Positions 1 through 63,052 of a DNA stretch of 63,052 nt are shown one piece after another. The position numbers and the translations under genes are program-made. Under the pieces are notes generated by a model, which was given only the letters and a program-made list of their open reading frames with translations, was not told the DNA's origin and did not search any database. The stretch is taken from contig JAHWGJ010000007.1 in NCBI GenBank assembly GCA_020054475.1, positions 1 through 63,052 of the forward strand, read 5' to 3'. The DNA is from Thermoplasmata archaeon. Lineage in GTDB: Archaea; Thermoplasmatota; E2; DHVEG-1. Position 1 is the stretch's first letter. Every line of letters starts with the position of its first letter.

Positions 1-66
1 ATCCATATAACTTGAAAGACAGATTTCAGCTTCAGCGCCCCTGTAAATCACATTTTTATCAGTCAC
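1..66 (-). CDS. bud32: Bud32-like KEOPS kinase, N-terminal fragment cut by window edge
   Basis: Only the first 22 codons are in the window. They start at a GTG that overlaps the last 8 bases of kae1. The readable NVIYRGAEAEICLSSY matches the opening strand of the Bud32 fold, which in archaea usually carries a GAEA motif. Bud32 is the small atypical kinase/ATPase that binds Kae1 in the KEOPS complex making t6A37 in ANN-decoding tRNAs. Kae1 and Bud32 are fused into one protein in some archaea; here they are separate, overlapping frames, which suggests translational coupling. The start is inferred from the match and the overlap, because the rest of the gene is outside the window. Confidence 0.8.
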   Translation of the reverse strand, partial: MTDKNVIYRGAEAEICLSSYMD

Positions 67-1054
67 GCCAAATCACATCCACCATATCAGTCCTGAAACG
101 CTGATCAATAACTGTATCTTTGATATCCATTCTAACTCCACTATCATACATTAAAAAACCAAGCCAAGCAATCATTGCACCATTATCTATACAAAGATCT
201 ATTGAAGGTGCAAAGAAACTTGCTCCTCTATCCTCCGCCATAGTTCTAACCATATCGCATAAACGTTTGTTACTTGCAACACCTCCACCAAGAAGTACTT
301 CATCTTTTTCAGTATGAGCCATTGCCCTCTCAGTTACCTCAGTTATAGCTGCAAAACAGGTCTCTTGCATAGAAAAACAAATATCCTCTAAACTTAGTTT
401 TTTATTATAATATTGCTCAGATGTTGAAAGTAACCCTGAAAAAGCGATATCCATACCTTTAATCGTATATGGCAAATCCAAATATTTTCTACCCTTTTTT
501 GCAAGATTCTCAATTTTTGGACCACTTGGAAAATCTAAACCTACATTTCTTCCAAATTTATCAAGACAATTACCAATACCTATATCTAATGTCTCACCAA
601 AAACACGATATTTACCCTCAGCAAAAGCAATAACCTGAGTATTAGCACCAGAGGTATACAATAAAACAGGATCCTTACAATCTCTAAATACACCGCGACC
701 AATCTCTAAATGAGCTACACAATGATTCACACCAATAATTGGTTTATTTAAAGTTAGAGATAAAGCTCTAGCAGCAGTAGCAGCATTACGAAGGCAAGGA
801 CCGAGACCTGGCCCTTGTGAAAAAGAGACAAGATCAATATCAGAAAAATCTATCTTCGCGTTCTCTACTGATTCTTTAATCAAATCAGCAATATATTTAG
901 CATGATGATTCGCAGCCTCACGAGGATGAATACCACCTGTCTCAGGCTTATAAGTTTTAATCTTATTAGAAAGAACATTACACAATCCACTCTTATTTCT
1001 AATAACACCTATACCTATTGAATGAGCTGTCCCCTCAATTCCAATACATATCAT
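59..1054 (-). CDS. kae1: tRNA N6-threonylcarbamoyltransferase Kae1 (KEOPS)
   Basis: 331 residues, the usual length for stand-alone archaeal Kae1. It transfers the threonylcarbamoyl group to A37 of ANN-reading tRNAs within KEOPS, in the cytoplasm. The N-terminus MICIGIEGTAHSIGIG is the ASKHA nucleotide-binding strand. The HPREAANHHA region supplies metal-binding histidines. LLYTSGANTQV and LLGGGVASNKRL are the phosphate and adenosine motifs, and CIDNGAMIAW is the second conserved metal/nucleotide patch. All key motifs are intact. The stop overlaps the GTG start of bud32 by 8 bases. It follows ileS on the same strand after about 70 bases. Confidence 0.95.
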   Translation of the reverse strand: MICIGIEGTAHSIGIGVIRNKSGLCNVLSNKIKTYKPETGGIHPREAANHHAKYIADLIKESVENAKIDFSDIDLVSFSQGPGLGPCLRNAATAARALSLTLNKPIIGVNHCVAHLEIGRGVFRDCKDPVLLYTSGANTQVIAFAEGKYRVFGETLDIGIGNCLDKFGRNVGLDFPSGPKIENLAKKGRKYLDLPYTIKGMDIAFSGLLSTSEQYYNKKLSLEDICFSMQETCFAAITEVTERAMAHTEKDEVLLGGGVASNKRLCDMVRTMAEDRGASFFAPSIDLCIDNGAMIAWLGFLMYDSGVRMDIKDTVIDQRFRTDMVDVIWRD

Positions 1055-1121
1055 ATTAAATTCGTGTAAATAGAATCAAATATAAAATAAATTTGGCATA
1101 AAAAAAAATAATAATATTATT

Positions 1122-4100
1122 TTAGATTTTTATACCAATTTTAACTTGAATATCATCAATATCCCATGTTTTAACAAGTTTACCAAGCGGTTTGTCCGAA
1201 TAAATATATTTATCTGACCGTGTCTCTTCCATGATATATGCTTCCCATTTTTTTAACATATCTTGTCTATCTTTAACTACTTCAACCATAGTTGAAATAT
1301 GCTGTTCAACATCTAAATCAAGTTCTTTTCTCATTGATTGAATTCTTCTTACTATCTCTCTTGCAAAACCTTCAGCTTCAAGCTCAGGCGTTAAATTAGT
1401 ATCTATAAAGAGAGATATATCCTCAATTTTTGTACTAGCAATATTCTGTTTTTCACTTTCAATAATTACGAAATCATCTTTTAATAGATTTATTTCCTCA
1501 TCATCAACCGGTATATTTATTGAATTCTTCTCACTTAAATCTTCGTATAATTTCTTATCATCAAGTTTTTCAATTTCCTCAACAATTCTTTTAGCTTTTT
1601 CTTTATATTTAGGACCAATATGAGAATGATTTGGTTTTAATTTTTTATCCATAAAATCAGATGAATCTCTATTAAAAGAGATTTGTTTTACATTTATCTC
1701 TTCATTAAGTAAATCAAGTAAATCTTTAATTAAATTTTCAATATCTTTAGAACATACAATTGTTGCACTATTAAGAGGTATTCTAACTTTAATTCCAACC
1801 TTTGATCTCAAGGCTCTACCTGCTTCAACAAGTTCTCTAATTCGATTCATCCCATTTTCTAACTTATCATCTATTGATTTATCATCTGATTTGAGATAAT
1901 CACATAAATGAATACTTTCAGGCATATCATCTGTTTTAAGATTTAGATAAATCTCATCGGTAATAAAAGGTATAAATGGTGCTAATAACTTAGATAATCC
2001 AATAAAAACATCATACATTGTTGAATAACCAGCAAGCTTATCATCAGTTTTTTCCTCAACCCAAAGTCTTTTTCTTGATCTTCTAAGATACCAGTTACTA
2101 AAATCATCAATAAGAAAACCTTCAATTGATCTTGCAGCTTTATGCACTTCAAAAGTTTCAAAATAATTACGAACCTCATAGATTGTTTTATTAAATCTGC
2201 TTAAAATCCATTTATCTAATAACTCTCTTTTTTCAATAGGAATTATCTCATTTTTTGGATCAAAATTATCCAATGAAGCATATGTTGTAAAAAAATTATA
2301 TGAATTCCAAAGAGTAAGGATAAACTTACCAAGAGTGTCTTTAACTGCTTGTTCATAAAATCGAGTAGAACTCCAAGGTGCATTTGCAGATAATAGATAC
2401 CAACGAAGAGCATCAGCACCTTCATGATCAAGTATTATATCAGGATTAACATAATTGCGTTTACTTTTACTCATTTTTTGATTTTCTTTATCTAAAACTA
2501 AACCTAAAGTTAACACATTTTTATAACATGGTTTTTCAAATAAAAATGTTGAAATAGCTAAAAGAGAATAAAACCAGCCTCTTGTCTGATCAAGAGCCTC
2601 ACTAATGAAATCCACAGGAAAATTCCTCTCAAATTCTTTTTTATTCTCAAAGGGATAATGCCATTGAGCAAAAAAAGCAGAACCTGAATCATACCAACAA
2701 TCTATTACTTCATTTTCGCGTTTCATCAATGAATTACATTTAGAGCAATGAATTTTCAACTCATCAACGAAGGGTTTATGCAGATCATAATCATCAGAGA
2801 AATCTTCACTTAATTCTCTTAATTCCTCTACACTACCAATACATATCTGTTGCCTACATTTTTTATTCATACATGTCCAAACTGGGAGAGGCGTCCCCCA
2901 ATACCTATTTCTAGATAAAGCCCAATCTTTAACATCTCTTATAAAATCCCCAAATCTACCCTGCTGTAAATGACGAGGATACCAATTAACCTTATTATTA
3001 TTATCAACAAGATTTTTCTGTACTTTTGACATCCCGATAAACCAGGATTCCATTGCATAATATAACAATGGAGAATCACATCTCCAGCAAAAAGGATACT
3101 CATGAGAATATTCCTTAGTGCCTTCAAGTAACCCATTTTTTTGTAAATGTTTTATAATACTGGGGTCAGCATCCTTTACAAACTGACCTTTCCACAGTGT
3201 AACCTCATCTTTGAAAGTACCATCAAGATTAACAAGTTGAATTACAGGTAAATCATATTTCAATCCAATATTATAATCATCTTCACCAAAAGCTGGAGCT
3301 ATATGAACAATACCTGTTCCATCCTCCATAGTTACAAAATCAGCACAAATAACAAACCACGCTTTTTTATCAGGTTTAGCATAATTAAATAAAGGTTCAT
3401 ATTCAAGATTCTCTAAATCCTTACCAGAATATCCATCAATAATATCATATTCCCGACCTTTCAATAATTCAGCAGCACGTTCTTCGGCAAGAATTATTAA
3501 TTCATTATGATACTTTATCTTAATATAATTCTCCTTAGGATTTACAGCTAAAGCTACATTAGAAATAAGCGTCCAAGGGGTAGTCGTCCAAGCTAAAAAA
3601 TATGAATCCTCATTCTTCAGTTTAAATTTAATATATATGGACGGTTCTTCAACATCTTTATAACCCTGAGAAATTTCATGTGCAGATAATGCAGTACCAC
3701 AACGTGGACAATAAGGAACAACCTTATGACCTTTATACAATAATTTTTTATCCCAAGCCTGACGTAAAGACCACCATACAGATTCAATATAATCATTTTT
3801 TAGAGTAATATAAGGTTTATCCATCTCAAGCCAAAAACCTATACGCTTAGTCATTTCAACCCAAGCAGTCTCATATTTAAAGACACTAGTTTTACATTCC
3901 TCATTAAATTCCTTAATACCATATTTTTCTACTTCATTCTTATCATGAAGACCAAGTTTTTTTTCAACCTCAATTTCAACTGGTAAACCATGAGTATCCC
4001 AACCAGCTTTTCGAAGAATATAATAACCATTCATTGACTTATATCTTAAAATTAAATCCTTCATCACTCGCGTTAAAACATGACCTGGATGAGGCATTCC

Positions 4101-4253
4101 ATTTGCTGTTGGAGGTCCCTCTAAAAAAACATAAGGATTTGATGCATCCCTCTGTTTAATAGATTTTTCAAAAATGTTATTATCTAACCAGAATTTCAAT
4201 ATCTTTTCTTCAACCTGTTTTGGATTGTATTTCTGAGGAGGCGATTTTATCAT
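1122..4253 (-). CDS. ileS: Isoleucyl-tRNA synthetase
   Basis: 1043 residues, full length for an archaeal/eukaryal-type IleRS. It charges tRNA-Ile in the cytoplasm. The class I HIGH signature appears as PPTANGMPHPGHV near residues 46-59, and the second signature as KMSKSKRNY near residue 595. Between them lie the CP1 editing domain (WTTTPWTL) and zinc-binding Cys pairs (CPRCG, CIHCSKC-type). The C-terminal anticodon-binding helical region and a tail domain (residues about 800-1043) are present. No truncation. Three short open frames inside it on the same strand are only shadows. Confidence 0.96.
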   Translation of the reverse strand: MIKSPPQKYNPKQVEEKILKFWLDNNIFEKSIKQRDASNPYVFLEGPPTANGMPHPGHVLTRVMKDLILRYKSMNGYYILRKAGWDTHGLPVEIEVEKKLGLHDKNEVEKYGIKEFNEECKTSVFKYETAWVEMTKRIGFWLEMDKPYITLKNDYIESVWWSLRQAWDKKLLYKGHKVVPYCPRCGTALSAHEISQGYKDVEEPSIYIKFKLKNEDSYFLAWTTTPWTLISNVALAVNPKENYIKIKYHNELIILAEERAAELLKGREYDIIDGYSGKDLENLEYEPLFNYAKPDKKAWFVICADFVTMEDGTGIVHIAPAFGEDDYNIGLKYDLPVIQLVNLDGTFKDEVTLWKGQFVKDADPSIIKHLQKNGLLEGTKEYSHEYPFCWRCDSPLLYYAMESWFIGMSKVQKNLVDNNNKVNWYPRHLQQGRFGDFIRDVKDWALSRNRYWGTPLPVWTCMNKKCRQQICIGSVEELRELSEDFSDDYDLHKPFVDELKIHCSKCNSLMKRENEVIDCWYDSGSAFFAQWHYPFENKKEFERNFPVDFISEALDQTRGWFYSLLAISTFLFEKPCYKNVLTLGLVLDKENQKMSKSKRNYVNPDIILDHEGADALRWYLLSANAPWSSTRFYEQAVKDTLGKFILTLWNSYNFFTTYASLDNFDPKNEIIPIEKRELLDKWILSRFNKTIYEVRNYFETFEVHKAARSIEGFLIDDFSNWYLRRSRKRLWVEEKTDDKLAGYSTMYDVFIGLSKLLAPFIPFITDEIYLNLKTDDMPESIHLCDYLKSDDKSIDDKLENGMNRIRELVEAGRALRSKVGIKVRIPLNSATIVCSKDIENLIKDLLDLLNEEINVKQISFNRDSSDFMDKKLKPNHSHIGPKYKEKAKRIVEEIEKLDDKKLYEDLSEKNSINIPVDDEEINLLKDDFVIIESEKQNIASTKIEDISLFIDTNLTPELEAEGFAREIVRRIQSMRKELDLDVEQHISTMVEVVKDRQDMLKKWEAYIMEETRSDKYIYSDKPLGKLVKTWDIDDIQVKIGIKI

Positions 4254-4340
4254 TATATTTCACCAAATAATATTAATAATCTAAATTAAACGACCCCTTA
4301 ATATAAAAAGACCGTTAAAATCATTTCTATAAAGATTAAT

Positions 4341-5645
4341 CTAATAATTTCGTATATCATCAGATTTCATAAACTCTCTTAGAAGTGAAGTTGCATAGCA
4401 TCCTTTATTTAATTCAAATTTGATATTAACATAATTATCATCACTAATACTCCCCTCTTTCAGAGAATAATTCAAATTTTTAACAGACGCTAAAATCGCG
4501 CGTCTTGATCCATTAGAAGATATATAAGGAATTTCAGGGATAATAAAATCTCTATGATCAATTTTTTCCTCATCAATAACTTTATTTTCAATTTCGCCCA
4601 TTTCACCTTTTGAAAAATTAGAATGACTTCCAAATAAAACACCTGTAACAAATGCATTACCCTTACTAATTTCATTATTTACTTTTTCAATATTTATTTC
4701 TGTAACAGGTATCTCTCTAACATCAATTTCATTTTTCTTTAATGGATATATGATATCGCCAATTATGGCTCTATTAATAGGAATATTTTTAGAAATCCTT
4801 TTACTAATAATTTTATTGAAAAGATATGATTGATATGCATAAATAAACATAGTCTGCAAATTTCTTGGAAGTTCTTTTAAAGCACTAATAAAATCATTTG
4901 AATCAACAACTAATTTATTTAACATACTCTTTTCAAAACCTAGATGATTTGGATATGATTTTAATGCAGAAGAAAAATCATGAGATTTTTCTAATTCATC
5001 TCTTAAATCATATGATAATTGATCTTCACCAACCATAGGATTCGCAATATATGTCATAACTGCTTTTTCAAAATCACCATTAACGATATATCGGCCAACA
5101 ATATGAGTAATAGGCCTTATAGCACCAAATCTTTGAACACCATAAAAATTAGGAAAACCACCATATTTATCAATAATACTATAAATCTCATCAATATTTT
5201 TAGAATAATTTTTTTTAATGCCTCTTATATTTATATCAAATTTATTACCAATAAGATTACCAATTCTAACAGACTGATCAGATTGAAATAAATATTTTAT
5301 TTCAACATCCTTAAGATTAATTTCGTTTAAATCATTATAATTAATCTTAAAAAAAGACATTAATCGTTTTGATTTTGATCTCTTATCTTTTGTACCTGCA
5401 AAAGTTATTCTTTTTCTTGAGACATGTAACCTATTTGATAATTCTTTTATCAAATGATTAGTCTCCCAATTTATTGCAGATATTTCAGCGATAGAATATC
5501 TTCCATCCAATTTCTCTTTCGGATATTTAGATATTTCTTCTACATTAAAATCTTGAGGAATTGTACGAAGCTTTCCGCCAATACCATCATTATTTGTTAA
5601 AAAAACTTCTATACCAATTTGATATTCATGATCTAGAATTTTCAT
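4341..5645 (-). CDS. truD: tRNA pseudouridine(13) synthase TruD
   Basis: 434 residues. TruD converts U13 of tRNA-Glu and other targets to pseudouridine. The catalytic loop FAGTKDKRSKSKRL (aspartate in TKDKR) lies near residues 81-96, and the NFYGVQRFG motif, diagnostic of the TruD family, near 165-173. A TRUD insertion domain follows. The start codon directly abuts the stop of rpo11 (no intergenic base), so the two are surely co-transcribed and probably translationally coupled. The archaeal family is slightly longer than the E. coli enzyme, as here. Confidence 0.93.
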   Translation of the reverse strand: MKILDHEYQIGIEVFLTNNDGIGGKLRTIPQDFNVEEISKYPKEKLDGRYSIAEISAINWETNHLIKELSNRLHVSRKRITFAGTKDKRSKSKRLMSFFKINYNDLNEINLKDVEIKYLFQSDQSVRIGNLIGNKFDINIRGIKKNYSKNIDEIYSIIDKYGGFPNFYGVQRFGAIRPITHIVGRYIVNGDFEKAVMTYIANPMVGEDQLSYDLRDELEKSHDFSSALKSYPNHLGFEKSMLNKLVVDSNDFISALKELPRNLQTMFIYAYQSYLFNKIISKRISKNIPINRAIIGDIIYPLKKNEIDVREIPVTEINIEKVNNEISKGNAFVTGVLFGSHSNFSKGEMGEIENKVIDEEKIDHRDFIIPEIPYISSNGSRRAILASVKNLNYSLKEGSISDDNYVNIKFELNKGCYATSLLREFMKSDDIRNY

Positions 5646-5960
5646 CTATTTTTTACTCTTAGATTTAGGCTTACTCTTTGATTTATTAGAGATTTCTCCT
5701 GAAAAATTTTTTTCAAAATCTTTAAGCTCAGCTTCAACTTCTTTTAAAGCTTTTTTTAATAAATCAACAGGTTCACCCTTTTTTACTCTAATATATAATC
5801 TTCTCTTTTTTGAATCAGGATGATCCGCAATGTATGATGCATAATCAACATCATTATTCTGTAATAATTTTTCAGTTATAGGATTCAACATCGTCTCATT
5901 TTCATCTGTAATCTCCAGTTCAAGCTCTTTAGATGTTTTTTTGATTTTTTCTAACTTCAT
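5646..5960 (-). CDS. rpo11: DNA-directed RNA polymerase subunit Rpo11 (L)
   Basis: 104 residues. The core LNPITEKLLQNNDVDYASY followed by ADHPDSKKRRLYIRVKKG is the Rpo11/RPB11 fold, which dimerises with Rpo3 to nucleate RNA polymerase assembly. The last about 14 residues are a Lys/Ser-rich tail (KSKSKPKSKSKK) beyond the usual family end. It sits between csl4 upstream (19-base gap) and truD downstream (no gap), an archaeal operon pairing transcription, RNA turnover and tRNA modification genes. An ATTTATCTTC stretch precedes the start; no strong Shine-Dalgarno is obvious. Confidence 0.93.
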   Translation of the reverse strand: MKLEKIKKTSKELELEITDENETMLNPITEKLLQNNDVDYASYIADHPDSKKRRLYIRVKKGEPVDLLKKALKEVEAELKDFEKNFSGEISNKSKSKPKSKSKK

Positions 5961-5979
5961 TTATCTTCACCCCACAAAG

Positions 5980-6555
5980 TTATAAATTATTTGGATCAAT
6001 AATTCCAAAATCATTTGTAATTAATCTTCTCTCCTTATTACCACATTTTTCACATTCAAGAATATTATCTTTTTTAATCAAAGATTGTCTACATTTACTG
6101 CAAAATGCTTTAATGACACCAAATTGCGGATCTTTAGTTTCAAGTTGAATACTAGGTTTAACTTGAGTTACTTTTGCACGAAAGATATCCCCCAATGAAA
6201 AAACATCAGAAGGATCTTTTATATAACCCTTAGAAATTTCTGATACTCTTAAAGTGCCATTAGTATCACCAGATATTGCTCTTTTTGAACCAATAATATG
6301 TATAACATCTGCTATAATCATACTTGATCTAATCATACGTATTTCAGCTAAAACAATATCCCCCCTTTTTAAAATAACTGGAGTACTAGTCAAAGGTTTT
6401 ACTTTAGCTTTTTTATGTTGACTATCTACAAAATATGTTCCAACTTGTGATGCAAGAATAATACCATCTTCTTCAAAGGTTCCCTCGCCAGAAAGTAATT
6501 CTTCAGAAGTTGATAATTTATCCCCAGGTAATACAAATTTTTTTTCGTTCATCAT
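5980..6555 (-). CDS. csl4: Exosome complex RNA-binding protein Csl4
   Basis: About 191 residues from the preferred start MMNEKKFVLPGDKL; the open frame extends 12 codons further upstream (to 6591), but that extension has no Csl4 similarity. Csl4 caps the archaeal exosome and binds RNA substrates. Seen here: the N-terminal PGDKLSTSEELLSGEGTF motif, an S1/OB domain in the middle (GDIVLAEIRMIRSSMIIADV), and a C-terminal zinc ribbon CSKCRQSL...CEKCG. All three parts of the canonical protein are intact. It heads the csl4-rpo11-truD cluster. Confidence 0.9.
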   Translation of the reverse strand: MMNEKKFVLPGDKLSTSEELLSGEGTFEEDGIILASQVGTYFVDSQHKKAKVKPLTSTPVILKRGDIVLAEIRMIRSSMIIADVIHIIGSKRAISGDTNGTLRVSEISKGYIKDPSDVFSLGDIFRAKVTQVKPSIQLETKDPQFGVIKAFCSKCRQSLIKKDNILECEKCGNKERRLITNDFGIIDPNNL

Positions 6556-6664
6556 AAACCACAATTCAATAATTAAAGTAGAAATAGGCAATAATCTAAA
6601 TGTTTTAAAGGTTGTGGTGATTATTAATATATAATGATAAACTGTTTTTAAAAAATATTATATA

Positions 6665-9508
6665 CTATTTCCCCCAGAAACCCCTTGTCCTTGCATAATT
6701 TAATTCTGCTTTAAGAATATCTCTTAAAAATTTTAATTCAACTTCCTCAGATTTATCAATATCATTTTTATTATATCGCCCTAGAATCCTTGAAGCAGTA
6801 TCGGGACCAATACCTCTACCAACTAAAGTAATAATAGCAATTTTACCAAAATTTAGAACAAGACTAGCGTTTTTATGAAGCCTTTTAAATCTTTTTTCTT
6901 CCTCATCAGTTCGTAATTTTTGTTTTAAAATATGTGCATTTCTACTAGCATATCTAGGTAATACAGCAATTTTTATTGCACTACAATTTGAACATTTTGG
7001 CTGAGATCTAACTCTATCAACAGTAGTATTCCATTTATTATTACAATTTGTACAAACAAGTGTAATATCTTGTTTTTCTAATCTCGTTTTTAAGGCCATT
7101 AAAATCGATCTATCCGCATAATGAGGCACCATTAATCCCCTTATTCCTTCAATACCAGATAGAGCGATTGGAGAAAGCCTTTGAACAACAATTTTGATAT
7201 CTCCCTTTTGTATTTCACTAAAAATTTTTTCAGTATTTGATATATCCATCCTATCCCAAATTATTTTATCTATTGCTTCATCAAAAATTAAACTATTATC
7301 AAAAATATTAAACAATTTCTTAACTCCAACATGTCTATAATCAAAATCCTTTCTTAAAGATCCAAATTTCCTTGCAGTATGAATTAAATGCCATCTAATA
7401 TAGTTAGAATTTCTTAAAATTGTATTTAATAAATACCATATTGATTCAGGCTTGGTATTAAATAAAATATCCCTTATTTTCTCCGGCGAAATATTTTGAG
7501 GTAACTCAAGATTTATTCTATAAGCATCACTATTTATGCCAACACTCTCACCAATAGACTGAGCAATAATTGCAGAAATAATTCTACCTAACGTCTCATT
7601 AACCTTTGTTCCAAAACATAGATTAATAACAATAGTTTTTTCATCCAATTCAATTGTAATAGTTTTATCATCAGGTACAATAAATCCTTTTTCTATTTGG
7701 TTTTCAATCTGTTTTTTTATCTTATTAAACGTAAATGAATTACAGGGATATTTTGATATATTTAACCCAGAACTAATAAGCCTCCTAATTTCACCTACTT
7801 CTCTAGCTATCTCAAAAGGAACAGGAATATCTTCACCCATCCATGAAGGAACATTACCTAACTCTTTCGAAGATGAAACTAATATTTCCTCCTCTTCTCT
7901 TTTAATAATAACCCATGGTCTACCATGTAAAATAAATTTAGCACCCTCAAACCCATAGTTAATTACAAAACTTTCATCTAATTTACCTATTTTCCTTCTT
8001 GAACTAATATCAACAGCCATAAATGTTTTTTCATCAGGAATCATCGAAATATTATCAAGAAAATATGTCCTTGAATTCCTCCGTTTAAAAATCAAATTTT
8101 CATCTTCAATCCAAACACTACGCTGATTTCTAAGCTGTTGAATAATTTTGTGAAATTGACTAATTTCAAGCTTATGAAAAGGATATGCTCTTCTAATTAT
8201 TTCAAATATTTTATCTGATTTTATACTTCCATACTCTAATGCTATAGATATAATTTGATTGGATAAAACAGATAAAGGATTTTGCCTGACTTTAAAAACC
8301 TCTAATTCACCGGCTAATGCCCGTCTTGCAATAACTAAACTTTCAGTAAGATCCTCAGGATTACTTGAAATTATTTCACCCTTAGAAATTTTTCCAATGC
8401 TATGACCGGATCTTCCAATTCTTTGAACAATCCTTGTTACCTCTCTAGGTGAATTATATTGAATTACAAAATCAGTATTCCCAACATCAATACCCAACTC
8501 CAGTGATGAAGTACAAATTAATGCCTTAAGATCACCATTTTTAAATGATTCTTCAGATTCAATACGTGCAATTTTTGAGAGAGAACCATGATGGATACCT
8601 ATTGGGATATCACCACTCCAAATATTAAATCTTGAAGCTAAAATTTCGGCTCCATCTCTAGTATTAACAAATAAAAGAGTAGAGATATGATTATTTATAA
8701 TATCTCTACATCTTTTTAAAGAAGCAAATTGAATCGGCTCAATAGATAGTTTATTTGAAATCTCATAATCATCCTTTTTTATAGTAGGAAAATCTACATT
8801 TATATCAATCTTTTTTGAAGAATTAACTTCTAAAATTCTTACATCTCTAAATTTATCATTTCTTAATCCAACAAGAAAATATGCTACCTCACGAGGATTA
8901 CCAACTGTCGCCGATAATCCAATTCTCTGAAAAAAAATATTATCCTCCGATGTAAGATTAAATAATCTTTCAAGTGCAACAGATAATTGTGCACCTCTTT
9001 CATCATGAGCCAACTCATGAATTTCATCAACAATAACCCATTGAACAGTCCTCAGATGCTCTCTCAACCTTTTACCAATAAATAATATCTGTAAAGTCTC
9101 AGGGGTTGTTATTAACATATCCGGAGGATTTTTTGATTGGCGTGCTCTTTCACCTTTTGAAGTATCACCATGTCGAACTGCAATATCAATTCCTAAAAAA
9201 TTACCCCATTCAATAGTTCTTCTTAACATATCCCTGTTTAAAGCCCTTAAAGGAGTAATATATAATATCGAAATCCCTTTATTTTTATCAGATTTAATTT
9301 TTTCTTCATTTTGAATTAAAAAATTATTAAAAATAGGTAATATTGCTGATTCGGTTTTACCCAAACCTGTAGGTGCAATCAATAAAACATTTTCCCCATT
9401 TAATATTGGAGGTATAGCTTTAATTTGCGGATCGGTAGGTTTATCAATATTAACTGAAAGAAGTAATTCCTGAATTTTTGGATTTAATTTAGAAAAAACT
9501 GAAGACAT
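6665..9508 (-). CDS. lhr: Lhr-type DEAD/DEAH-box helicase
   Basis: 947 residues, typical of archaeal Lhr/Hel308-like large superfamily 2 helicases involved in DNA repair or recombination. Motif I is LLIAPTGLGKTESA (residues about 41-54), motif II is VDEIHELAHDERG, motif III is GLSATVGN, and motif VI is QRIGRSGHS. The Lhr core, winged helix and DUF1998-free C-terminal region follow, including a zinc ribbon CTNCNNKWNTTVDRV...CSNC near 830-860. The gene is complete and lies alone between csl4 and small membrane proteins. Its role in DNA repair is known from the family; nothing in the sequence shows regulation. Confidence 0.93.
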   Translation of the reverse strand: MSSVFSKLNPKIQELLLSVNIDKPTDPQIKAIPPILNGENVLLIAPTGLGKTESAILPIFNNFLIQNEEKIKSDKNKGISILYITPLRALNRDMLRRTIEWGNFLGIDIAVRHGDTSKGERARQSKNPPDMLITTPETLQILFIGKRLREHLRTVQWVIVDEIHELAHDERGAQLSVALERLFNLTSEDNIFFQRIGLSATVGNPREVAYFLVGLRNDKFRDVRILEVNSSKKIDINVDFPTIKKDDYEISNKLSIEPIQFASLKRCRDIINNHISTLLFVNTRDGAEILASRFNIWSGDIPIGIHHGSLSKIARIESEESFKNGDLKALICTSSLELGIDVGNTDFVIQYNSPREVTRIVQRIGRSGHSIGKISKGEIISSNPEDLTESLVIARRALAGELEVFKVRQNPLSVLSNQIISIALEYGSIKSDKIFEIIRRAYPFHKLEISQFHKIIQQLRNQRSVWIEDENLIFKRRNSRTYFLDNISMIPDEKTFMAVDISSRRKIGKLDESFVINYGFEGAKFILHGRPWVIIKREEEEILVSSSKELGNVPSWMGEDIPVPFEIAREVGEIRRLISSGLNISKYPCNSFTFNKIKKQIENQIEKGFIVPDDKTITIELDEKTIVINLCFGTKVNETLGRIISAIIAQSIGESVGINSDAYRINLELPQNISPEKIRDILFNTKPESIWYLLNTILRNSNYIRWHLIHTARKFGSLRKDFDYRHVGVKKLFNIFDNSLIFDEAIDKIIWDRMDISNTEKIFSEIQKGDIKIVVQRLSPIALSGIEGIRGLMVPHYADRSILMALKTRLEKQDITLVCTNCNNKWNTTVDRVRSQPKCSNCSAIKIAVLPRYASRNAHILKQKLRTDEEEKRFKRLHKNASLVLNFGKIAIITLVGRGIGPDTASRILGRYNKNDIDKSEEVELKFLRDILKAELNYARTRGFWGK

Positions 9509-9544
9509 TATTCCAAATTCAGTAATATATACTCTTTATTAAAA

Positions 9545-9721
9545 TTAATTTAATGCACCATAAAAAATTAAACCCATTCCAAACCAGAAAATTATTAAAA
9601 CATAATATCCAACATTCAAAAGACCAGTTAAAACTCCAACGCCAATCAAAATTAAAGGTAATAATATCATTAAGAAAAGCATTAAAATATTTCCAATATC
9701 CCCAGATAAATTAATTTCCAT
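9545..9721 (-). CDS. Small hydrophobic membrane protein, 58 aa
   Basis: A short frame, MEINLSGDIGNILMLFLM..., encoding 58 residues with two long hydrophobic segments separated by a short turn around residues 33-40 (GLLNVGYY). The weak purine stretch GAGA precedes the ATG. It is directly downstream of lhr on the opposite side of that gene's start and on the same strand. It is not recognised as a named family. The near-absence of charged residues and a clean start-to-stop frame suggest a real membrane peptide, but a chance frame in AT-rich DNA is possible. Confidence 0.5.
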   Translation of the reverse strand: MEINLSGDIGNILMLFLMILLPLILIGVGVLTGLLNVGYYVLIIFWFGMGLIFYGALN

Positions 9722-9825
9722 AGTATATATCTCTTTGAAATTTCTTGTTGTAAATAATCATTTGATATTTAATACTAATGGTTATTTATTAATAAAAGAA
9801 AAAATACCGAACCAGGAGATTTTTT

Positions 9826-10476
9826 TTATTTATGATTCCATTTCTTATTTTTAATTTTAGAATTAATCTGTTTACCTAAAATATAAGTAATTTTTTGAAA
9901 TTTACCTTTTTTAATCCAATTAACACCAACAAATGCTATAAAAATTCCAGCAATTGTATCTATCAAAAGATCTTTCATAGTATCCTGAAGACCCCACTGT
10001 TCCTGAGTTTGAAATAATAAATCAGTAGACCATTCAAAAAATTCCCAAACAACACCCATTGCCATTGTAAATATAATTACAATGAACGCCATGGCATATT
10101 TATCCATATGAAGACCTTTCCAATATTTATCTAAAATATAGATTGAAACAAAAGCTAAAAAAGCAACAAGAATCGCTGAAACAAAATGAGTTAAACTATC
10201 ATAATATGGTATAGTATGATATACATTTAGTACTACTCCGCCTATATGTAAAAATAAGGTAAATGCAATTAGGGTATCTAATATCCAAGGTAATGTTATA
10301 TTAAAATTTTTATGTAGAATCGATGGGATAAAACTGAGAATAATTCCAATTATACATCCAAAGACACCAGTCCAATCATCCTTCCAAAAAGCAATAATCA
10401 ATAAAATAAACATTATAATTTTTAAAATATGTAGCGAAAGAAAATTTGATTTCAGATATTCACTTCTTTTATTCAC
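9826..10476 (-). CDS. Multi-pass membrane protein, YjdF/DUF2238-like
   Basis: 216 residues with about six hydrophobic segments. The pattern PYYDSLTHFVSAIL, then MGVVWEFFEWSTDLL and DTMKDLLIDTIAG, with an Asp-His pair, an E-x-x-E-W motif and a D-x-x-x-D-x-x-x-D motif inside membrane helices, resembles the YjdF (DUF2238) family of inner-membrane proteins with no settled function. It is monocistronic, facing away from the gene at 10.6 kb, with about 105 bases between the two starts. The family call rests on motif spacing only. Confidence 0.65.
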   Translation of the reverse strand: MNKRSEYLKSNFLSLHILKIIMFILLIIAFWKDDWTGVFGCIIGIILSFIPSILHKNFNITLPWILDTLIAFTLFLHIGGVVLNVYHTIPYYDSLTHFVSAILVAFLAFVSIYILDKYWKGLHMDKYAMAFIVIIFTMAMGVVWEFFEWSTDLLFQTQEQWGLQDTMKDLLIDTIAGIFIAFVGVNWIKKGKFQKITYILGKQINSKIKNKKWNHK

Positions 10477-10581
10477 ATAAGCATAATTCTTTTTATTAAC
10501 TTATATCTTTCTCAAAATTTGAAATTATTTAATTTAAAAATTATATTTTGAAAAATTTAAAATTAGTAGAAATTATATTAT

Positions 10582-11130
10582 ATGAAGCAACATAATAATA
10601 GTTTTGAAGACATAATGAAAAAGATATTTTACCTTTTAATATTTCTAATAATTTTAGTAATCAGTATAGTAACTGTATTAAATTATGCAGGATATTTTAG
10701 TTCTGAGGAAAAAATTATAACGCCTCATGAATTTATTAATTGGAACCAATTTGATAACCAAACCTTAATCAATAATAATCAAACTATTAATTCATCAAAT
10801 AATTATTCAATATTTTTTGATATAACAGAAAAATTGAAGGAACTAGATGGGATTGAAAATATAAATTATGAAATATTTATAACAAATAATTCAATGCAAA
10901 ATATTATTCAATATTATAGCGATATATTAGAATTAGATGATTATTCTATTAGCAATGAATATAGTGGTATTACACCACCCGAATATTATGAATTAAATTA
11001 TTATACATTTATAAAAGGATTAAATGGAGTTGTAATTTTTATTAAAACACACGAAACTCTGACGTGGGTATTTTATAGTACAGGTAATCTCTTAGAATAT
11101 CAAAATATAATTAATAATCTTGAAATTTAA
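10582..11130 (+). CDS. Membrane-anchored protein of unknown function
   Basis: 182 residues from the first ATG; a second ATG at 10615 (MKKIFYLLIF) gives a more typical N-terminal anchor, and neither has a clear Shine-Dalgarno. A single hydrophobic segment (residues about 13-34) is followed by an Asn-rich, probably extracytoplasmic domain of about 145 residues. No cysteine cluster and no recognised fold. Base composition is like its neighbours. It could be a lineage-specific envelope protein. Confidence 0.6.
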   Translation: MKQHNNSFEDIMKKIFYLLIFLIILVISIVTVLNYAGYFSSEEKIITPHEFINWNQFDNQTLINNNQTINSSNNYSIFFDITEKLKELDGIENINYEIFITNNSMQNIIQYYSDILELDDYSISNEYSGITPPEYYELNYYTFIKGLNGVVIFIKTHETLTWVFYSTGNLLEYQNIINNLEI

Positions 11131-11310
11131 TATATATCAGGTAATTACCTTAAATTATAATACAAAATAACTATAATCTTCAAATAAATCATTTATTGAT
11201 AAAAAAAACTGATTAATAGTATTAATAAAATATTATTTAAAATTAATATTTAATTAATAATTTATCATAGGAATATTTTTTCATTATCGTTTTAAATTAA
11301 CCATAAACTA

Positions 11311-11431
11311 TTTAAACTTAAAAAACATAACAATTGTTAACTTTGAGGGTTCTAGCTTGGATATTTAACTTATATAAATACTCTTCTTCCCTTCATATTT
11401 CTCATCCAATTAGTCCCCTCAATGTACCTCC
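11311..11431 (+). ncRNA. Candidate hairpin RNA A with TATA-like box
   Basis: A TATA-like TTTAAACTTA at 11311-11320 lies about 25-30 bases before TTGAGGG (11343). The 5' arm 11343-11362 pairs with 11404-11422: TTGAGGG with CCCTCAA, CTA with TAG, TTGGAT with ATCCAA, 16 pairs in all. The unpaired 3' side carries ACCTCC (11426-11431), the anti-Shine-Dalgarno sequence. The hairpin is a GC-rich island in an AT-rich gap and contains no sensible frame. Transcription and the exact ends are inferred. Confidence 0.45.
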
Positions 11432-11493
11432 AAAATAAATTTTTAACAATAGTTAATTAATAAAAAATATATATTGGAGTTAATTCAATTTAA

Positions 11494-11727
11494 TCAAATT
11501 TCCATGCCAGTAATGGTCTTAGTATCAATTACCTCATCAATAGTACGAATTTTATGAACAACAATATTTGCAATACTTTCAAAATCATCACCGACAATTT
11601 TAACTATTAAATCAAATTCACCAAAAATTTGGTAAATCTCAACAACATCACTCACATTTTTTAACTTATTATAAGCTTGAAGTTCACCACCAGAATGAAC
11701 CTTTATCATTACAAAACCAACCGTCAT
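11494..11727 (-). CDS. Stand-alone Lrp/AsnC ligand-binding (RAM) domain protein
   Basis: 77 residues from the ATG at 11727, preceded by GAGG; a TTG two codons upstream is an unneeded alternative. The sequence (IFGEFDLIVKIVGDDFESI, ending in the TITGMEI strand) is the alpha-beta RAM domain of Lrp/AsnC regulators without the helix-turn-helix. Such SraA/RAM-only proteins bind amino acids and can form mixed oligomers with full regulators. No operon partner; monocistronic. Confidence 0.85.
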   Translation of the reverse strand: MTVGFVMIKVHSGGELQAYNKLKNVSDVVEIYQIFGEFDLIVKIVGDDFESIANIVVHKIRTIDEVIDTKTITGMEI

Positions 11728-11954
11728 ATTCAAACCCTCTTCAAAATAAATGATAAATTAATACAATATAAATTTTTTTAAATTAAAAATTAATATAACC
11801 ATCAAAATAGATTTTTGCCAATGTGGAAAAAAACATAAACATGAGAAATAAACCATTAAACTTATTTTTTAAAGATAAATTCATTGAATAATAAATAATC
11901 AATTATCGTTTATAATCAATTGTAAAATGTTTGGTAATAACCAACCTTATTTAT

Positions 11955-12704
11955 TCATTCTCTATTTAAATCTAAAATTTTTCCTAAAAAGGAGCCATCT
12001 AATAAAAAAACTTCACATTTATTGATATCTATTAATTTTCCCAAAGGGCCAATTAATCCATCAACATTAGCCGCAATACCACCACAAAGGGGGTTAAAAG
12101 CAGGTAATACAACAAATTTTATTTTTTTTGATTCAGGATATCTCCGACTTAATGATTTCTTACTAATCTCGCTTTTTAACCAACAACACTCAAAATTCTT
12201 ATAACCAAGACGATCTTCCAACATAATAGTAGGATGAGTATGAGCAATAATCAAATATCTACTTAACATTAATTCTGAAGAAGGCCATCTATGTCCATGA
12301 ACTAAACCAATGTTCTTAAAAACAAAACCATTTGAAGGATGAATAATTACTTCAGGCGGAGCAATTTTTTTTATATTCCCATCATGATTCCCTGGAATTA
12401 TATGGGTTTCACTTATTGATAATAAATTTTCGAGAAAATCAGTTACATCCTTTTTTTCTCTAAAAGTAGATAATGGAATATTATGTTTAATATCACCTAA
12501 TAAAAAAATCTTTTCTGGATAATATTTTTTACATAATGAAATTATACGATCTTTCATTAAATTGGTTTGAGAATAGGCGTTTACACCTAATTCTTGTAAT
12601 TGTTTTTCAATCCCGATATGTAAATCAGCAATTATCAATATTTTTTCTTTTTTTATAAATAATGCTGGATTGTTTGGAACTGGCTGTAAATCTGAGAAAT
12701 TCAT
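11955..12704 (-). CDS. Calcineurin-like metallophosphoesterase
   Basis: 249 residues. The phosphoesterase motifs are in order: ADLHIG (about 26-31), LLGDIKHN (about 69-76), IPGNHDG (about 105-111), GLVHGHRW and IAHTHP. The archaeal clade with this length is often found near lhr-type helicases and is linked to DNA repair by context. Substrate unknown. Complete, no signal peptide, so cytoplasmic. The gene runs away from the big surface-protein gene, with 328 bases between the two starts. Confidence 0.85.
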   Translation of the reverse strand: MNFSDLQPVPNNPALFIKKEKILIIADLHIGIEKQLQELGVNAYSQTNLMKDRIISLCKKYYPEKIFLLGDIKHNIPLSTFREKKDVTDFLENLLSISETHIIPGNHDGNIKKIAPPEVIIHPSNGFVFKNIGLVHGHRWPSSELMLSRYLIIAHTHPTIMLEDRLGYKNFECCWLKSEISKKSLSRRYPESKKIKFVVLPAFNPLCGGIAANVDGLIGPLGKLIDINKCEVFLLDGSFLGKILDLNRE

Positions 12705-13032
12705 AATTTAAACCTTTATATACAATTCTTCATTATTTATTTAAAATATAAAGTTTTATACAATATGTTTTGGTTATTGTTATTGAAATAAATTAAATAA
12801 GCAACTAAGCTACTATTTTATTAATAATTTAATTTATATTATTCATAAAAATTTTTAATACTATAATTTTGTTTATTTTAAAATAAATATAATATTTAAA
12901 AATGTAAATAATATTGGATAGATTTAAATAAAAATTTTTCATTAACATTATTATAAGTTTAATGTAAACATATATTTATGTCCTAAAATCTAAAACAATT
13001 AATGGGGGGGCATAAAACGGAGGTAAAAAAAC
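12705..13032. promoter_or_regulatory. Intergenic region with promoter and strong RBS of the surface protein
   Basis: No gene is seen in these 328 AT-rich bases. A TATA-like ACATATATTTATG near 12967-12979 is the best promoter candidate for the surface-protein gene; a G-run (GGGGGGG near 13003) follows, and ACGGAGGT at about 13018-13025 is a strong Shine-Dalgarno for the ATG at 13033. The phosphoesterase promoter must also lie in the left part of this gap, but I cannot assign it. Confidence 0.4.
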
Positions 13033-16000
13033 ATGAAATTAACTAATAATAATTTTAAGAGGCTGATGATTTTAACAATAGGTGCAATTCTTTGTTTAAG
13101 TTCAGTTATTGCTGTTACAGGATCTTTAAATGAAGATACTAATACAACCTATCCTGAATTACTGCCAGTTATCCAAAAAACATTTAGAGAAAATGATGGT
13201 TCTAATAATGATGGAATTTTCTCTATGGAAATTTCTGATGCGGGTACTTGGTTAATTGGTGAACAATTTACATCTGGTGGATTCCCATGGACTCCAGGTG
13301 ACACACTTGAAACAAAAAACACTCAAGGTCCATCTGGACGTGGATTATTGTATGCCTATGAGGTCACTGGGGATAGTGCATTGCTTACTGCTTCGGTAGA
13401 CTGTGGTGATTACATGGTTGATTTGATGTTTCAGGGCTTAGGTCCAAACCCTAGTGTGTATACTGATAGCGATCCACGTTTTGGATCGTATGATGCATTA
13501 TTTCTTGAAGAATTAAGTCAGATTACTTGGGATTCTAAGTATGCAGATTTTGCTCAAACCTGGTTTTGGGATAAGTTATCCACTGGAACATATGGGGAAA
13601 CAAATGATATGGATGCACGTGATTTTGGGGATTACATTGTTGACGCTCGAAAAAGCAGTTATGATATAGCTCCGTGGGATATTGCAGGGACTGCTGTTGG
13701 CGCAGCTGTTGCTGGTGAAACATCGATTGCAGCTGATCTTATGGATTCTATCCTATATGGGTTAAACGAAATTACCACGACAAGTGGTAATTATTTTGAT
13801 ACTATTGGTTTGGCAGGAGCGATTTGGGCATCAGCTGTTACAGACATAGACCTTGATCCCACTGCTGGAGAGTATATTTCTGCTGATTCTACTGTTGATC
13901 TTGCAAATGCGTTAGTTACTATGACAACAGATGCAAGTCCAAAAGGAATATTATGGGACTCAGAGGCTGATTCTTCCGATTATACAAATGGAGATACACA
14001 GACAACTGCTTTTGCTCTTGCAGCATTAGCAACATTTGATTATAATATTTATTTATCTGAAATATGTGAGGGTATGACTTTTATTCAGAGTCTTCAACAA
14101 GGAGATGGTCAGTATTTAGAATATCCAACTGCGTCTCCTACAGCTTCGGGTAGTATTGAAGTACATGCTGAAGCAATCTTTGCTCTGAACACTGCGGGGA
14201 GAGTAAAAAACCTTGATACCGATGAAGTGTTCTGTTCCATTCAGGCTGCTATTGATGATAGTGATACTCTTGATAGTCATACAATTCAAGTTAGTGCTGG
14301 AACTTATCAAGAAAACGCAGCAAGTTGGTGTGATATCAATTTGGATAAAGATCTCATCTTGATTGGTGCAGGTTCGGGAAGTACTATTGTTGAATTAACT
14401 CAAGGGAAAAGTGAAGGTCTTCAGATTCTTATTGGGACCGGCACACCAAATGATATCACAATTGAGGGTATGACCTTTACCAATCAAACTGGTAGTACAA
14501 ATGCTCCATTGCGTGCAGTGAGAGTTTTTTGTGCTCTTAATAGCTTGACATTACGTGATGTTGTTGTTGAGTATGCTCAGGTTAACAATGTCGAACTTAA
14601 TGGTGATATTAATACGCTTACTATTGAGGGCTGTAATTTCCATCATGCTGGTTCTAATGGGTTGATGTGTCCTGCAGATATTGGTTCAGGTTCTATCACT
14701 GATTCTTATTTTGATTATAACGGACGGTTAGATGTCTGGGCATCGGGAATGCATCTTTTTGGTCAGATCTCAGATCTTGATATAATACGTTGTTCGATGA
14801 GCTATAACAAGGATGCTGGATTTAATGGCCGGCAATTGAATAATATTTATTTTGAAGATGTGACTGCAAGCAATAATACTCATGCCAGTGGCGGTGGCGG
14901 CATATGTATATCTGAGAAGGTTGGTAGTTCAACGGATATTACATTGGTCGATATAACTGCTGAGTACAATGGTAGAGACGGAATTCTAATTTGGACTTGG
15001 TATGATTATTGTAGTATTTCTGATGTTACCATAACTGGAGGCTTGTTTACAAATAACGGATGGGGTGGTATCCGTGTAACCAATTGGCCTGCTTCAGGTT
15101 CCATAGGAGGAACTATTGATGATATTGAGATTACCCAAGCCGATGTTATGAACAATCCAAATGCTGGTATTTCGTTTGACCTTGATTATGTAAGTTCTAG
15201 TGCAGTTGGATCACTTGTAAATTATAATAATATTGTTGGAAATACTAACTGGGGTGTTTTTAACTCTGGCACAGGTGTTCTTGATGCTACTTGTAACTGG
15301 TGGGGTCATAGTAGTGGACCAACTCATACGAGCAATCCTAATGGATGCTTCGGCGGCGATTCAGTCAGTGATAATGTGGATTATTCGCCTTGGCTCGATG
15401 CTTTATATCCAGGTGGAAATTGTATTGGAGGCGTATGTCAGATGCTTACTTATGTTGATGATGATTATGATTGTTTGACAACTGGTTGGAATATTGATCA
15501 TTTCGCAACTATACAGGATGGTGTTGATCATGTTTGTGATGGCGGCACTGTTACTGTCTATGATGGTACATATGATCCATTTATTGTTGAAGGAAGAAAT
15601 GATATAACCATACAAGCAGGTAGCAACCCAATTATAACGGGTAATCAAATCGTATGGGATATGTCATATCCAGCACAGGTTAACAATATTATCTTTGTAA
15701 ATAACTCAGTAAATATCTATATAACTGGTTTTGACATTATCGGTACTAACCCTGGTGGAAGGGATTTCACTGTTTTCTATCAGTCTTCCAGTGGAACAGT
15801 TGAGGATTGTCTTATAAATCCTGATAATGTTGGTAATATGGCTGCATTAGCAGTACGAGCGATTACAAGTTCTGATCTTACTATAGATATGTGTAACCTT
15901 ATGAACTATGGAAGAATTGGTATTTATGTAAAGGATGATACAATTCTTAATGTATATAATTGTGATTTACATGGAACTACTTATGATCTTAATATGGGTG

Positions 16001-17679
16001 ATTTTGTTAATTATGGAATCGAAGTAGAAGGAATTAATACAGCTTGTACGAGTGAGATAAAATATAATTCTATATATAATCATGATTTTGATGAGATATA
16101 TGGTGATCCAAGTTGGAGTTCAGCTGGAATTATTGTTGATACATGGAGATATTATGGACCAACTTATAACTGCCAGGAGAGCACAGTAACTATCGAGTGT
16201 AATGAAATAACTAATAACTATATTGGTGTAGAGATAGTACCAAATTCAAATATACATGTAAACTATAATGAAATAATGGATAATAAATATCAAGGGGCTT
16301 TAAGTAGTCCTTACTATGATGGATCTCAATATCTTTATGAAACACTAGATGCTGAGTGTAACTGGTGGGGATCACATAATGGACCATCAACAAATTATCC
16401 AAATAATGTTAGTGATTATGTTGACTATGATCCATGGCTCTATGTACTAGCTGATGCAGGAGGACCATATTCTCTAACTGGAAGCACAACAGTTGATTTT
16501 GATAGCTCAGCATCCTCAGTTGGCTCATGTGGAACAATAACATATGATTGGGACTTCGGAGATGGAACATATGGAACAGGTGAAAATCCAACACATACTT
16601 ACCCATTATTTTCTGAACGAACTTATACTGCAATACTTACAATAACATTAGAGACAACATGTGGTAAGATTTATACTGATTCTGACAGCATAACAGTAGG
16701 AATTGATGCTGATCCACCACTCGTACAACTCAATTTCCCACGAGGTGGAGAAATAGTAAGCGGGACAATCACTATTGACTATTATGCAATTGATGATGAT
16801 TACCCTGGTGAAGAAAACAATGATTTACCAATATATATATACTATACCACTGGCGGAGCAACCTTAAGACCAGTAACTGATGACCTTCCACTAAGAAACG
16901 ATGGATACTTAACCTGGAATACAAATAATTATGGTGATGGCGAGTATAAAATCGTTGTTGAAGCTGTGGATAAAGCAGGAAATGTTGTCCAGGATTCAGG
17001 AAATGAAAATACATTCACCATTGATAATGGAAATGCAGGTGCACGTATCTCTGATGTACAAGTGAATAACATTGAGACAGGATCAAAGAAATATGTGAAA
17101 AATGGTGATGAACTAGAGATAACGGCAGGAATTACAGGACGTGAAGCACAAGACCTAACAAGGGATGATATCACAGCTGATCTATCAGGATTTAACCTTG
17201 GATCAAAAATTTATCCAGACAGCTATGATGGATTCACAGCTACATGGAATATCAGAAATATTGTTTGCACACCACTGGATGGCACAATAAATATAGTTGT
17301 AAAAATCACAGGTGATGAAAACGTCTACAGTAAATCAATAATATCTGATAATACAGCCCCAGTGCTTAACATCGACCAACCAAGAAATGGTTTATACATC
17401 CGTAATCTAAGGATTCTACCAATTCCATCAGATAGAACAATCATTTTAGGTGCAACAGATGTTATTGTCTCGCCAGATGATGTCTCGGTTGACCGAGTTG
17501 AATTCTATGTTGAAGATAAACTATTCAAGAAGGACTATGATGATCAATTTGACTGGAATATGAATATTCGAACATGGGGTGAACATACTCTTAAGATAGT
17601 TGTCTATGACAGTGCGGGTAATTCAGCAACAGAAACAATGGATGTAACAATCTTTAATTATTTTGGGATGGATTGGTAA
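13033..17679 (+). CDS. Very large secreted surface protein: alpha-toroid, two beta-helices, PKD, Ig-like
   Basis: 1548 residues. Signal peptide at 1-30 (hydrophobic MILTIGAILCLSSVIAVTGS). Residues about 55-390 are Ala/Gly-rich with repeated helical pairs, resembling a terpene-cyclase/prenyltransferase-like toroid. About 395-790 and 800-1130 are two right-handed beta-helix blocks, each opened by an IQAAIDD or IQDGVD motif and closed by a CNWWG motif. A PKD domain (DWDFGDG) lies near 1140-1220, followed by Ig-like repeats. The last about 110 residues (VDRVEFYVEDKLF) repeat a domain found in the protein at 55997. No obvious membrane anchor or sorting motif, so attachment is unknown. Likely an extracellular adhesin or polysaccharide-binding protein. 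Strong Shine-Dalgarno. Confidence 0.85.
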   Translation: MKLTNNNFKRLMILTIGAILCLSSVIAVTGSLNEDTNTTYPELLPVIQKTFRENDGSNNDGIFSMEISDAGTWLIGEQFTSGGFPWTPGDTLETKNTQGPSGRGLLYAYEVTGDSALLTASVDCGDYMVDLMFQGLGPNPSVYTDSDPRFGSYDALFLEELSQITWDSKYADFAQTWFWDKLSTGTYGETNDMDARDFGDYIVDARKSSYDIAPWDIAGTAVGAAVAGETSIAADLMDSILYGLNEITTTSGNYFDTIGLAGAIWASAVTDIDLDPTAGEYISADSTVDLANALVTMTTDASPKGILWDSEADSSDYTNGDTQTTAFALAALATFDYNIYLSEICEGMTFIQSLQQGDGQYLEYPTASPTASGSIEVHAEAIFALNTAGRVKNLDTDEVFCSIQAAIDDSDTLDSHTIQVSAGTYQENAASWCDINLDKDLILIGAGSGSTIVELTQGKSEGLQILIGTGTPNDITIEGMTFTNQTGSTNAPLRAVRVFCALNSLTLRDVVVEYAQVNNVELNGDINTLTIEGCNFHHAGSNGLMCPADIGSGSITDSYFDYNGRLDVWASGMHLFGQISDLDIIRCSMSYNKDAGFNGRQLNNIYFEDVTASNNTHASGGGGICISEKVGSSTDITLVDITAEYNGRDGILIWTWYDYCSISDVTITGGLFTNNGWGGIRVTNWPASGSIGGTIDDIEITQADVMNNPNAGISFDLDYVSSSAVGSLVNYNNIVGNTNWGVFNSGTGVLDATCNWWGHSSGPTHTSNPNGCFGGDSVSDNVDYSPWLDALYPGGNCIGGVCQMLTYVDDDYDCLTTGWNIDHFATIQDGVDHVCDGGTVTVYDGTYDPFIVEGRNDITIQAGSNPIITGNQIVWDMSYPAQVNNIIFVNNSVNIYITGFDIIGTNPGGRDFTVFYQSSSGTVEDCLINPDNVGNMAALAVRAITSSDLTIDMCNLMNYGRIGIYVKDDTILNVYNCDLHGTTYDLNMGDFVNYGIEVEGINTACTSEIKYNSIYNHDFDEIYGDPSWSSAGIIVDTWRYYGPTYNCQESTVTIECNEITNNYIGVEIVPNSNIHVNYNEIMDNKYQGALSSPYYDGSQYLYETLDAECNWWGSHNGPSTNYPNNVSDYVDYDPWLYVLADAGGPYSLTGSTTVDFDSSASSVGSCGTITYDWDFGDGTYGTGENPTHTYPLFSERTYTAILTITLETTCGKIYTDSDSITVGIDADPPLVQLNFPRGGEIVSGTITIDYYAIDDDYPGEENNDLPIYIYYTTGGATLRPVTDDLPLRNDGYLTWNTNNYGDGEYKIVVEAVDKAGNVVQDSGNENTFTIDNGNAGARISDVQVNNIETGSKKYVKNGDELEITAGITGREAQDLTRDDITADLSGFNLGSKIYPDSYDGFTATWNIRNIVCTPLDGTINIVVKITGDENVYSKSIISDNTAPVLNIDQPRNGLYIRNLRILPIPSDRTIILGATDVIVSPDDVSVDRVEFYVEDKLFKKDYDDQFDWNMNIRTWGEHTLKIVVYDSAGNSATETMDVTIFNYFGMDW

Positions 17680-17896
17680 TCCCAAAAACCCCTTTTTTCT
17701 TTTTTTTTTTATTTAAATAAAAATATTTTTTAAAAAATTCTATAATAAAAAATTTTAATACATATTTTTAATTAATTATTTTTTTTTCTTTTCTAAATTA
17801 AGTTGTTTATAAAAATATAAGATAATCATCGATTATATCTTGTTAATTCGCTATTCAAAATATTGTATATAATTCAAATTATAATACATGGTGCTT

Positions 17897-19357
17897 TCAC
17901 AAGTATTTATTTAAAACAGATGGTATCTCTTCAATAATATCTGTTGCTAATAATCCATAAGATTTTTTGTTAAAAACAATATTTCCAGCCTCACCATTTA
18001 GAAAAGCCGCTACACGGATTGCAATAAAAGGATCAATACTTTTTGATAATAAAGCACCAATAATACCAGCAAGAACGTCACCTGTTCCACCAACAGTCAT
18101 TGCTTCATTATGAATTAAATTTAATTTAGTCTTAGATCCATTACTTAATATATCAATATAACCTTTTAAAAAAATAGATACTTTATATTCCTTAGACCAG
18201 TTTTCAATAGTCTTAATTCTAATATCTATATCATCAGCTAATTCGATTCCTGATAATATACGAAATTCTTCTTTATGTGGAGTTATCACAGTTTTTGAAT
18301 TTTTAATAAGATCGATGTTACCAGATATTGCTTTAATTGCATCAGCATCAACAACCAATGCTTTCTTTTCACTTATAGCTATTTCAATAATCTTATTGAT
18401 AGCCTCTATTGTCTCTTTAGCATTACCAAGACCTGGACCAATAACAATTGAATTACATATATCTAAAAGCTCTCTAATAGAATGAATATCGCCAGGTATT
18501 AAAAAATCAGAATTTAAATCTCTAACTATCAAATTAGGGGAGAAAGAAGCAATAGCACGACCAACTCTTCGGGGTGTGGCAATATATGCAAGATCTGCCC
18601 CAGTACGAAGAGCTGCAAGTCCAGATAAAGCAGGAGCACCAACATAAGGCCCCCCTCCAACAATTAAAACCCTGCCATTATCTCCTTTATGAGAATTCTT
18701 TTTTGGCCTAGGATAAAAAACTTGAAGTTCACCAGCACCAACATATTTATCAGCCTGATCAGGAATTCCAATATCAATAATCTTAATTTCACCCGAATTC
18801 AATTTATTCATCCCCTCTTTAATATCATGAAATGTAATAGTAAACTGCGGAATAACAGCAGTTTTACTTCCAATCCCCGAAGGAATATCAATAGAAATAA
18901 TAATCTTATCATCTAATAAATTAATTTTTTCCACAACAGAAAGAATAGGTTCTCTTAATTTACCTGAAATACCAATTCCAAGAATTGAATCAATAACAAT
19001 ATCATTTTCATTAAGCAATTTATCAATAATGTTTAAATTATCAGAATTATAAATTTTAACATTAGAATTTTTTAATTTATCAAAATTATTCCTAGCTATA
19101 TCTGTCTTAATATTATTTTCATTACCAATTATAAAAACCGATACTTGATTATTTTCAGATAAATATCTAGCCGCAACAAAACCATCACCGCCATTATTTC
19201 CAAGACCACAAAAAAAAATGATTTTTTTATTTTCTAAATTAATTTTATTAATAAAATCAGAAACTCCCTTACCAGCGGATTCCATTAATTTGAGCGGAGT
19301 AATACCATAATGCTCAGAATTATTATCCAAAACTTTAAGCTCATTATAAGATATCAT
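17897..19357 (-). CDS. nnr: Bifunctional NAD(P)HX epimerase / ADP-dependent dehydratase
   Basis: 486 residues from MISYNELKVL, the normal N-terminus of the family; an in-frame extension of 14 codons upstream lacks similarity. Residues 1-205 are the YjeF-N epimerase (GNNGGDGFVAARYL), and 220-486 the ribokinase-like dehydratase with the catalytic GGTGDVLAGIIG motif. The protein repairs hydrated NAD(P)H. Its start lies about 70 bases from the divergent nac gene, so the two share a short promoter region. Confidence 0.93.
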   Translation of the reverse strand: MISYNELKVLDNNSEHYGITPLKLMESAGKGVSDFINKINLENKKIIFFCGLGNNGGDGFVAARYLSENNQVSVFIIGNENNIKTDIARNNFDKLKNSNVKIYNSDNLNIIDKLLNENDIVIDSILGIGISGKLREPILSVVEKINLLDDKIIISIDIPSGIGSKTAVIPQFTITFHDIKEGMNKLNSGEIKIIDIGIPDQADKYVGAGELQVFYPRPKKNSHKGDNGRVLIVGGGPYVGAPALSGLAALRTGADLAYIATPRRVGRAIASFSPNLIVRDLNSDFLIPGDIHSIRELLDICNSIVIGPGLGNAKETIEAINKIIEIAISEKKALVVDADAIKAISGNIDLIKNSKTVITPHKEEFRILSGIELADDIDIRIKTIENWSKEYKVSIFLKGYIDILSNGSKTKLNLIHNEAMTVGGTGDVLAGIIGALLSKSIDPFIAIRVAAFLNGEAGNIVFNKKSYGLLATDIIEEIPSVLNKYL

Positions 19358-19427
19358 ACCAAAATATATAACAACATAATATCTATATATCCTTCGCAAA
19401 TAAAAAAAACTAAAGAGGTTACAAAAT

Positions 19428-19766
19428 ATGATGCCTGGAAGAATAAACCCCCGACAAATGAATCAAATGATGAAAAGACTCGGCATAAATGTTAAAGATA
19501 TAGAAAACGTTGAAAAAGTAATAATTCAGACAAACGATAAAGAATATATCTTTGAAAATGCTGAAGTAACAATTATGGATGCACAAGGACAAAAAACATA
19601 TCAAATAACTGGTAATCCAATAATAAATGAAAGAAAAGAAGAAATGAATGACGAAGACATAAAATTAGTAATAGAACAAACAGGGAAATCTAAAGAAGAA
19701 GCAATAAAAGCATTAGAAGAATCAAAAGGGGATATAGCAGAAGCAATTATGAAATTATCAAATTAA
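19428..19766 (+). CDS. nac: Nascent polypeptide-associated complex alpha homologue
   Basis: 112 residues, full length for archaeal aNAC. The N-terminal MMPGRINPRQMNQMMKRLGI motif is family-typical, the NAC beta-barrel covers about 30-70, and a UBA domain (DIKLVIEQTGKSKEEAIKAL) ends it. It binds nascent chains at the ribosome exit. GAGGT precedes the ATG. Divergent from nnr and followed by trpS after 79 bases. Confidence 0.95.
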   Translation: MMPGRINPRQMNQMMKRLGINVKDIENVEKVIIQTNDKEYIFENAEVTIMDAQGQKTYQITGNPIINERKEEMNDEDIKLVIEQTGKSKEEAIKALEESKGDIAEAIMKLSN

Positions 19767-19845
19767 AATAATTATAAACCACGATTAATCAAAAATTAAA
19801 TACGTTAAGTTTTTGAATAATTCTTTATTTTAGACATGTGAAAAT

Positions 19846-21159
19846 ATGATAATAGACCCATGGAGTTCAACAACGTATCAAGATTATGCAAGATTAAGAG
19901 ATGAATTTGGAATTGAAGAATTTAATACTAAATTATGGAAGGATCTTCCAAATCCACATAAACTCCTTAGAAGAGGAGTCATATTTGGCCATAGAGATTT
20001 TCATTTAATAAAAGACTTTATTCAAAATAAGAAACCATGGGCGATATTAACAGGATTAATGCCATCAGGAAAAATGCATCTAGGACATAAAATGGTAATA
20101 GATGAAGTAATATACTATCAATCACTCGGTGCAGATACATTCATTGCTGTTGCCGATTTAGAATCATATGGAACTAGAGGATATTCATTAGAAGAAACAA
20201 AGAAATTAGCATTAGAAGAATATATATTAAATTATATAGCCCTTGGACTAAAACCTGAAAGATGTAGAATATATTATCAATCAAAAAACCAGGATGTAAA
20301 GGATTTAACTTTTTTACTAGGTAAAAAGGTAAACTGGTCACAAATGGTAGCTACATACGGTTTCAATGGATCAACAAACATGACTCATATAATGTCACCA
20401 TTAATACAAACAGGCGACATATTACATGTTCAACTAGAAAAATATGGGGGCTCAAAACCCGTACTTGTACCTGTAGGGGTAGATCAAGATCCACATATAA
20501 GATTAAGCAGAGATATCGCACAATCACATCGTTTATTCAATGTAACAAAAACCAAGGATAATAAAATAGGAGTCTTTCTAAAAGTTGATAAAAATATTAT
20601 TAAACTTCTAGATGAAGCAGAATTAATTCTAAAAAAACTGAAATTTAAAAAATTGAAAAGAATAACTGAATATAAAGCAATTTATATAGAAGATGCAAAT
20701 GAAAACGATATTCAAAAAATAAACCTGGAATTTGCACAAAATGAATCAAAACTAGGAGGCTATGGATTTATACAACCATCCTCAACTTATCATCGTTTTA
20801 TGACTGGACTAACAGGTGAAAAAATGTCTTCATCAAAACCTGAAAGTGCAATATTTCTTACAGATACCCCCAAAGAAGCTAATAAGAAAATAAATCAAGC
20901 AAAAACAGGTGGAGCAATAACACTAGAACAACAAAAAAAGGAAGGAGGAAAACCCGATCAATGCGTCATATATGAATTATTTTTATATCATTTAATAGAA
21001 GACGATAAAGAACTTCAAAGTATCTATCTCGCCTGTAAAAATGGACAAAAAATGTGCGGAAATTGTAAGAAATATGCTAATGAATTAATGGGTAAAAAAT
21101 TAGATGACCTTGAAAAACAAAGAAAAATAGCAGAAAAAAAATTTAATTTATATCTATAA
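19846..21159 (+). CDS. trpS: Tryptophanyl-tRNA synthetase
   Basis: 437 residues, the size of the archaeal/eukaryal-type enzyme. The HIGH signature reads PSGKMHLGH (about 73-81), and KMSSS is present as GEKMSSSKPE (about 325). N-terminal IIDPWSS is the archaeal family mark. It charges tRNA-Trp. The stop lies 8 bases before the convergent unknown gene on the other strand. No insertion or loss seen. Confidence 0.95.
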   Translation: MIIDPWSSTTYQDYARLRDEFGIEEFNTKLWKDLPNPHKLLRRGVIFGHRDFHLIKDFIQNKKPWAILTGLMPSGKMHLGHKMVIDEVIYYQSLGADTFIAVADLESYGTRGYSLEETKKLALEEYILNYIALGLKPERCRIYYQSKNQDVKDLTFLLGKKVNWSQMVATYGFNGSTNMTHIMSPLIQTGDILHVQLEKYGGSKPVLVPVGVDQDPHIRLSRDIAQSHRLFNVTKTKDNKIGVFLKVDKNIIKLLDEAELILKKLKFKKLKRITEYKAIYIEDANENDIQKINLEFAQNESKLGGYGFIQPSSTYHRFMTGLTGEKMSSSKPESAIFLTDTPKEANKKINQAKTGGAITLEQQKKEGGKPDQCVIYELFLYHLIEDDKELQSIYLACKNGQKMCGNCKKYANELMGKKLDDLEKQRKIAEKKFNLYL

Positions 21160-21167
21160 ATAATTTT

Positions 21168-21686
21168 TTAATCATAAGAGATATACAACCCATCCTCAGA
21201 AGCAATTTTTTCAAAATTTGAATCAATTTTTTTCTGTCTATTAGATAACTCCTTTTTTAAATTATCATAACTATTTTTTGAAGAAGATGCATAACCTTTC
21301 ATTGGCATACTTATACCAAGGTCTTTACCTTCAACAGCAGCATTAATTATTTTTTCAAAAGATACCCCTCTTTTAAGATTCTTTGAAATCTTCAGAAAAT
21401 CACTTTTCACAATACCAAAATCTGTGGCATATTTTGATATTTCATTTTCAATATTATCATCAACATATCGAGCAATCTTACCACCTATTCCTTTAACCTC
21501 ATAAGGATTTTTATGATACTCTTTTAATAAATAAATACCTGTATTTGGATTATAGATGTAATAATCATTCGAAAAAAGTTTATCATCTTTACCAATAACT
21601 GCCTTCCAACCTTTAGGATATTTCTTTGCATCCCTTATAACATCATTAAGCAAATTGCTTCTAGATTTAATTTTCACTATCTTCAA
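21168..21686 (-). CDS. Conserved-looking protein of unknown function, 172 aa
   Basis: Not recognised. A soluble, lysine-rich protein without signal peptide or membrane segment. Residues 1-55 look alpha/beta (KGWKAVIGKDDKLFSNDYYIYNPNTG), followed by helical segments and a C-terminal coiled-coil-like stretch (KKELSNRQKKIDSNFEKI). Convergent with trpS (8-base gap). The 5' side opens into the small-gene and FtsY cluster. Intact and with codon use like its neighbours. Confidence 0.7.
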   Translation of the reverse strand: MKIVKIKSRSNLLNDVIRDAKKYPKGWKAVIGKDDKLFSNDYYIYNPNTGIYLLKEYHKNPYEVKGIGGKIARYVDDNIENEISKYATDFGIVKSDFLKISKNLKRGVSFEKIINAAVEGKDLGISMPMKGYASSSKNSYDNLKKELSNRQKKIDSNFEKIASEDGLYISYD

Positions 21687-21739
21687 AATAAAAGATCCAC
21701 TATATAAATATTAATAATGAATTTAATAAAAAAAGAAAA

Positions 21740-21814
21740 TTAAATATTAACCCAAACAATAAAAATCTCATCAGGAATAGATTTTTTAAATTTTTTAACC
21801 TTATTTTCCTTCAT
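21740..21814 (-). CDS. Possible 24-aa peptide behind the 40-aa gene
   Basis: A 25-codon frame (start MKENKVKKFKK, end VWVNI) begins 5 bases after the stop of the 40-aa gene. Tight spacing argues for a translated peptide or for the remains of a longer gene, but there is no independent support. It could equally be chance. Confidence 0.2.
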   Translation of the reverse strand: MKENKVKKFKKSIPDEIFIVWVNI

Positions 21815-21818
21815 TTTA

Positions 21819-21941
21819 TTAAGCCGCCTTTTTAACCTTTAGACCAAGGGCTCTAGCTCTAATACCTACAACAAAGGATTTTGTAATAAATTCAATTTCT
21901 TTAGCTTCATTTGGTGTTGATATTTGTCCTACGATCATCAT
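21819..21941 (-). CDS. 40-aa small protein with SFVVGIRARALGLK motif
   Basis: A 41-codon frame starting with two ATG codons (MMIVGQISTPNEAKEIEF) and ending in KVKKAA. GAGGAATG lies before the first ATG at Shine-Dalgarno distance. The balanced composition (no poly-Lys/Ile bias of the surrounding AT-rich DNA) and basic C-terminal half suggest a genuine small protein, perhaps RNA- or nucleotide-associated. It lies just downstream of ftsY on the same strand, so it may end the prefoldin-FtsY transcript. Family unknown to me. Confidence 0.55.
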   Translation of the reverse strand: MMIVGQISTPNEAKEIEFITKSFVVGIRARALGLKVKKAA

Positions 21942-22073
21942 TTTATATCATTCCTCACGATTATATTTAATGATTATGATTATTAAGGAATTGTTGTACA
22001 ATTATATCCTCATATATATGACATATCTTATCTAAAAAATAAATAAAGATTAAAAATATGAATTTTTTTTTTT

Positions 22074-23288
22074 TTAATCACCAAAAATATTATCTATCAT
22101 CCATTGAGCGTCAAAAGGAATTTGATCCTTATATTCCTGACCAATACCTACAAAAAGAAGAGGTTTACCAATAGTATAAGCAACTGATAAAGCACTACCA
22201 CCCTTTGCATCCGTATCAACTTTTGTAAGAATTACCCCATCAATACCCACAATTTCATTAAAACGCTTAGCTTGATCAACAGCATCATTACCTGCAAGAG
22301 CATCTCCAACAAATATAATTAAATCAGGTTTAGCAACTCTCTTAATCTTTGCCATTTCATCCATAAGATTTATATTAGTTTGCATTCTTCCCGCAGTATC
22401 AACTAAAACAACATCCTTATGTTTTGCTTTAGCATGTTCAATAGCATCATATGCTACCGCAGCGGGATCTGCACCAGAACCATGCTTTACGATTTTTACC
22501 CCTAAATTATCAGCATGTATGCTCAGTTGTTCAATTGCACCAGCTCTAAAAGTATCACCAGCAGCCATAACACTTGAAAAACCTTTTTCCTTAAGTAAAG
22601 ATGTAATTTTAGCAATAGAAAGTGTTTTACCGCTACCATTCACACCAACAAACATAATTACAACCGGTTTAGCTTTATCTTCAATATAATCGATAAAATC
22701 TAATTCTTTAGTTTTAAGAACATGACTAATCGCGTTCTTCAAGATATTTTCAATTATTTCTCCAACTTTAGATTTATCAAATGAAATATCTTTAATTTCT
22801 TCCTTTATATCTTGTTTTATTGATTCAATCACTGAATAAGCCACATCTGATTCCAAAAGCCCTAACTCTAGATCCCATAATAAATTATCAAGTTTCTCTT
22901 CACTGATACCTCGTGTTTTTTTACTATCTTTTTTAAGGGTTTTTTCAATATTTCTACGAGTATCCAAGGTATGTTTAAGTTCTGATTCAATAGTTTTTTC
23001 AATTTGTTTATCTATTTCTTCTTGCTTCTTAAGTTTCTCCTTTGAATTTTTATTTTTTAAAAACTTTTTTTTAATTTTGAATTCCTTATTCGACTTAAAA
23101 GATAATTCCTCATCATCAACCTTTTTTTCAACAGGTTTTTCAATTTCATCATTTTTTAAAATTATTTCCTGAATTTCAGGCGACTCTTTATTATCAATTA
23201 CATTACTTTCCTTTTCAAGTTCAACTTTTAATTCATTTTCAAGTTCATCCTCAAATTTTTTAATTTTCCTTTTTAAAAACTTAAACAT
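22074..23288 (-). CDS. ftsY: Signal recognition particle receptor FtsY
   Basis: 404 residues. Residues 1-110 are a charged, Lys/Glu-rich A domain. The N domain (about 115-190) and GTPase G domain follow: FVGVNGSGKTLSIAKI (G1, about 213-228), AAGDTFRAGAIEQL (G2), LVDTAGRMQTN (G3), TKVDTDAKGG (G4) and LFVGIGQEYKDQ. It docks the SRP-ribosome complex at the membrane. It is encoded 20 bases after prefoldin alpha on the same strand, the usual archaeal order. Complete. Confidence 0.96.
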   Translation of the reverse strand: MFKFLKRKIKKFEDELENELKVELEKESNVIDNKESPEIQEIILKNDEIEKPVEKKVDDEELSFKSNKEFKIKKKFLKNKNSKEKLKKQEEIDKQIEKTIESELKHTLDTRRNIEKTLKKDSKKTRGISEEKLDNLLWDLELGLLESDVAYSVIESIKQDIKEEIKDISFDKSKVGEIIENILKNAISHVLKTKELDFIDYIEDKAKPVVIMFVGVNGSGKTLSIAKITSLLKEKGFSSVMAAGDTFRAGAIEQLSIHADNLGVKIVKHGSGADPAAVAYDAIEHAKAKHKDVVLVDTAGRMQTNINLMDEMAKIKRVAKPDLIIFVGDALAGNDAVDQAKRFNEIVGIDGVILTKVDTDAKGGSALSVAYTIGKPLLFVGIGQEYKDQIPFDAQWMIDNIFGD

Positions 23289-23308
23289 ATTAAAAACCCT
23301 ATAATTTA

Positions 23309-23725
23309 TTATTTATTTTGAGACAATATAATCTCTGCCTTATTCTGAGCATCAGTAGCTTCATTTTGAATTTGTTGAGCCATTGTTGATATTTTTTCTT
23401 CAGTTTGCTGCAATTCTTTAATTCTGATATCAACTTTTATTATTGCATCTTCAATTGTTTTTTCAATAACAACTCCTTCTCCAACATCATATAAAACCTT
23501 GGATGAATTTTTTAAGGTAGCATTAATAAATGCACCGCCACCTATAGGCAATAACAATTCAGAATCATTTTTTGCTCCTTTAAGTTTTTCTAAAGTTATT
23601 TTTGCTTTAGTTTGATCATTAATAGTAGTTTGAATTAATGAAAATTGGTATTCTAATGCTTTTAATTGCTCCTTATAATATTCAATTAAAGTCATATATT
23701 TTTGCAATTCTTCTTCTTTGGTCAT
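23309..23725 (-). CDS. pfdA: Prefoldin alpha subunit
   Basis: 138 residues from MTKEEELQKY; the open frame runs 3 codons further upstream. Two long coiled-coil helices flank a central hairpin (LLPIGGGAFINATL), the prefoldin alpha hallmark. With prefoldin beta it hands unfolded chains to the thermosome. Co-transcribed with ftsY (20-base gap). A GAGAT stretch precedes the start. Confidence 0.93.
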   Translation of the reverse strand: MTKEEELQKYMTLIEYYKEQLKALEYQFSLIQTTINDQTKAKITLEKLKGAKNDSELLLPIGGGAFINATLKNSSKVLYDVGEGVVIEKTIEDAIIKVDIRIKELQQTEEKISTMAQQIQNEATDAQNKAEIILSQNK

Positions 23726-23845
23726 ATTATACATCTCGATCTTTAATAAAATCAGCTAATCAATAATGTATTATTAATGTATTTCCATGATAAAAAATAA
23801 AAAAACTTAATAATTATTAAAATAACAAAAAATTATTTTTGCTAA

Positions 23846-23941
23846 TTATTTCGAATATTTTTTCCTCTTTTGAACTACTTGAATAAAATACAGCCAATTA
23901 TCTGTTTTATTAATATTTGTTCCTTTTCTCCTTTTAACCAT
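23846..23941 (-). CDS. Possible 31-aa basic peptide upstream of prefoldin
   Basis: A 32-codon frame encoding MVKRRKGTNINKTDNWLYFI and ending in a Lys/Arg-rich tail (net charge strongly positive). It lies about 120 bases before pfdA on the same strand. Archaea often carry a small ribosomal protein gene (L20a/LX) at this position, but this sequence does not match it. Report as uncertain. Confidence 0.3.
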   Translation of the reverse strand: MVKRRKGTNINKTDNWLYFIQVVQKRKKYSK

Positions 23942-24083
23942 TTTAATCAAAATTTGTTTTTATAAATATAATTATTTAAATCTAATGTGCAAGAATTACA
24001 AATTGAAATAATAAAAAATATTATTTAATTAGAATCTTATTAAATCCAAAATTATATTACTAAATATTGAAATGGAGATTTAA

Positions 24084-24407
24084 ATGATTAATTGTAAAAA
24101 TTGCGGAAATAAATTATCTGTCGATGACAAATATTGCTCACAGTGTGGATTTTCTATTATAGATGAAAAAACAGAAGAATTTAAAGTTAACTCTGATGAT
24201 TTAGTTAAAACAGTAAAAAAATTAATACATGAAGGAAATGTCAGAAGAATTATCATAAGAGATGAAGGGGGAAAAACTCTTTTAGACATGCCTATTTCAA
24301 TTGGCGTAGTAGGCGCTATTATTGCACCCTGGTTAGCAGCTCTTGGCGTGATAGGAGCAATAGCAACAAATTGTACAATTATTGTTGTTAGACAAAAAAC
24401 AGTTTAG
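24084..24407 (+). CDS. Zinc-ribbon DUF4342-like protein
   Basis: 107 residues. An N-terminal zinc ribbon (CKNCGNKLSVDDKYCSQCG, residues 4-22) is fused to a DUF4342-like domain: VKKLIHEGNVRRIIIRDEGG followed by a hydrophobic glycine/alanine segment (about 70-97) ending in TIIVVRQK. The family has no known function and is probably membrane-associated. GGAGAT precedes the ATG. Only 9 bases separate it from the broken DUF4177-like gene, so they probably once formed an operon. Confidence 0.75.
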   Translation: MINCKNCGNKLSVDDKYCSQCGFSIIDEKTEEFKVNSDDLVKTVKKLIHEGNVRRIIIRDEGGKTLLDMPISIGVVGAIIAPWLAALGVIGAIATNCTIIVVRQKTV

Positions 24408-24416
24408 GTGAAATAT

Positions 24417-24613
24417 ATGACAAGTTGGGAATATAAAGTAATGAAAACAGATAAATCATTTTAGACTGGAAAAGATAAAACAAATCCTGAATTATTTTTA
24501 ATCGATTTAGGGGGGGGGAAGGATGGGAACTTGTCTCTGTTGTATCATTATTACAAGCTGGCTGAGGTACAACAACTAATTTACAATTCTTTTTTAATAG
24601 AAAACGATTTTAA
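24417..24613 (+). pseudogene. Decayed DUF4177-like gene with three lesions
   Basis: Starts MTSWEYKVMKTDKSF, typical of DUF4177, then hits TAG where the family pattern suggests Trp, giving SF-stop-TGK. A run of nine G (about 24511-24519) shifts the frame; in the new frame the text becomes EGWELVSVVSLLQAG, again family-typical, then TGA at another likely Trp position, then GTTTNLQFFFNRKRF to the stop. Two lost Trp codons (TGG to TAG and to TGA) plus a homopolymer frameshift show a dead gene. It lies just upstream of the integrase at 24652. Confidence 0.75.
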
Positions 24614-24651
24614 ACAATTCTTTTATAAATAATTTCTTAATACATATTTTT

Positions 24652-25857
24652 ATGAATAGAATATATGAGTATAATTCTATTAAGAATGTGAAATCATTAG
24701 ATGATCATAAAAAATATTTAAAAACAAAGTTTGACAGAGATACAACAAGAAATAATCATATAACCTATGTAGATCTAATGTTAAGGAAAATAGGAAAAGA
24801 TTTTGATAAGTTGAATATAAAAGATATTGAATCATATTTAGATGGAATTAAGGAAAGCAGTGCAGAAACATACAAACCAGCAATAAGATTGTTTTTGAAG
24901 AAGAATGGAAGAAAAAAATTAGCAGATATGATAGAAAGAAATGCAAAAGTTTTAAACAGATGCCAAAAATATGATGATAAAGATATAATAAAAAAAGAAA
25001 AAATTGATGAATTAATAAATAAACCTGATTTGTTAATGCACAGAGCTATTTTAGAAACATTTTTATTATATGGTATTAGAGAAGATGAATTAATACAATT
25101 AAGAAAATCTGACATTAAAATTGATAAATTAACAGTATGGGTAAATGTTAGATTTCCAAAGGGAAGATTAAAAAAGAGGAAAATACCAATATTTCCAAAT
25201 GATGAAAATCCAGTAGCAAAATATCCAATAAATTTAGTTAATTGTTATAGATCCTTAACAAATAGAAAAGATGACGATTACCTGTTTTATTCTAGGCAAT
25301 ATAATAACAGAGGTGGAAAACTTTCAGCAAGTGGTTTAAGGTCATTAGTAAATGGATATGGAAAAGATGTTGGTATAGATAGACTATGCCCACATTTGTT
25401 AAGGCATACTGGGGCGACATATGACGGAGAATTTTATAATCCGCAGGATATGTGCCTGAAATATGGATGGAAATTAAATTCAACTATGTTAAACAGATAT
25501 TGTCATTATAATGAAAAACAATTATTGAATAATCAAATTAGAAATGCAAAGAAAAAGATTGATGATATTGAAGAAGGACGGAAATGTCCGAATTGTGAAA
25601 CTATTAATAATTATAATGAAAAATATTGCATTAAATGTAAATATATTTTGGATACAAAAGAATTAATGAAGGAAGTAAAACAAAATATTAGTTTGAAAGA
25701 TAAAGTTAATAATTTGGAAAATAAATTTGAAAAAGTAATAGATTTATTAGAAAAAGAAAGATTACAATGGATAGATGGAGATTACTATACTAAAAATGAT
25801 ATTGCTAAGGGGGAAGATGGTAAAAATATAGAATGGTTTTTGATAAAGAAAAAGTAG
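24652..25857 (+). CDS. Tyrosine recombinase with C-terminal zinc ribbon
   Basis: 401 residues. An N-terminal SAM-like core-binding domain (about 15-90) precedes the catalytic domain with Arg143 (GIREDEL), His248 and Arg251 (HLLRHTGA), Trp273 in the second His position and Tyr283 (NRYCHY). A zinc ribbon (Cys312, 315, 326, 329) and a short coiled coil follow, unlike most XerC/D proteins. It could integrate an element around 24.5-28.6 kb, but I found no att repeats for it. It is distinct from the 33.5-kb integrase. All catalytic residues except the variable His/Trp are present, so it is probably active. Confidence 0.85.
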   Translation: MNRIYEYNSIKNVKSLDDHKKYLKTKFDRDTTRNNHITYVDLMLRKIGKDFDKLNIKDIESYLDGIKESSAETYKPAIRLFLKKNGRKKLADMIERNAKVLNRCQKYDDKDIIKKEKIDELINKPDLLMHRAILETFLLYGIREDELIQLRKSDIKIDKLTVWVNVRFPKGRLKKRKIPIFPNDENPVAKYPINLVNCYRSLTNRKDDDYLFYSRQYNNRGGKLSASGLRSLVNGYGKDVGIDRLCPHLLRHTGATYDGEFYNPQDMCLKYGWKLNSTMLNRYCHYNEKQLLNNQIRNAKKKIDDIEEGRKCPNCETINNYNEKYCIKCKYILDTKELMKEVKQNISLKDKVNNLENKFEKVIDLLEKERLQWIDGDYYTKNDIAKGEDGKNIEWFLIKKK

Positions 25858-25949
25858 ATTATGTTTTTGAAGAAATTGAGGGAAAAGCAAAAAGATATGT
25901 ATATGATAGTAAAGGAAATAAAAAAGGTATTATAACAAGTAAAGATTAA
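25833..25949 (+). CDS. Possible 38-aa protein overlapping the integrase end
   Basis: A 39-codon frame (MVFDKEKVDYVFEEIEGKAK) overlaps the integrase 3' end by 25 bases in another frame. Its charged, structured-looking composition suggests translation, possibly by reinitiation, but no Shine-Dalgarno is obvious. It could also be the former C-terminus of a longer protein. Confidence 0.3.
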   Translation: MVFDKEKVDYVFEEIEGKAKRYVYDSKGNKKGIITSKD

Positions 25950-26057
25950 AAAGATTAAGGTTATAGAATCAGTCAAGTATAAATTTATTATTGTATGATA
26001 GTTGATTCATTGATAGAAAAGTTTATAATTTATTATTAAAAACATAACTAAAAAACA

Positions 26058-26103
26058 AAAGATATACCCTATTATTAAAAGACTCGAAAAAGGGAAAAAA
26101 ATA
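26058..26103 (-). repeat. Copy 1 of a duplicated 3' flank, terminator-like
   Basis: About 47 bases similar (roughly four in five positions) to 26614-26660. Both copies sit just after, or at, the stop of a minus-strand small membrane gene and, read on that strand, are T-rich (TTTTTTTCCCTTTTT), as archaeal terminators are. This suggests duplication of a gene plus its 3' flank, or shared terminators. Confidence 0.45.
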
Positions 26104-26135
26104 TAAAAAATAAATAAAAAAAATAAAAGAATAAT

Positions 26136-26540
26136 TTAATATTCTTCAAATTTTTTACTACAATATGGACATATTTTTGCATCAAATGGAATAATCCTAC
26201 CACAATTAGGACATCTTCTATCATTATCTACTTTTTTTGTTTCTCCACCAATTGGAGGACGAACAATCAGCCAGATAATAATCCCGATAAGACCAAGGAT
26301 TATAACAATAATCAGCCATAAAGCTCCACTTTTACCTCTTTTCTCTGCATCTCTATAAACCCATAGTGCAATCAGAAGAAATATCACAAACCATATTATT
26401 ACCCAAAGGAAACATAACCCCCCAAATGCAAAAGGCATCCAATCATAATATTCATATTGAGCACTTACTACTGAAACTATTCCAATTAATGATAATAAAA
26501 TTGTTAAAAAAATTGTTGTAAACATCTTAATTTTATTCAT
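26136..26540 (-). CDS. Small membrane protein with C-terminal zinc ribbon
   Basis: 134 residues from MNKIKMFTTIF, chosen because GGAGG lies 6 bases before that ATG; the open frame extends 25 codons upstream without support. A signal-anchor (about 5-27) is followed by two further hydrophobic segments (about 35-60 and 75-100, the second after a KRGKSG loop), and a cytosolic zinc ribbon CPNCGRIIPFDAKICPYC ends it. The arrangement is common in archaeal membrane proteins of unknown role. Confidence 0.7.
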   Translation of the reverse strand: MNKIKMFTTIFLTILLSLIGIVSVVSAQYEYYDWMPFAFGGLCFLWVIIWFVIFLLIALWVYRDAEKRGKSGALWLIIVIILGLIGIIIWLIVRPPIGGETKKVDNDRRCPNCGRIIPFDAKICPYCSKKFEEY

Positions 26541-26613
26541 TATTTCCCTCCAAAAGTATATTATTTTGAATAATTTAAAATAATTTAAATCTTTTGTTAT
26601 TATCATTCCAACC

Positions 26614-26660
26614 AAAGATATAACCTATTATTTAAAAACATCAAAAAAGGGAAAAAACTA
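26614..26660 (-). repeat. Copy 2 of the duplicated 3' flank
   Basis: Partner of 26058-26103. It includes the stop codon of the frameshifted small gene at 26658 and reads TTTTTTCCCTTTTTT on the minus strand. The left end touches the upstream region of the zinc-ribbon gene. Confidence 0.45.
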
Positions 26661-26836
26661 CTTTTTAATAGACCATATAAAAGATGAACCGATAATACCT
26701 ATTCCAATAATACCAATAACAGTTGCAATACCTGAATTATTCTCTTCAAAGATATTTCCGTGAAACATTATTCCTGCCCCTATTAATGCTACAATAATTC
26801 CTAAAGCAAAATGTATTAAATTTTTTTTATATCCAT
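26658..26836 (-). pseudogene. Two-helix small membrane gene with one-base frameshift in an A8 run
   Basis: GGAG lies 8 bases before an ATG (26836). The frame from that ATG gives MDIKKI and then stops. One extra A in the run of eight A right after the start would give MDIKKNLIHFALGII, continuing through two hydrophobic segments to a stop at 26658, about 59 residues. Either the gene is broken, expression uses slippage on the A-run, or the base count is a sequencing error. The rest of the frame is clean. Confidence 0.55.
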
Positions 26837-26891
26837 AATATTTTCTCCTTGATTAAATTGTTATATTATTTTAATTACTTATTAATTCAAA

Positions 26892-27077
26892 TTAACTTAT
26901 ATTATACCATTTATCTTTATTCATAAAACAATTTATCTTTAATATTATACCAAAAGACATTATTGGTAAAAAAGCAGGATTTCTTGTTATAATAAAATTT
27001 ACAAAACTCCCTATCGTAAAAATTATACCTAAATAAAAAATAGTTCTATAATCAATATCTTTTTTTGATTTACTCAT
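26892..27077 (-). CDS. Small two-helix membrane protein, 61 aa
   Basis: From MSKSKKDIDYR (a start 13 codons further upstream is possible). A basic N-terminus, two hydrophobic segments (residues about 11-30 and 36-52) separated by RNPAF, and a basic tail NKDKWYN. Unrecognised; similar in layout to the neighbouring small membrane genes. Confidence 0.5.
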   Translation of the reverse strand: MSKSKKDIDYRTIFYLGIIFTIGSFVNFIITRNPAFLPIMSFGIILKINCFMNKDKWYNIS

Positions 27078-27156
27078 ATAAAAAAATATTTTATACATAT
27101 TAATAAAAATTTTCATTAAAAAATTGTATAAAATTAAAAATTATAACTAATAAATT

Positions 27157-27270
27157 TTAAAAACGAACAATAACAAAAAATAAAACAATAACAATACAAG
27201 AAATCAGGAAAATAATACTACCAAAGTCCGAATATACAAGAGAAAATATAAAAGTCGGATAAAAACCCAT
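27157..27270 (-). CDS. Possible 37-aa hydrophobic membrane peptide
   Basis: ATG frame MGFYPTFIFSLVYSDFGSII continuing into one strong membrane helix and ending VIVRF. The frame is open for about 30 more codons upstream, also hydrophobic (FRILIISQSDIPFFG), but no start codon was found there. The pattern of a short Pro/Phe/Gly loop before a last helix resembles small archaeal membrane proteins. Low certainty. Confidence 0.3.
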   Translation of the reverse strand: MGFYPTFIFSLVYSDFGSIIFLISCIVIVLFFVIVRF

Positions 27271-27374
27271 ACCAAAAAAAGGTATATCAGATTGGCTAAT
27301 AATTAATATTCGAAAAATAAATATAAATAGGAAAAATGATAAAATTAATATAATGACGATACATTAATCGTTAT

Positions 27375-27527
27375 ATGCCGAAATTTCATTGGATAACTAA
27401 AGATGGAAAGTATGGTTGTTTCTTTAGACATGGTAGAATATATAGATATTCATTAAAGAAAAAAGAAGATGATTTTAAATTAGATATTAGTGGAATAAAT
27501 AGTAATGAAATAATAAATAACGAATGA
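27375..27527 (+). CDS. 50-aa charged small protein
   Basis: MPKFHWITKDGKYGCFFRHG, then a basic and an acidic stretch ending IINNE. No membrane segment, one cysteine. A TATA-like stretch lies about 30-60 bases upstream and no clear Shine-Dalgarno is seen. Its composition (Trp, His, Gly, Cys) is unlike random AT-rich DNA, so it is probably real. Role unknown. Confidence 0.45.
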   Translation: MPKFHWITKDGKYGCFFRHGRIYRYSLKKKEDDFKLDISGINSNEIINNE

Positions 27528-27617
27528 CGACAACAAAAACAAATGATGAACGACAAACGATAAATAAAATAATAAATATTTATAACTAATATCAAATAAA
27601 TCAAATATCGTTACATA

Positions 27618-27658
27618 CTACTCATTCCAAAGGAAAACGGCTTGACCCGGCAAAAATG
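27618..27658. repeat. Imperfect direct repeat, copy 1
   Basis: Contains CTCATTCC, a spacer and TTGACCCGGCAAA. A second copy begins about 95 bases later (27711-27752). Read on the minus strand both copies encode FAG(S)-x-R-x-P, in the same frame of a 67-residue open frame (27622-27825). This may be the remains of a repeat protein or of a repeated DNA element. Confidence 0.5.
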
Positions 27659-27710
27659 AAAAATCCTATAATGAGGGAATGGCTCATTTGCAGGGGCAAT
27701 TCTTTATTGA

Positions 27711-27752
27711 TACCGCTCATTCCTGAAGGTATCCGTATTGACCCGGCAAATG
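27711..27752. repeat. Imperfect direct repeat, copy 2
   Basis: Partner of 27618-27658: CTCATTCC and TTGACCCGGCAAA are preserved, with the bases between them changed. The GC-rich shared blocks stand out against AT-rich surroundings. Confidence 0.5.
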
Positions 27753-27903
27753 TGTAAAACGACATTTCCGATTTATACGATTTTTCATTAGTATAAAATT
27801 TTCGAAAAATATTTAGAGCAGTCAAATCGTATGAAAATAAATATCTGAAAAAAAAATAAAAATAGAAACGTAAATAAAATCAAAAATTGAAAATATTTGA
27901 AAA

Positions 27904-27966
27904 TTAACATTTAAGGAAAGCAAGGAAAAACCACTTTACTAAAGGGGTTTTCCTTGGTAATGTTAA
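27904..27966. repeat. Long inverted repeat (63-base hairpin)
   Basis: TTAACATT (27904-27911) pairs with AATGTTAA (27959-27966), and CAAGGAAAAACC (27921-27932) with GGTTTTCCTTG (27946-27956), one bulged A. The outer palindromic ends recall a small MITE, while the position 3' of the secreted gene at 28088 also fits a terminator. No coding capacity. Confidence 0.6.
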
Positions 27967-28087
27967 TATGATTTTAAAATTCATATTTAACTTGATATGT
28001 TATTACCAACAATTCAAGAAAAAAATAAAGAAAGAAGAAATAAAAAAAAAAATAATTAAAAAAAAGAGAAAGAAGATAAAAATCTCC

Positions 28088-28567
28088 TTATAATAGATTG
28101 TTCTCAAATAGGATTTCTGTTGGGTTCCAACTTAGAAATTGTTCTGTTACTAAATTTAGGCCGCTAGTTGGAACTACCCATACTTTATCATATGGTATAT
28201 CATTAATAGTTGTCACCGCAATGAAAGAACCACTATAATCGGTTGTTTCAGTATGTATCAAGTCAAAATTAGGCCAATCCTCATGATATGTTATTATTGC
28301 ATATTCTGTATCTGCATTTAGTCCAATTACTTTACATCTTATAATCACATCTAACACTATAAATTGAGAAAAATGATAGTATCCTGATGCAACATATATA
28401 AAGAAGCCATACGCTCCCCCTTCTACAACTTCCCAAGTTGATGGGTCTTTTTCATATAAATTAGTTCCACCATATATTGTTGAACTAACTGGTACTTTCG
28501 CACTTACACTAGCCCCTATTGTTGCAATAAATAATAATGCAACGCATATTGCTATAATTTTTTTCAT
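28088..28567 (-). CDS. Secreted protein of unknown function, 159 aa
   Basis: Signal peptide 1-23 (MKKIIAICVALLFIATIGAS, then VSA). The mature part is rich in aromatic residues and beta-strand patterns (YGFFIYVASGYYHFSQFIVL, then AIITYHEDW), probably a beta-sandwich. A GGGAG motif precedes the start. No neighbour in an operon. Unrecognised family. Confidence 0.7.
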   Translation of the reverse strand: MKKIIAICVALLFIATIGASVSAKVPVSSTIYGGTNLYEKDPSTWEVVEGGAYGFFIYVASGYYHFSQFIVLDVIIRCKVIGLNADTEYAIITYHEDWPNFDLIHTETTDYSGSFIAVTTINDIPYDKVWVVPTSGLNLVTEQFLSWNPTEILFENNLL

Positions 28568-29031
28568 TTAAGATTCTCCCTTAATATTTTCAAAAAAAAT
28601 CCCTCCCATTTATGGAATTTTTTTTATATTTTTCAACATATGAAATGTCTATTTAAATATAATCCAAAAATTATTTATAATACATAAAATTAACAATTGT
28701 TTAATATAAATATAATATTTATTACATTTATTATAATAATATTAAATTTAGGTGACTATTGAATTATAATCTAAATAAGCCAAAATAAATTGAATATAGG
28801 GCTATTTTAAGTTATTTATTATAAAACATATAACAAATCATTTATGGGAGTATAGAAAAACATTTTAAGCCATTATATATCCTAGTGAATCGGGAAAGGA
28901 TTTTCCTTAACTTGTTATATATACAAAATAGCACGTTATAGAAGAAAATAATAAAAAAAAAATTAATTAAAATTAAATAAAAAAAAATCAAAAACCCGTT
29001 TAATTTTTAAAAAAGTTTTAACCCCTTATAA
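28568..29031. other. Gene-free AT-rich stretch
   Basis: No credible frame. GGAAAGGATTTTCC (near 28900-28913) is a short palindrome, and CTTGTTATATATACAAAA nearby looks like a promoter, but nothing coherent follows it. The stretch holds the upstream region of the gene at 28088 and ends at hairpin candidate B. Confidence 0.4.
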
Positions 29032-29079
29032 ATTAGGGATGTAAACCCCTTTTCATTTATATGTTCCCTTTCTACCTCC
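29032..29079 (+). ncRNA. Candidate hairpin RNA B, relative of C
   Basis: Weak stem (AGGGA with TCCCT). Its 3' part, ATGTTCCCTTTC followed by ACCTCCC (29061-29080), is almost the same as that of candidate C 215 bases downstream, so it is likely a relative. A TTTAATTTTTAAAA stretch lies about 25-30 bases upstream. The weak stem lowers confidence. Confidence 0.3.
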
Positions 29080-29202
29080 CTTGAAAAGAACGTATATTAA
29101 TCATTCTTTCATTATATTAAATTATCCTTAACATATGTTAATGTATATTTAACATTAAGTTTACCTATTAAATACCTAAAGTTTACCAATCAAATAGTAA
29201 AA

Positions 29203-29292
29203 TATATAAACCTTAAAAGATAATATAACATTGCGTTGAAAGGGGGCAAACATTATTCTAGATGTCTGTTTTTAATGTTCCCTTTCACCTCC
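29203..29292 (+). ncRNA. Candidate hairpin RNA C with TATA box and ACCTCC
   Basis: TATATAAACC (29203-29212) lies about 25-30 bases before the stem. GAAAGGG (29238-29244) and AACATT (29249-29254) pair with AATGTTCCCTTTC (29274-29286), 13 pairs with a small internal bulge. ACCTCC follows directly (29287-29292). GC-rich in an AT-rich gap, no frame. Confidence 0.5.
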
Positions 29293-29423
29293 CTTTATAA
29301 TTCTATAATTTAATATATTAAAAATATACTTTAAAAAGATATAAAGTATTAAAAAAATAAAATATAAAAGAATTGTAAAGTGTTATATTTAAAAGTAAAT
29401 AGATTATAAATATTTACAATTAA

Positions 29424-29537
29424 ATGTTACATTATAAATTTAGAGATTTATTAAAAGAATTTTATGAGAAAATTGATGAAGAAGATAAGGAAGAGATTGT
29501 AACAAGTTCTTTTTCTAAGGAAAAAGATTTTAAATAA
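29424..29537 (+). CDS. 37-aa acidic peptide
   Basis: MLHYKFRDLLKEFYEKIDEE followed by DKEEIVTSS and a short tail. It would form one amphipathic helix. A TATA-like ATTATAAATATTTA is just upstream, consistent with a leaderless start; no Shine-Dalgarno. Unknown function. Confidence 0.4.
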   Translation: MLHYKFRDLLKEFYEKIDEEDKEEIVTSSFSKEKDFK

Positions 29538-29611
29538 TTTTATTTTATTAAATTTAATAATGCACTAAATTAATAGTAATGAAAATTTAAGCTATGAGAT
29601 AAGATAGAACT

Positions 29612-30103
29612 ATGATACAAAAAAATAAATTAGAAGATATCAAAATTCTTGCTATTGAACTAATGAAAAAGCATAATTTAAAAGGTTGGATATTCAAATG
29701 GAGTAACGCATCTAGACGATTTGGAAGTTGCAATAAAAACAATAAAACAATATCTTTAAGTAAATTACATGCAATATATGATGATATATTTCTAGTAAAA
29801 GATACAATATTACACGAGATTGCACATGGATTAACACCAAAAAATTTTTCAGCACACGGCAAAGAATGGAAAGAAAACGCTCTAAAAATAGGATGTAAAC
29901 CAATTAGTTATAAAAAAAGTAATATTTCCGAAAAACTAAGCTGTAAATATATTGGAATTTGTGCTAAATGTGAAAAAAAAATATTTCTAAATAAAAGGAG
30001 TAAATACATTTGTAGAAGTTGTTATAATGTTTATTCATTAAATTCAAATTTTAATTATTTCATGAATCCAGATTATATATATTTGAGAAAATCAGAGGAA
30101 TAA
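29612..30103 (+). CDS. SprT-like zinc metallopeptidase
   Basis: 163 residues. The catalytic HEIAH lies at 68-72, followed by HGKEW, the SprT-like third ligand region. RRFGSCNKNNKTISLS near 35-50 is also family-typical. The C-terminus has a zinc ribbon CAKCEKKIF...CRSC. Eukaryotic Spartan relatives repair DNA-protein crosslinks; the archaeal role is inferred to be similar. No signal peptide, so cytoplasmic. Confidence 0.85.
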   Translation: MIQKNKLEDIKILAIELMKKHNLKGWIFKWSNASRRFGSCNKNNKTISLSKLHAIYDDIFLVKDTILHEIAHGLTPKNFSAHGKEWKENALKIGCKPISYKKSNISEKLSCKYIGICAKCEKKIFLNKRSKYICRSCYNVYSLNSNFNYFMNPDYIYLRKSEE

Positions 30104-30208
30104 TTTAACCAAATCTTATCTAATATTATCTTAATGTATTATTATCTATTTTTAAATCATAAAACATATATCTTGATTAAAAAATATTTAATTTTATTAT
30201 TAAAATTA

Positions 30209-31234
30209 TTATTTAATAACGTTTCCTATCTGTTTTTCCGGGTAGCCCTCAGGTATCGGTTTATTCCATATATAATTATTATTTAGATTACTCTCCTTGA
30301 TTATTGTTTCATCATCACCAATAACAGAATTTATAATATTAGAATTATCATAAATACTACAATTTTTACCAATAATTGAATTCTTTATAACAATATTATC
30401 ACAGATTTTAACATTATCAAATATAATCGATGATTCAATTACAGTTTTTTCACCAATCTTAACATTGTTACCAATAGAACATTGTTTTAATGATCCCTTA
30501 TTTACAAAATTTTCTCCAATAATATTATTTATTTTTTTCTGATTCATAAGTAAAAAATTTATTGAAAGATAACTACTTATTCTTCCAATATCCATCCAAA
30601 AACCTTCAAATTTATAACCAAAAAATTTACCAGTATTTTTAATAATTTGAGGAAAAATTTCTTTTTCCATTGAAACAAACTTATTAGATTCAATATAATC
30701 TAATATCTCCGGCTCTAATAAATATGCTCCAGCATTAATAAAATTTGAAGGAGCATCTTCTTGATTAGGTTTTTCTACAAAACCGATGATTTTACCATTT
30801 TCAATGACATCAGCAACTCCAAATTCTGATACATTTTCAACTGGCCAAAGAGAAATAGTTGACAATGCTTTTTTCTTGTTATGAAATTTAATCATTTGAT
30901 CAAGATTCAATGAACAAATAATATCACTATTTAATACAAAAAAATTATCTGAAATATGTTTCTCAGCAAATTTAGCAGCACCACCAGTACCTAGTGGCTC
31001 AGGTTCATCATTAACGATAATCTCTTTACCGAAATCATTTTTAATAAAATATTCTTCAATCTGGCTTTTCTTATAATTAACTGCTAAAATAACTTTGTCA
31101 ACACTGTTCGGTAAAGATTCAATTAAATATGCAATCATTGGCTTATTTAAGATAGGTAAAAGAGATTTAGCTCTTGTATATGTTAAAGGTTTTAACCTAG
31201 TTCCAAAGCCACCAGCTAAAATTATTGCTTCCAT
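30209..31234 (-). CDS. Sugar-1-phosphate nucleotidyltransferase
   Basis: 341 residues. The N-terminal GT-A domain starts MEAIILAGGFGTRLKPLTYT (pyrophosphorylase signature) and keeps VLNSDI and FVEKP. Residues about 235-330 are left-handed beta-helix hexapeptides (IGENFVNKGSLKQCSIGNNV). This GlmU-like layout without an acetyltransferase is common for archaeal glucose-1-phosphate thymidylyl- or mannose-1-phosphate guanylyltransferases. The exact sugar cannot be told. Probably feeds surface glycan or protein glycosylation. Confidence 0.88.
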   Translation of the reverse strand: MEAIILAGGFGTRLKPLTYTRAKSLLPILNKPMIAYLIESLPNSVDKVILAVNYKKSQIEEYFIKNDFGKEIIVNDEPEPLGTGGAAKFAEKHISDNFFVLNSDIICSLNLDQMIKFHNKKKALSTISLWPVENVSEFGVADVIENGKIIGFVEKPNQEDAPSNFINAGAYLLEPEILDYIESNKFVSMEKEIFPQIIKNTGKFFGYKFEGFWMDIGRISSYLSINFLLMNQKKINNIIGENFVNKGSLKQCSIGNNVKIGEKTVIESSIIFDNVKICDNIVIKNSIIGKNCSIYDNSNIINSVIGDDETIIKESNLNNNYIWNKPIPEGYPEKQIGNVIK

Positions 31235-31371
31235 TAAACATCACTTTAAATATTTGTAATTTTTTTTTAGTGATAATATTACATTATAATAAAATTTTAT
31301 CATTTATTCAGTTAATTAAAAAAACGAGGAAAAAACTTATAAATACTTAAAAGGGTTTAATAATTGATTGC

Positions 31372-31566
31372 ATGGGAGATGAAGATACAGAATATAGTGA
31401 AGAGATTAGTAAAATGTTCAATGATAATAAAAATTTAATGACATCAGATGAAGAATTAGCTTTACACATAATACATAAATTTAATATTGATAGGGATACG
31501 ATAGAATCTATGCCGGCTTTTGATGAAAAAATTAAACCATTGTTTGGAAGAGAAAAAGAAAAATAA
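31372..31566 (+). CDS. 64-aa acidic protein
   Basis: MGDEDTEYSEEISKMFNDNK onward, then two predicted helices and a basic end (FGREKEK). The ATG follows a TATA-like stretch (ACTTATAAATACTT) by about 27 bases, suggesting a leaderless transcript. It lies 83 bases ahead of the aminotransferase on the same strand and could be co-transcribed. Family unknown. Confidence 0.6.
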   Translation: MGDEDTEYSEEISKMFNDNKNLMTSDEELALHIIHKFNIDRDTIESMPAFDEKIKPLFGREKEK

Positions 31567-31649
31567 CGTTCCAGTATTATTTAATACATATATGAATTTT
31601 TTTCCGAAATAAATAATAATGACGTCTTAAATTCAGGTTTAGGTGGGAC

Positions 31650-32867
31650 ATGGAAAATATTGAAAGATTATATTCAGATAGAGCCGGAAAAATGAGAAAA
31701 TCAGTAATCAGAGAATTACTGAAAGTTGCCCAAGATCGTGAAATAATATCATTTGCCGGAGGATTACCAAATCCAAAATCATTTCCAATAAACGACTTAG
31801 AAAGCGTAATAAAATCTGTTTTAAGAAATCATGGAGAAACAGCATTACAATACGGGACGACTCAAGGCTATAAAGAACTAAGAGAATCTATAGCTGAAAG
31901 AGCATACAAAGATGGAATCGAAATATCTGGAGAAAATGTAATAATTACATCAGGTTCACAGCAAGCATTAGATGCAATAGGTAAACTGTTTTTAAATCCG
32001 GGAGACCATGCATTAGTAGGATTACCAACATATCTAGGGGGGATAAATGCATTTAAAAGTTATGAAAGTAATTTAACTGGGATACCTCTAGATAAAGATG
32101 GAATGATAATAGATATACTTGAAGAAAACATAAAACAAATGTTAGATGAGGATATAATTCCAAAATTTATCTATGTTGTTCCAACTTTTCAAAATCCTGC
32201 TGGAGTGATAATGTCTGAAACTAGGAGAAAAAAACTTATTGATATTGCAAATGAATATGACCTACTCATAATTGAAGATGACCCCTATAGGAAACTCAAC
32301 TATGACGCATTACATGTTAAGCCAATAAAAGCATTTGATGATGAGGGTAGAGTAATATTTATATCTACATTCTCAAAAATATTATCCCCGGGTTTTAGAT
32401 TAGCATGGACTATAGCCTCAGACAAACTAACTAGAAAAATGATAATTGCAAAGCAGGCACTTGATTTATGTACAAATACATTTACTCAATTCATAGCAAA
32501 TGAATTCATGAAAAGCGGATCATTAGATTTACATATACTAAAAATCTGTGAAATGTATAAACCAAAAAGAGATATAATGATTAACGCTATAGAAAAATAC
32601 TTTCCATTAGGATATCAATGCAACAAACCAAAAGGTGGTATGTTCGCTTGGGTAACTTTACCAGAAGGTTTGGACACAGAAATAATGTTTTTAGATGCAA
32701 TAAAAATGAAGGTAGCCTATGTTCATGGAAAAGCATTTCATGTTGATGGTGGAGGCGAAAGATCTATGAGATTAAATTTTTCATATTCCTCAAATGAACA
32801 AATTGAAGAAGGAATAAGAAGATTAGGCAAAGTAATTGAAAAAAAATTAGAAGAAATTACGATTTAA
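31650..32867 (+). CDS. PLP-dependent aminotransferase, class I/II
   Basis: 405 residues. Fold type I features: GTTQGYKELRESIAERAYK, VPTFQNPAGVIMSETRR, IIEDDPYRKLNYD, and the PLP-binding lysine in STFSKILSPGFRLAW. This is the MocR/2-aminoadipate (LysN/ARO8) branch, acting on aromatic, branched-chain or aminoadipate substrates; the exact one is not determinable. GGTGGG precedes the ATG. It ends about 290 bases before rnpB. Confidence 0.9.
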   Translation: MENIERLYSDRAGKMRKSVIRELLKVAQDREIISFAGGLPNPKSFPINDLESVIKSVLRNHGETALQYGTTQGYKELRESIAERAYKDGIEISGENVIITSGSQQALDAIGKLFLNPGDHALVGLPTYLGGINAFKSYESNLTGIPLDKDGMIIDILEENIKQMLDEDIIPKFIYVVPTFQNPAGVIMSETRRKKLIDIANEYDLLIIEDDPYRKLNYDALHVKPIKAFDDEGRVIFISTFSKILSPGFRLAWTIASDKLTRKMIIAKQALDLCTNTFTQFIANEFMKSGSLDLHILKICEMYKPKRDIMINAIEKYFPLGYQCNKPKGGMFAWVTLPEGLDTEIMFLDAIKMKVAYVHGKAFHVDGGGERSMRLNFSYSSNEQIEEGIRRLGKVIEKKLEEITI

Positions 32868-33160
32868 GTAATTTTTTTATTTTCCATTTTTAAATTTAAT
32901 TCTAATAAATTACGGTATTTATGGAAAAAAATTACTGCCAATAATTATAATATTATTAGACCAAATAATAGACCGCATCAAAACAAAAATAATTAATAAA
33001 GATCCAATTATCCTAAGAGTAAAAAATTACAGTATCATCTACTACAAATGAATATTATTACATTTTTGATAATCAATAATTATTTAATAAGAAAATAATG
33101 ATTTTTTTTTTATTTTGAGTGTAGCAAATTTTAAAAAATAAATAATATTACATTATTCTT
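32868..33160. promoter_or_regulatory. Gap before rnpB with likely promoter
   Basis: No frame worth reporting. TTTAAAAAATA (near 33130-33140) lies 25-30 bases before the rnpB 5' end and is the best TATA candidate. A run of nine T near 33101-33111 may terminate a transcript from the aminotransferase. Confidence 0.4.
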
Positions 33161-33474
33161 CTGTGCTGGGCGTAGTTGAATGGTTGACGGTAAATTATAA
33201 TATTTGCTGAGGAAAGTCCTCCCTCATTCTGAATCGGGAAACCGTTCAAGCGGTTAAGGTGAGAATCTTAGCAGAGGCGCAGAAACGACACAGCCCTTTG
33301 AATATGCTATGATTCATAAGATGATGAGATCTCATTGGGATATGATGAAACGGCTAATCTGCTCCTGGAGCAAGCCCAAATGTTGGGATCAGTTATTCAG
33401 ACTGCTCAAAGGTAGGGTGCTTAGTAGAATACCATTTAAAACAGAAGGAGGCTTACGGACTAGACCCAGCACTA
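33161..33474 (+). ncRNA. rnpB: RNase P RNA
   Basis: The 5' end GTGCTGGG (33163-33170) pairs with CCCAGCAC at the 3' end (33465-33472), forming helix P1. The universally conserved GAGGAAAGTCC (33209-33219, CR-I) and ACAGAAGGAGGCTTAC (33441-33456, CR-V) form P4. GCGCAGAAACGACACAG in between is another conserved element. Length about 312 bases fits an archaeal type A RNA. It is the catalytic part of RNase P, which matures tRNA 5' ends. Its last 28 bases are the attachment core used by the integrase at 33557, and they are duplicated twice downstream. No protein frame here is real. Confidence 0.9.
33445..33472 (+). repeat. att core 1 (rnpB-internal, element left end)
   Basis: 28 bases beginning AAGGAGGCTTACGGACTAG and ending CCCAGCAC, the 3' end of rnpB. 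Identical to 38422-38449. It restores a complete CR-V and P1 so the gene survives integration. Called attL because the integrase lies immediately inside it. Confidence 0.85.
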
Positions 33475-33534
33475 GTAACAGGGGTATCGGTTGAGTTTAG
33501 AAACCTTTACTCCCGTTACGAATCTAAACCGATA
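33475..33534. promoter_or_regulatory. Interleaved inverted repeats beside attL, possible integrase arm sites
   Basis: GTAACAGGG (33475-33483) can pair with CCCGTTAC (33512-33519), while TATCGGTT...TTTAGA (33485-33501) can pair with TCTAAACCGATA (33523-33534); the two pairings interleave. GGGTATCGGTTGAGTTTA (33482-33499) recurs exactly at 33696-33713, and a shorter version GGGTATCGTTTTAGA lies at 38374-38388 near the other end. This fits arm-type integrase or excisionase sites; the interleaving could also serve as an RNA pseudoknot. Confidence 0.5.
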
Positions 33535-33556
33535 GTCTACCTTATGGGCTTTTCTT

Positions 33557-34660
33557 CTATTGGATGTATGTATTTTGGTTATCTTTGTTATCGTTGCCTA
33601 TTAGATTTAGGAAGTCGTCTTTGCCTATCAATCCCTTCTGTAGAAGTGCTATATATTTGTCTGTTTTATCTTCGTCTTTTGTTCTTTTTGTGTTTGGGTA
33701 TCGGTTGAGTTTATCTGTATCGTTTTCAACCTTATGGTAGAGTTTTGGTTGGGTTTCTTCTGTTGGTTTAACTAGTCCGTAAGGCTTTTTCTGTTTTGGT
33801 TGAATGTCATTTAAAGACATTCCTCTTATGTATTCGTCTCTAGATTCTTCATCGGTTGGTTGTATATATCCCATTAGTGTATTCAAGTCTGAATGTCTAG
33901 ATTGTTGTTGTATTATCTTTAGATTGATTCCCTTTTGAGCCATATGTGTTATTCCAGATATCCTAAATAGATGTGGGTATACTCTTTTCTTGATACCAAC
34001 TTTAAAAGCCGTTCTCTTTAGGGTATTTGTAATTTCTGTATGCTTTATTCTGTTTCCAAAGATGTTAATGAACAATGCCTTATCATTTGGGTTTTTTGGT
34101 TGTCGTATTGTTAGATATTTCTTGATTGATTCTATACAATCTGGGTGTAAGTTGATTGTTGAGTATTTGTTTCCTTTACCACTATTGATTTTGATTTTGT
34201 TTCTATTGTAGTCAATATCTTCTAGGTTTAGATTTGATAATTCATTCCGTCTTAATAGTCCATAGTAAAAGACTTTAAGCATAGCATTTTCTTTGTAGTC
34301 GTGTTCTGTTACTTTGAACATCTTTGTAACTTCTTCTATTGTTAATGGGTTTTTATTTGGGGTGTATTGTCTAGGGGATTTTAGATGATATTCCTCTCTC
34401 CAATCTCTAGATTTGCCTATGACTTTCATAAAGATATTTATTGCCGAATACTTTGGTGTTAAGGTGTTACTTCCGTATGTCTGAACGGCATAGAGTTTAA
34501 ACTTTTGTAAGTCGTTTTCATCTATATTGTCTGGGTTTTTTCCAATCAGATTTAGGAATTGTCTTATTGTTCTTGTATAGGATTGTATTGTCTGTTTCGA
34601 TTTACTTTCAGCTATTAGATAGTTTTTATATTTGGTAATGAGTTTTTCATTTTCATTCAC
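33557..34660 (-). CDS. Tyrosine recombinase (integrase of the rnpB element)
   Basis: 367 residues. An N-terminal SAM-like DNA-binding domain (1-90) and a full catalytic set: Arg137/138 (LLRRNEL), His230 and Arg233 (HLFRISG), His256 (SRHSDL) and Tyr265 (GYIQP). It catalyses site-specific integration and excision. It ends about 85 bases from the att core inside rnpB, the normal place for an integrase using that target. The 18-base repeat at 33696-33713 is inside its coding region. Intact, so the element may be active. Confidence 0.92.
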   Translation of the reverse strand: MNENEKLITKYKNYLIAESKSKQTIQSYTRTIRQFLNLIGKNPDNIDENDLQKFKLYAVQTYGSNTLTPKYSAINIFMKVIGKSRDWREEYHLKSPRQYTPNKNPLTIEEVTKMFKVTEHDYKENAMLKVFYYGLLRRNELSNLNLEDIDYNRNKIKINSGKGNKYSTINLHPDCIESIKKYLTIRQPKNPNDKALFINIFGNRIKHTEITNTLKRTAFKVGIKKRVYPHLFRISGITHMAQKGINLKIIQQQSRHSDLNTLMGYIQPTDEESRDEYIRGMSLNDIQPKQKKPYGLVKPTEETQPKLYHKVENDTDKLNRYPNTKRTKDEDKTDKYIALLQKGLIGKDDFLNLIGNDNKDNQNTYIQ

Positions 34661-34722
34661 CTAATGTAATCATCAAGTCTGGTGATAAAGCCCATCTGCA
34701 ACCAAGATTTTCACCGATGTTA

Positions 34723-34992
34723 CTAATAATCCTGTGCTAAATAACGAAATTTATTGATACCTGTAATCGCTGATAGAGTCATTAAAAAAATTATAATTGG
34801 AAACATTAATGAACAAAGAATTGGAAAATTCCAGATGGATTTTGAACTACAACCACAATCTTCATCTTCAACAAGGTTTACATCTTTCTTTATTTCTATG
34901 ATAGGTTCTTCTGCTACAATAGGATTATAAGATAGACTGCAAAGTAGGAAAACAGAAATAATACTTAAACCGATTAAAGTTGATTTTTTCAT
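34723..34992 (-). CDS. Small secreted/membrane protein, paralogue 1
   Basis: 89 residues. Signal peptide 1-27 (MKKSTLIGLSIISVFLLCSL), a short charged spacer, a DCGCSSK motif (about 46-52) and a C-terminal hydrophobic segment (about 56-78). Its first about 60 residues are nearly the same as those of the next gene, so the two are tandem duplicates. Function unknown; the Cys-Gly-Cys motif could bind metal or form a disulphide. Confidence 0.7.
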   Translation of the reverse strand: MKKSTLIGLSIISVFLLCSLSYNPIVAEEPIIEIKKDVNLVEDEDCGCSSKSIWNFPILCSLMFPIIIFLMTLSAITGINKFRYLAQDY

Positions 34993-35013
34993 ATTATCAC
35001 TATCACATTATAT

Positions 35014-35313
35014 TTAAGGGTATGTTAAAGGACAGTCTAATATCTCAGCAAGAAGCTGTGCTAACATCCAAAGTGGGGGGACAGGAAAAATACTGATTGA
35101 CAAAGAAAATACCTGTAACACATATAAAATCGCACATATAATTGGAAAATTCCAAATGGGTTTTGAACTACAACCACAATCTTTAGATTCAACCAATATC
35201 ACATTTTCTTTTGGTTTTATAATTGGTTGTTCTGCAATTATCGGTTGATAAGATAGACTGCAAAGTAGGAAAACAGAAAGAATACTGAGTCCGATTAAAG
35301 TTGATTTTTTCAT
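35014..35313 (-). CDS. Small secreted/membrane protein, paralogue 2
   Basis: 99 residues. Same signal peptide, spacer and DCGCSSKPIWNFPI block as the 89-residue neighbour, then a different C-terminus (VFSLSISIFPVPPLWMLAQL). The gene pair sits 21 bases apart on one strand and probably forms one transcript with the two genes behind it. The diverged ends suggest a family in which the C-terminus varies. Confidence 0.7.
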   Translation of the reverse strand: MKKSTLIGLSILSVFLLCSLSYQPIIAEQPIIKPKENVILVESKDCGCSSKPIWNFPIICAILYVLQVFSLSISIFPVPPLWMLAQLLAEILDCPLTYP

Positions 35314-35319
35314 TTCTAT

Positions 35320-35769
35320 TTACCTCATAATTTGTAGATTTATATCTGAATTTATTGAATCATAATAATATACTTTATACACAATAAAGAATATGGTTAA
35401 TAATAGACATTGAGCAGATAATATATTATTATCATTAATAATAACATAAATATTGGAATGATAGAATCCCAATGAATATACCCTATAAGTAATCTTTAAT
35501 TTACTATCTGGTAAAGGTTCTTCAATTAATGTTCCTGTAAGAAATGGGATTCCATATAATTTAACTCTCAATTCTAAATTATCTGCATCTTCTACATCAC
35601 ATATAACAGTAATAGTTAAACCAATACCACCTTTAATTGTAGCCTCATAATCATTATCGTAAGATTTAATCTCTTCTTTTACCATAGATAATTGTGCAGA
35701 TGGGATAATAAACATAGACAAGATTAGAAAGCAACTAAAGAATGCTATAAAGAGAAATATTCTCTTCAT
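35320..35769 (-). CDS. Secreted protein, 149 aa
   Basis: Signal peptide (MKRIFLFIAFFSCFLILSMF), then a beta-rich region (ATIKGGIGLTITVICDVEDA) and a C-terminal hydrophobic segment (about 116-133). The gene follows the beta-helix gene by one base and precedes paralogue 2 by 6 bases, which makes a tight operon of four secreted proteins. Unknown family. Confidence 0.65.
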   Translation of the reverse strand: MKRIFLFIAFFSCFLILSMFIIPSAQLSMVKEEIKSYDNDYEATIKGGIGLTITVICDVEDADNLELRVKLYGIPFLTGTLIEEPLPDSKLKITYRVYSLGFYHSNIYVIINDNNILSAQCLLLTIFFIVYKVYYYDSINSDINLQIMR

Positions 35770-35770
35770 T

Positions 35771-36763
35771 CTATGACATCACCTCTGGAATATGAATATC
35801 ATATGGTTCAGATGCTGGATTCCAATCAATGTTGAACCAATTTAGCCAAATTCTACTATTATCTAAATGATATGAACCAAAAATGAATTTTGGTAATATC
35901 CTTGCATAATCCCAATAATTGCCATCCCAAATATTATTTGAATCTGGAGATAGAGCATAAAATTTTGCACTTCTATCATTATCTAAAAAATTATTCATAG
36001 TTATATTATTGAACTTACTTTCACCATGATTTAGTTCAATACCATACCTATTTTCAATTATTGCATTATTTGTAATACTATTATTTTTTGCTACAGATAA
36101 AACTATACCCGTACCATAACTACTACCAGTTTTAATCGCATTATTTAATATCCAATTTTCATCTGCGATTACTAAAGTTATGCCACTATTATTAAAATTA
36201 TAAATTGCATTATTAGTAATAATATTAAAATTTGAACGATATAGTTTAATACCATGTGAATTACTCTTTTCAATAACATTTTCTGTAATGATATCCCCAT
36301 ATGATGAATTTAGATAAATTCCTTCTTCTGAATTATAAATAATATTATCTCTCACTATATTATAATTTGAATCAATAAATATACCTTGATACTCATAAAA
36401 GGGATAATCGCTTTTTCCACTATTTAATATTGTAAATCCGGTAAGATGGACTTCATTTGCATAAATGCTGATAACATCTCCATTATTTTCTGCATCAATT
36501 ATAGTTGATATTTTATTTTCTCCAATTAATTCTAAGGTTTTATTAACAATTATATTCTCATAATATATTCCATTATACACAAATATTATATCTCCTTCAC
36601 TTGCATTATCTATTGCATCCTGAATCCTTGTATAATCAGCACCACCGTCATCATCTACATAGATGATATTATTGGAAGGAATACTTACACTAGAAATAAT
36701 TGGAAGGATACTTGAAAATAAGAATATTAGAATAACACCAAAGATTTGGGGTTGTTTCTTCAT
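35771..36763 (-). CDS. Secreted right-handed beta-helix protein (NosD/CASH type)
   Basis: 330 residues. Signal peptide (about 1-25), then YVDDDGGADYTRIQDAIDNA, a standard opening for this fold, followed by many short repeats of the N-x-I-x-x-N-x-I type (NNAIYNFNNSGITL) forming a parallel beta-helix. It ends WLNWFNIDWNPASEPYDI, close to the end of the protein at 47662 (NFDWNPLKEPFKI). Probably carbohydrate-binding or -processing on the cell surface. First gene of the four-gene secreted operon in the element. Confidence 0.82.
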   Translation of the reverse strand: MKKQPQIFGVILIFLFSSILPIISSVSIPSNNIIYVDDDGGADYTRIQDAIDNASEGDIIFVYNGIYYENIIVNKTLELIGENKISTIIDAENNGDVISIYANEVHLTGFTILNSGKSDYPFYEYQGIFIDSNYNIVRDNIIYNSEEGIYLNSSYGDIITENVIEKSNSHGIKLYRSNFNIITNNAIYNFNNSGITLVIADENWILNNAIKTGSSYGTGIVLSVAKNNSITNNAIIENRYGIELNHGESKFNNITMNNFLDNDRSAKFYALSPDSNNIWDGNYWDYARILPKFIFGSYHLDNSRIWLNWFNIDWNPASEPYDIHIPEVMS

Positions 36764-36976
36764 TAATTACCTCCCAGACATCTATAATATGTTTTCTATT
36801 TGATTTAAACCTTACTATCTAAAAATTATAATATATATAATACGAAAACCAGATTTCCTCTCCTTAAGGGCTTATAGCTGTTCATTTTTTAGGGCATTTT
36901 CTCCTTAGAAACCGTTCATTTTAATAGACATTAAATATATCTAATAAATCTTCTGATAACATCTGTCAAATAACTC
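36764..36976. other. Upstream region of the secreted operon
   Basis: No gene seen. The left end should hold the minus-strand promoter of the beta-helix gene (GGGAGGTAATTA lies just before its ATG, a good Shine-Dalgarno). The right end runs into the first hairpin RNA candidate of the array. Confidence 0.4.
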
Positions 36977-37078
36977 TTATATAACAAAGATTATAGAGTA
37001 TATTATTGAGAATAGAGGATTTAGGATTAATATTTTTTAACCTCTTCCCTCCCATCTCTCATTTATACCTCTATTCTC
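36977..37078 (+). ncRNA. Candidate hairpin RNA D (array member 1)
   Basis: TTATATAAC (36977-36985) about 25-30 bases before GAGAATAGAGG (37008-37018), which pairs perfectly with CCTCTATTCTC (37068-37078), 11 pairs. The 49-base loop is pyrimidine-rich (CCTCTTCCCTCCC). No frame. Confidence 0.5.
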
Positions 37079-37170
37079 TTCCATCTTTCCTTTAACACAT
37101 TCTAATATCCTTAATCTCAACATCTAAAAATGAATAAATATCGCTTATTGACGAATTAACAATTGTTAAC

Positions 37171-37279
37171 TTTATATACTAACAATGATAAACAATATAT
37201 TAATGAGAGATGGATTCCTTTTTATGTATATTACCAAAAACTCTTTTTACCTCCGTTTTTGAATATATGAATCCCTCTC
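37171..37279 (+). ncRNA. Candidate hairpin RNA E (array member 2)
   Basis: TTTATATACT (37171-37180) precedes GAGAG-AT-GGATTC (37205-37217), which pairs with GAATCCCTCTC (37269-37279): 11 pairs with a two-base bulge. ACCTCC lies in the loop (37249-37254). Confidence 0.5.
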
Positions 37280-37322
37280 TTTCCTACCCTATTTATAGAT
37301 TTTGTATCTAAAAAATGTTAAA

Positions 37323-37443
37323 CTATAAATAACATTAGTTACAAATATATTAAGTGAGTGGGGAGTAATAAAACGGATATTTCTTTTAGCCTATCCCATC
37401 CTAATCTCGAGACGATTAGACTTTTTCCATCTCCTCCCCTCTC
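37323..37443 (+). ncRNA. Candidate hairpin RNA F (array member 3)
   Basis: CTATAAATAA (37323-37332) precedes GAGTGGGGAG (37356-37365), which pairs with CTCCCCTCTC (37434-37443) with one T-T mismatch. An inner stem CTAATC/GATTAG lies at 37401-37419. The loop is pyrimidine-rich. Confidence 0.5.
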
Positions 37444-37500
37444 TCCTTATAATCTTTATTTATATTATAAAGGAAACCCAATATGTTTAAAGATTGATGT

Positions 37501-37611
37501 TTAATTATAATTACCAAAATATCTTAATATGACAATATAATAGCCATCTTGAGTGGGGAGTATCTCTTCACCACCTATTTTGAGATTTTAGGCATCTCTC
37601 CCTCTCCACTC
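37501..37611 (+). ncRNA. Candidate hairpin RNA G (array member 4)
   Basis: GAGTGGGGAG (37551-37560) faces CTCTCCACTC (37602-37611); six outer pairs (GAGTGG/CCACTC) are solid and others need bulges. TTAATTATAA lies about 40-50 bases upstream, and AATATAATA closer. CACCACC replaces ACCTCC in the loop. Confidence 0.4.
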
Positions 37612-37643
37612 ACATAAAAAATCAATCTAGAATTGTATTCCTC

Positions 37644-37760
37644 TTATGTAAAATCAGATTCATCTGAGAATATTCCATCTGTATGAACAATACTAGTTAG
37701 ACAATCAGAACATATTCTATCTAGTAATTCATTTTCTGGTTTTCTCGTAACACTTTTCGC
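37644..37760 (-). pseudogene. Out-of-frame remnant of a zinc-ribbon paralogue
   Basis: In another frame directly behind the 132-aa frame's end, the DNA reads ICSDCLTSIVHTDGIFSDE and ends DFT. The 40-aa protein at 38108 ends ICDNCKASIIHTGGIFPNE then DFT. So this is its paralogue without an own start, joined to the preceding gene by a frameshift or by deletion. Confidence 0.6.
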
Positions 37761-38094
37761 ATATAGGTTGTGTTTCAAATTCATATAATTTATCTTGTTT
37801 ATCATCTGTTATTTCTTCGCCACAATCTACACATTCTTTAGATTGATAGCTATGGTTTATGGATGCTCTTATCTTGGTAATTTGTTCTTCATTTTTATTA
37901 TAAAATATCTCTAAATCTTTTATAGAATTTTGAAGATTTTCTGATAGTCTATGAATACTATTAATATTATAGTCTAGTTTAGATTCCTTTATTGGAATAA
38001 ACAAACTATCTATATGTTTCTCTAAAATAAGATATTTATCTTTTACTTGTTTCAACTTCTTATTAAATTCTCCTTTAAATTCTTCTTCTTTCAT
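37729..38094 (-). CDS. Coiled-coil protein with C-terminal zinc ribbon
   Basis: 121 residues from MKEEEFKGEF, chosen because GAGGT lies 7 bases upstream; the open frame starts 11 codons earlier inside the preceding gene. A long amphipathic coiled coil (about 5-80) is followed by CVDCGEEITDDKQDKL...CEKC, a zinc ribbon resembling DksA/TraR-type fingers. It follows the 40-aa zinc-ribbon gene by 13 bases. It may act on nucleic acid or RNA polymerase; inferred only from the DksA-like layout. Confidence 0.65.
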   Translation of the reverse strand: MKEEEFKGEFNKKLKQVKDKYLILEKHIDSLFIPIKESKLDYNINSIHRLSENLQNSIKDLEIFYNKNEEQITKIRASINHSYQSKECVDCGEEITDDKQDKLYEFETQPICEKCYEKTRK

Positions 38095-38107
38095 CTTAAT
38101 AACCTCT

Positions 38108-38230
38108 TTATGTAAAATCTTCTTCATTTGGGAATATCCCCCCTGTATGAATTATAGATGCTTTACAATTATCGCATATGTCTATTCCATCATCTGATAG
38201 TTCACTACCACATATAGAACAATATTCCAT
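38108..38230 (-). CDS. 40-aa zinc-ribbon protein
   Basis: MEYCSICGSELSDDGIDICD, then NCKASIIHT and an acidic tail ending DFT. Two CxxC pairs (CSIC and CDNC) fit one zinc site. It has a degraded sibling at 37644-37760. It is the first gene of a small operon with the coiled-coil zinc-ribbon protein. The start codon lies about 35 bases from a TATA-like TTATATTATAC stretch. Confidence 0.6.
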   Translation of the reverse strand: MEYCSICGSELSDDGIDICDNCKASIIHTGGIFPNEEDFT

Positions 38231-38260
38231 TATATTATACCATAGAATAAGTAAATAATT

Positions 38261-38350
38261 CTTATAAATATTTATACCAAAACTCTTATCAATATAAAGA
38301 AGTAAAGGGGATTGATAGAAGAGAATACCAAAAACTTCTATCTTCCCTTT
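38261..38350 (+). ncRNA. Candidate hairpin RNA H
   Basis: CTTATAAATATTTATA (38261-38276) lies about 30 bases before AAAGGGGATTGATAGAAG (38304-38321), which pairs with CTTCTATCTTCCCTTT (38335-38350): eight pairs next to the loop and six at the base. Loop only 13 bases and no ACCTCC. Divergent from the 40-aa gene. Confidence 0.45.
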
Positions 38351-38421
38351 GAAATATTTAATCTAATAGCTTTGGGTATCGTTTTAGATTTCGTTAATTA
38401 TATAAAAGAAAACAGATTTAT

Positions 38422-38449
38422 AAGGAGGCTTACGGACTAGACCCAGCAC
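38422..38449 (+). repeat. att core 2 (element right end)
   Basis: Identical over 28 bases to 33445-33472, with flanks that differ on both sides. It is the displaced rnpB 3' end. It has no rnpB body in front of it, so it is not a functional gene. The bases after it read ACTCGAAGGGTTATG. Confidence 0.85.
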
Positions 38450-38688
38450 ACTCGAAGGGTTATGTCTTTAATGGCATAGCTCTTCTCCTATTAATATAGA
38501 TAAAACATAAGTTCTCTTCTGTTCTATTAGGTTTTATTTCTATTAAAGGAGAGTAATTCCTAACTGATTTGTCTATGATAATTTCTTTTATCCTTATGTT
38601 CTTGAATTTCGAGATAAGTGAATGCTTTTGTTTTATCCAAACATTGAATTTTGATGTTTATTTCGATTTATTTCCATTAATGTCATAA

Positions 38689-38811
38689 ATTCCTGTTTAT
38701 CAATTAAAAACAAATGAAATAGTAAGAAAAATTCATTTTAAAAATCCAAAAGATTTTAACAAGTTTTTAGAAGATTTCAGATCAATCAAATATTTATTTA
38801 TTATTTTTTAA
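38689..38811 (+). pseudogene. Short coding remnant
   Basis: About 40 codons open from a TAA at 38686 to a TAA at 38809, reading VRKIHFKNPKDFNKFLEDFR near its end. No start codon. Composition suggests the C-terminus of a lost protein. Identity unknown. Confidence 0.35.
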
Positions 38812-38833
38812 AATGGTTTACTGAAGCGGGTCA

Positions 38834-38912
38834 AATGGGGATGTATTATACAGGCTTATTAAAATTTTGAACGTTGAATTCATGGATTTTTTCACAAGCC
38901 TTTATCCCCATT
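38834..38912 (+). ncRNA. Candidate hairpin RNA I
   Basis: AATGGGGAT (38834-38842) pairs with ATCCCCATT (38904-38912), and AGGCTT (38852-38857) with AAGCCT (38896-38901), 15 pairs. AATATTTATTTATTAT lies about 30-45 bases upstream. Same polarity (G-rich first arm, C-rich second) as the other candidates. Confidence 0.45.
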
Positions 38913-39039
38913 CTTCCCACATCATTCTTTTAATATCATTTAATATATAAAATTTTTGTTCTCAAATTATCTAAATGCTTTATTTCAAGGAACAATTATA
39001 TTACAAGATAAAATGAATCATATGTCATTATGTAGTATA

Positions 39040-39168
39040 TTATCCACATTCATATTCTTCGCAGTGAATTTTTCCTTCTTCACATTTTGGAAGTGTGCAG
39101 ATATCTCTATGAATACAATTTACACATATTCCTTTGTATTTTACTGCATCCTTTGTTGTTTTTTCCAT
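39040..39168 (-). CDS. 42-aa cysteine-rich protein (redox/metal-binding)
   Basis: MEKTTKDAVKYKGICVNCIH, then RDICTLPKCEEG and HCEEYECG. Six cysteines in the pattern C-x2-C-x5-C-x4-C-x6-C-x4-C. Similar tiny proteins ending HCEEYE are known from anaerobes next to redox genes, function unsettled. It is the last gene behind the GOGAT-domain gene (81-base gap) and probably a metal-binding accessory of this operon. A plus-strand open frame over the same DNA is a shadow. Confidence 0.7.
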   Translation of the reverse strand: MEKTTKDAVKYKGICVNCIHRDICTLPKCEEGKIHCEEYECG

Positions 39169-39249
39169 TTTTTGTTTATTCCTCCAAGCAATTTTTTACA
39201 ATATTATTCTATTTACATTTCCTTCAATTTCTCGTTTTCCTATATGTTT

Positions 39250-40830
39250 TTATGAATTAAGTATTTTTTCAACCTGTTTTTTATCGCATTCCATGATGTA
39301 TTGAATATTGCTAATATTACTTGCTTCATTTGTTAATGCTGCTATATCATCTCTTGAAATATGCTCTAATGAAAACTTACGACAACCTGCCATAATCTGC
39401 CTCAACCCTTGATGAAGTCGCTCCATATATGTATAAACGCCTAAGGCACCTGTTGGAATTTTTTCAAAATCTTTTCCAAACTTTCTAATAAGATCAGGTG
39501 CAGTAACAAAAATCTCCTCAGGAGTGTCACCAAATCGTTCAATGTATACAGGCACAATTCCTTCATCAATTTTTTTCCCAATTGTCTTACCAACCATGGC
39601 TGCAGCAAGGGGTGCTCGTGCCATACCAATTAGTTTAAAATAAGGAGCACCAAGTGCCAATCCTTTCATCATCTGATCTTCAAATGAAAAACCACCTGAT
39701 ATAGCAATATCAGGAATATACTCGCCTTTATTAGCAAGATTACTACAATATTTGTATAATAAAGAATGCAATTCTACTCCAGGTACACCCCATTCATTCA
39801 TCATTCGCCATGGACTCATACCTGTTCCGCCACCAGCCGCATCAACAGTTAAAAGATCAATTTCTGTTTTTGATGCAAACTTCAATGCTTGTGCTAATGC
39901 TACTGGTCGGTATGCACCAGTTTTCAGGAAAACATGTTTTGCACCCATATTTCTAAGTTCTTTCACTCGCTTTGAAAAAGCTTCTTCAGTTACCATGCCT
40001 ACTCTAGAATGTCTTTCGAATTCTTTGAAATTACCTTTTTCAAAATCCTTGATGATATACGGATCAGTGGGATCAGGAAGAACAATATATCCTCTTTTTT
40101 TCAAAAGTTGTGCTTTTACAAGATCCTTAATCTTTACTTCTCCACCAATATTTTTTGCGCCTTGACCCCATTTTAATTCAACAGCATCTACATCTAATTC
40201 AGATATTGCATATTCATGAACACCAAGATTAGTATCTTCTACATTAGACTGTACAACTATTGCACCATACCCCTCGTGTTGCCATTTCTTATAAAGATTT
40301 ACCCGCCATTCAAGTTCCGGTGAATACTTAACCTTACCTTTGACAATTTCTGATTTAGGATCCATTCCACATACATTTTCACCAATTGTAAGCATAATAC
40401 CAGATAATGCTGCACCTATTGCTAATCCTTCCCAGTTGTTTTTTGCAATAGCTGTTGATCCAAGTCCAGGAATAACAGTAGGCATTCTGAGCTTAATTTT
40501 TTTGTTTTTACCAATCCTTGTTTCTAGATTCACATTTGAAAATAGTGTTTTATCACTATTAGCTTCTATACCCCATGCACCTACAACTCCACCCAATATA
40601 GTAAAATGAGAGAGATCAACAGGATAATTCTTTTCACATGCTGATGTTATAATTCCAAAAGGTTGAGGATATATTATTTCATGACCTCGATAGGCAGATT
40701 TACCTATCTCACACATCCCTACACATCCATCAACACATGTTGCACACATTCCACTAAGCGAATTAATCGCTCCCTCTGTCCTGTTTTTACTTAATGTAGC
40801 TGCAGAAGCATTTATCTTTGTTAATGACAT
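39250..40830 (-). CDS. FMN-binding glutamate synthase (GOGAT) domain protein
   Basis: 526 residues. It has the central FMN/3Fe-4S synthase barrel of glutamate synthase (LLTVDAAGGGTGMSPWRMMN; AISGGFSFEDQMMKG) but lacks the N-terminal glutaminase domain and C-terminal GXGXG domain of bacterial GltB. An extra Cys cluster lies near residues 28-40 (CATCVDGCVGMC). In archaea such short proteins make or use glutamate from ammonia or from a partner amidotransferase. Here it follows a NuoF-GltD fusion and a 2Fe-2S subunit, so electrons could come from that complex. GGAGAAAA precedes the ATG. Confidence 0.85.
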   Translation of the reverse strand: MSLTKINASAATLSKNRTEGAINSLSGMCATCVDGCVGMCEIGKSAYRGHEIIYPQPFGIITSACEKNYPVDLSHFTILGGVVGAWGIEANSDKTLFSNVNLETRIGKNKKIKLRMPTVIPGLGSTAIAKNNWEGLAIGAALSGIMLTIGENVCGMDPKSEIVKGKVKYSPELEWRVNLYKKWQHEGYGAIVVQSNVEDTNLGVHEYAISELDVDAVELKWGQGAKNIGGEVKIKDLVKAQLLKKRGYIVLPDPTDPYIIKDFEKGNFKEFERHSRVGMVTEEAFSKRVKELRNMGAKHVFLKTGAYRPVALAQALKFASKTEIDLLTVDAAGGGTGMSPWRMMNEWGVPGVELHSLLYKYCSNLANKGEYIPDIAISGGFSFEDQMMKGLALGAPYFKLIGMARAPLAAAMVGKTIGKKIDEGIVPVYIERFGDTPEEIFVTAPDLIRKFGKDFEKIPTGALGVYTYMERLHQGLRQIMAGCRKFSLEHISRDDIAALTNEASNISNIQYIMECDKKQVEKILNS

Positions 40831-40843
40831 ATTTTTTTCTCCT

Positions 40844-41551
40844 TTATAATTTATTATTCTTTTTTTCTTTCTCTTTTTTCCTTCCTAATTCGTTATAACA
40901 CCATCCACAGGGATCCATGAAACACATTTTATCATTCTCATCCTCCAAGCAAACTGGCTCAACATTTGCACAACCACCACAGACATCGCCTGGTGCATCT
41001 GGACCCTCACAGCGTAACTCACATGCTGGGCAAATATACATACATCCACCGCATGTTCTACAAACATCAGATTTAGCATCAAATGGAGTTGAAATCTTTC
41101 TATCTTTCCCCCTATTAACAAAACCTATTGCTTTTGCCATCATCTGTTCTTCGCACATACGAACGCAAAGTCCACAGAGAATGCAGTCACCATGTTCTAC
41201 TTTGAATCGTACTTTTTTTACTTCCATTGCAGAGGCAAGATCTTGTATTATCTTTGATGAAGGGCACATTGCAAGCAACAGTTCAACTAACATTTTCCTT
41301 GCTTCTACAACTCTCTTAGAGTTAGTTCTGACAAATAATCCTTGTTCAGCGGGATAAGTACATGATGAGACAAGTTTTGTATTTTTTCCTTTTCCTATTT
41401 CTACGATACATAAACGGCATGCGCCATAGTCCGTTAAGCCATCATGGTGACATAAAGTAGGTACAGGTATGCCATAAAATTGGGCAACATCTAATAAGGA
41501 TGCCCCTTCCTCCACTTGGACATCAAGACCATCTATCATTAAATTTATCAT
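40844..41551 (-). CDS. 2Fe-2S / 4Fe-4S electron-transfer subunit (NuoG/HoxU-like)
   Basis: 235 residues. Residues 1-75 are a plant-type 2Fe-2S ferredoxin (CHHDGLTDYGACRLCIVEIG...CTYPA). Then follow 4Fe-4S ligand sets: CILCGLCVRMCEE and CRTCGGCMYICPACELRC, and another Cys-rich block CGGCANVEPVC...CGWC. The layout matches the small electron-relay subunits of NuoG-, HydB- or Stn-type complexes. Its start overlaps the stop of the fusion gene by four bases (ATGA). Confidence 0.85.
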   Translation of the reverse strand: MINLMIDGLDVQVEEGASLLDVAQFYGIPVPTLCHHDGLTDYGACRLCIVEIGKGKNTKLVSSCTYPAEQGLFVRTNSKRVVEARKMLVELLLAMCPSSKIIQDLASAMEVKKVRFKVEHGDCILCGLCVRMCEEQMMAKAIGFVNRGKDRKISTPFDAKSDVCRTCGGCMYICPACELRCEGPDAPGDVCGGCANVEPVCLEDENDKMCFMDPCGWCYNELGRKKEKEKKNNKL

Positions 41552-44500
41552 AATTGCACCTCATTGGCTTTTTTCTCCTTTTCCAGTTTTTCCTGCTCCA
41601 TTTTTTCTTGTAATTCTATTTCAAGGTCACATCTTAGACACCGTTTTGCTTCTTTTATTGCTATACTCTTTGAATAACACAATTCAACCTCATCAAAATT
41701 ATTAAATCTTTTATCGCTAGATAAAGTAGAATGCTTTTGCATCTTATATTTTACGGGTTCTTTCTCAGGGTTAAAAAACGTATCAACTTTCTTATGTTCC
41801 CGCCATGGATATTTTCTTGTTCTGTCTTTTGTAAGATATTGATCTATGTTTACTGCTGCACGCTCTCCTTCAGCTATTGCGTTAATCACCGTGTTAGGTC
41901 CTGATACAACATCTCCGCCTGAAAAAACTCCAGGAATACTCGTTGCCCCATTTTTATTGCAACTTATAGTTCCATCAGGTTTTGTTTCAACATCAAGTCC
42001 TGTAAAAAGTTCAGTAACATCAGAAAATTCTCCTATTGCAGGTATTACAGTATCAACATCTAAATAGAAATTACTGTTTTTAAGAGGAACTGGTTTTTGC
42101 CTTCCGTCCATATCGAATTCTCCCGGAATCATTTTTATACATTCGATACTTTTTACCTTTCCTTTTTCACCATTAATTTTTACTGGAGCTACTAGATAGT
42201 ATATTTTTACACCTTCATGTTCAGCTTCCTTAATTTCTTCTTCATATGCTGGCATCTCTCTACGCGTTCTTCTGTAAAGAATAGTTACCTCTCTAGCACC
42301 CATTCGAAGTATGGTTCTCGCAGCATCAATTGCTGAATTCCCTCCACCGATTACTACAACTTTTTTCCCAACATGAGATACTATAGGCTTATCTAAACTA
42401 ATGTCGATTAGTAAATCAACGGCTTGAAAAACATTTTCAAGATTTTCGCCTGGGATTCCTAAACTTCTGTCTCCATACATTCCAACTGCAACAAAAAACG
42501 CTTCATATCCCTGTGACCATAACTGAGATATTGTAACATCTTTACCAACCTGTGTGTTCAATCTTATATTTACTCCTAATTTTTTAATGTTATTAATCTC
42601 GCGTTGTAATATATTATTTGGTAAACGATATTCAGGTATTGCCACTGCCATCATTCCACCAGGTATACTCAATTTTTCAAATACAGTTGGTTTATAACCT
42701 AAACGAGCTAAGAAATAGGCGCAACTCAACCCGGATGGACCTGCTCCTATAATTGCAACTTTAAAAGGCATTTTATCCTTTGAAGATTTAATCTTTGGAT
42801 ATTCAATATCATTTTCCTTGTAGTCTCCAATAAATCTTTTCAAGGATCTAATGGCAACAGATTCATCAATTTGATTTCTTCTACACTTAGATTGACATTG
42901 ATGATTACATATACGTCCACACACAGATGGAAATGGATTGGTATCCAACGCTAGTTCCAATGCCTCTTTAAATCTTTCCTCTCCAATCAAAGAAATATAT
43001 CCTGGAACGTTCATGCCAGCTGGACAAGCATTCTGGCAAGGAGAGATATATAAGTCACGGCAGACCCCTGCAGGACATTTTCTTTCAAAAATATGTGTTT
43101 CATATTCCTTTCGAAAATATTTAATTGTTGATAAAACAGGATTTGCTGCTGTCTGACCAAGACCACACATCGAAGTCTCCTTTACAACGTTAGCTAGATC
43201 TTCTAGAAGTTCTAAATCACCCTCCTTACCCTGTCCTTTTGTAATATCTATTACAATCTCTGACATTCTCTTTGTGCCTTCACGACAGGATAAGCATTTA
43301 CCGCAAGACTCATCTTGAAGAAATTCCAAAAAATATCTGGCAAAATCCACCATGCATGTATCCTCATCCATGATGACCATGCCGCCTGAACCCATTATAG
43401 ATCCTACTTCTTTGAGTTTTTCATAATCAACACGAGTCTCAAGAAGATTTTTTGGTATACAACCGCCAGAAGGACCTCCTGTTTGAACAGCTTTAAATAT
43501 CTTTCCTTCAGGCATCCCTCCACCTATATTATAGATCATATCTTTTAGAGTGATTCCCATTGGAACCTCTACCAAGCCTGTGTTGTTTATTTTTCCTACA
43601 AGTGAAAATATCTTCGTTCCTTTGCTGTTATCCATTCCTATCTTTGAATACCACTCTGAACCTTTAGAAATAATTAAAGGTATGTTTGCCCATGTTTCAA
43701 CATTATTTATGTTTGTAGGTTTGTTCCATAAACCTTTTTGTGCTGGAAAGGGTGGACGCTGCCTCGGTTCACCTTTTTTCCCTTCAATAGATGCAATAAG
43801 TGCCGTCTCTTCACCACATACAAATGCTCCAGCTCCTCTAATTATTGTTATATCAAAATCAAAATGAGAGTTGAGAATATTTTTCCCAAGCAAACCATAA
43901 TCTCGCGCTTGTTTTATTGCATTAGTAATCGTCCTTACAGCAATGGGATATTCATCTCGGATATACACAAAACCTTCATTTGCACCAATAGCATATGCTC
44001 CAATAATCATACCTTCAAGGATACTATGAGGATTCCCTTCAAGCAAGCTCCTATCCATATATGCACCGGGATCACCTTCATCTGCATTGCAAATAATATA
44101 TTTCTTATTTCCCTTTGCCTTTCTGCAAAATTCCCATTTAAATCCAGTCGGAAATCCTGCACCCCCACGTCCTCTTAATTCAGATTTTTTAATTTCATCA
44201 ATGATATTATCAGGGGACATATTGCATAATGCTTTCCCTACAGACCCATATCCACCAATTAATAAATAATCCTCTATTTTGTATGGATCTATAAATCCAT
44301 TTTTGCCAAAAACAATACGGTACTGACCCTTGTAGAACGGCACATCCTTTTCATATTTAATCTTCTCGCCACTGAGCGGATCAATATAAAGTAAGCGATC
44401 TATAATTTTATCTGCAAGAACAGTTTCAGAAAGGATTAGCTTAACGTCTTTTGACTGCACTTTTTGATAAAAGATGCCTTTAGGATGAATAACAACAATT

Positions 44501-44727
44501 GGCCCTCTTTCACAAAAACCATGACAACCAGTAACTTTAATTTCCACCTTATTTTTAAAGTCTTTGTTTTTAATCTCTCGTTTGAATGCATCAATTACTT
44601 TTTTGCAACCAGAGGCATGACATCCAGTACCTCCACAGACTGTTATTAACTGTCTTCCTTTCTTTGTTTTTTTAATTAAGTTTTCCTTGATTTGTTTAAG
44701 ATCTGAAAGATTTTTTATTTTTTTCAT
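41548..44727 (-). CDS. NuoF-GltD fusion flavoprotein (StnB-like)
   Basis: 1059 residues. About 25-115: thioredoxin-like 2Fe-2S domain (CGGTGCHASGC...CHGFCERGP). About 150-570: NuoF/51-kDa NADH- and FMN-binding part (LRGRGGAGFPTGFKW) with its 4Fe-4S site (ESCGKCLSCREGT). About 575-1000: GltD/NfnB-like NADPH/FAD part with N-terminal cysteines (CQNACPAGMNVPGY) and GAGPSGLSCAYFLARLGY. This fusion is known from the StnB subunit of the Sporomusa-type electron-bifurcating transhydrogenase. Known of the family: it couples NADH, NADPH and ferredoxin. Inferred here: redox supply for the GOGAT protein. Complete; GC content visibly above most of the window. Confidence 0.88.
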   Translation of the reverse strand: MKKIKNLSDLKQIKENLIKKTKKGRQLITVCGGTGCHASGCKKVIDAFKREIKNKDFKNKVEIKVTGCHGFCERGPIVVIHPKGIFYQKVQSKDVKLILSETVLADKIIDRLLYIDPLSGEKIKYEKDVPFYKGQYRIVFGKNGFIDPYKIEDYLLIGGYGSVGKALCNMSPDNIIDEIKKSELRGRGGAGFPTGFKWEFCRKAKGNKKYIICNADEGDPGAYMDRSLLEGNPHSILEGMIIGAYAIGANEGFVYIRDEYPIAVRTITNAIKQARDYGLLGKNILNSHFDFDITIIRGAGAFVCGEETALIASIEGKKGEPRQRPPFPAQKGLWNKPTNINNVETWANIPLIISKGSEWYSKIGMDNSKGTKIFSLVGKINNTGLVEVPMGITLKDMIYNIGGGMPEGKIFKAVQTGGPSGGCIPKNLLETRVDYEKLKEVGSIMGSGGMVIMDEDTCMVDFARYFLEFLQDESCGKCLSCREGTKRMSEIVIDITKGQGKEGDLELLEDLANVVKETSMCGLGQTAANPVLSTIKYFRKEYETHIFERKCPAGVCRDLYISPCQNACPAGMNVPGYISLIGEERFKEALELALDTNPFPSVCGRICNHQCQSKCRRNQIDESVAIRSLKRFIGDYKENDIEYPKIKSSKDKMPFKVAIIGAGPSGLSCAYFLARLGYKPTVFEKLSIPGGMMAVAIPEYRLPNNILQREINNIKKLGVNIRLNTQVGKDVTISQLWSQGYEAFFVAVGMYGDRSLGIPGENLENVFQAVDLLIDISLDKPIVSHVGKKVVVIGGGNSAIDAARTILRMGAREVTILYRRTRREMPAYEEEIKEAEHEGVKIYYLVAPVKINGEKGKVKSIECIKMIPGEFDMDGRQKPVPLKNSNFYLDVDTVIPAIGEFSDVTELFTGLDVETKPDGTISCNKNGATSIPGVFSGGDVVSGPNTVINAIAEGERAAVNIDQYLTKDRTRKYPWREHKKVDTFFNPEKEPVKYKMQKHSTLSSDKRFNNFDEVELCYSKSIAIKEAKRCLRCDLEIELQEKMEQEKLEKEKKANEVQL

Positions 44728-44729
44728 TA

Positions 44730-45134
44730 TTATCCCTTGAAAAAAGTTGAATATACATTGTAAAAAGCCTTTAATTCTGTCTCTAAATCCTCAAATTCAA
44801 GGATAAGTTTCTTACATCCTTTGCGAGAACATATCTGTATGTTCCCCCCATTTTCAATATTCATTAATGCCATTTGTGATTTACATTTTTCGCATGTTCT
44901 AGTACTCATCAAATTGGTATTACACCACGGGCAGAAGAGTATTAACGTGTCTCCATCAGCAACAAAAGAAGGGATTTTCGAATTATAACTTCCCAAAATT
45001 GAACTTAAATGTAACTCATCTTTTTTTCCTTTGTATTCAAATAATAAACGTACAGAAGGATGTCCATCAATCTTGTACTTTTCATCTTTTAAACTATGCT
45101 TACAGTGCTTACATTCCATATTCAGTTTTATCAT
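44730..45134 (-). CDS. Cys-rich zinc-ribbon/rubredoxin-like protein in the redox operon
   Basis: 134 residues with CKHC, CPWC, CEKC and CSRKGC pairs spread over the chain, so perhaps two zinc or iron sites. A beta-rich middle part (SVRLLFEYKGKKDELHLSSI). GGAGG lies 10 bases before the ATG. It is placed between the NuoE-like gene and the fusion gene, two bases ahead of the latter, and is probably a subunit or maturation factor of the complex. I do not recognise the family. Confidence 0.7.
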   Translation of the reverse strand: MIKLNMECKHCKHSLKDEKYKIDGHPSVRLLFEYKGKKDELHLSSILGSYNSKIPSFVADGDTLILFCPWCNTNLMSTRTCEKCKSQMALMNIENGGNIQICSRKGCKKLILEFEDLETELKAFYNVYSTFFKG

Positions 45135-45148
45135 AAGAAAATTTCCTC

Positions 45149-45610
45149 CTATTTTTTCTTTGAAAATTTTTTAATAGTCGAAACAACTTTTTTTGGGTTC
45201 ATCTGTCCATAATACTTTTTATCTACTACCATCAAAGGTCCTAGAGCACATGCACCAAGACATCTTACTGTTTCTAAAGAGAAATTTTTATCTGGTGTGG
45301 TTTCGTCGACATCAATATTTAACTGGCTTTTGATTTCATTGAGAATTCTTGGTCCCCCACGAACATGACATGCTGTGCCTGAACACACAGTAATGATATG
45401 TTTACCTCTAGGTTTTAGATAAAATGATTTGTAAAAAGTCGTTAAGCTATAAACATCGATCAAAGGGATATTCATTTTTTCAGAAACTTGTTTTAATATT
45501 TCTGGAGGAAGCCAACGATTTACTTCTTGAATATCTTGCAGTATTGATATTAGAGATGATTTTTTATAATCATGTTTTTTTAATATTTTGTCAATATCAG
45601 CTTTTTTCAC
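45149..45610 (-). CDS. NuoE-like 2Fe-2S thioredoxin-fold subunit (StnA-like)
   Basis: 153 residues. NuoE fold with the 2Fe-2S ligands CSGTACHVRGG (about 79-89) and CLGACALGP (about 122-130). The helical N-terminus (LISILQDIQEVNRWLPPEIL) is typical. First gene of the six-gene minus-strand operon. It relays electrons with NuoF. The promoter should lie in the 45.6-45.8 kb gap. Confidence 0.92.
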   Translation of the reverse strand: MKKADIDKILKKHDYKKSSLISILQDIQEVNRWLPPEILKQVSEKMNIPLIDVYSLTTFYKSFYLKPRGKHIITVCSGTACHVRGGPRILNEIKSQLNIDVDETTPDKNFSLETVRCLGACALGPLMVVDKKYYGQMNPKKVVSTIKKFSKKK

Positions 45611-45875
45611 TGAATAACCCCTAAATTGCTAGCTGGTGAATTGTCCTTTACTTTTAAAACTTTACGATTGCAATTACTTTTAAAAAATTTGTGGGTCAAT
45701 AAGTTGTTATATCAAAAAAATACCGTGTTATTAATCAAACAGGATATAAAACAGTCAATTCTGTTTTAGTAAATTATGCTATATTTGGCACAAGAAGCCA
45801 TTAGTATCAGGGATTCCCAAAAGATTAATATGCTTAAATTTAATGCTGCTCTCAAAAACTTTAGGAGTAAATTGT
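45611..45875. promoter_or_regulatory. Divergent promoter gap between redox operon and glutamate dehydrogenase
   Basis: About 265 bases without a gene. CTTAAATTTAAT (near 45833-45844) lies about 30 bases before the gdhA start and may be its TATA box; AGGAG (about 45863) is the Shine-Dalgarno. AATAAGTTGTTATATCA further left could serve the other direction. Shared control of ammonia/glutamate genes is plausible. Confidence 0.4.
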
Positions 45876-47138
45876 ATGTCAAAATCGTTTTTTGAAAATG
45901 TTTTAGAGCAGATAGATGCAACTGCTGAGAATATGTCACTAGATTCTGGAATCCACAAGATGTTAAGGCAACCGGAGCGTGAATTGACGGTTGCTATTCC
46001 CATAGAAAAAGATACTGGAGAAATAGAAGTTTATACTGGTTATAGAGTACAACATAACAGTGCGAGAGGTCCCTGTAAAGGTGGTATCAGATATCATCCT
46101 GATACTAACTTGGATGAGGTTAAAGCACTCGCAACATTAATGTCTTTAAAATGTGCTGTTGCTAACGTCCCATTTGGGGGAGCAAAAGGGGGCGTAACAT
46201 GTACTCCATCAAAACTTTCAAAAAAAGAACTTCAAAAATTAACAAAAAGATATGCAGCGATGATATTACCAATAATTGGGCCAAGATCCGATATTCCCGC
46301 TCCAGATGTTAATACAAATGCTGAAACAATGGGCTGGATTATGGATGCTATTTCAATGTATAAAGGTTCAACAGTTTTAGATATTGTAACTGGAAAACCG
46401 TTGGAACTCGGTGGATCTCTTGGTAGGAGAGAAGCAACAGGTAGAGGAGTAATGATTAATACAGTTGAACTTCTAAAAAAATTAAATAAAAATCCAAAGG
46501 AAACATCTATTGCAGTTCAAGGATTTGGAAATGTCGGATCAATTAGTGCAGAGCTTCTTGTTGAACAGGGCTGTACGATAAATGCCATTAGTGATGTTTC
46601 AGGAGGCCTTTACAACCCAGATGGATTAGATATACCTAAAATTACAAAATATGTTAACTCCAAACCCCAAATTTCCCTGCTCAAAGATTATAATCGTAAG
46701 AAAGATGATGAGATAATAAGTAACCAAGATCTATTGGAATTAGATATCGATGTCTTAGTTCCTGCAGCTCTTGAAAATCAAATTCATAGTGATAATGCTG
46801 ATAACATAAAAGCAGAGATAATTGTTGAGGGGGCAAATGGACCGGTTACCAAAAAAGGCGATGAAATACTTTCAGAAAGAAGAATATATATCATTCCGGA
46901 TATTCTTGCAAATAGCGGTGGAGTAGTTGTTTCATATTTTGAATGGGTTCAGGGAATTCAATCATTCTTCTGGGGAGTTGATGAGGTTAACAAGAATCTA
47001 AAGAATATACTGCTTAAATCCTTTGATGAAGTGTGGAAAATTTCAAAGGAAGAAAAAGCAACACTACGGGATGCTGCCTTCTTACTTGCTATGGGAAAAA
47101 TAGCTAAAGCAACCGAATTGAGAGGAATATTCCCATAA
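45876..47138 (+). CDS. gdhA: Glutamate dehydrogenase
   Basis: 420 residues from MSKSFFENVLEQ, with AGGAG upstream; an in-frame ATG 11 codons earlier lacks support. Catalytic lysine motif GPCKGGIRYHP (about 67-77), VPFGGAKGGV (about 100-109), and the Rossmann GFGNVGS (about 210-216). It interconverts glutamate and 2-oxoglutarate plus ammonia, hexameric. It is divergent from the redox/GOGAT operon, which hints at a joint glutamate module. Complete. Confidence 0.95.
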   Translation: MSKSFFENVLEQIDATAENMSLDSGIHKMLRQPERELTVAIPIEKDTGEIEVYTGYRVQHNSARGPCKGGIRYHPDTNLDEVKALATLMSLKCAVANVPFGGAKGGVTCTPSKLSKKELQKLTKRYAAMILPIIGPRSDIPAPDVNTNAETMGWIMDAISMYKGSTVLDIVTGKPLELGGSLGRREATGRGVMINTVELLKKLNKNPKETSIAVQGFGNVGSISAELLVEQGCTINAISDVSGGLYNPDGLDIPKITKYVNSKPQISLLKDYNRKKDDEIISNQDLLELDIDVLVPAALENQIHSDNADNIKAEIIVEGANGPVTKKGDEILSERRIYIIPDILANSGGVVVSYFEWVQGIQSFFWGVDEVNKNLKNILLKSFDEVWKISKEEKATLRDAAFLLAMGKIAKATELRGIFP

Positions 47139-47223
47139 ACTTAAAATAAAATTTTACTTATTGTATAAAGAAAATTAAAAAATTATTTGGAGAGATATCC
47201 TGAATAAGCGTCTTTGTAGATTT

Positions 47224-47406
47224 TTATAACTCACGTTTTACTTGATCTATTAATTTATCCATATTTTTGGTACCAACAGTGGTTACTATGGTGTCCAACA
47301 TTGCAAAAAAAATTAAATTTATATCGACGTCGTTCTTCATGAACTCATTAATAATATATTTATAAATTCCATTTTTTACTTTCATATATTTCTCATTATG
47401 TTCCAA
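47224..47406 (-). CDS. 60-aa protein of unknown function
   Basis: MEHNEKYMKVKNGIYKYIIN onward, mostly helical, no Cys, no signal peptide. Convergent with gdhA (85-base gap). Strong purines (GGAGGAAATGA) lie just before the ATG, supporting translation. Family not recognised. Confidence 0.6.
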   Translation of the reverse strand: MEHNEKYMKVKNGIYKYIINEFMKNDVDINLIFFAMLDTIVTTVGTKNMDKLIDQVKREL

Positions 47407-47505
47407 TTAAATCATTTCCTCCAACAATATTTGATAACAACTCTTTAATAATTAATTTTTCCTAAACGTTGAAAAACATCAGGGGAATTCAACCTATATC
47501 CTATA

Positions 47506-47520
47506 AGCCCACCAGCGGCT
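47506..47520 (+). repeat. 15-base hairpin motif AGCCCACCAGCGGCT, copy 1
   Basis: Stem AGCC/GGCT with loop CACCAGC. Identical to 50470-50484. The two copies bracket the two beta-helix genes. This copy has no T-tract behind it. Confidence 0.5.
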
Positions 47521-47661
47521 CCATGTTATTATCTAGCACGATAATTTCATTTTTTGCCATTTAACTATATTTGATAAATTAATCATTAAAAAATTAAAAT
47601 TTGACATTCATAGAAAATTTAAAATCAAATGACTTGAATATATGTTATTGGAGGGAGTGAT

Positions 47662-49122
47662 ATAAAGAAAATTCTTCCATTAATCATTATTATTCTTATT
47701 CTTTCTTCATTTTCAAATTTATCATTTGCAGAATCCTCAAACAATATTATTTATGTTGATGATGATGGAGGTGCTGATTATACAAAGATTCAGGATGCAA
47801 TAGATAATGCAAGTAATGGGGATACTATCATTGTTTATGAAGGAATATATTTTGAAAATGTAATAATTTATAAATCACTTAATCTAATTGGATCAAATAT
47901 AAATTCAACTATAATTGATGGAAATAAAACAGGGGATATATTGACAATAATAACTGATAGTGTAACAGTTAACAAATTCACAATTCAACATTGTGGTGAA
48001 AATTTTGAAGAACAAGGTAACACAGAAGAATCCGGATTAAGAATTCAATCAAATTTTAATAATATATCAGATATAAAATTTGTTGATAATTTAAATGGCA
48101 TATACTGTATTGAATCAAGTAACAATATAATTAGAAATTGCTATTTTGACAACAATATTTTTAGTGGAATTTTATTTCAAAATTCAGATGGAAATTATAT
48201 CGTTAATTGTAAAATTAATAATACTCAACTTTTTAATATATACCTAATAAGTTCTAATAAAAACATCATCGAATCGTGCAATATAACAAATTCGGGATCT
48301 TCATTCGCAATATCACATTCAATTGACAATAAAGTAATGAATTGTTCGATGATAAATAATAATCGTAATGGGATTTCTATTTTTTATGGTTCAACAAATA
48401 CAATTATAAATAATTGTACCGTGTATAATACCAATGAAAGTGGTATTAAAATAATGGATACCAATATTTCATTTATTAAAAATTGTAAAATTTATAATAA
48501 TCAGAAGGGCATCCATTTATTAAATGCTGATAATAATGAAATTATTAACTGTGATATTATTAATTCTTCAAATGAAGGATTATTCATTCAACATTCAAGT
48601 TACAATGAAATAAATAATTGTCAAATAAAAAATAATTCTAAAGGTATTTGGGCATATGATTCCTATTATAACTATATTTTGAAATGTATTATTGCTAATA
48701 ACAGTGATGGAATGTCTTTAGGTGATTCAAATTTTAATAAAATTGAAAAATGTTTAATTGAAAAAAATAGTATAGGACTTAAACTTTCTTATGCAAGGTC
48801 TAACGTGGTTGAAAAAAATAATATATCTTATAATAATAATGTTGGTATTCAATTATTATGGTCTTCTGCCAATAAAATAAAAAATAATAATATAATTAAA
48901 AACAATGAGCAAATTCAAATAATACAGGATGGTCCACAGCAAATTTTCAGATTTTTTGGTTTTTTTGGATTTATAATTAATGATTTAACAGGTAATCACT
49001 GGAGTGATTGGATTAGATTATTACCAAGACCCATAATAATTGAGATAACTTTCCGTTCTCGTATAATAATTTCATGGTTAAATTTTGATTGGAATCCATT
49101 AAAAGAACCATTTAAAATATAA
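47662..49122 (+). CDS. Secreted beta-helix protein with apparent ATA start
   Basis: About 486 residues if translation begins at the ATA at 47662. From there the frame reads KKILPLIIIILILSSFSNLS, a clear signal peptide, then YVDDDGGADYTKIQDAIDNA as in the protein at 35771. GGAGG lies 7 bases before the ATA, at Shine-Dalgarno distance. No ATG, GTG or TTG exists there in frame; the nearest in-frame candidate (TTG at 47941) would remove the signal peptide. So the start is either a real ATA or a mutated ATG. Parallel beta-helix repeats fill the body; the end is LNFDWNPLKEPFKI. Confidence 0.7.
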   Translation: MKKILPLIIIILILSSFSNLSFAESSNNIIYVDDDGGADYTKIQDAIDNASNGDTIIVYEGIYFENVIIYKSLNLIGSNINSTIIDGNKTGDILTIITDSVTVNKFTIQHCGENFEEQGNTEESGLRIQSNFNNISDIKFVDNLNGIYCIESSNNIIRNCYFDNNIFSGILFQNSDGNYIVNCKINNTQLFNIYLISSNKNIIESCNITNSGSSFAISHSIDNKVMNCSMINNNRNGISIFYGSTNTIINNCTVYNTNESGIKIMDTNISFIKNCKIYNNQKGIHLLNADNNEIINCDIINSSNEGLFIQHSSYNEINNCQIKNNSKGIWAYDSYYNYILKCIIANNSDGMSLGDSNFNKIEKCLIEKNSIGLKLSYARSNVVEKNNISYNNNVGIQLLWSSANKIKNNNIIKNNEQIQIIQDGPQQIFRFFGFFGFIINDLTGNHWSDWIRLLPRPIIIEITFRSRIIISWLNFDWNPLKEPFKI

Positions 49123-49145
49123 AATTAATAAAAAATAGGATAAAA

Positions 49146-50420
49146 ATGATTAAAAAATATATGAAGATAGGAATAATATTCATCTTACTAATTAATATTA
49201 TTTCTAATATTGGAGCGGGTAACGAGTTTTTTTTAAATGAATATGAATCTTTAGACAGTAATTATTTACATATTTATATCAATGGTAATGATGATTTCAC
49301 ACCAGAAAACGGTGTAATAGAGGGCGATGGTTCAAAGAATAATCCTTATATTATATCTGGTTTATATTTTGATGGTTCATATCAATATAGGCTTGATGAG
49401 ATAAGATGGAAAAATAAGATTTTTGAATTTATTATTAATTATTTTTTTGGAGAAGTAGAAAATGCATTAAAAATTGTTAACACCGATAAACACGTTATTG
49501 TTAGAGATAATATGTTTGTGAATTGGAATGAACCATTACCGCCTCAGGATCCACATTCAGAGGTTACAATATTATCAAATCATAGAAGTATTAAACTATC
49601 AAAAACTAAGAATATAACTATAGCATATAATAATTTTAAGAATTGTAATGAAGGGATTGATTGCTATGACTCTGATGTTGTAATCAATAATAATGAATTT
49701 ATTGATATTAATGGAGGATACCAAATTATAAATCTTAATAGGCAAATAAATTCAATTATTGAAAATAATATTTTTCAATCTTGTGAATGTGAAAAAGGTA
49801 TCAGAATTTATAAAGGAAAACAAAATACTTCAATAATTGATAATAATTTTAATAATTGTATTTTAAACCATGGAGCAATTGATTTTACTGAGTCTCAATC
49901 CTTAGTTAGTATATCAAATAATATATTAAATCAAATTGATGGTTATTCAATAATTGGCTCAAATGGGTGCATTGAAAATAATGAATTATCAAATTGTGAA
50001 ATTGCAATTAAAGTAGAGGATTCAATTGTTTGTAATAATCTGATTCACTCATCTGGTCCGGGTATTGCTGCTATTGGTTATTATGAGTTATATCATAATG
50101 ATATTGTTAATAATAGTGTAGGGATTGGATTTTATGGTGATGCAAAGGAAAATTCAACAGTATTTAGAAACAATATTACTGGTAATGGAAAAGGATTTTA
50201 TTGTATAACTAATAATCCCCCATCAATATTTTATAATAATATTTATGAAAATGATATTGGAATAAAAAATAATGCTGAAAATTATATGAATGCATTGAAT
50301 AATTGGTGGGGTGCATCAAGTGGTCCCGGAGGTGAGGGCGATGGTGATATTATAAAAGGTAATATTGAATTTAATCCTTGGCTATTAAATCCTGTTGTTG
50401 ATGCAGGTCGACAATTATAA
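49146..50420 (+). CDS. Secreted beta-helix protein, 424 aa
   Basis: Signal peptide (MIKKYMKIGIIFILLINIIS) and many Asn-rich beta-helix repeats (ISNNILNQIDGYSIIGSNG). It ends with a NWWGASSGPGG block like the CNWWG blocks of the 13-kb protein. It starts 23 bases after the preceding beta-helix gene, so the two form an operon. A T-rich hairpin follows. Probably an envelope protein that binds or processes carbohydrate. Confidence 0.75.
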   Translation: MIKKYMKIGIIFILLINIISNIGAGNEFFLNEYESLDSNYLHIYINGNDDFTPENGVIEGDGSKNNPYIISGLYFDGSYQYRLDEIRWKNKIFEFIINYFFGEVENALKIVNTDKHVIVRDNMFVNWNEPLPPQDPHSEVTILSNHRSIKLSKTKNITIAYNNFKNCNEGIDCYDSDVVINNNEFIDINGGYQIINLNRQINSIIENNIFQSCECEKGIRIYKGKQNTSIIDNNFNNCILNHGAIDFTESQSLVSISNNILNQIDGYSIIGSNGCIENNELSNCEIAIKVEDSIVCNNLIHSSGPGIAAIGYYELYHNDIVNNSVGIGFYGDAKENSTVFRNNITGNGKGFYCITNNPPSIFYNNIYENDIGIKNNAENYMNALNNWWGASSGPGGEGDGDIIKGNIEFNPWLLNPVVDAGRQL

Positions 50421-50469
50421 AATGATTAGTATGGATTTTTTTGGTGAGGCTTTGATGGATTGTTACTAT

Positions 50470-50492
50470 AGCCCACCAGCGGCTTTTTTTTT
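50470..50492 (+). terminator. AGCCCACCAGCGGCT hairpin with T-tract (copy 2)
   Basis: Stem AGCC/GGCT followed by a run of nine T, 50 bases after the beta-helix gene. This is a convincing terminator for the two-gene operon. The same 15-base sequence lies at 47506-47520. Confidence 0.65.
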
Positions 50493-50608
50493 AAAATTTG
50501 AATGTTCTAGCATATTTTAACCCAAATGGACCCAATAAAACTAATAAATTAGTATTTTGATAAGATTTTGAGAGTATATAGCAACTACTTACACAATACA
50601 GTTGTTCA

Positions 50609-50644
50609 CCCTGAGAATCGGTTGTTTTATGCTCCCCCTCAGGG
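50609..50644. other. Hairpin CCCTGAG/CTCAGGG
   Basis: Seven perfect pairs around a 22-base loop (50609-50615 with 50638-50644), C-rich first and G-rich second, opposite to the other hairpin candidates. It lies just upstream of the winged-helix pseudogene. Could be a regulatory structure or an RNA on the minus strand. Confidence 0.35.
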
Positions 50645-50671
50645 CTAATATTATTTATTAACGGTGAAAAA

Positions 50672-50986
50672 ATGAGAAAAAGTACGAAAATAGTTTATAT
50701 GACCAGAAAACAAATAAAGAGATGGTTAAGAGAAAAGGGGAGAACAAGACTTAAAAATTTATTTCTGTTGAGCCAGTAGGAAAAATGGGGGGTAACTGAT
50801 CTCGAATTTGAGCTAAATAGGGATCATAAAAATCTATGGAGAACCTTAAAAAAAATGGAGATTGATGGCTATACAAAAAATAAAGATAGAAAATGGTCAT
50901 TAACTGATAGAGGCGATAAAGCAGTTGTTAATGCAATAAATGCAGGTCTTATTCCAAAGGAAAAACGACCAATAGAGTATTATTAG
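50672..50986 (+). pseudogene. Winged-helix gene interrupted by in-frame TAG
   Basis: GGTGAAAAA precedes ATG. Codons 1-35 give MRKSTKIVYMTRKQIKRWLR onward, then TAG at 50777-50779, then the same frame continues to a second TAG, giving VTDLEFELNRDHKNLWRTL and KWSLTDRGDKAVVNA, a MarR/ArsR-like winged helix. Other genes here end with TAG in the usual way, so this is best read as a nonsense mutation. Confidence 0.6.
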
Positions 50987-51561
50987 TCTGTTTTCAGAAT
51001 GTTGAAAAATCCTTTTATGGTGTATAAGACACCACAAAAATAAAATGGACAACGCAGAGGAGTTAGTCAAAATGAGTATTATTTACCTATTTTCTAACAC
51101 TATTTTTTGATGTTAACATGAAAGGGGGGTTTTTTGACCATGAAAATTTATATCGCTTTTTCCAAAAATTAGCGATAACTAGAAAACGATATATAATGAA
51201 AAAAAAGAAATATACTAAAATATAACACTTTATATAAAAAAAATTATTTATAACCAAATAATAGAAAAAATTTAAAAAAAGGGAAAAAAATACTTTAAAT
51301 GCCCATATCAAAAAACATATTAATCATAAGATATTATGTCGAATTGAGAATAGAATTAACAGATAAACGAAATATACAATTTGTTAAGGATTTGTGAGGT
51401 ATAACTGAGGTTCTATGCTGTTGTATTGTTCTCCTAGCTTAAAGTAAATTGTAGTATTTGCAAGTAGGTTAGACGCCAGATATATAACAATGATCAAAAA
51501 TTGAATAAAATCAATAAAGAAATATTTTGAAATGTGTTACCAAATAATGGAGGGTGTATTA
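50987..51561. other. Gene-free region before the P-loop gene
   Basis: A minus-strand hydrophobic open frame (51087-51311) is probably chance in a poly-A/T stretch. TGAGGTATAACTGAGG (around 51397-51412) and GTTAGACGCCAGA (around 51469-51481) are GC-richer islands of unknown meaning. GGAGG at about 51550 is the Shine-Dalgarno for the next gene. Confidence 0.35.
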
Positions 51562-52077
51562 ATGAATTATAATGATTATATCAAGTCTCTAGAGAAAACA
51601 AATAATCTGCTTCTAATGAGAACACATATTAAGAAAATAAAGTTAAAAAACATTCCATTTATGATGAATAAAAATATTGTTTTTTCTAAGTACAATATTA
51701 TCAGTGGAGCTTATGGTGCTGGTAAAACTTTTTTAGTTCATTTAATTTATGATGCCTATACTATGGGTAAAACAGAACTTGAATGGCTAACGGAACATCC
51801 TGATTATAGAAATGCTACTGCTGAAATCATTTATAATTCAGATACAGAATGCAAATATTCATTTCCAAAGAAAAGTGAGGATTTTGATGACAGTAGATGG
51901 TTCGAGGAACATAAAGATATATGTTTTCTGTTTGATCAACCTGCTATTCTAAACAATAATATAGAAATTGATGGTTTTCTTAATTATCTTAAAGAAATTG
52001 ATGCTCAAATTCTATTGACAGTAGATGAAAAAAATGATTTCAACTTGCCAAGCGACTTCAAAAGAATTAACATTTAA
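51562..52077 (+). CDS. Small P-loop ATPase-like protein
   Basis: 171 residues from MNYNDYIKSL, with GGAGG 7 bases upstream. Walker A is GAYGAGKT (49-56); a Walker B-like CFLFDQPA follows near 130. The ABC signature and SMC arms are missing, so it is a shortened AAA/ABC-type domain. It lies about 140 bases before the third att copy. Function not determinable; it may belong to the older island. Could be an N-terminal piece of a longer ATPase. Confidence 0.6.
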   Translation: MNYNDYIKSLEKTNNLLLMRTHIKKIKLKNIPFMMNKNIVFSKYNIISGAYGAGKTFLVHLIYDAYTMGKTELEWLTEHPDYRNATAEIIYNSDTECKYSFPKKSEDFDDSRWFEEHKDICFLFDQPAILNNNIEIDGFLNYLKEIDAQILLTVDEKNDFNLPSDFKRINI

Positions 52078-52116
52078 GAGAATTAACTGATTAGCCGATT
52101 TTTATAAAGAAAAAAG

Positions 52117-52152
52117 GAGGATCGACAATGCAAACCTCCAAAAGTGTTTAAT
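52117..52152 (+). promoter_or_regulatory. RBS-sequestering hairpin with seven-codon frame
   Basis: GGAGG (52117-52121), then ATG at 52129, then CCTCC (52136-52140) able to pair with the GGAGG. The frame MQTSKSV ends after seven codons (52152). It looks like the start of a gene cut off before the att copy at 52220, or a leader peptide. Confidence 0.4.
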
Positions 52153-52219
52153 GAATCATACTTACTTGTGGTTCTTACGTACAAATGTATTGCTCTAAGC
52201 GACGAATACCAATGTGTCT

Positions 52220-52247
52220 AAGGAGGCTTACGGACTAGATCCAGCAC
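52220..52247 (+). repeat. att core 3 (degenerate rnpB 3' end)
   Basis: Same 28-base core with one change (ACCC to ATCC), orientation preserved, and different flanks. It lies 13.8 kb beyond copy 2. The mismatch falls in the P1 strand and would leave a G-U pair. It may mark an older integration, or the original chromosomal rnpB end. Confidence 0.8.
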
Positions 52248-52523
52248 ATAACCCTTACCTTTCGTTTTCACGTAACCCAATTTACATTTTCAATTTTTAT
52301 AGCAATTGGTCATTCAGGTCTTGCAATCGGTTTTCCTTTAGGTTATTATTAATGAACCTAAACAAAACTATAATTTTTTTTTGGGGAAGGTAATAGACAA
52401 TAATTAATCTAAATCACTAATCCTAATAAAATATTTTGATGCTATTGTATTTAAGAATTATTTAATATGAAAACTTTATATAATTATAAGACAATTTAAC
52501 TAAAGATATATGGCTGGAATTAT
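52248..52523. other. Gene-free stretch beyond att copy 3
   Basis: No credible frame. ATAACCCTT directly after the core is the reverse complement of AAGGGTTAT that follows att copy 2. AACTTTATATAATTATAA (about 52470-52487) is a likely promoter for the gene at 52524. Confidence 0.4.
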
Positions 52524-52910
52524 ATGATTTATTCTATACGAAAAAAATTATTTATCATTTTAATCACCATTTCTATAACTATATCAATTAATATTGTTAA
52601 TGCAGAAAAAATAAAATCAAATAATTATAATGAATATTCTAATTCAATAATAACAAATTCATATTTTAATCAAAATGATTATTACTATAGGTTGTTTTAT
52701 GTAGGAAGAATAAAGGATTTAAATAGACAAGAAAACTTTATCTCTTTTGATGCTGTTAATCTTTATAGGATATCATTTATACGATCGAGTGATTGGAGTT
52801 TTTGGGAATATTCATTATCCCATTATGAAGAAACATATCATCAACATGAAAATTATAGGTTTTTTGGGATTCTAAGAGATAATATTATTGTAGGAATTTT
52901 TTTCAAATAA
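52524..52910 (+). CDS. Secreted protein, 128 aa
   Basis: MIYSIRKKLFIILITISITI is a signal peptide or anchor, followed by an Asn/Tyr-rich region and an aromatic C-terminus (YRFFGILRDNIIVGIFFK). A TATA-like box lies about 45 bases upstream. No Cys. Unknown family; codon use as in neighbours. Confidence 0.55.
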   Translation: MIYSIRKKLFIILITISITISINIVNAEKIKSNNYNEYSNSIITNSYFNQNDYYYRLFYVGRIKDLNRQENFISFDAVNLYRISFIRSSDWSFWEYSLSHYEETYHQHENYRFFGILRDNIIVGIFFK

Positions 52911-53018
52911 TATTTAAATTCTTAAAATACAAATATATCTCTAATTTATTTTTTACAAAACAAAAATTATAAATAATAATATCTAAATAATTAATTAAAA
53001 AAATGAGGATAATTTAAA

Positions 53019-54185
53019 ATGATAAACAATTTAATGAGAAAACAATCTTTTAAACTTACAATATTATTAATAATTGGATTAATAACAGTAGTAGCTAATT
53101 CAAATGCGATTAATCTCGAAGATATATCAAATAGAAATTTCAATATTAGCAATAGCAAAGGATATATTGATATATTAGATCAAGAGGCTTGGGAATTGTT
53201 AAGTAACACCTCAAATGGCATCCAATTTCCAATAGATGTTAGAACATATGAGGAATGGAAAACTGAAAGAATAGATACACCTTATCCTGAATATGCCAGA
53301 TTATATACATTATCAGATTTACAGAATGAAAATGGAATTAATCATTTTAAATCAGTTTATACAAATAAAGAAGTGATTATTTACTGTAAATCTGGTGGAA
53401 GAAGTGCATCAGCAGCACAATATCTAGTATCAAATGAATTTAATGGCACTATATACAATATGCTTGGAGGAATAACTTCATGGAAACAATCTGGATTACC
53501 CATAAAAAACAATAATCAAATCCCGAATAAACCAGAGATTCCAGATGGATCAACATTATGTTTTTCAAATATATCATCTTATTTTCAAACAAGTTCAATA
53601 GATCCTGATGAAGATGTTATAAGATATGGATGGGATTGGAATGGAGATGATGCCATTGATGAATGGACAGATTATTTTAAATCAGGAGAAATTGTGAATG
53701 TATCTCATAAATGGTCATTACATAAAGACTATAATATAAAGGTATTAGCTGAAGACATTGTAGGGGAAAAAAGTGATTACTCATCAAAATTAACGATAAA
53801 TGTAAGTAATTTAGCTCCAAATATGCCTGCAATATCTGGAACAATTTTAGGTAAAAATGGAAAGACATATAGCTATAATATTTCATCAATAGATCAAAAC
53901 GGAGACGACGTTTATTTTTGGATTCTTTGGTATGATACTTATCCAGACCCATCATGGGATGGACCATACTTATCAAATGAAAAAATACTTAGAAACTACT
54001 CATGGGCTGATGAAGGAATATATAATATCAAAGTAAAAGCTAAAGATATACATGGTGATGAAAGCGAATGGGCAAATTTAGAAGTTTCAATGCCAAATAA
54101 CAAAAATATTTATTTAAAAAAATTAATTAATCCTCAATCTACAAATAATATTTTTTTATTAAAAATATTTCATAAATTAATATAA
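53019..54185 (+). CDS. Extracellular rhodanese with Ig-like repeats
   Basis: 388 residues. Signal peptide about 1-30; rhodanese domain about 40-165 with PIDVRTYEEW and the active-site loop YCKSGGRSA (Cys123); then two Ig/fibronectin-like repeats (about 175-270 and 275-360) with the DPDEDVIRYGWDWNGDD type motif seen in archaeal envelope proteins. The short C-terminus is hydrophobic/basic (NIFLLKIFHKLI). A secreted sulfurtransferase might handle extracellular sulfur compounds; inferred. Alternatively the domain is a phosphatase-like fold without that activity. Confidence 0.8.
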   Translation: MINNLMRKQSFKLTILLIIGLITVVANSNAINLEDISNRNFNISNSKGYIDILDQEAWELLSNTSNGIQFPIDVRTYEEWKTERIDTPYPEYARLYTLSDLQNENGINHFKSVYTNKEVIIYCKSGGRSASAAQYLVSNEFNGTIYNMLGGITSWKQSGLPIKNNNQIPNKPEIPDGSTLCFSNISSYFQTSSIDPDEDVIRYGWDWNGDDAIDEWTDYFKSGEIVNVSHKWSLHKDYNIKVLAEDIVGEKSDYSSKLTINVSNLAPNMPAISGTILGKNGKTYSYNISSIDQNGDDVYFWILWYDTYPDPSWDGPYLSNEKILRNYSWADEGIYNIKVKAKDIHGDESEWANLEVSMPNNKNIYLKKLINPQSTNNIFLLKIFHKLI

Positions 54186-54218
54186 TAAAAAAAGGATAAG
54201 ATTTATTGATATTGTTTT

Positions 54219-55823
54219 TTATATTTGTGTAAATATCAATAGTTGTAATCCTTCAACATCTGATTTAACTTCACCTACAGTTACGCTAATAGTTATTGAA
54301 CCTAATCCAATAATCATTGGTAGGCTTATTGATGTTTCTCCACCAGCAGGAATTGATATTGTTCCAGAGGCTTCAGAGTTTATGAAACCTAGTATTCCGC
54401 CAGTTGCACTCATTGTATATGCTACATCAGTGGCATCGCCTGTACCAGTATTTTTAATTACTGCATTTACTCCAATTCCACCGTTAATTTCATCAATTAT
54501 AAGATTTGGTGCAGATCCAACTGATTCAAAGTAAATATCTTTATTATCATTTTTATTATCAGTCCAAAAACCATAATTGCCTTTAATTGCAGAATTTTGA
54601 AAAACCTCAACAACAGTATTTAAATCATCATTTACTTGTTCAGGATTATTCCAGGTTTTACCAGAATCTTCAGATGATGTTACAAATATGTTTTCATTTT
54701 TCATAAACATTATTGTTATGTCACTACCATCTGCTGAAATAACAGGATACTTTTCATCATCCAATGAATCAGTCACTTGATATCTATTCCAGAAACTACC
54801 TGTTGTAGATGATGCAACATAAATATCTTGATTTCCATTTTCATCACTCATATAAGTTACAAAAGCTTTTTTCCCACTTACTGATACATCAGGATATGTG
54901 CAGTTGTATCTACTGTTTGCAACTACAGATCTTTGATTCCAATCTGAATATAATGTGTTTTCATCAATTCTACATACAGCCGTTGCAATTTGCGAGGTTG
55001 AACCAAAAGGATCTTTTTGGAATACAAACCAAATTTTGTCTCCCGCATCCGCACAAAGATGTGAATATGGTATCGAGATTCCCTGATCATCATTATTTAA
55101 CCAATAAACACCACCATCAGCAGTCTCATCATCAAAATTATTTGCATCCCAAGTTATTAAAATTGTATCTTCATAATAATCATCACCTTCATAATCTTGT
55201 ACTGATGCCATAGCAATTCGCCCACTCTTATTTGCTGTAATTGCTGTTTCAGATACATATGATGCAGAATTAGATCGATCAAAAGACCATAAAGTCCAAG
55301 TTTCGGGATTATTAACATCTATAAAATCAAAAAAGTGTAATATTGGTTCTTGTTCTACGGTTTCATAAGTACCATATGCTCGAACTCCATCAACAAAATC
55401 AATTTCTGGATTTATTGGTGTAACATCATTAAATTCATAAATCCATATTAAATCTTCTGGCCAATTTACCCCAAGATCAATTGATCTTTGTAGGAATATC
55501 TTAGAATTGAATAAAGCTTCTTCTGATTGATATATTAGAAAAGGATTACCATTGCTATCGATATCGATTGAAGGGTGACTCTCATCAAATTCACTAAAAG
55601 TAATCTGAGTATCTAATGCTAATAGATTATAATTATTTTTTTGAATAAATTTATAACAATCTTTATCAATTTTTTCCAATTTTTCACTAATTATTTCTTT
55701 ACTCTCTTCATTAATTTTAATTATATCTTTTTCATCTTGTTTTATATTGTTGAATGCTCCAGTAATTGGAGTTAACATCAATATTAGAATTAAGATTCCA
55801 ATTAATATATTAATTTTTTTCAT
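54219..55823 (-). CDS. Secreted sialidase-like beta-propeller protein
   Basis: 534 residues. Signal peptide (MKKINILIGILILILMLTPI), then repeats with the BNR/sialidase signature S-x-D-x-G-x-x-W (RSIDLGVNWPE; SSEDSGKTWNNPEQV) over about 80-430, then a CARDB-like beta-sandwich (IIDEINGGIGVNAVIKNTGTG). Binding or display rather than sialidase activity is likely, as catalytic residues are not evident. Convergent with the rhodanese gene (about 33-base gap). Confidence 0.75.
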   Translation of the reverse strand: MKKINILIGILILILMLTPITGAFNNIKQDEKDIIKINEESKEIISEKLEKIDKDCYKFIQKNNYNLLALDTQITFSEFDESHPSIDIDSNGNPFLIYQSEEALFNSKIFLQRSIDLGVNWPEDLIWIYEFNDVTPINPEIDFVDGVRAYGTYETVEQEPILHFFDFIDVNNPETWTLWSFDRSNSASYVSETAITANKSGRIAMASVQDYEGDDYYEDTILITWDANNFDDETADGGVYWLNNDDQGISIPYSHLCADAGDKIWFVFQKDPFGSTSQIATAVCRIDENTLYSDWNQRSVVANSRYNCTYPDVSVSGKKAFVTYMSDENGNQDIYVASSTTGSFWNRYQVTDSLDDEKYPVISADGSDITIMFMKNENIFVTSSEDSGKTWNNPEQVNDDLNTVVEVFQNSAIKGNYGFWTDNKNDNKDIYFESVGSAPNLIIDEINGGIGVNAVIKNTGTGDATDVAYTMSATGGILGFINSEASGTISIPAGGETSISLPMIIGLGSITISVTVGEVKSDVEGLQLLIFTQI

Positions 55824-55996
55824 TTTTTTTTTAACCTCCGGATTATTTTTTAATATGTTTTAATAACTATTTAATATTTTATATAAAAACCTCATTTGTT
55901 AATAAAAAAATTATTTTTTATTAAGAGAAATATTTATAAGCTTATAAATAAACATTTATTTAAAACAAAATTAAAAATAAGGTGTAAAAGATCAAG

Positions 55997-57640
55997 ATGA
56001 TTAATATAATTAATAAATTAATCTCATTGTTTATTATAATATTATTAGTATCTACATGTTTTTTACCAGGTTTTAAACCTTCATTAGGAGAAAAAAATAA
56101 AATTGAACCATTATTAAATCCGATTGCTGATGCAAATGGACCATATATTGGGGTAATTAATCAACCAATTACTTTTGATGGTTCAAATAGTTATGATCCA
56201 GATGGTACAATTATTTATCATGAATGGTGTTGCGGGGATGGAAATGCTGAAGTAGGTGAAATAGCCGACCATATTTATAATAAAACTGGTAGGTTTAAAA
56301 TATTATTAATCGTGGTAGATAACGACGGCAATCTTGACACGGATGAAACTGAAGTATTGATAAACGAAGATTTACCACCTAATATTGAGATTATATGTCC
56401 AATTAAAAATTCATTTTATATGAGAAATTCTTATTTATTTGATTTAAATAATAAAACAATATTATTTGGAGAAATAAATATTTCTGTTAATGCAACCGAT
56501 GATGTTGGAATTAATAGAGTTGAATTTTATTTAGACGATTCTCTTAAGTTTACAGATTATAATGAGCCATATAATTGGGTGATCCCAAAAGGACATCTTA
56601 AACACAATTTAAACGTAATAGCATATGATATAATTGAACAAGAATCGAGCAATCAACTTGAATTCCTTCAATGGAAAGTTCATCCAATTCTAATAATATT
56701 ATCTACCTATATATTATTAAAAAATAAAGAAAAAGGTTTAGATTGGTTAAAAGATGAAAATCAATGGGATTCCTTATTATTAAAATTATTAAAAAATCTA
56801 CGAGATAAAGATTATTCAACAGATAAAAATCTAAAAGAAATAATTGAATATTTACAAAAATCGACTGAAAAGATAAAAACAAAGATTATTATCGAATTTT
56901 TAAATAATCATCCATATTTAAAAAACAAATTTAGACAAAATTATCCAATTGCATATATTATATTATTTTATATAAAAAATGATGATTCTCTTTTAAAAGA
57001 AAAATTATTGCATGAATTCTATAAAAATAATAATCTATTAAATATATTATTTTCGATAACATCAATAAAAGATTCAACAAGATCTTCAAATAACTTTAAT
57101 CAAAATTTATTGGATATAAACTCTATACAATGGATAAAAGATCATCCATATATGACTGCTGGGATTTTATTGATATTAATGTTACTTATAAATAAACTTG
57201 TATCAAATGAAGAAAACACTGAAGATAATCAAAATCAAGAACCACCAGTACAAAATAAAGAACCCACTGCAAATATAGAAGGACCATATATTGGAATTAT
57301 CAATTCACCAGTCAATTTTTCAGCTGAAAAAAGTTATGATGAAGATGGAAAAATTTCAACTTACAATTGGGATTTTGGAGATGGAAAAACAGGATCAGGG
57401 ATAAAAATTCAACATACATATTCAAAATCTGGATACTATAAGGTGACGTTATCTATTGTTGATGATGAAGGTAAAACAAATTATGATTATTTAAATATTG
57501 AAATAGTCAATTTAGATGATGAATTAGAAAATACTAATTATAAACAAAATTTTGAGTATATGCTAATATCTGGACTATTATCTTCTATACTTCTAATTGG
57601 ATTAATCGGCTTAAAATTTAGGAGGAAATTCTTTGAATAA
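55997..57640 (+). CDS. Secreted PKD protein with membrane anchor
   Basis: 547 residues. Signal peptide (about 1-31), PKD domain 1 (GGPYIGVINQPI-type; SYDPDGTIIYHEW), an Ig-like domain (VEFYLDDSLKFTDYNEPYNW) closely related to the C-terminal domain of the 13-kb surface protein, a helical region (about 230-400) with one hydrophobic segment (ILLILMLLINKL), PKD domain 2 (YNWDFGDGKTG) and a C-terminal membrane segment followed by KFRRKFFE. It likely bridges extracellular and cytoplasmic parts. The next gene overlaps its 3' end. Confidence 0.8.
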   Translation: MINIINKLISLFIIILLVSTCFLPGFKPSLGEKNKIEPLLNPIADANGPYIGVINQPITFDGSNSYDPDGTIIYHEWCCGDGNAEVGEIADHIYNKTGRFKILLIVVDNDGNLDTDETEVLINEDLPPNIEIICPIKNSFYMRNSYLFDLNNKTILFGEINISVNATDDVGINRVEFYLDDSLKFTDYNEPYNWVIPKGHLKHNLNVIAYDIIEQESSNQLEFLQWKVHPILIILSTYILLKNKEKGLDWLKDENQWDSLLLKLLKNLRDKDYSTDKNLKEIIEYLQKSTEKIKTKIIIEFLNNHPYLKNKFRQNYPIAYIILFYIKNDDSLLKEKLLHEFYKNNNLLNILFSITSIKDSTRSSNNFNQNLLDINSIQWIKDHPYMTAGILLILMLLINKLVSNEENTEDNQNQEPPVQNKEPTANIEGPYIGIINSPVNFSAEKSYDEDGKISTYNWDFGDGKTGSGIKIQHTYSKSGYYKVTLSIVDDEGKTNYDYLNIEIVNLDDELENTNYKQNFEYMLISGLLSSILLIGLIGLKFRRKFFE

Positions 57641-58481
57641 TACTATTAGAAATAATGCTTTATATTTATTTATAATAATTCTATTAATTATACAAATATT
57701 TTATTTCTTCATTTACTTTTTTACATCTGGAATATTCTTTCAATATGGATATAATCTTTTTGATTTAACAATAGGAATTGTTCTACTTTCAATATTTTTC
57801 CTTCATGGAATGATATTGATATCTTTAATCTTGATATTTTTTGGGTATCAAAATAAAAGTTCTTGGATGAGAAAATTTACAATATTCTATTTAATATGGG
57901 GTATTTTATGGGGATTATGGGGGATTTTTATTGGTAATAAAATTATCTTACATTCTTTATTGATATTATTCTATGTTATAGGCTTTTATTATTTAACAAC
58001 AGAAGAAGCAAAGAAATATTTTTACATTATATGCAAATATGGAAAATATATTTTATATACAAGATCTGTAGAATTAAAGAGCGGGAAAAAATTGCCAATA
58101 TTTTTTTTCAGTTCACATAAACCAAAAAGTGGAAATCCAACCATAATGCCGAAAGGATATATTATAAAGGAAAATCCAAAATCACATATGCCATATCTAA
58201 AAAAAACACATCATATAAAAAAACCTATAAAAGTAATTCCAAAAACTGAGAATAACATAAAAAAAAATGAGATTTTATATGTCGTAAACCACTTACAACC
58301 AGGTAGTAATAGAGGAAATTGGGCAGTTAAAAATAAAAAGGAAATATTTAGTAGCCATAGAACAAAAAAAGCTGCAATAAAAAATGCTAGAATACTTGCA
58401 AAAAAAAGAGAAACCAGAGTTTTAGTACAAAATATTCATGGCCGATTCAGCTATGGATTTAATCCAAAAAAAAATAATTAA
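57633..58481 (+). CDS. Membrane protein with C-terminal DUF2188-like domain
   Basis: 282 residues from a TTG start that overlaps the preceding gene by 8 bases; AGGAGG lies 7 bases upstream and fixes the choice. Four hydrophobic segments (about 8-150), a basic linker, then a DUF2188-like repeat (HLQPGSNRGNWAVKNK and SSHRTKKAAIKNARILA). Probably co-translated with the PKD protein. Function unknown. Confidence 0.75.
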   Translation: MNNTIRNNALYLFIIILLIIQIFYFFIYFFTSGIFFQYGYNLFDLTIGIVLLSIFFLHGMILISLILIFFGYQNKSSWMRKFTIFYLIWGILWGLWGIFIGNKIILHSLLILFYVIGFYYLTTEEAKKYFYIICKYGKYILYTRSVELKSGKKLPIFFFSSHKPKSGNPTIMPKGYIIKENPKSHMPYLKKTHHIKKPIKVIPKTENNIKKNEILYVVNHLQPGSNRGNWAVKNKKEIFSSHRTKKAAIKNARILAKKRETRVLVQNIHGRFSYGFNPKKNN

Positions 58482-58514
58482 AAAAATATTTTTAATATTA
58501 TAAAATTATCAACC

Positions 58515-58940
58515 TTAAATATTTTTTTTATTCAATTCGTTTAAGGTTATTCTTCCGATCATTCTTCGAGATATTTTTGATTTTAAAATAACTTTAATCT
58601 CATTTGTTTTTTCATTTATTGCTAAAAGACCTATACCTTCTTTTCTTAAAATTAATTCAGCTTTTCTGAGCACATTAAATATCTTCTGAAGAGGAAATGC
58701 AAGATAAACATAATCAGAACCTAACTGATAATTTTTAGCTTGCATAATCGCTTTTTTCCAATCATTCAATTTTAATTCTACGGATAATACCATATTTTTT
58801 TTAAATCCAACAATATCCGCTCGACAATATCCTATTCTAACTTCTCTTTTTACAATATAACCTTCATTTTTTAAATAATTTTCAACTGGTTTGATAAGCT
58901 CAATTTCAAGATAAAAAGGATACATATTAAATAAATTCAT
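58515..58940 (-). CDS. PD-(D/E)xK-type nuclease-like protein
   Basis: 141 residues. The motif CRADIVGFKKNMVLSVELKL gives Asp42 and Glu55-x-Lys57 of the PD-(D/E)xK fold, and a preceding VENYLKNEGYIV helix is typical of MmcB/restriction-like proteins. The C-terminus carries a hydrophobic beta-strand repeat. It could act on DNA in repair or defence. It is 5 bases behind the 93-aa gene, so they are co-transcribed. Start could also be MYPFYLEIEL (5 codons later). Confidence 0.7.
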   Translation of the reverse strand: MNLFNMYPFYLEIELIKPVENYLKNEGYIVKREVRIGYCRADIVGFKKNMVLSVELKLNDWKKAIMQAKNYQLGSDYVYLAFPLQKIFNVLRKAELILRKEGIGLLAINEKTNEIKVILKSKISRRMIGRITLNELNKKNI

Positions 58941-58945
58941 AATTA

Positions 58946-59227
58946 TTATTTAAAATCATTCGCATTTTTGAAATCTAAAAAATTATCATTAGTTTTTTCA
59001 TTAAGTTTTCTTATTGATTTTTCATGTTCAATTAAAATCGAAATAACAATAGGTTCAAAAGGATTAGGATTTACCATGTTAGTCCCAGATGATCCATGTT
59101 TTCTTGCATGATTTAATAAATCTTCAAATACCTTTTTATCATTATATCTTAATGCCCTTTTAAAATCACTCCATTCTAATCCAAAAAACTCGATTATATT
59201 ACGAAATGTTGGTACTGTTCTACCCAT
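58946..59227 (-). CDS. 93-aa helical protein of unknown function
   Basis: MGRTVPTFRNIIEFFGLEWS onward, with a KHGSSGTNMVNPNPFEPIVI middle and an acidic end. Soluble, mostly helical. It precedes the nuclease-like gene by 5 bases. Possibly a small partner of that protein. Family not recognised. Confidence 0.65.
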   Translation of the reverse strand: MGRTVPTFRNIIEFFGLEWSDFKRALRYNDKKVFEDLLNHARKHGSSGTNMVNPNPFEPIVISILIEHEKSIRKLNEKTNDNFLDFKNANDFK

Positions 59228-59338
59228 GATCTATTTCCCCATATATAACATATTGAAGAAAATTATCACTATTATTTTTTAATAAGATCAATACTAGATA
59301 ATTGAAAGTATTTAATTAAAATAAATTTTGTAACATTT

Positions 59339-59602
59339 TTATAAATATTTATGAATTCTTTTTACATTTTTATCATAATTATACCATTTTTTTGGCCAAT
59401 CGGGGTTATGCAATTCAAGTTTATCTAATACAAGTTTTCGAATCCAAATAGTTTTTAAGTTTTCATCCGGATGTTCTTCAATTTCTTCAGCAATTTTTCT
59501 TGCAATTTCAACTGGTGCACCTGTTTTTACTGCACTAACAATAATCTTCTCTTTGATAAAAGGTTCTTTTCTACCATCCTTTTTTATAACAATTTTTGCC
59601 AT
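59339..59602 (-). CDS. Stand-alone ATP-cone domain protein
   Basis: 87 residues from the ATG at 59602 (GAGG upstream); a TTG three codons earlier is the alternative. IVIKKDGRKEPFIKEKIIVS is the ATP-cone opening, and NLKTIWIRKLVLDKL completes it. ATP-cones sense ATP/dATP in ribonucleotide reductases and NrdR; here the domain stands alone, so it may regulate another protein. Confidence 0.8.
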   Translation of the reverse strand: MAKIVIKKDGRKEPFIKEKIIVSAVKTGAPVEIARKIAEEIEEHPDENLKTIWIRKLVLDKLELHNPDWPKKWYNYDKNVKRIHKYL

Positions 59603-59649
59603 TTTGTCCAAATCCTCAATTTAATTTTATGCATTTTTTTCTTCATTTT

Positions 59650-60066
59650 TTAGTAATCACTTTTTAAAGCGTGTCTCATATAAAATAAAAGAGCTATTAC
59701 TGATACTATTAAACCAAAACTTGCAATCATTTTAAAGGTTGTTGAATATTCAATTAAAGATAATGATTCTGAAGCTTTAAATAAGAAATATATAGATTCC
59801 TCCCACACGCTAAATAATAGAAAACCTTCAGGGATAGCTTCAATAATAACAGCTATATAGTTAAACGGAGAAGGAAATTTAACAAATGACCAAACATCAA
59901 ATAATATAAGTAAACCCCATGCATACAAGTATAATATTCTTAAAGGCCATAATATATCAAATTCACCATTCCAAAGAATTAATAAAAATACAGAGATAAA
60001 CGAGACTATAGCAGCGAATACGCCCAAAAATAGATAGATATATCCAACCCTTTCAAAATTTTTCAT
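59650..60066 (-). CDS. Four-helix membrane protein, 138 aa
   Basis: Four hydrophobic segments with a short charged N-terminus (MKNFERVGYIYLFLGVFAAI) and a basic C-terminus (FYMRHALKSDY). A conserved-looking ESIYFLFKASESLSLIEYST loop lies before the last helix. Start at 60066 follows a purine stretch. Unknown function. Confidence 0.6.
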   Translation of the reverse strand: MKNFERVGYIYLFLGVFAAIVSFISVFLLILWNGEFDILWPLRILYLYAWGLLILFDVWSFVKFPSPFNYIAVIIEAIPEGFLLFSVWEESIYFLFKASESLSLIEYSTTFKMIASFGLIVSVIALLFYMRHALKSDY

Positions 60067-60179
60067 ATATTAAAAGGATAATTTTTTTATTTTTAAAGTT
60101 TTTTTTTATTGTCAAATAATATTATTTATGTTATTGATATTAGAAAAATAATTAATATACTTATTATTTACGGATAGTA

Positions 60180-60401
60180 ATGCTAAAATTAAATGATACA
60201 AATAGAGAATATCTTGGCTTTATTATAACTTATTTAAGTTATTTACTTATTTTATTATCTCTTATATACTACGGATTTTTTGTTATAAAAAAAATAAATT
60301 TGGGAATAATTGGGACAGTTATTCTAATTATTACTGGTATTATATATCCCTTCTTATATTATAGAACTCTAAAATCAAATGAAGAAGAAAAAGACCAGTA
60401 A
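60180..60401 (+). CDS. Small two-helix membrane protein, 73 aa
   Basis: Two hydrophobic segments (about 13-33 and 40-58) and a charged C-terminus (KSNEEEKDQ). A TATA-like TACTTATTATTTA lies about 25 bases upstream, fitting a leaderless start. No family recognised. Confidence 0.55.
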   Translation: MLKLNDTNREYLGFIITYLSYLLILLSLIYYGFFVIKKINLGIIGTVILIITGIIYPFLYYRTLKSNEEEKDQ

Positions 60402-60429
60402 CAGATTTGAATATTATAATTAAATAAAA

Positions 60430-60822
60430 TTATTGTTCCTTTGGATGCTTAAATTCTTCCGCTGTTTTTACTTTTTCTAAAGTAATATCTATTATATCGC
60501 CATATTTCCATTTCCTTGAGATAAAATCGATTTCTGATTCTATATGTATTAATCTCCTTGGGTCATAATCTTTTCTTTTTCTAAACATTGGAGGCATTGC
60601 ATTTTTTAAAACTTGAGTTAGTTGATCTTGGACTCCGGGGGGAAAAGATGAGCCATCCATTCCAATTCCAGAAATTTTTATTGGAATATCATTAGATATT
60701 TCACTTCCATTATATTCAAGTTTATCAATCGGTTCCATTAAAACTTCAACATATCCTTCTATTTTATCACATGGCTTAATTCCTTTTATCTGATAAGGTA
60801 TTGTTATTTTATTTTCAACCAT
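60430..60822 (-). CDS. 130-aa soluble protein of unknown function
   Basis: MVENKITIPYQIKGIKPCDK onward, with a MDGSSFPPGVQDQLTQVL middle and an acidic, strand-rich C-terminus. One Cys only. No membrane segment. Convergent with the 73-aa gene. The composition suggests a compact alpha/beta domain. Unrecognised. Confidence 0.65.
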   Translation of the reverse strand: MVENKITIPYQIKGIKPCDKIEGYVEVLMEPIDKLEYNGSEISNDIPIKISGIGMDGSSFPPGVQDQLTQVLKNAMPPMFRKRKDYDPRRLIHIESEIDFISRKWKYGDIIDITLEKVKTAEEFKHPKEQ

Positions 60823-61196
60823 TTTTTATGAACCCTAAATAACATTAATTATTATTCCATATTAATATTATTTGATTTTTTAATTCAATTTATTTAATAT
60901 TTAAACAGTTATATATTATTAAATAATTTTTGAAAAATTCCAAAATTATATTTAAATAAAATTTAGAAGTATCTATTCTTAAAAATTAAATTTAAAATTA
61001 AATTTATTTATATATGCCCGCATCGGGATTGAGTTATCATTATACAAGTCCCAATAATTTGTGATTAATAATTTTTTTTCTTTATTACTTGCTGATTATG
61101 ATGGTGATTGATAGGATAAACAAAATGACAATATGGTTTTTAAATACATAAAATATATAATAAAGAAATGTTAGAATTAATATATTTGGAGCGTAA
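60823..61196. other. Intergenic region with a partial tRNA-like sequence
   Basis: No gene. Positions 61014-61033 read TGCCCGCATCGGGATTGAGT, close to the minus-strand 3' end of tRNA-Arg at 62269-62342 (CGCCCACATCGGGATTTGA). No acceptor partner or anticodon arm is present. GGAGCG at about 61189 precedes the lipoprotein start. Confidence 0.5.
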
Positions 61197-62186
61197 ATGA
61201 AAAAATATATAATTATATTTGGAATGGCAATGATTTTAATCATCATTGCCTTGGATGGATGTATTGAAGAAGAAACAGGGAGCATAATAAAAGTGAGTGA
61301 GGGACATTTCAATTCTATTCAAAGTGCAATTGATGCTGCTTCTAATAATGATAAAATACTTGTTTACCCGGGAATATATAATGAAACAATAATAATTAAT
61401 AAATCAATAAGTTTAATTACAGTTGATAAAAATTCAACGACAATACAATACAATGGAAATGAAACGGGTATAACGGTTCTGGAAATCAATGCAGATGATT
61501 GTATAGTTGATGGATTTGTTATATTAGGAAATAATGAATCAACAAAATTATATCCATTTGGTTCACTTTCATCTATTGGAATTAAAGTACAATCAAATAA
61601 CAATATAATCACAAATAATACAATTCAGGATATTTATTATGGTATAAATTTAGATAATTCAAACAACACTATAGTGTCAAATAACAATATATTAAACAAT
61701 GATGTCGGTCTCTATATTGTCCGCTCGATGAATAATAAAATATTATCAAATAATATCACAAAAAATAGCATATTCGGAGTTTATATATATTCGATATTAT
61801 CACAGTCAGATAAAAATATATTCAAATATAATCAAATATCTCAAAATAATATTGGACTGAGAATCAAAGGGTCTCTAGAAAATAAATTTGAAAAAAACAT
61901 AGTTCAAAATAATAACGATACAGGTTTTTTATTCTGCTGCGGATCAAGAAATAATATTGTTTTTAATAATAATATAATAAATAATAGCCTCAATGCTGAT
62001 GATCATTATAAAAATCAATGGCATTACAACAAAATAGGGAACTACTGGGGTGATTATAAGTCAAAGTATCCAAATTCTATCGATGAGAATAATGATGGTT
62101 TCTGGGATACTCCCTATATAATCTATACAATTAATGGGGATACAAAAGATTTATTTCCATTAGTAAAACCAATAAAAATCTTATAG
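61197..62186 (+). CDS. Beta-helix lipoprotein (NosD/CASH type)
   Basis: 329 residues. The N-terminus MKKYIIIFGMAMILIIIALD ends in an LDGC lipobox, so the mature protein should be lipid-anchored at Cys22. Then SEGHFNSIQSAIDAASNND opens the beta-helix, followed by N-x-I repeats (NNIITNNTIQDIYYGINLDN) and a NYWGDYKSKYPNSIDENNDG motif. It likely binds or processes surface polysaccharide. It lies between a tRNA-like fragment and tRNA-Arg. Confidence 0.82.
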   Translation: MKKYIIIFGMAMILIIIALDGCIEEETGSIIKVSEGHFNSIQSAIDAASNNDKILVYPGIYNETIIINKSISLITVDKNSTTIQYNGNETGITVLEINADDCIVDGFVILGNNESTKLYPFGSLSSIGIKVQSNNNIITNNTIQDIYYGINLDNSNNTIVSNNNILNNDVGLYIVRSMNNKILSNNITKNSIFGVYIYSILSQSDKNIFKYNQISQNNIGLRIKGSLENKFEKNIVQNNNDTGFLFCCGSRNNIVFNNNIINNSLNADDHYKNQWHYNKIGNYWGDYKSKYPNSIDENNDGFWDTPYIIYTINGDTKDLFPLVKPIKIL

Positions 62187-62268
62187 TTTACTAATTATGA
62201 ATTGTTTTCGTTGTTTTCCAACCTCTTGACTGACAGTCTCGTAGATTAAAATTCTTTAAATAATTCTA

Positions 62269-62342
62269 CGCCCACATCGGGATTTGAACCCGAGTAGAAG
62301 CCTCCGCAGGGCTTCAGGATATCCAAACTACCTCATGCGGGC
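62269..62342 (-). tRNA. tRNA-Arg(GCG)
   Basis: Read on the minus strand: acceptor GCCCGCA with TGTGGGC, D-arm AGG...CCT, anticodon stem AAGCC/GGCTT with loop CTGCGGA (anticodon GCG), variable loop CTAC, T-arm TCGGG/CCCGA with loop TTCAAAT, discriminator G. 74 bases, no encoded CCA, no intron. It decodes CGC and CGT by wobble. Confidence 0.95.
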
Positions 62343-62513
62343 AAATTATTATCATTTTTTTTTTATTCTTTCCAATAGAAAAACGGTTGCAACTAATTCT
62401 AATTAGTATTAATAATAAAATGATAAATTAGTATCTTTTTTATGTTTTTCGATAACTATTATTAGTAATTTATTAAAATGGAACTTAATGATATGATAAA
62501 ATAAAAAAAAAAT

Positions 62514-62897
62514 TTAGTTTATTAATGATGAAGGATTGAATATGTTCCGTATTATTTCTATTAAATCTTGAATAAGTTGGAAAAGAGTTGTAAATGCATC
62601 TATTAAATTTTGTATTAAATTTACTAGGCCAATGATATTTTGAATAACATCGATTATTTCTAAAATAAACTGTATTATTAATGTTATTAATTGAATTATT
62701 AAATCAATAATTCCGCCAGATTGAACATTATTAATAATATTGTTTAAAAAATCATAATCAATTATATTTTTATTTTCCTCTATATCATTAATAAGATTCA
62801 TTACAGGGTTACTTTGAGCCTGAGGCACAGCAGTTACAGTTGACACTAATAATAATGCGATAAAAATTGTCCCTATACCCATAAAATATTTTTTCAT
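62514..62897 (-). CDS. Secreted amphipathic helical protein, 127 aa
   Basis: Signal peptide (MKKYFMGIGTIFIALLLVST), then a region of repeated I/L/N heptads (IIDLIIQLITLIIQFILEII and LIQNLIDAFTTLFQLIQDL) suggesting long amphipathic helices, ending NPSSLIN. No family recognised. Possibly membrane-active or part of a surface coat. GGTGTAAATA lies before the ATG. Confidence 0.6.
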   Translation of the reverse strand: MKKYFMGIGTIFIALLLVSTVTAVPQAQSNPVMNLINDIEENKNIIDYDFLNNIINNVQSGGIIDLIIQLITLIIQFILEIIDVIQNIIGLVNLIQNLIDAFTTLFQLIQDLIEIIRNIFNPSSLIN

Positions 62898-63052
62898 TAT
62901 TTACACCATAATATTATCCGTAATTTGATATTTAAATATATCTATATTTAGAATAATTGATGAAATTATATATTTTTAAAAAAATTGTTAGAATAATTTG
63001 AAATTTATTTAAAAAAACTGATATAAAATTTACTACAATATTTATCCATAAT

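Follow-up and report, generated by a model that had tools for sequence, protein, structure and literature searches.

Overall, after comparing the locus with related genomes, we conclude that the 3′ end of rnpB, the archaeal RNase P RNA gene, is in all likelihood a recurrent attachment site that anchors an integron-like array built by a XerA-like integrase, partly in trans. The copies of the rnpB end, the units between them, their arms and the empty sites of relatives together lead to this reading. The window, that is, the whole stretch of DNA analysed, comprises 63,052 nt of contig JAHWGJ010000007.1 (GCA_020054475.1) from a Thermoplasmata archaeon (Thermoplasmatota; E2; DHVEG-1).

The rnpB site and its two units

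The RNaseP_arch covariance model (RF00373) matched the window over the full model at 33168-33467 on the plus strand (169.2 bits, E 1.9e-48; gathering score 84). The P1 strands GTGCTGGG (33163-33170) and CCCAGCAC (33465-33472) pair with each other, which places the end of rnpB at approximately 33472. The target is therefore rnpB and not a tRNA gene; the sole tRNA in the window lies at 62268-62343. The original prediction was an integrative element that uses the rnpB 3′ end as its attachment site, with the last 28 bases of the gene recurring perfectly and a complete tyrosine recombinase starting 85 bases inside the first copy. The covariance search that it proposed, the perfect recurrence and the complete recombinase all held, and the attachment site is supported by the repeat, the integrases, the copies and the empty sites. 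However, the orientation was wrong: the recombinase gene ends at that place, convergent with rnpB.

The site, its copies and arms, the unit boundaries and the intact integrase are shown by sequence (Table 1). When up to three mismatches were allowed, three copies of the rnpB end were found in the window, starting at 33445, 38422 and 52220, all on the plus strand, while no copy turned up in any of 100 shuffles (mean 0.00, maximum 0). The third copy, overlooked in the original prediction, carries one mismatch and bounds a second unit, so that the window holds two tandem units. Unit 1 (4,977 bp) bears the integrase and a cargo of secreted proteins. Unit 2 (13.8 kb) encodes a glutamate synthase-like protein, Fer2/Fer4 proteins, a fused NuoF-GltD-type flavoprotein, a NuoE-like protein, glutamate dehydrogenase, two NosD proteins and a 181-aa protein without a Pfam match. 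A 79-80% identical version of the flavoprotein is located elsewhere in relatives. Unit 2 might be an older unit or one moved in trans.

Table 1. Coordinates of rnpB, its 3′-end copies, the arm-type repeats and the genes of the two units
Feature	Position	Strand	Evidence or remark
rnpB (archaeal RNase P RNA)	33163..33472	+	RF00373 match and P1 pairing; 3′ end is the attachment site
attL core, final 28 nt of rnpB, AAGGAGGCTTACGGACTAGACCCAGCAC	33445..33472	+	Perfect direct repeat
Probable arm-type site 1, GGGTATCGGTTGAGTTTA	33482..33499	+	Repeat family D4; 9 nt past core
XerA-like tyrosine recombinase (integrase), 367 aa	33557..34660	-	Pfam, NCBIfam, PDB profile search, alignment
Second perfect arm-type copy, within integrase C-terminal tail	33696..33713	+	Repeat family D4
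Inverted copy of rnpB 3′ region (33438-33463), 23/26, in integrase tail	33772..33797	-	Repeat search; no function assigned
Small secreted/membrane protein (unit 1)	34723..34992	-	No Pfam match; 83% DNA-identical duplicate of the next gene (repeat D1)
Small secreted/membrane protein (unit 1)	35014..35313	-	ORF, repeat and Pfam searches
Secreted/membrane protein (unit 1)	35320..35769	-	ORF; no Pfam match
NosD/beta-helix secreted protein (unit 1)	35771..36763	-	PF05048, 71.7 bits
Coiled-coil protein, CxxC zinc-ribbon-like end (unit 1)	37729..38127	-	ORF; Pfam matches sub-threshold only
Left-arm copy of arm-type repeat, GGGTATCGTTTTAGATTT	38374..38391	+	Repeat family D4; 78%
attR of unit 1/junction copy	38422..38449	+	Perfect 28-bp repeat
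Unit 2, 13,798 bp, without recombinase	38450..52247	.	Bounded by second and third rnpB-end copies
Third rnpB-end copy, 1 mismatch	52220..52247	+	Mismatch search; canonical box CTTACGTAC in left arm at 52174-52182

The integrase lies just inside the first repeat copy (Phage_integrase, 102.4 bits), and its catalytic residues R137, K162, H230, R233, H256 and Y265 are invariant across its relatives in the alignment. Its best NCBIfam model is XerA (NF040815, equivalog; 163.3 bits, below the cut-off of 220), and the closest solved structures in the PDB profile search are those of archaeal XerA (5hxy and 4a8e). The att core lies outside the gene, which is not split by integration. C-terminal integrase fragments adjoining rnpB in two relatives (G033 and G006) raised the possibility of an SSV-type (suicidal) split integrase, which was rejected because intact genes occupy the equivalent place elsewhere and because the core is outside the gene. 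The original prediction had also missed that the integrase gene contains a 26-nt stretch copying the rnpB end in inverted orientation. This match is above chance (23/26, where the best of 3,000 codon shuffles reached 20), and it was absent from the rnpB loci of relatives. Viral contigs yielded no relative when searched with the single integrase protein, only distant integrases when searched with the alignment, and no exact match to the core pattern.

Arm-type repeats accompany the core copies, and in integrase-bearing elements the boxes stand on both sides. The left-arm copy of unit 1 is located approximately 50 nt upstream of the GGCTTAC of the core, a spacing that matches that of the CTTMYGTCTTC box of relatives. 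The arm repeat itself is unlike this canonical box, whereas the third copy in the window has the canonical type. Canonical boxes also adjoin the homologous integrases of G025, G014, G028 and G020, which links this integrase family to the common cassettes. A second left-arm class (CTCGTCT...GACGAG) exists as well. The 28-bp core and GGTATCGGTTGAGTTTA are possible integrase-binding sequences, inferred from sequence alone, with no biochemical data.

Arrays, cassettes and empty sites in relatives

The rnpB-end pattern matched 91 times in 36 of the 52 genomes of the order, compared with 0 for the backward-read control. The copies delimit tandem units, which either follow rnpB or form arrays of their own; with up to 6 mismatches allowed, none was found upstream of rnpB or reversed, and the downstream copies follow the strand of rnpB. 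Arrays of 3-10 copies occur in many genomes, and many units are smaller than a kilobase (0.5-0.9 kb). Full-length homologous units recur with boundaries at the copies and with different neighbors, and unrelated units have in common only the final ~75-105 bp, which consist of the arm box and the rnpB end. Cassette genes are found in both orientations. Recognized (Pfam-supported) toxin-antitoxin homologs were present in 20 of 50 units and absent from 129 kb upstream of rnpB, a contrast that is biased because the probes were taken from the units themselves. Most of the genomes compared are fragmented MAGs, and the arrays of G018, G021, G025, G007 and G010 are on contigs without rnpB. Beyond the order, the core pattern had no match in further families of the class; this does not exclude analogous sites, since the rnpB ends differ there.

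Occupied and empty sites are shown for relatives. Within one same-genus pair, a 3.9-kb insertion at rnpB in G033 is missing from G062, whose rnpB runs straight into the sequence that follows the second copy in G033, with the blastn pieces overlapping by ~32 bp. Within another, rnpB of G068 is joined directly to a flank that in G035 is separated from the gene by five units spanning 6.3 kb (identity 98% over 349 bp for rnpB and 88% over 2,887 bp for the flank; the copy at the far junction is decayed). The search for uninterrupted sites, which the original prediction had proposed, thus succeeded for the units of relatives. For the units of the window no empty site was found, because rnpB is missing from the assembly of the genus-mate (G001).

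Homologous integrases stand beside rnpB, convergent with it, in six other genomes of the same order (G020, G025, G014, G028 and, as remnants, G033 and G006); in G030, a remnant lies between repeat copies on a contig without rnpB. The integrases of G004 and G005 are nearly as close to that of the window, yet they are not at rnpB, and neither ARAGORN nor Rfam searches revealed a tRNA or other RNA target for the non-rnpB integrases of G004, G005, G006 and G033. In the best tree, five rnpB-adjacent integrases do not form one clade (2 changes), although a single origin is not excluded. A distinct integrase family adjoins rnpB in G021, bringing the families beside rnpB to at least two. G010 has an array, and no homolog of the window integrase was found in this genome (81% complete).

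The original prediction would have been refuted by relatives in which the same repeats enclosed neither an integrase nor segments of varying size. This was only half the case: in many relatives no integrase lies between the repeats, but the repeat-bounded units vary strongly in size and differ in cargo. Together, these observations indicate, by inference, cassettes moved in trans. The tandem arrays, the toxin-antitoxin cassette as the typical small unit and the multiple integrase families go beyond what had been predicted.

Putative mechanism and alternative explanations

We propose a putative mechanism in which the attB core is the ~28-bp 3′ end of rnpB. The circle of an element or cassette would bear its own core copy and, ~40-60 bp beyond it, a left arm; integrase-bearing elements would have several additional arm boxes on the right, beside the integrase gene. 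The XerA-like recombinase, encoded in the first unit, would join the circle core to the rnpB core. Insertion would give rnpB a new, equivalent 3′ end, so that the gene would stay functional, and would displace the old end downstream; repeated insertions would yield a tandem array. Integrase-less units, which are often toxin-antitoxin modules of ~600 bp, would move in trans in the fashion of integron cassettes. The acting enzyme, the circles, trans-mobilization and present activity are inferred from comparison rather than from excised circles, junction reads or biochemistry.

The most serious alternative is that other recombinases, for example the G021 family, did most of the array building, and that the window integrase is just one among several that use the core independently. 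The distinct integrase in G021, the noncanonical arm repeat of the window beside a canonical third copy, and the second left-arm class all favor it. However, the canonical boxes beside four homologous integrases speak against it, and we consider it possible but less likely than not. A single ordinary integrative element at rnpB, with the other copies as unrelated remnants, is highly improbable. Only one unit in the window has an integrase, and tandem islands have precedents at RNA genes (Islander, PMC4383910), but this explanation does not fit the multicopy arrays, the sub-kilobase units, the recurring cassette families with constant boundaries or the five units separating rnpB from its native flank in G035.

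A true integron, with IntI, attC cassettes and rnpB serving as attI, is suggested by the small tandem cassettes, many of them toxin-antitoxin, with their common terminal site, and by the existence of archaeal integrons (PMC9668308). We nevertheless rejected it, with almost no room for doubt, on the integrase model score and site folding: the integron integrase model TIGR02249 reached only 88.7 bits over two separate stretches (cut-off 265), XerA being the best fit, and 72 sites showed no excess folding over shuffled sequences (mean z -0.49 for the top and -0.42 for the bottom strand); the two orientations of the cassette genes also argue against it. Finally, although the repeats derive from a structured RNA, the idea that they are RNA processing or termination features spread by homologous recombination is practically ruled out by the precise core insertions, integrase adjacency, fixed arm-box spacing and cassette genes on either strand.

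Significance and relation to known systems

With the rnpB-anchored array as the preferred reading, the gene for RNase P RNA, an essential ribozyme, joins the targets of site-specific integration, and archaea have an integron-like cassette array independent of IntI and attC. The original prediction called this target unusual and poorly described; in the open-access literature searched, we found no rnpB or RNase P RNA attachment site, only reference-gene, phylogeny-marker and unrelated uses. The gene is essential, and P1 and the conserved 3′ region have to be restored at every insertion, which makes the site a natural test of the preference of integrases for RNA gene 3′ ends. The tandem toxin-antitoxin cassettes suggest array stabilization or defense, as debated for superintegrons. 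The repeats can be used to find mobile units in uncultured Thermoplasmatota and may account for contigs that break right after rnpB.

Unlike archaeal XerA (PDB 5hxy, 4a8e), the window integrase scores below the cut-off, has a C-terminal tail and has an rnpB target with arm boxes. Similar to the tRNA and tmRNA islands of Islander (PMC4383910), the system has a tyrosine recombinase inside one end, a duplicated RNA gene 3′ end, a regenerated target, a displaced fragment at the far end and tandem arrays. In contrast to those islands, the system inserts at the RNase P RNA gene, its units mostly have no integrase and can be as small as 0.5 kb, and its recombinase is XerA-like, a subclass left out of the Islander search; the Islander paper contains no RNase P RNA target. 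Additive flexible genomic islands (with tRNA 3′-end repeats) and tycheposons (PMC10872708) likewise have cargo units split by RNA-gene 3′-end copies, a Xer-type tyrosine recombinase and units without their own integrase, whereas the present system is archaeal and rnpB-anchored, with toxin-antitoxin pairs as typical minimal cargo and a conserved cassette-end site with an arm box. With integrons, including archaeal ones (PMC9668308), it shares a fixed platform, single-gene and toxin-antitoxin cassettes, terminal recombination sites and integrase-less clusters; it differs in having neither IntI nor an attC-like folded site, in carrying genes in both orientations, in placing the integrase itself in a mobile unit and in using an essential RNA gene as its platform.

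Recurrence of the rnpB 3′ end

The original prediction claimed that the last 28 bases of rnpB (the core) recur perfectly in the window with a complete tyrosine recombinase between the two copies, and it proposed a covariance-model search for rnpB and a search of related genomes for an uninterrupted gene. Both claims held, the repeat being recovered in a repeat search. The covariance-model search was run and found a complete rnpB (RF00373 matched over the full model, 169.2 bits), which the P1 pairing GTGCTGGG/CCCAGCAC extends to position 33472. A third copy carries one mismatch, and shuffled sequence gave 0 such matches. The window corresponds to contig C40 in a genome of 1.68 Mb that is 72% complete.

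Across 52 genomes of the same archaeal order (G numbers; L numbers are their contigs), the pattern GGCTTAYGGCCTASACCCAGC with one mismatch allowed gave 91 matches in 36 genomes; its backward-read control gave 0 in every genome, and genomes outside the order had no match to the core pattern. When each genome was searched with its own rnpB end, copies were found downstream of rnpB on the same strand, and none were upstream or reversed. In every multi-copy stretch, all copies lie on one strand. The target and its copies are therefore shown from sequence.

Empty and occupied sites, likewise shown, were found in two pairs of relatives. G062 and G033, of the same genus, have rnpB genes with 95% identity over 340 bp. 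What follows the gene in G062 corresponds to the stretch beyond the second copy in G033 (81% over 1,375 bp), and these two matches share about 32 bp, the core. Therefore, G033 holds a 3,949-bp unit with an integrase remnant that is missing from G062. In G068 and G035, of another shared genus, the rnpB genes agree at 98% over 349 bp, and the flank directly after the gene in G068 reappears in G035 6.3 kb past rnpB (88% over 2,887 bp). Five units separate rnpB from this flank in G035, and a decayed copy, CCTACACCCAGA, lies at the far junction.

Solitary copies with similar right flanks also occur far from rnpB in G006 and G062, and a flavoprotein/thioredoxin-reductase-like gene starts within about 60 bp of each. 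The rnpB contigs of G009, G019, G027, G031, G008, G037 and G018 stop about 0-480 bp past rnpB, a pattern to be expected if assemblies break at repeated sites. G043, which belongs to a different family of the class, has its rnpB 3′ end twice at an interval of only 46 bp, possibly a similar site in another lineage.

Features of the window and of related contigs
Feature	Position	Strand	Remark
rnpB	33168-33467		RF00373 match
Core copy 1	33445-33472
Core copy 2	38422-38449		perfect
Core copy 3	52220-52247		one mismatch
Tyrosine recombinase, complete	33557-34660	minus	convergent with rnpB; between first two copies
rnpB-like stretch	33772-33797	minus	inside integrase gene
401-aa ORF	24652-25857	plus	7.6 kb upstream of rnpB
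Unit 2	38450-52247		13.8 kb
GGTATCGGTTGAGTTTA	33483		adjoins left core
GGTATCGGTTGAGTTTA	33697		inside integrase gene
GGTATCGGTTGAGTTTA	38375		left arm of second copy, same spacing
Second-class cassette ends	L080:1146, L233:3868, L237:14049, L246:7650, L253:4032
Distinct recombinase (G021)	L181:2823-3791		beside rnpB
Repeated rnpB end (G043)	L034:1811 and 1857
Solitary copies	L250:7527 (G006), L262:7528 (G062)
HicBA pair (G035)	L080:1146-3505		Fic cassette between

Integrases at rnpB

Besides the recombinase, five further ORFs lie between copies 1 and 2 (unit 1). Two encode small secreted proteins related to each other; the other three encode a secreted protein, a NosD/beta-helix protein and a zinc-ribbon-like protein. 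The integrase is intact, and the catalytic residues R137, K162, H230, R233, H256 and Y265 are invariant in an alignment of eight relatives. Its closest homologs come from MAGs named Thermoplasmata or Candidatus Thermoplasmatota. In profile models it is XerA-like, yet scores under the XerA cut-off, and it falls far below the cut-off of the integron integrase model; its best structure matches are XerA. That this enzyme is responsible for the array, and that it is active at present, are inferences.

Placing both RNaseP_arch and the integrase across the genomes of the order identified adjoining pairs. An integrase converges on and adjoins rnpB in G020, G025, G014 and G028, in G033 and G006 that position is taken by a truncated one, and G030 has a truncated one between repeat copies on a contig without rnpB. 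In the tree, one clade (support 91/96) unites four of the five rnpB-adjacent integrases that are full or near-full; the placement of the window's integrase is unresolved. The homologs of G004 and G005 lie away from rnpB, so site specificity has shifted within the family.

In G021, the immediate neighbour of rnpB is a tyrosine recombinase of a distinct kind (PF00589, 28.5 bits), which represents a second integrase family at this site; an operon encoding small proteins comes after it. The 401-aa ORF of the window looks like a further tyrosine recombinase, one that carries a zinc ribbon at its C-terminus. Within the integrase gene, in the variable tail after the catalytic Tyr, a stretch matches the rnpB 3′ region in inverted orientation at 23 of 26 positions, compared with at most 20 in codon shuffles, and is absent from the relatives. 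It might be a second, inverted core that could permit inversion or autoregulation.

Arms and cassettes

The arms and unit boundaries are also shown. A cassette end combines the arm box CTTMYGTCTTC, placed about 50 nt upstream of GGCTTAC, with an A/T-rich stretch, a short block of variable sequence and the end of rnpB. In G025, G028, G014 and G020, the right arm, beside the integrase, carries repeated boxes, for example CTTACGTYCT. The window's arm repeat, GGTATCGGTTGAGTTTA, a probable arm-type site, differs. A second left-arm class has the motif CTCGTCT...GACGAG; at these ends, a conserved ACCATCAAGGAC accompanies the motif, and a shorter rnpB-derived core follows. The sites fold no better than shuffles.

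We delimited 50 units, each 150 bp or longer, which together span 104 kb. Pfam-supported toxin-antitoxin homologs occur in 17 of the 27 units shorter than 1.3 kb; the families are ParE, HicA, HigB-like, PIN and Fic, with AbiE in longer units. Such homologs were found in 20 of the 50 units and in none of the 129 kb upstream of rnpB, a contrast that is biased because the probes were derived from units. Unrelated units share sequence only in their last ~80-105 bp, and full-length homologous units recur beside different neighbours. A ~600-bp ParE-type unit occurs in G020, G021, G007 and G023, and in G035 it forms the end of a longer unit. A HicBA unit is present in G018, G021 (twice) and G035 (twice) and ends a longer unit in G010. 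The two HicBA cassettes of G035 are 96.5% identical, and the same cassette may have been captured twice or duplicated inside the array. Circular forms and trans-mobilisation of units are inferred only.

Unit 2, which is bounded by two copies of the rnpB end, contains no recombinase. Its metabolic operon encodes glutamate dehydrogenase and NuoE/NuoF-like and glutamate synthase-like proteins. Genes 79-80% identical to its fused NuoF-GltD-type flavoprotein lie away from rnpB in G022, G018, G014 and G035 (in G035 on the rnpB contig, about 59 kb off), and the G020 relative, likewise located elsewhere, is 77% identical. The third copy has the canonical box CTTACGTAC; therefore, we infer that unit 2 was probably placed by an integrase other than the window's. 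Capture of the operon between two sites may account for the unit, as may insertion with later rearrangement.

Relation to known systems

In the literature searched (open-licence papers only), we came across no paper that describes rnpB as an attachment site. SSV-type integrases differ, as the window's core lies outside an intact integrase gene. The array resembles an integron in its behaviour without being one, because its integrase is XerA-like in profile and structure and far below the integron model. Among the closest known systems are tandem RNA-gene islands (PMC4383910) and additive islands recognisable by repeated copies of a tRNA 3′ end (PMC10872708).
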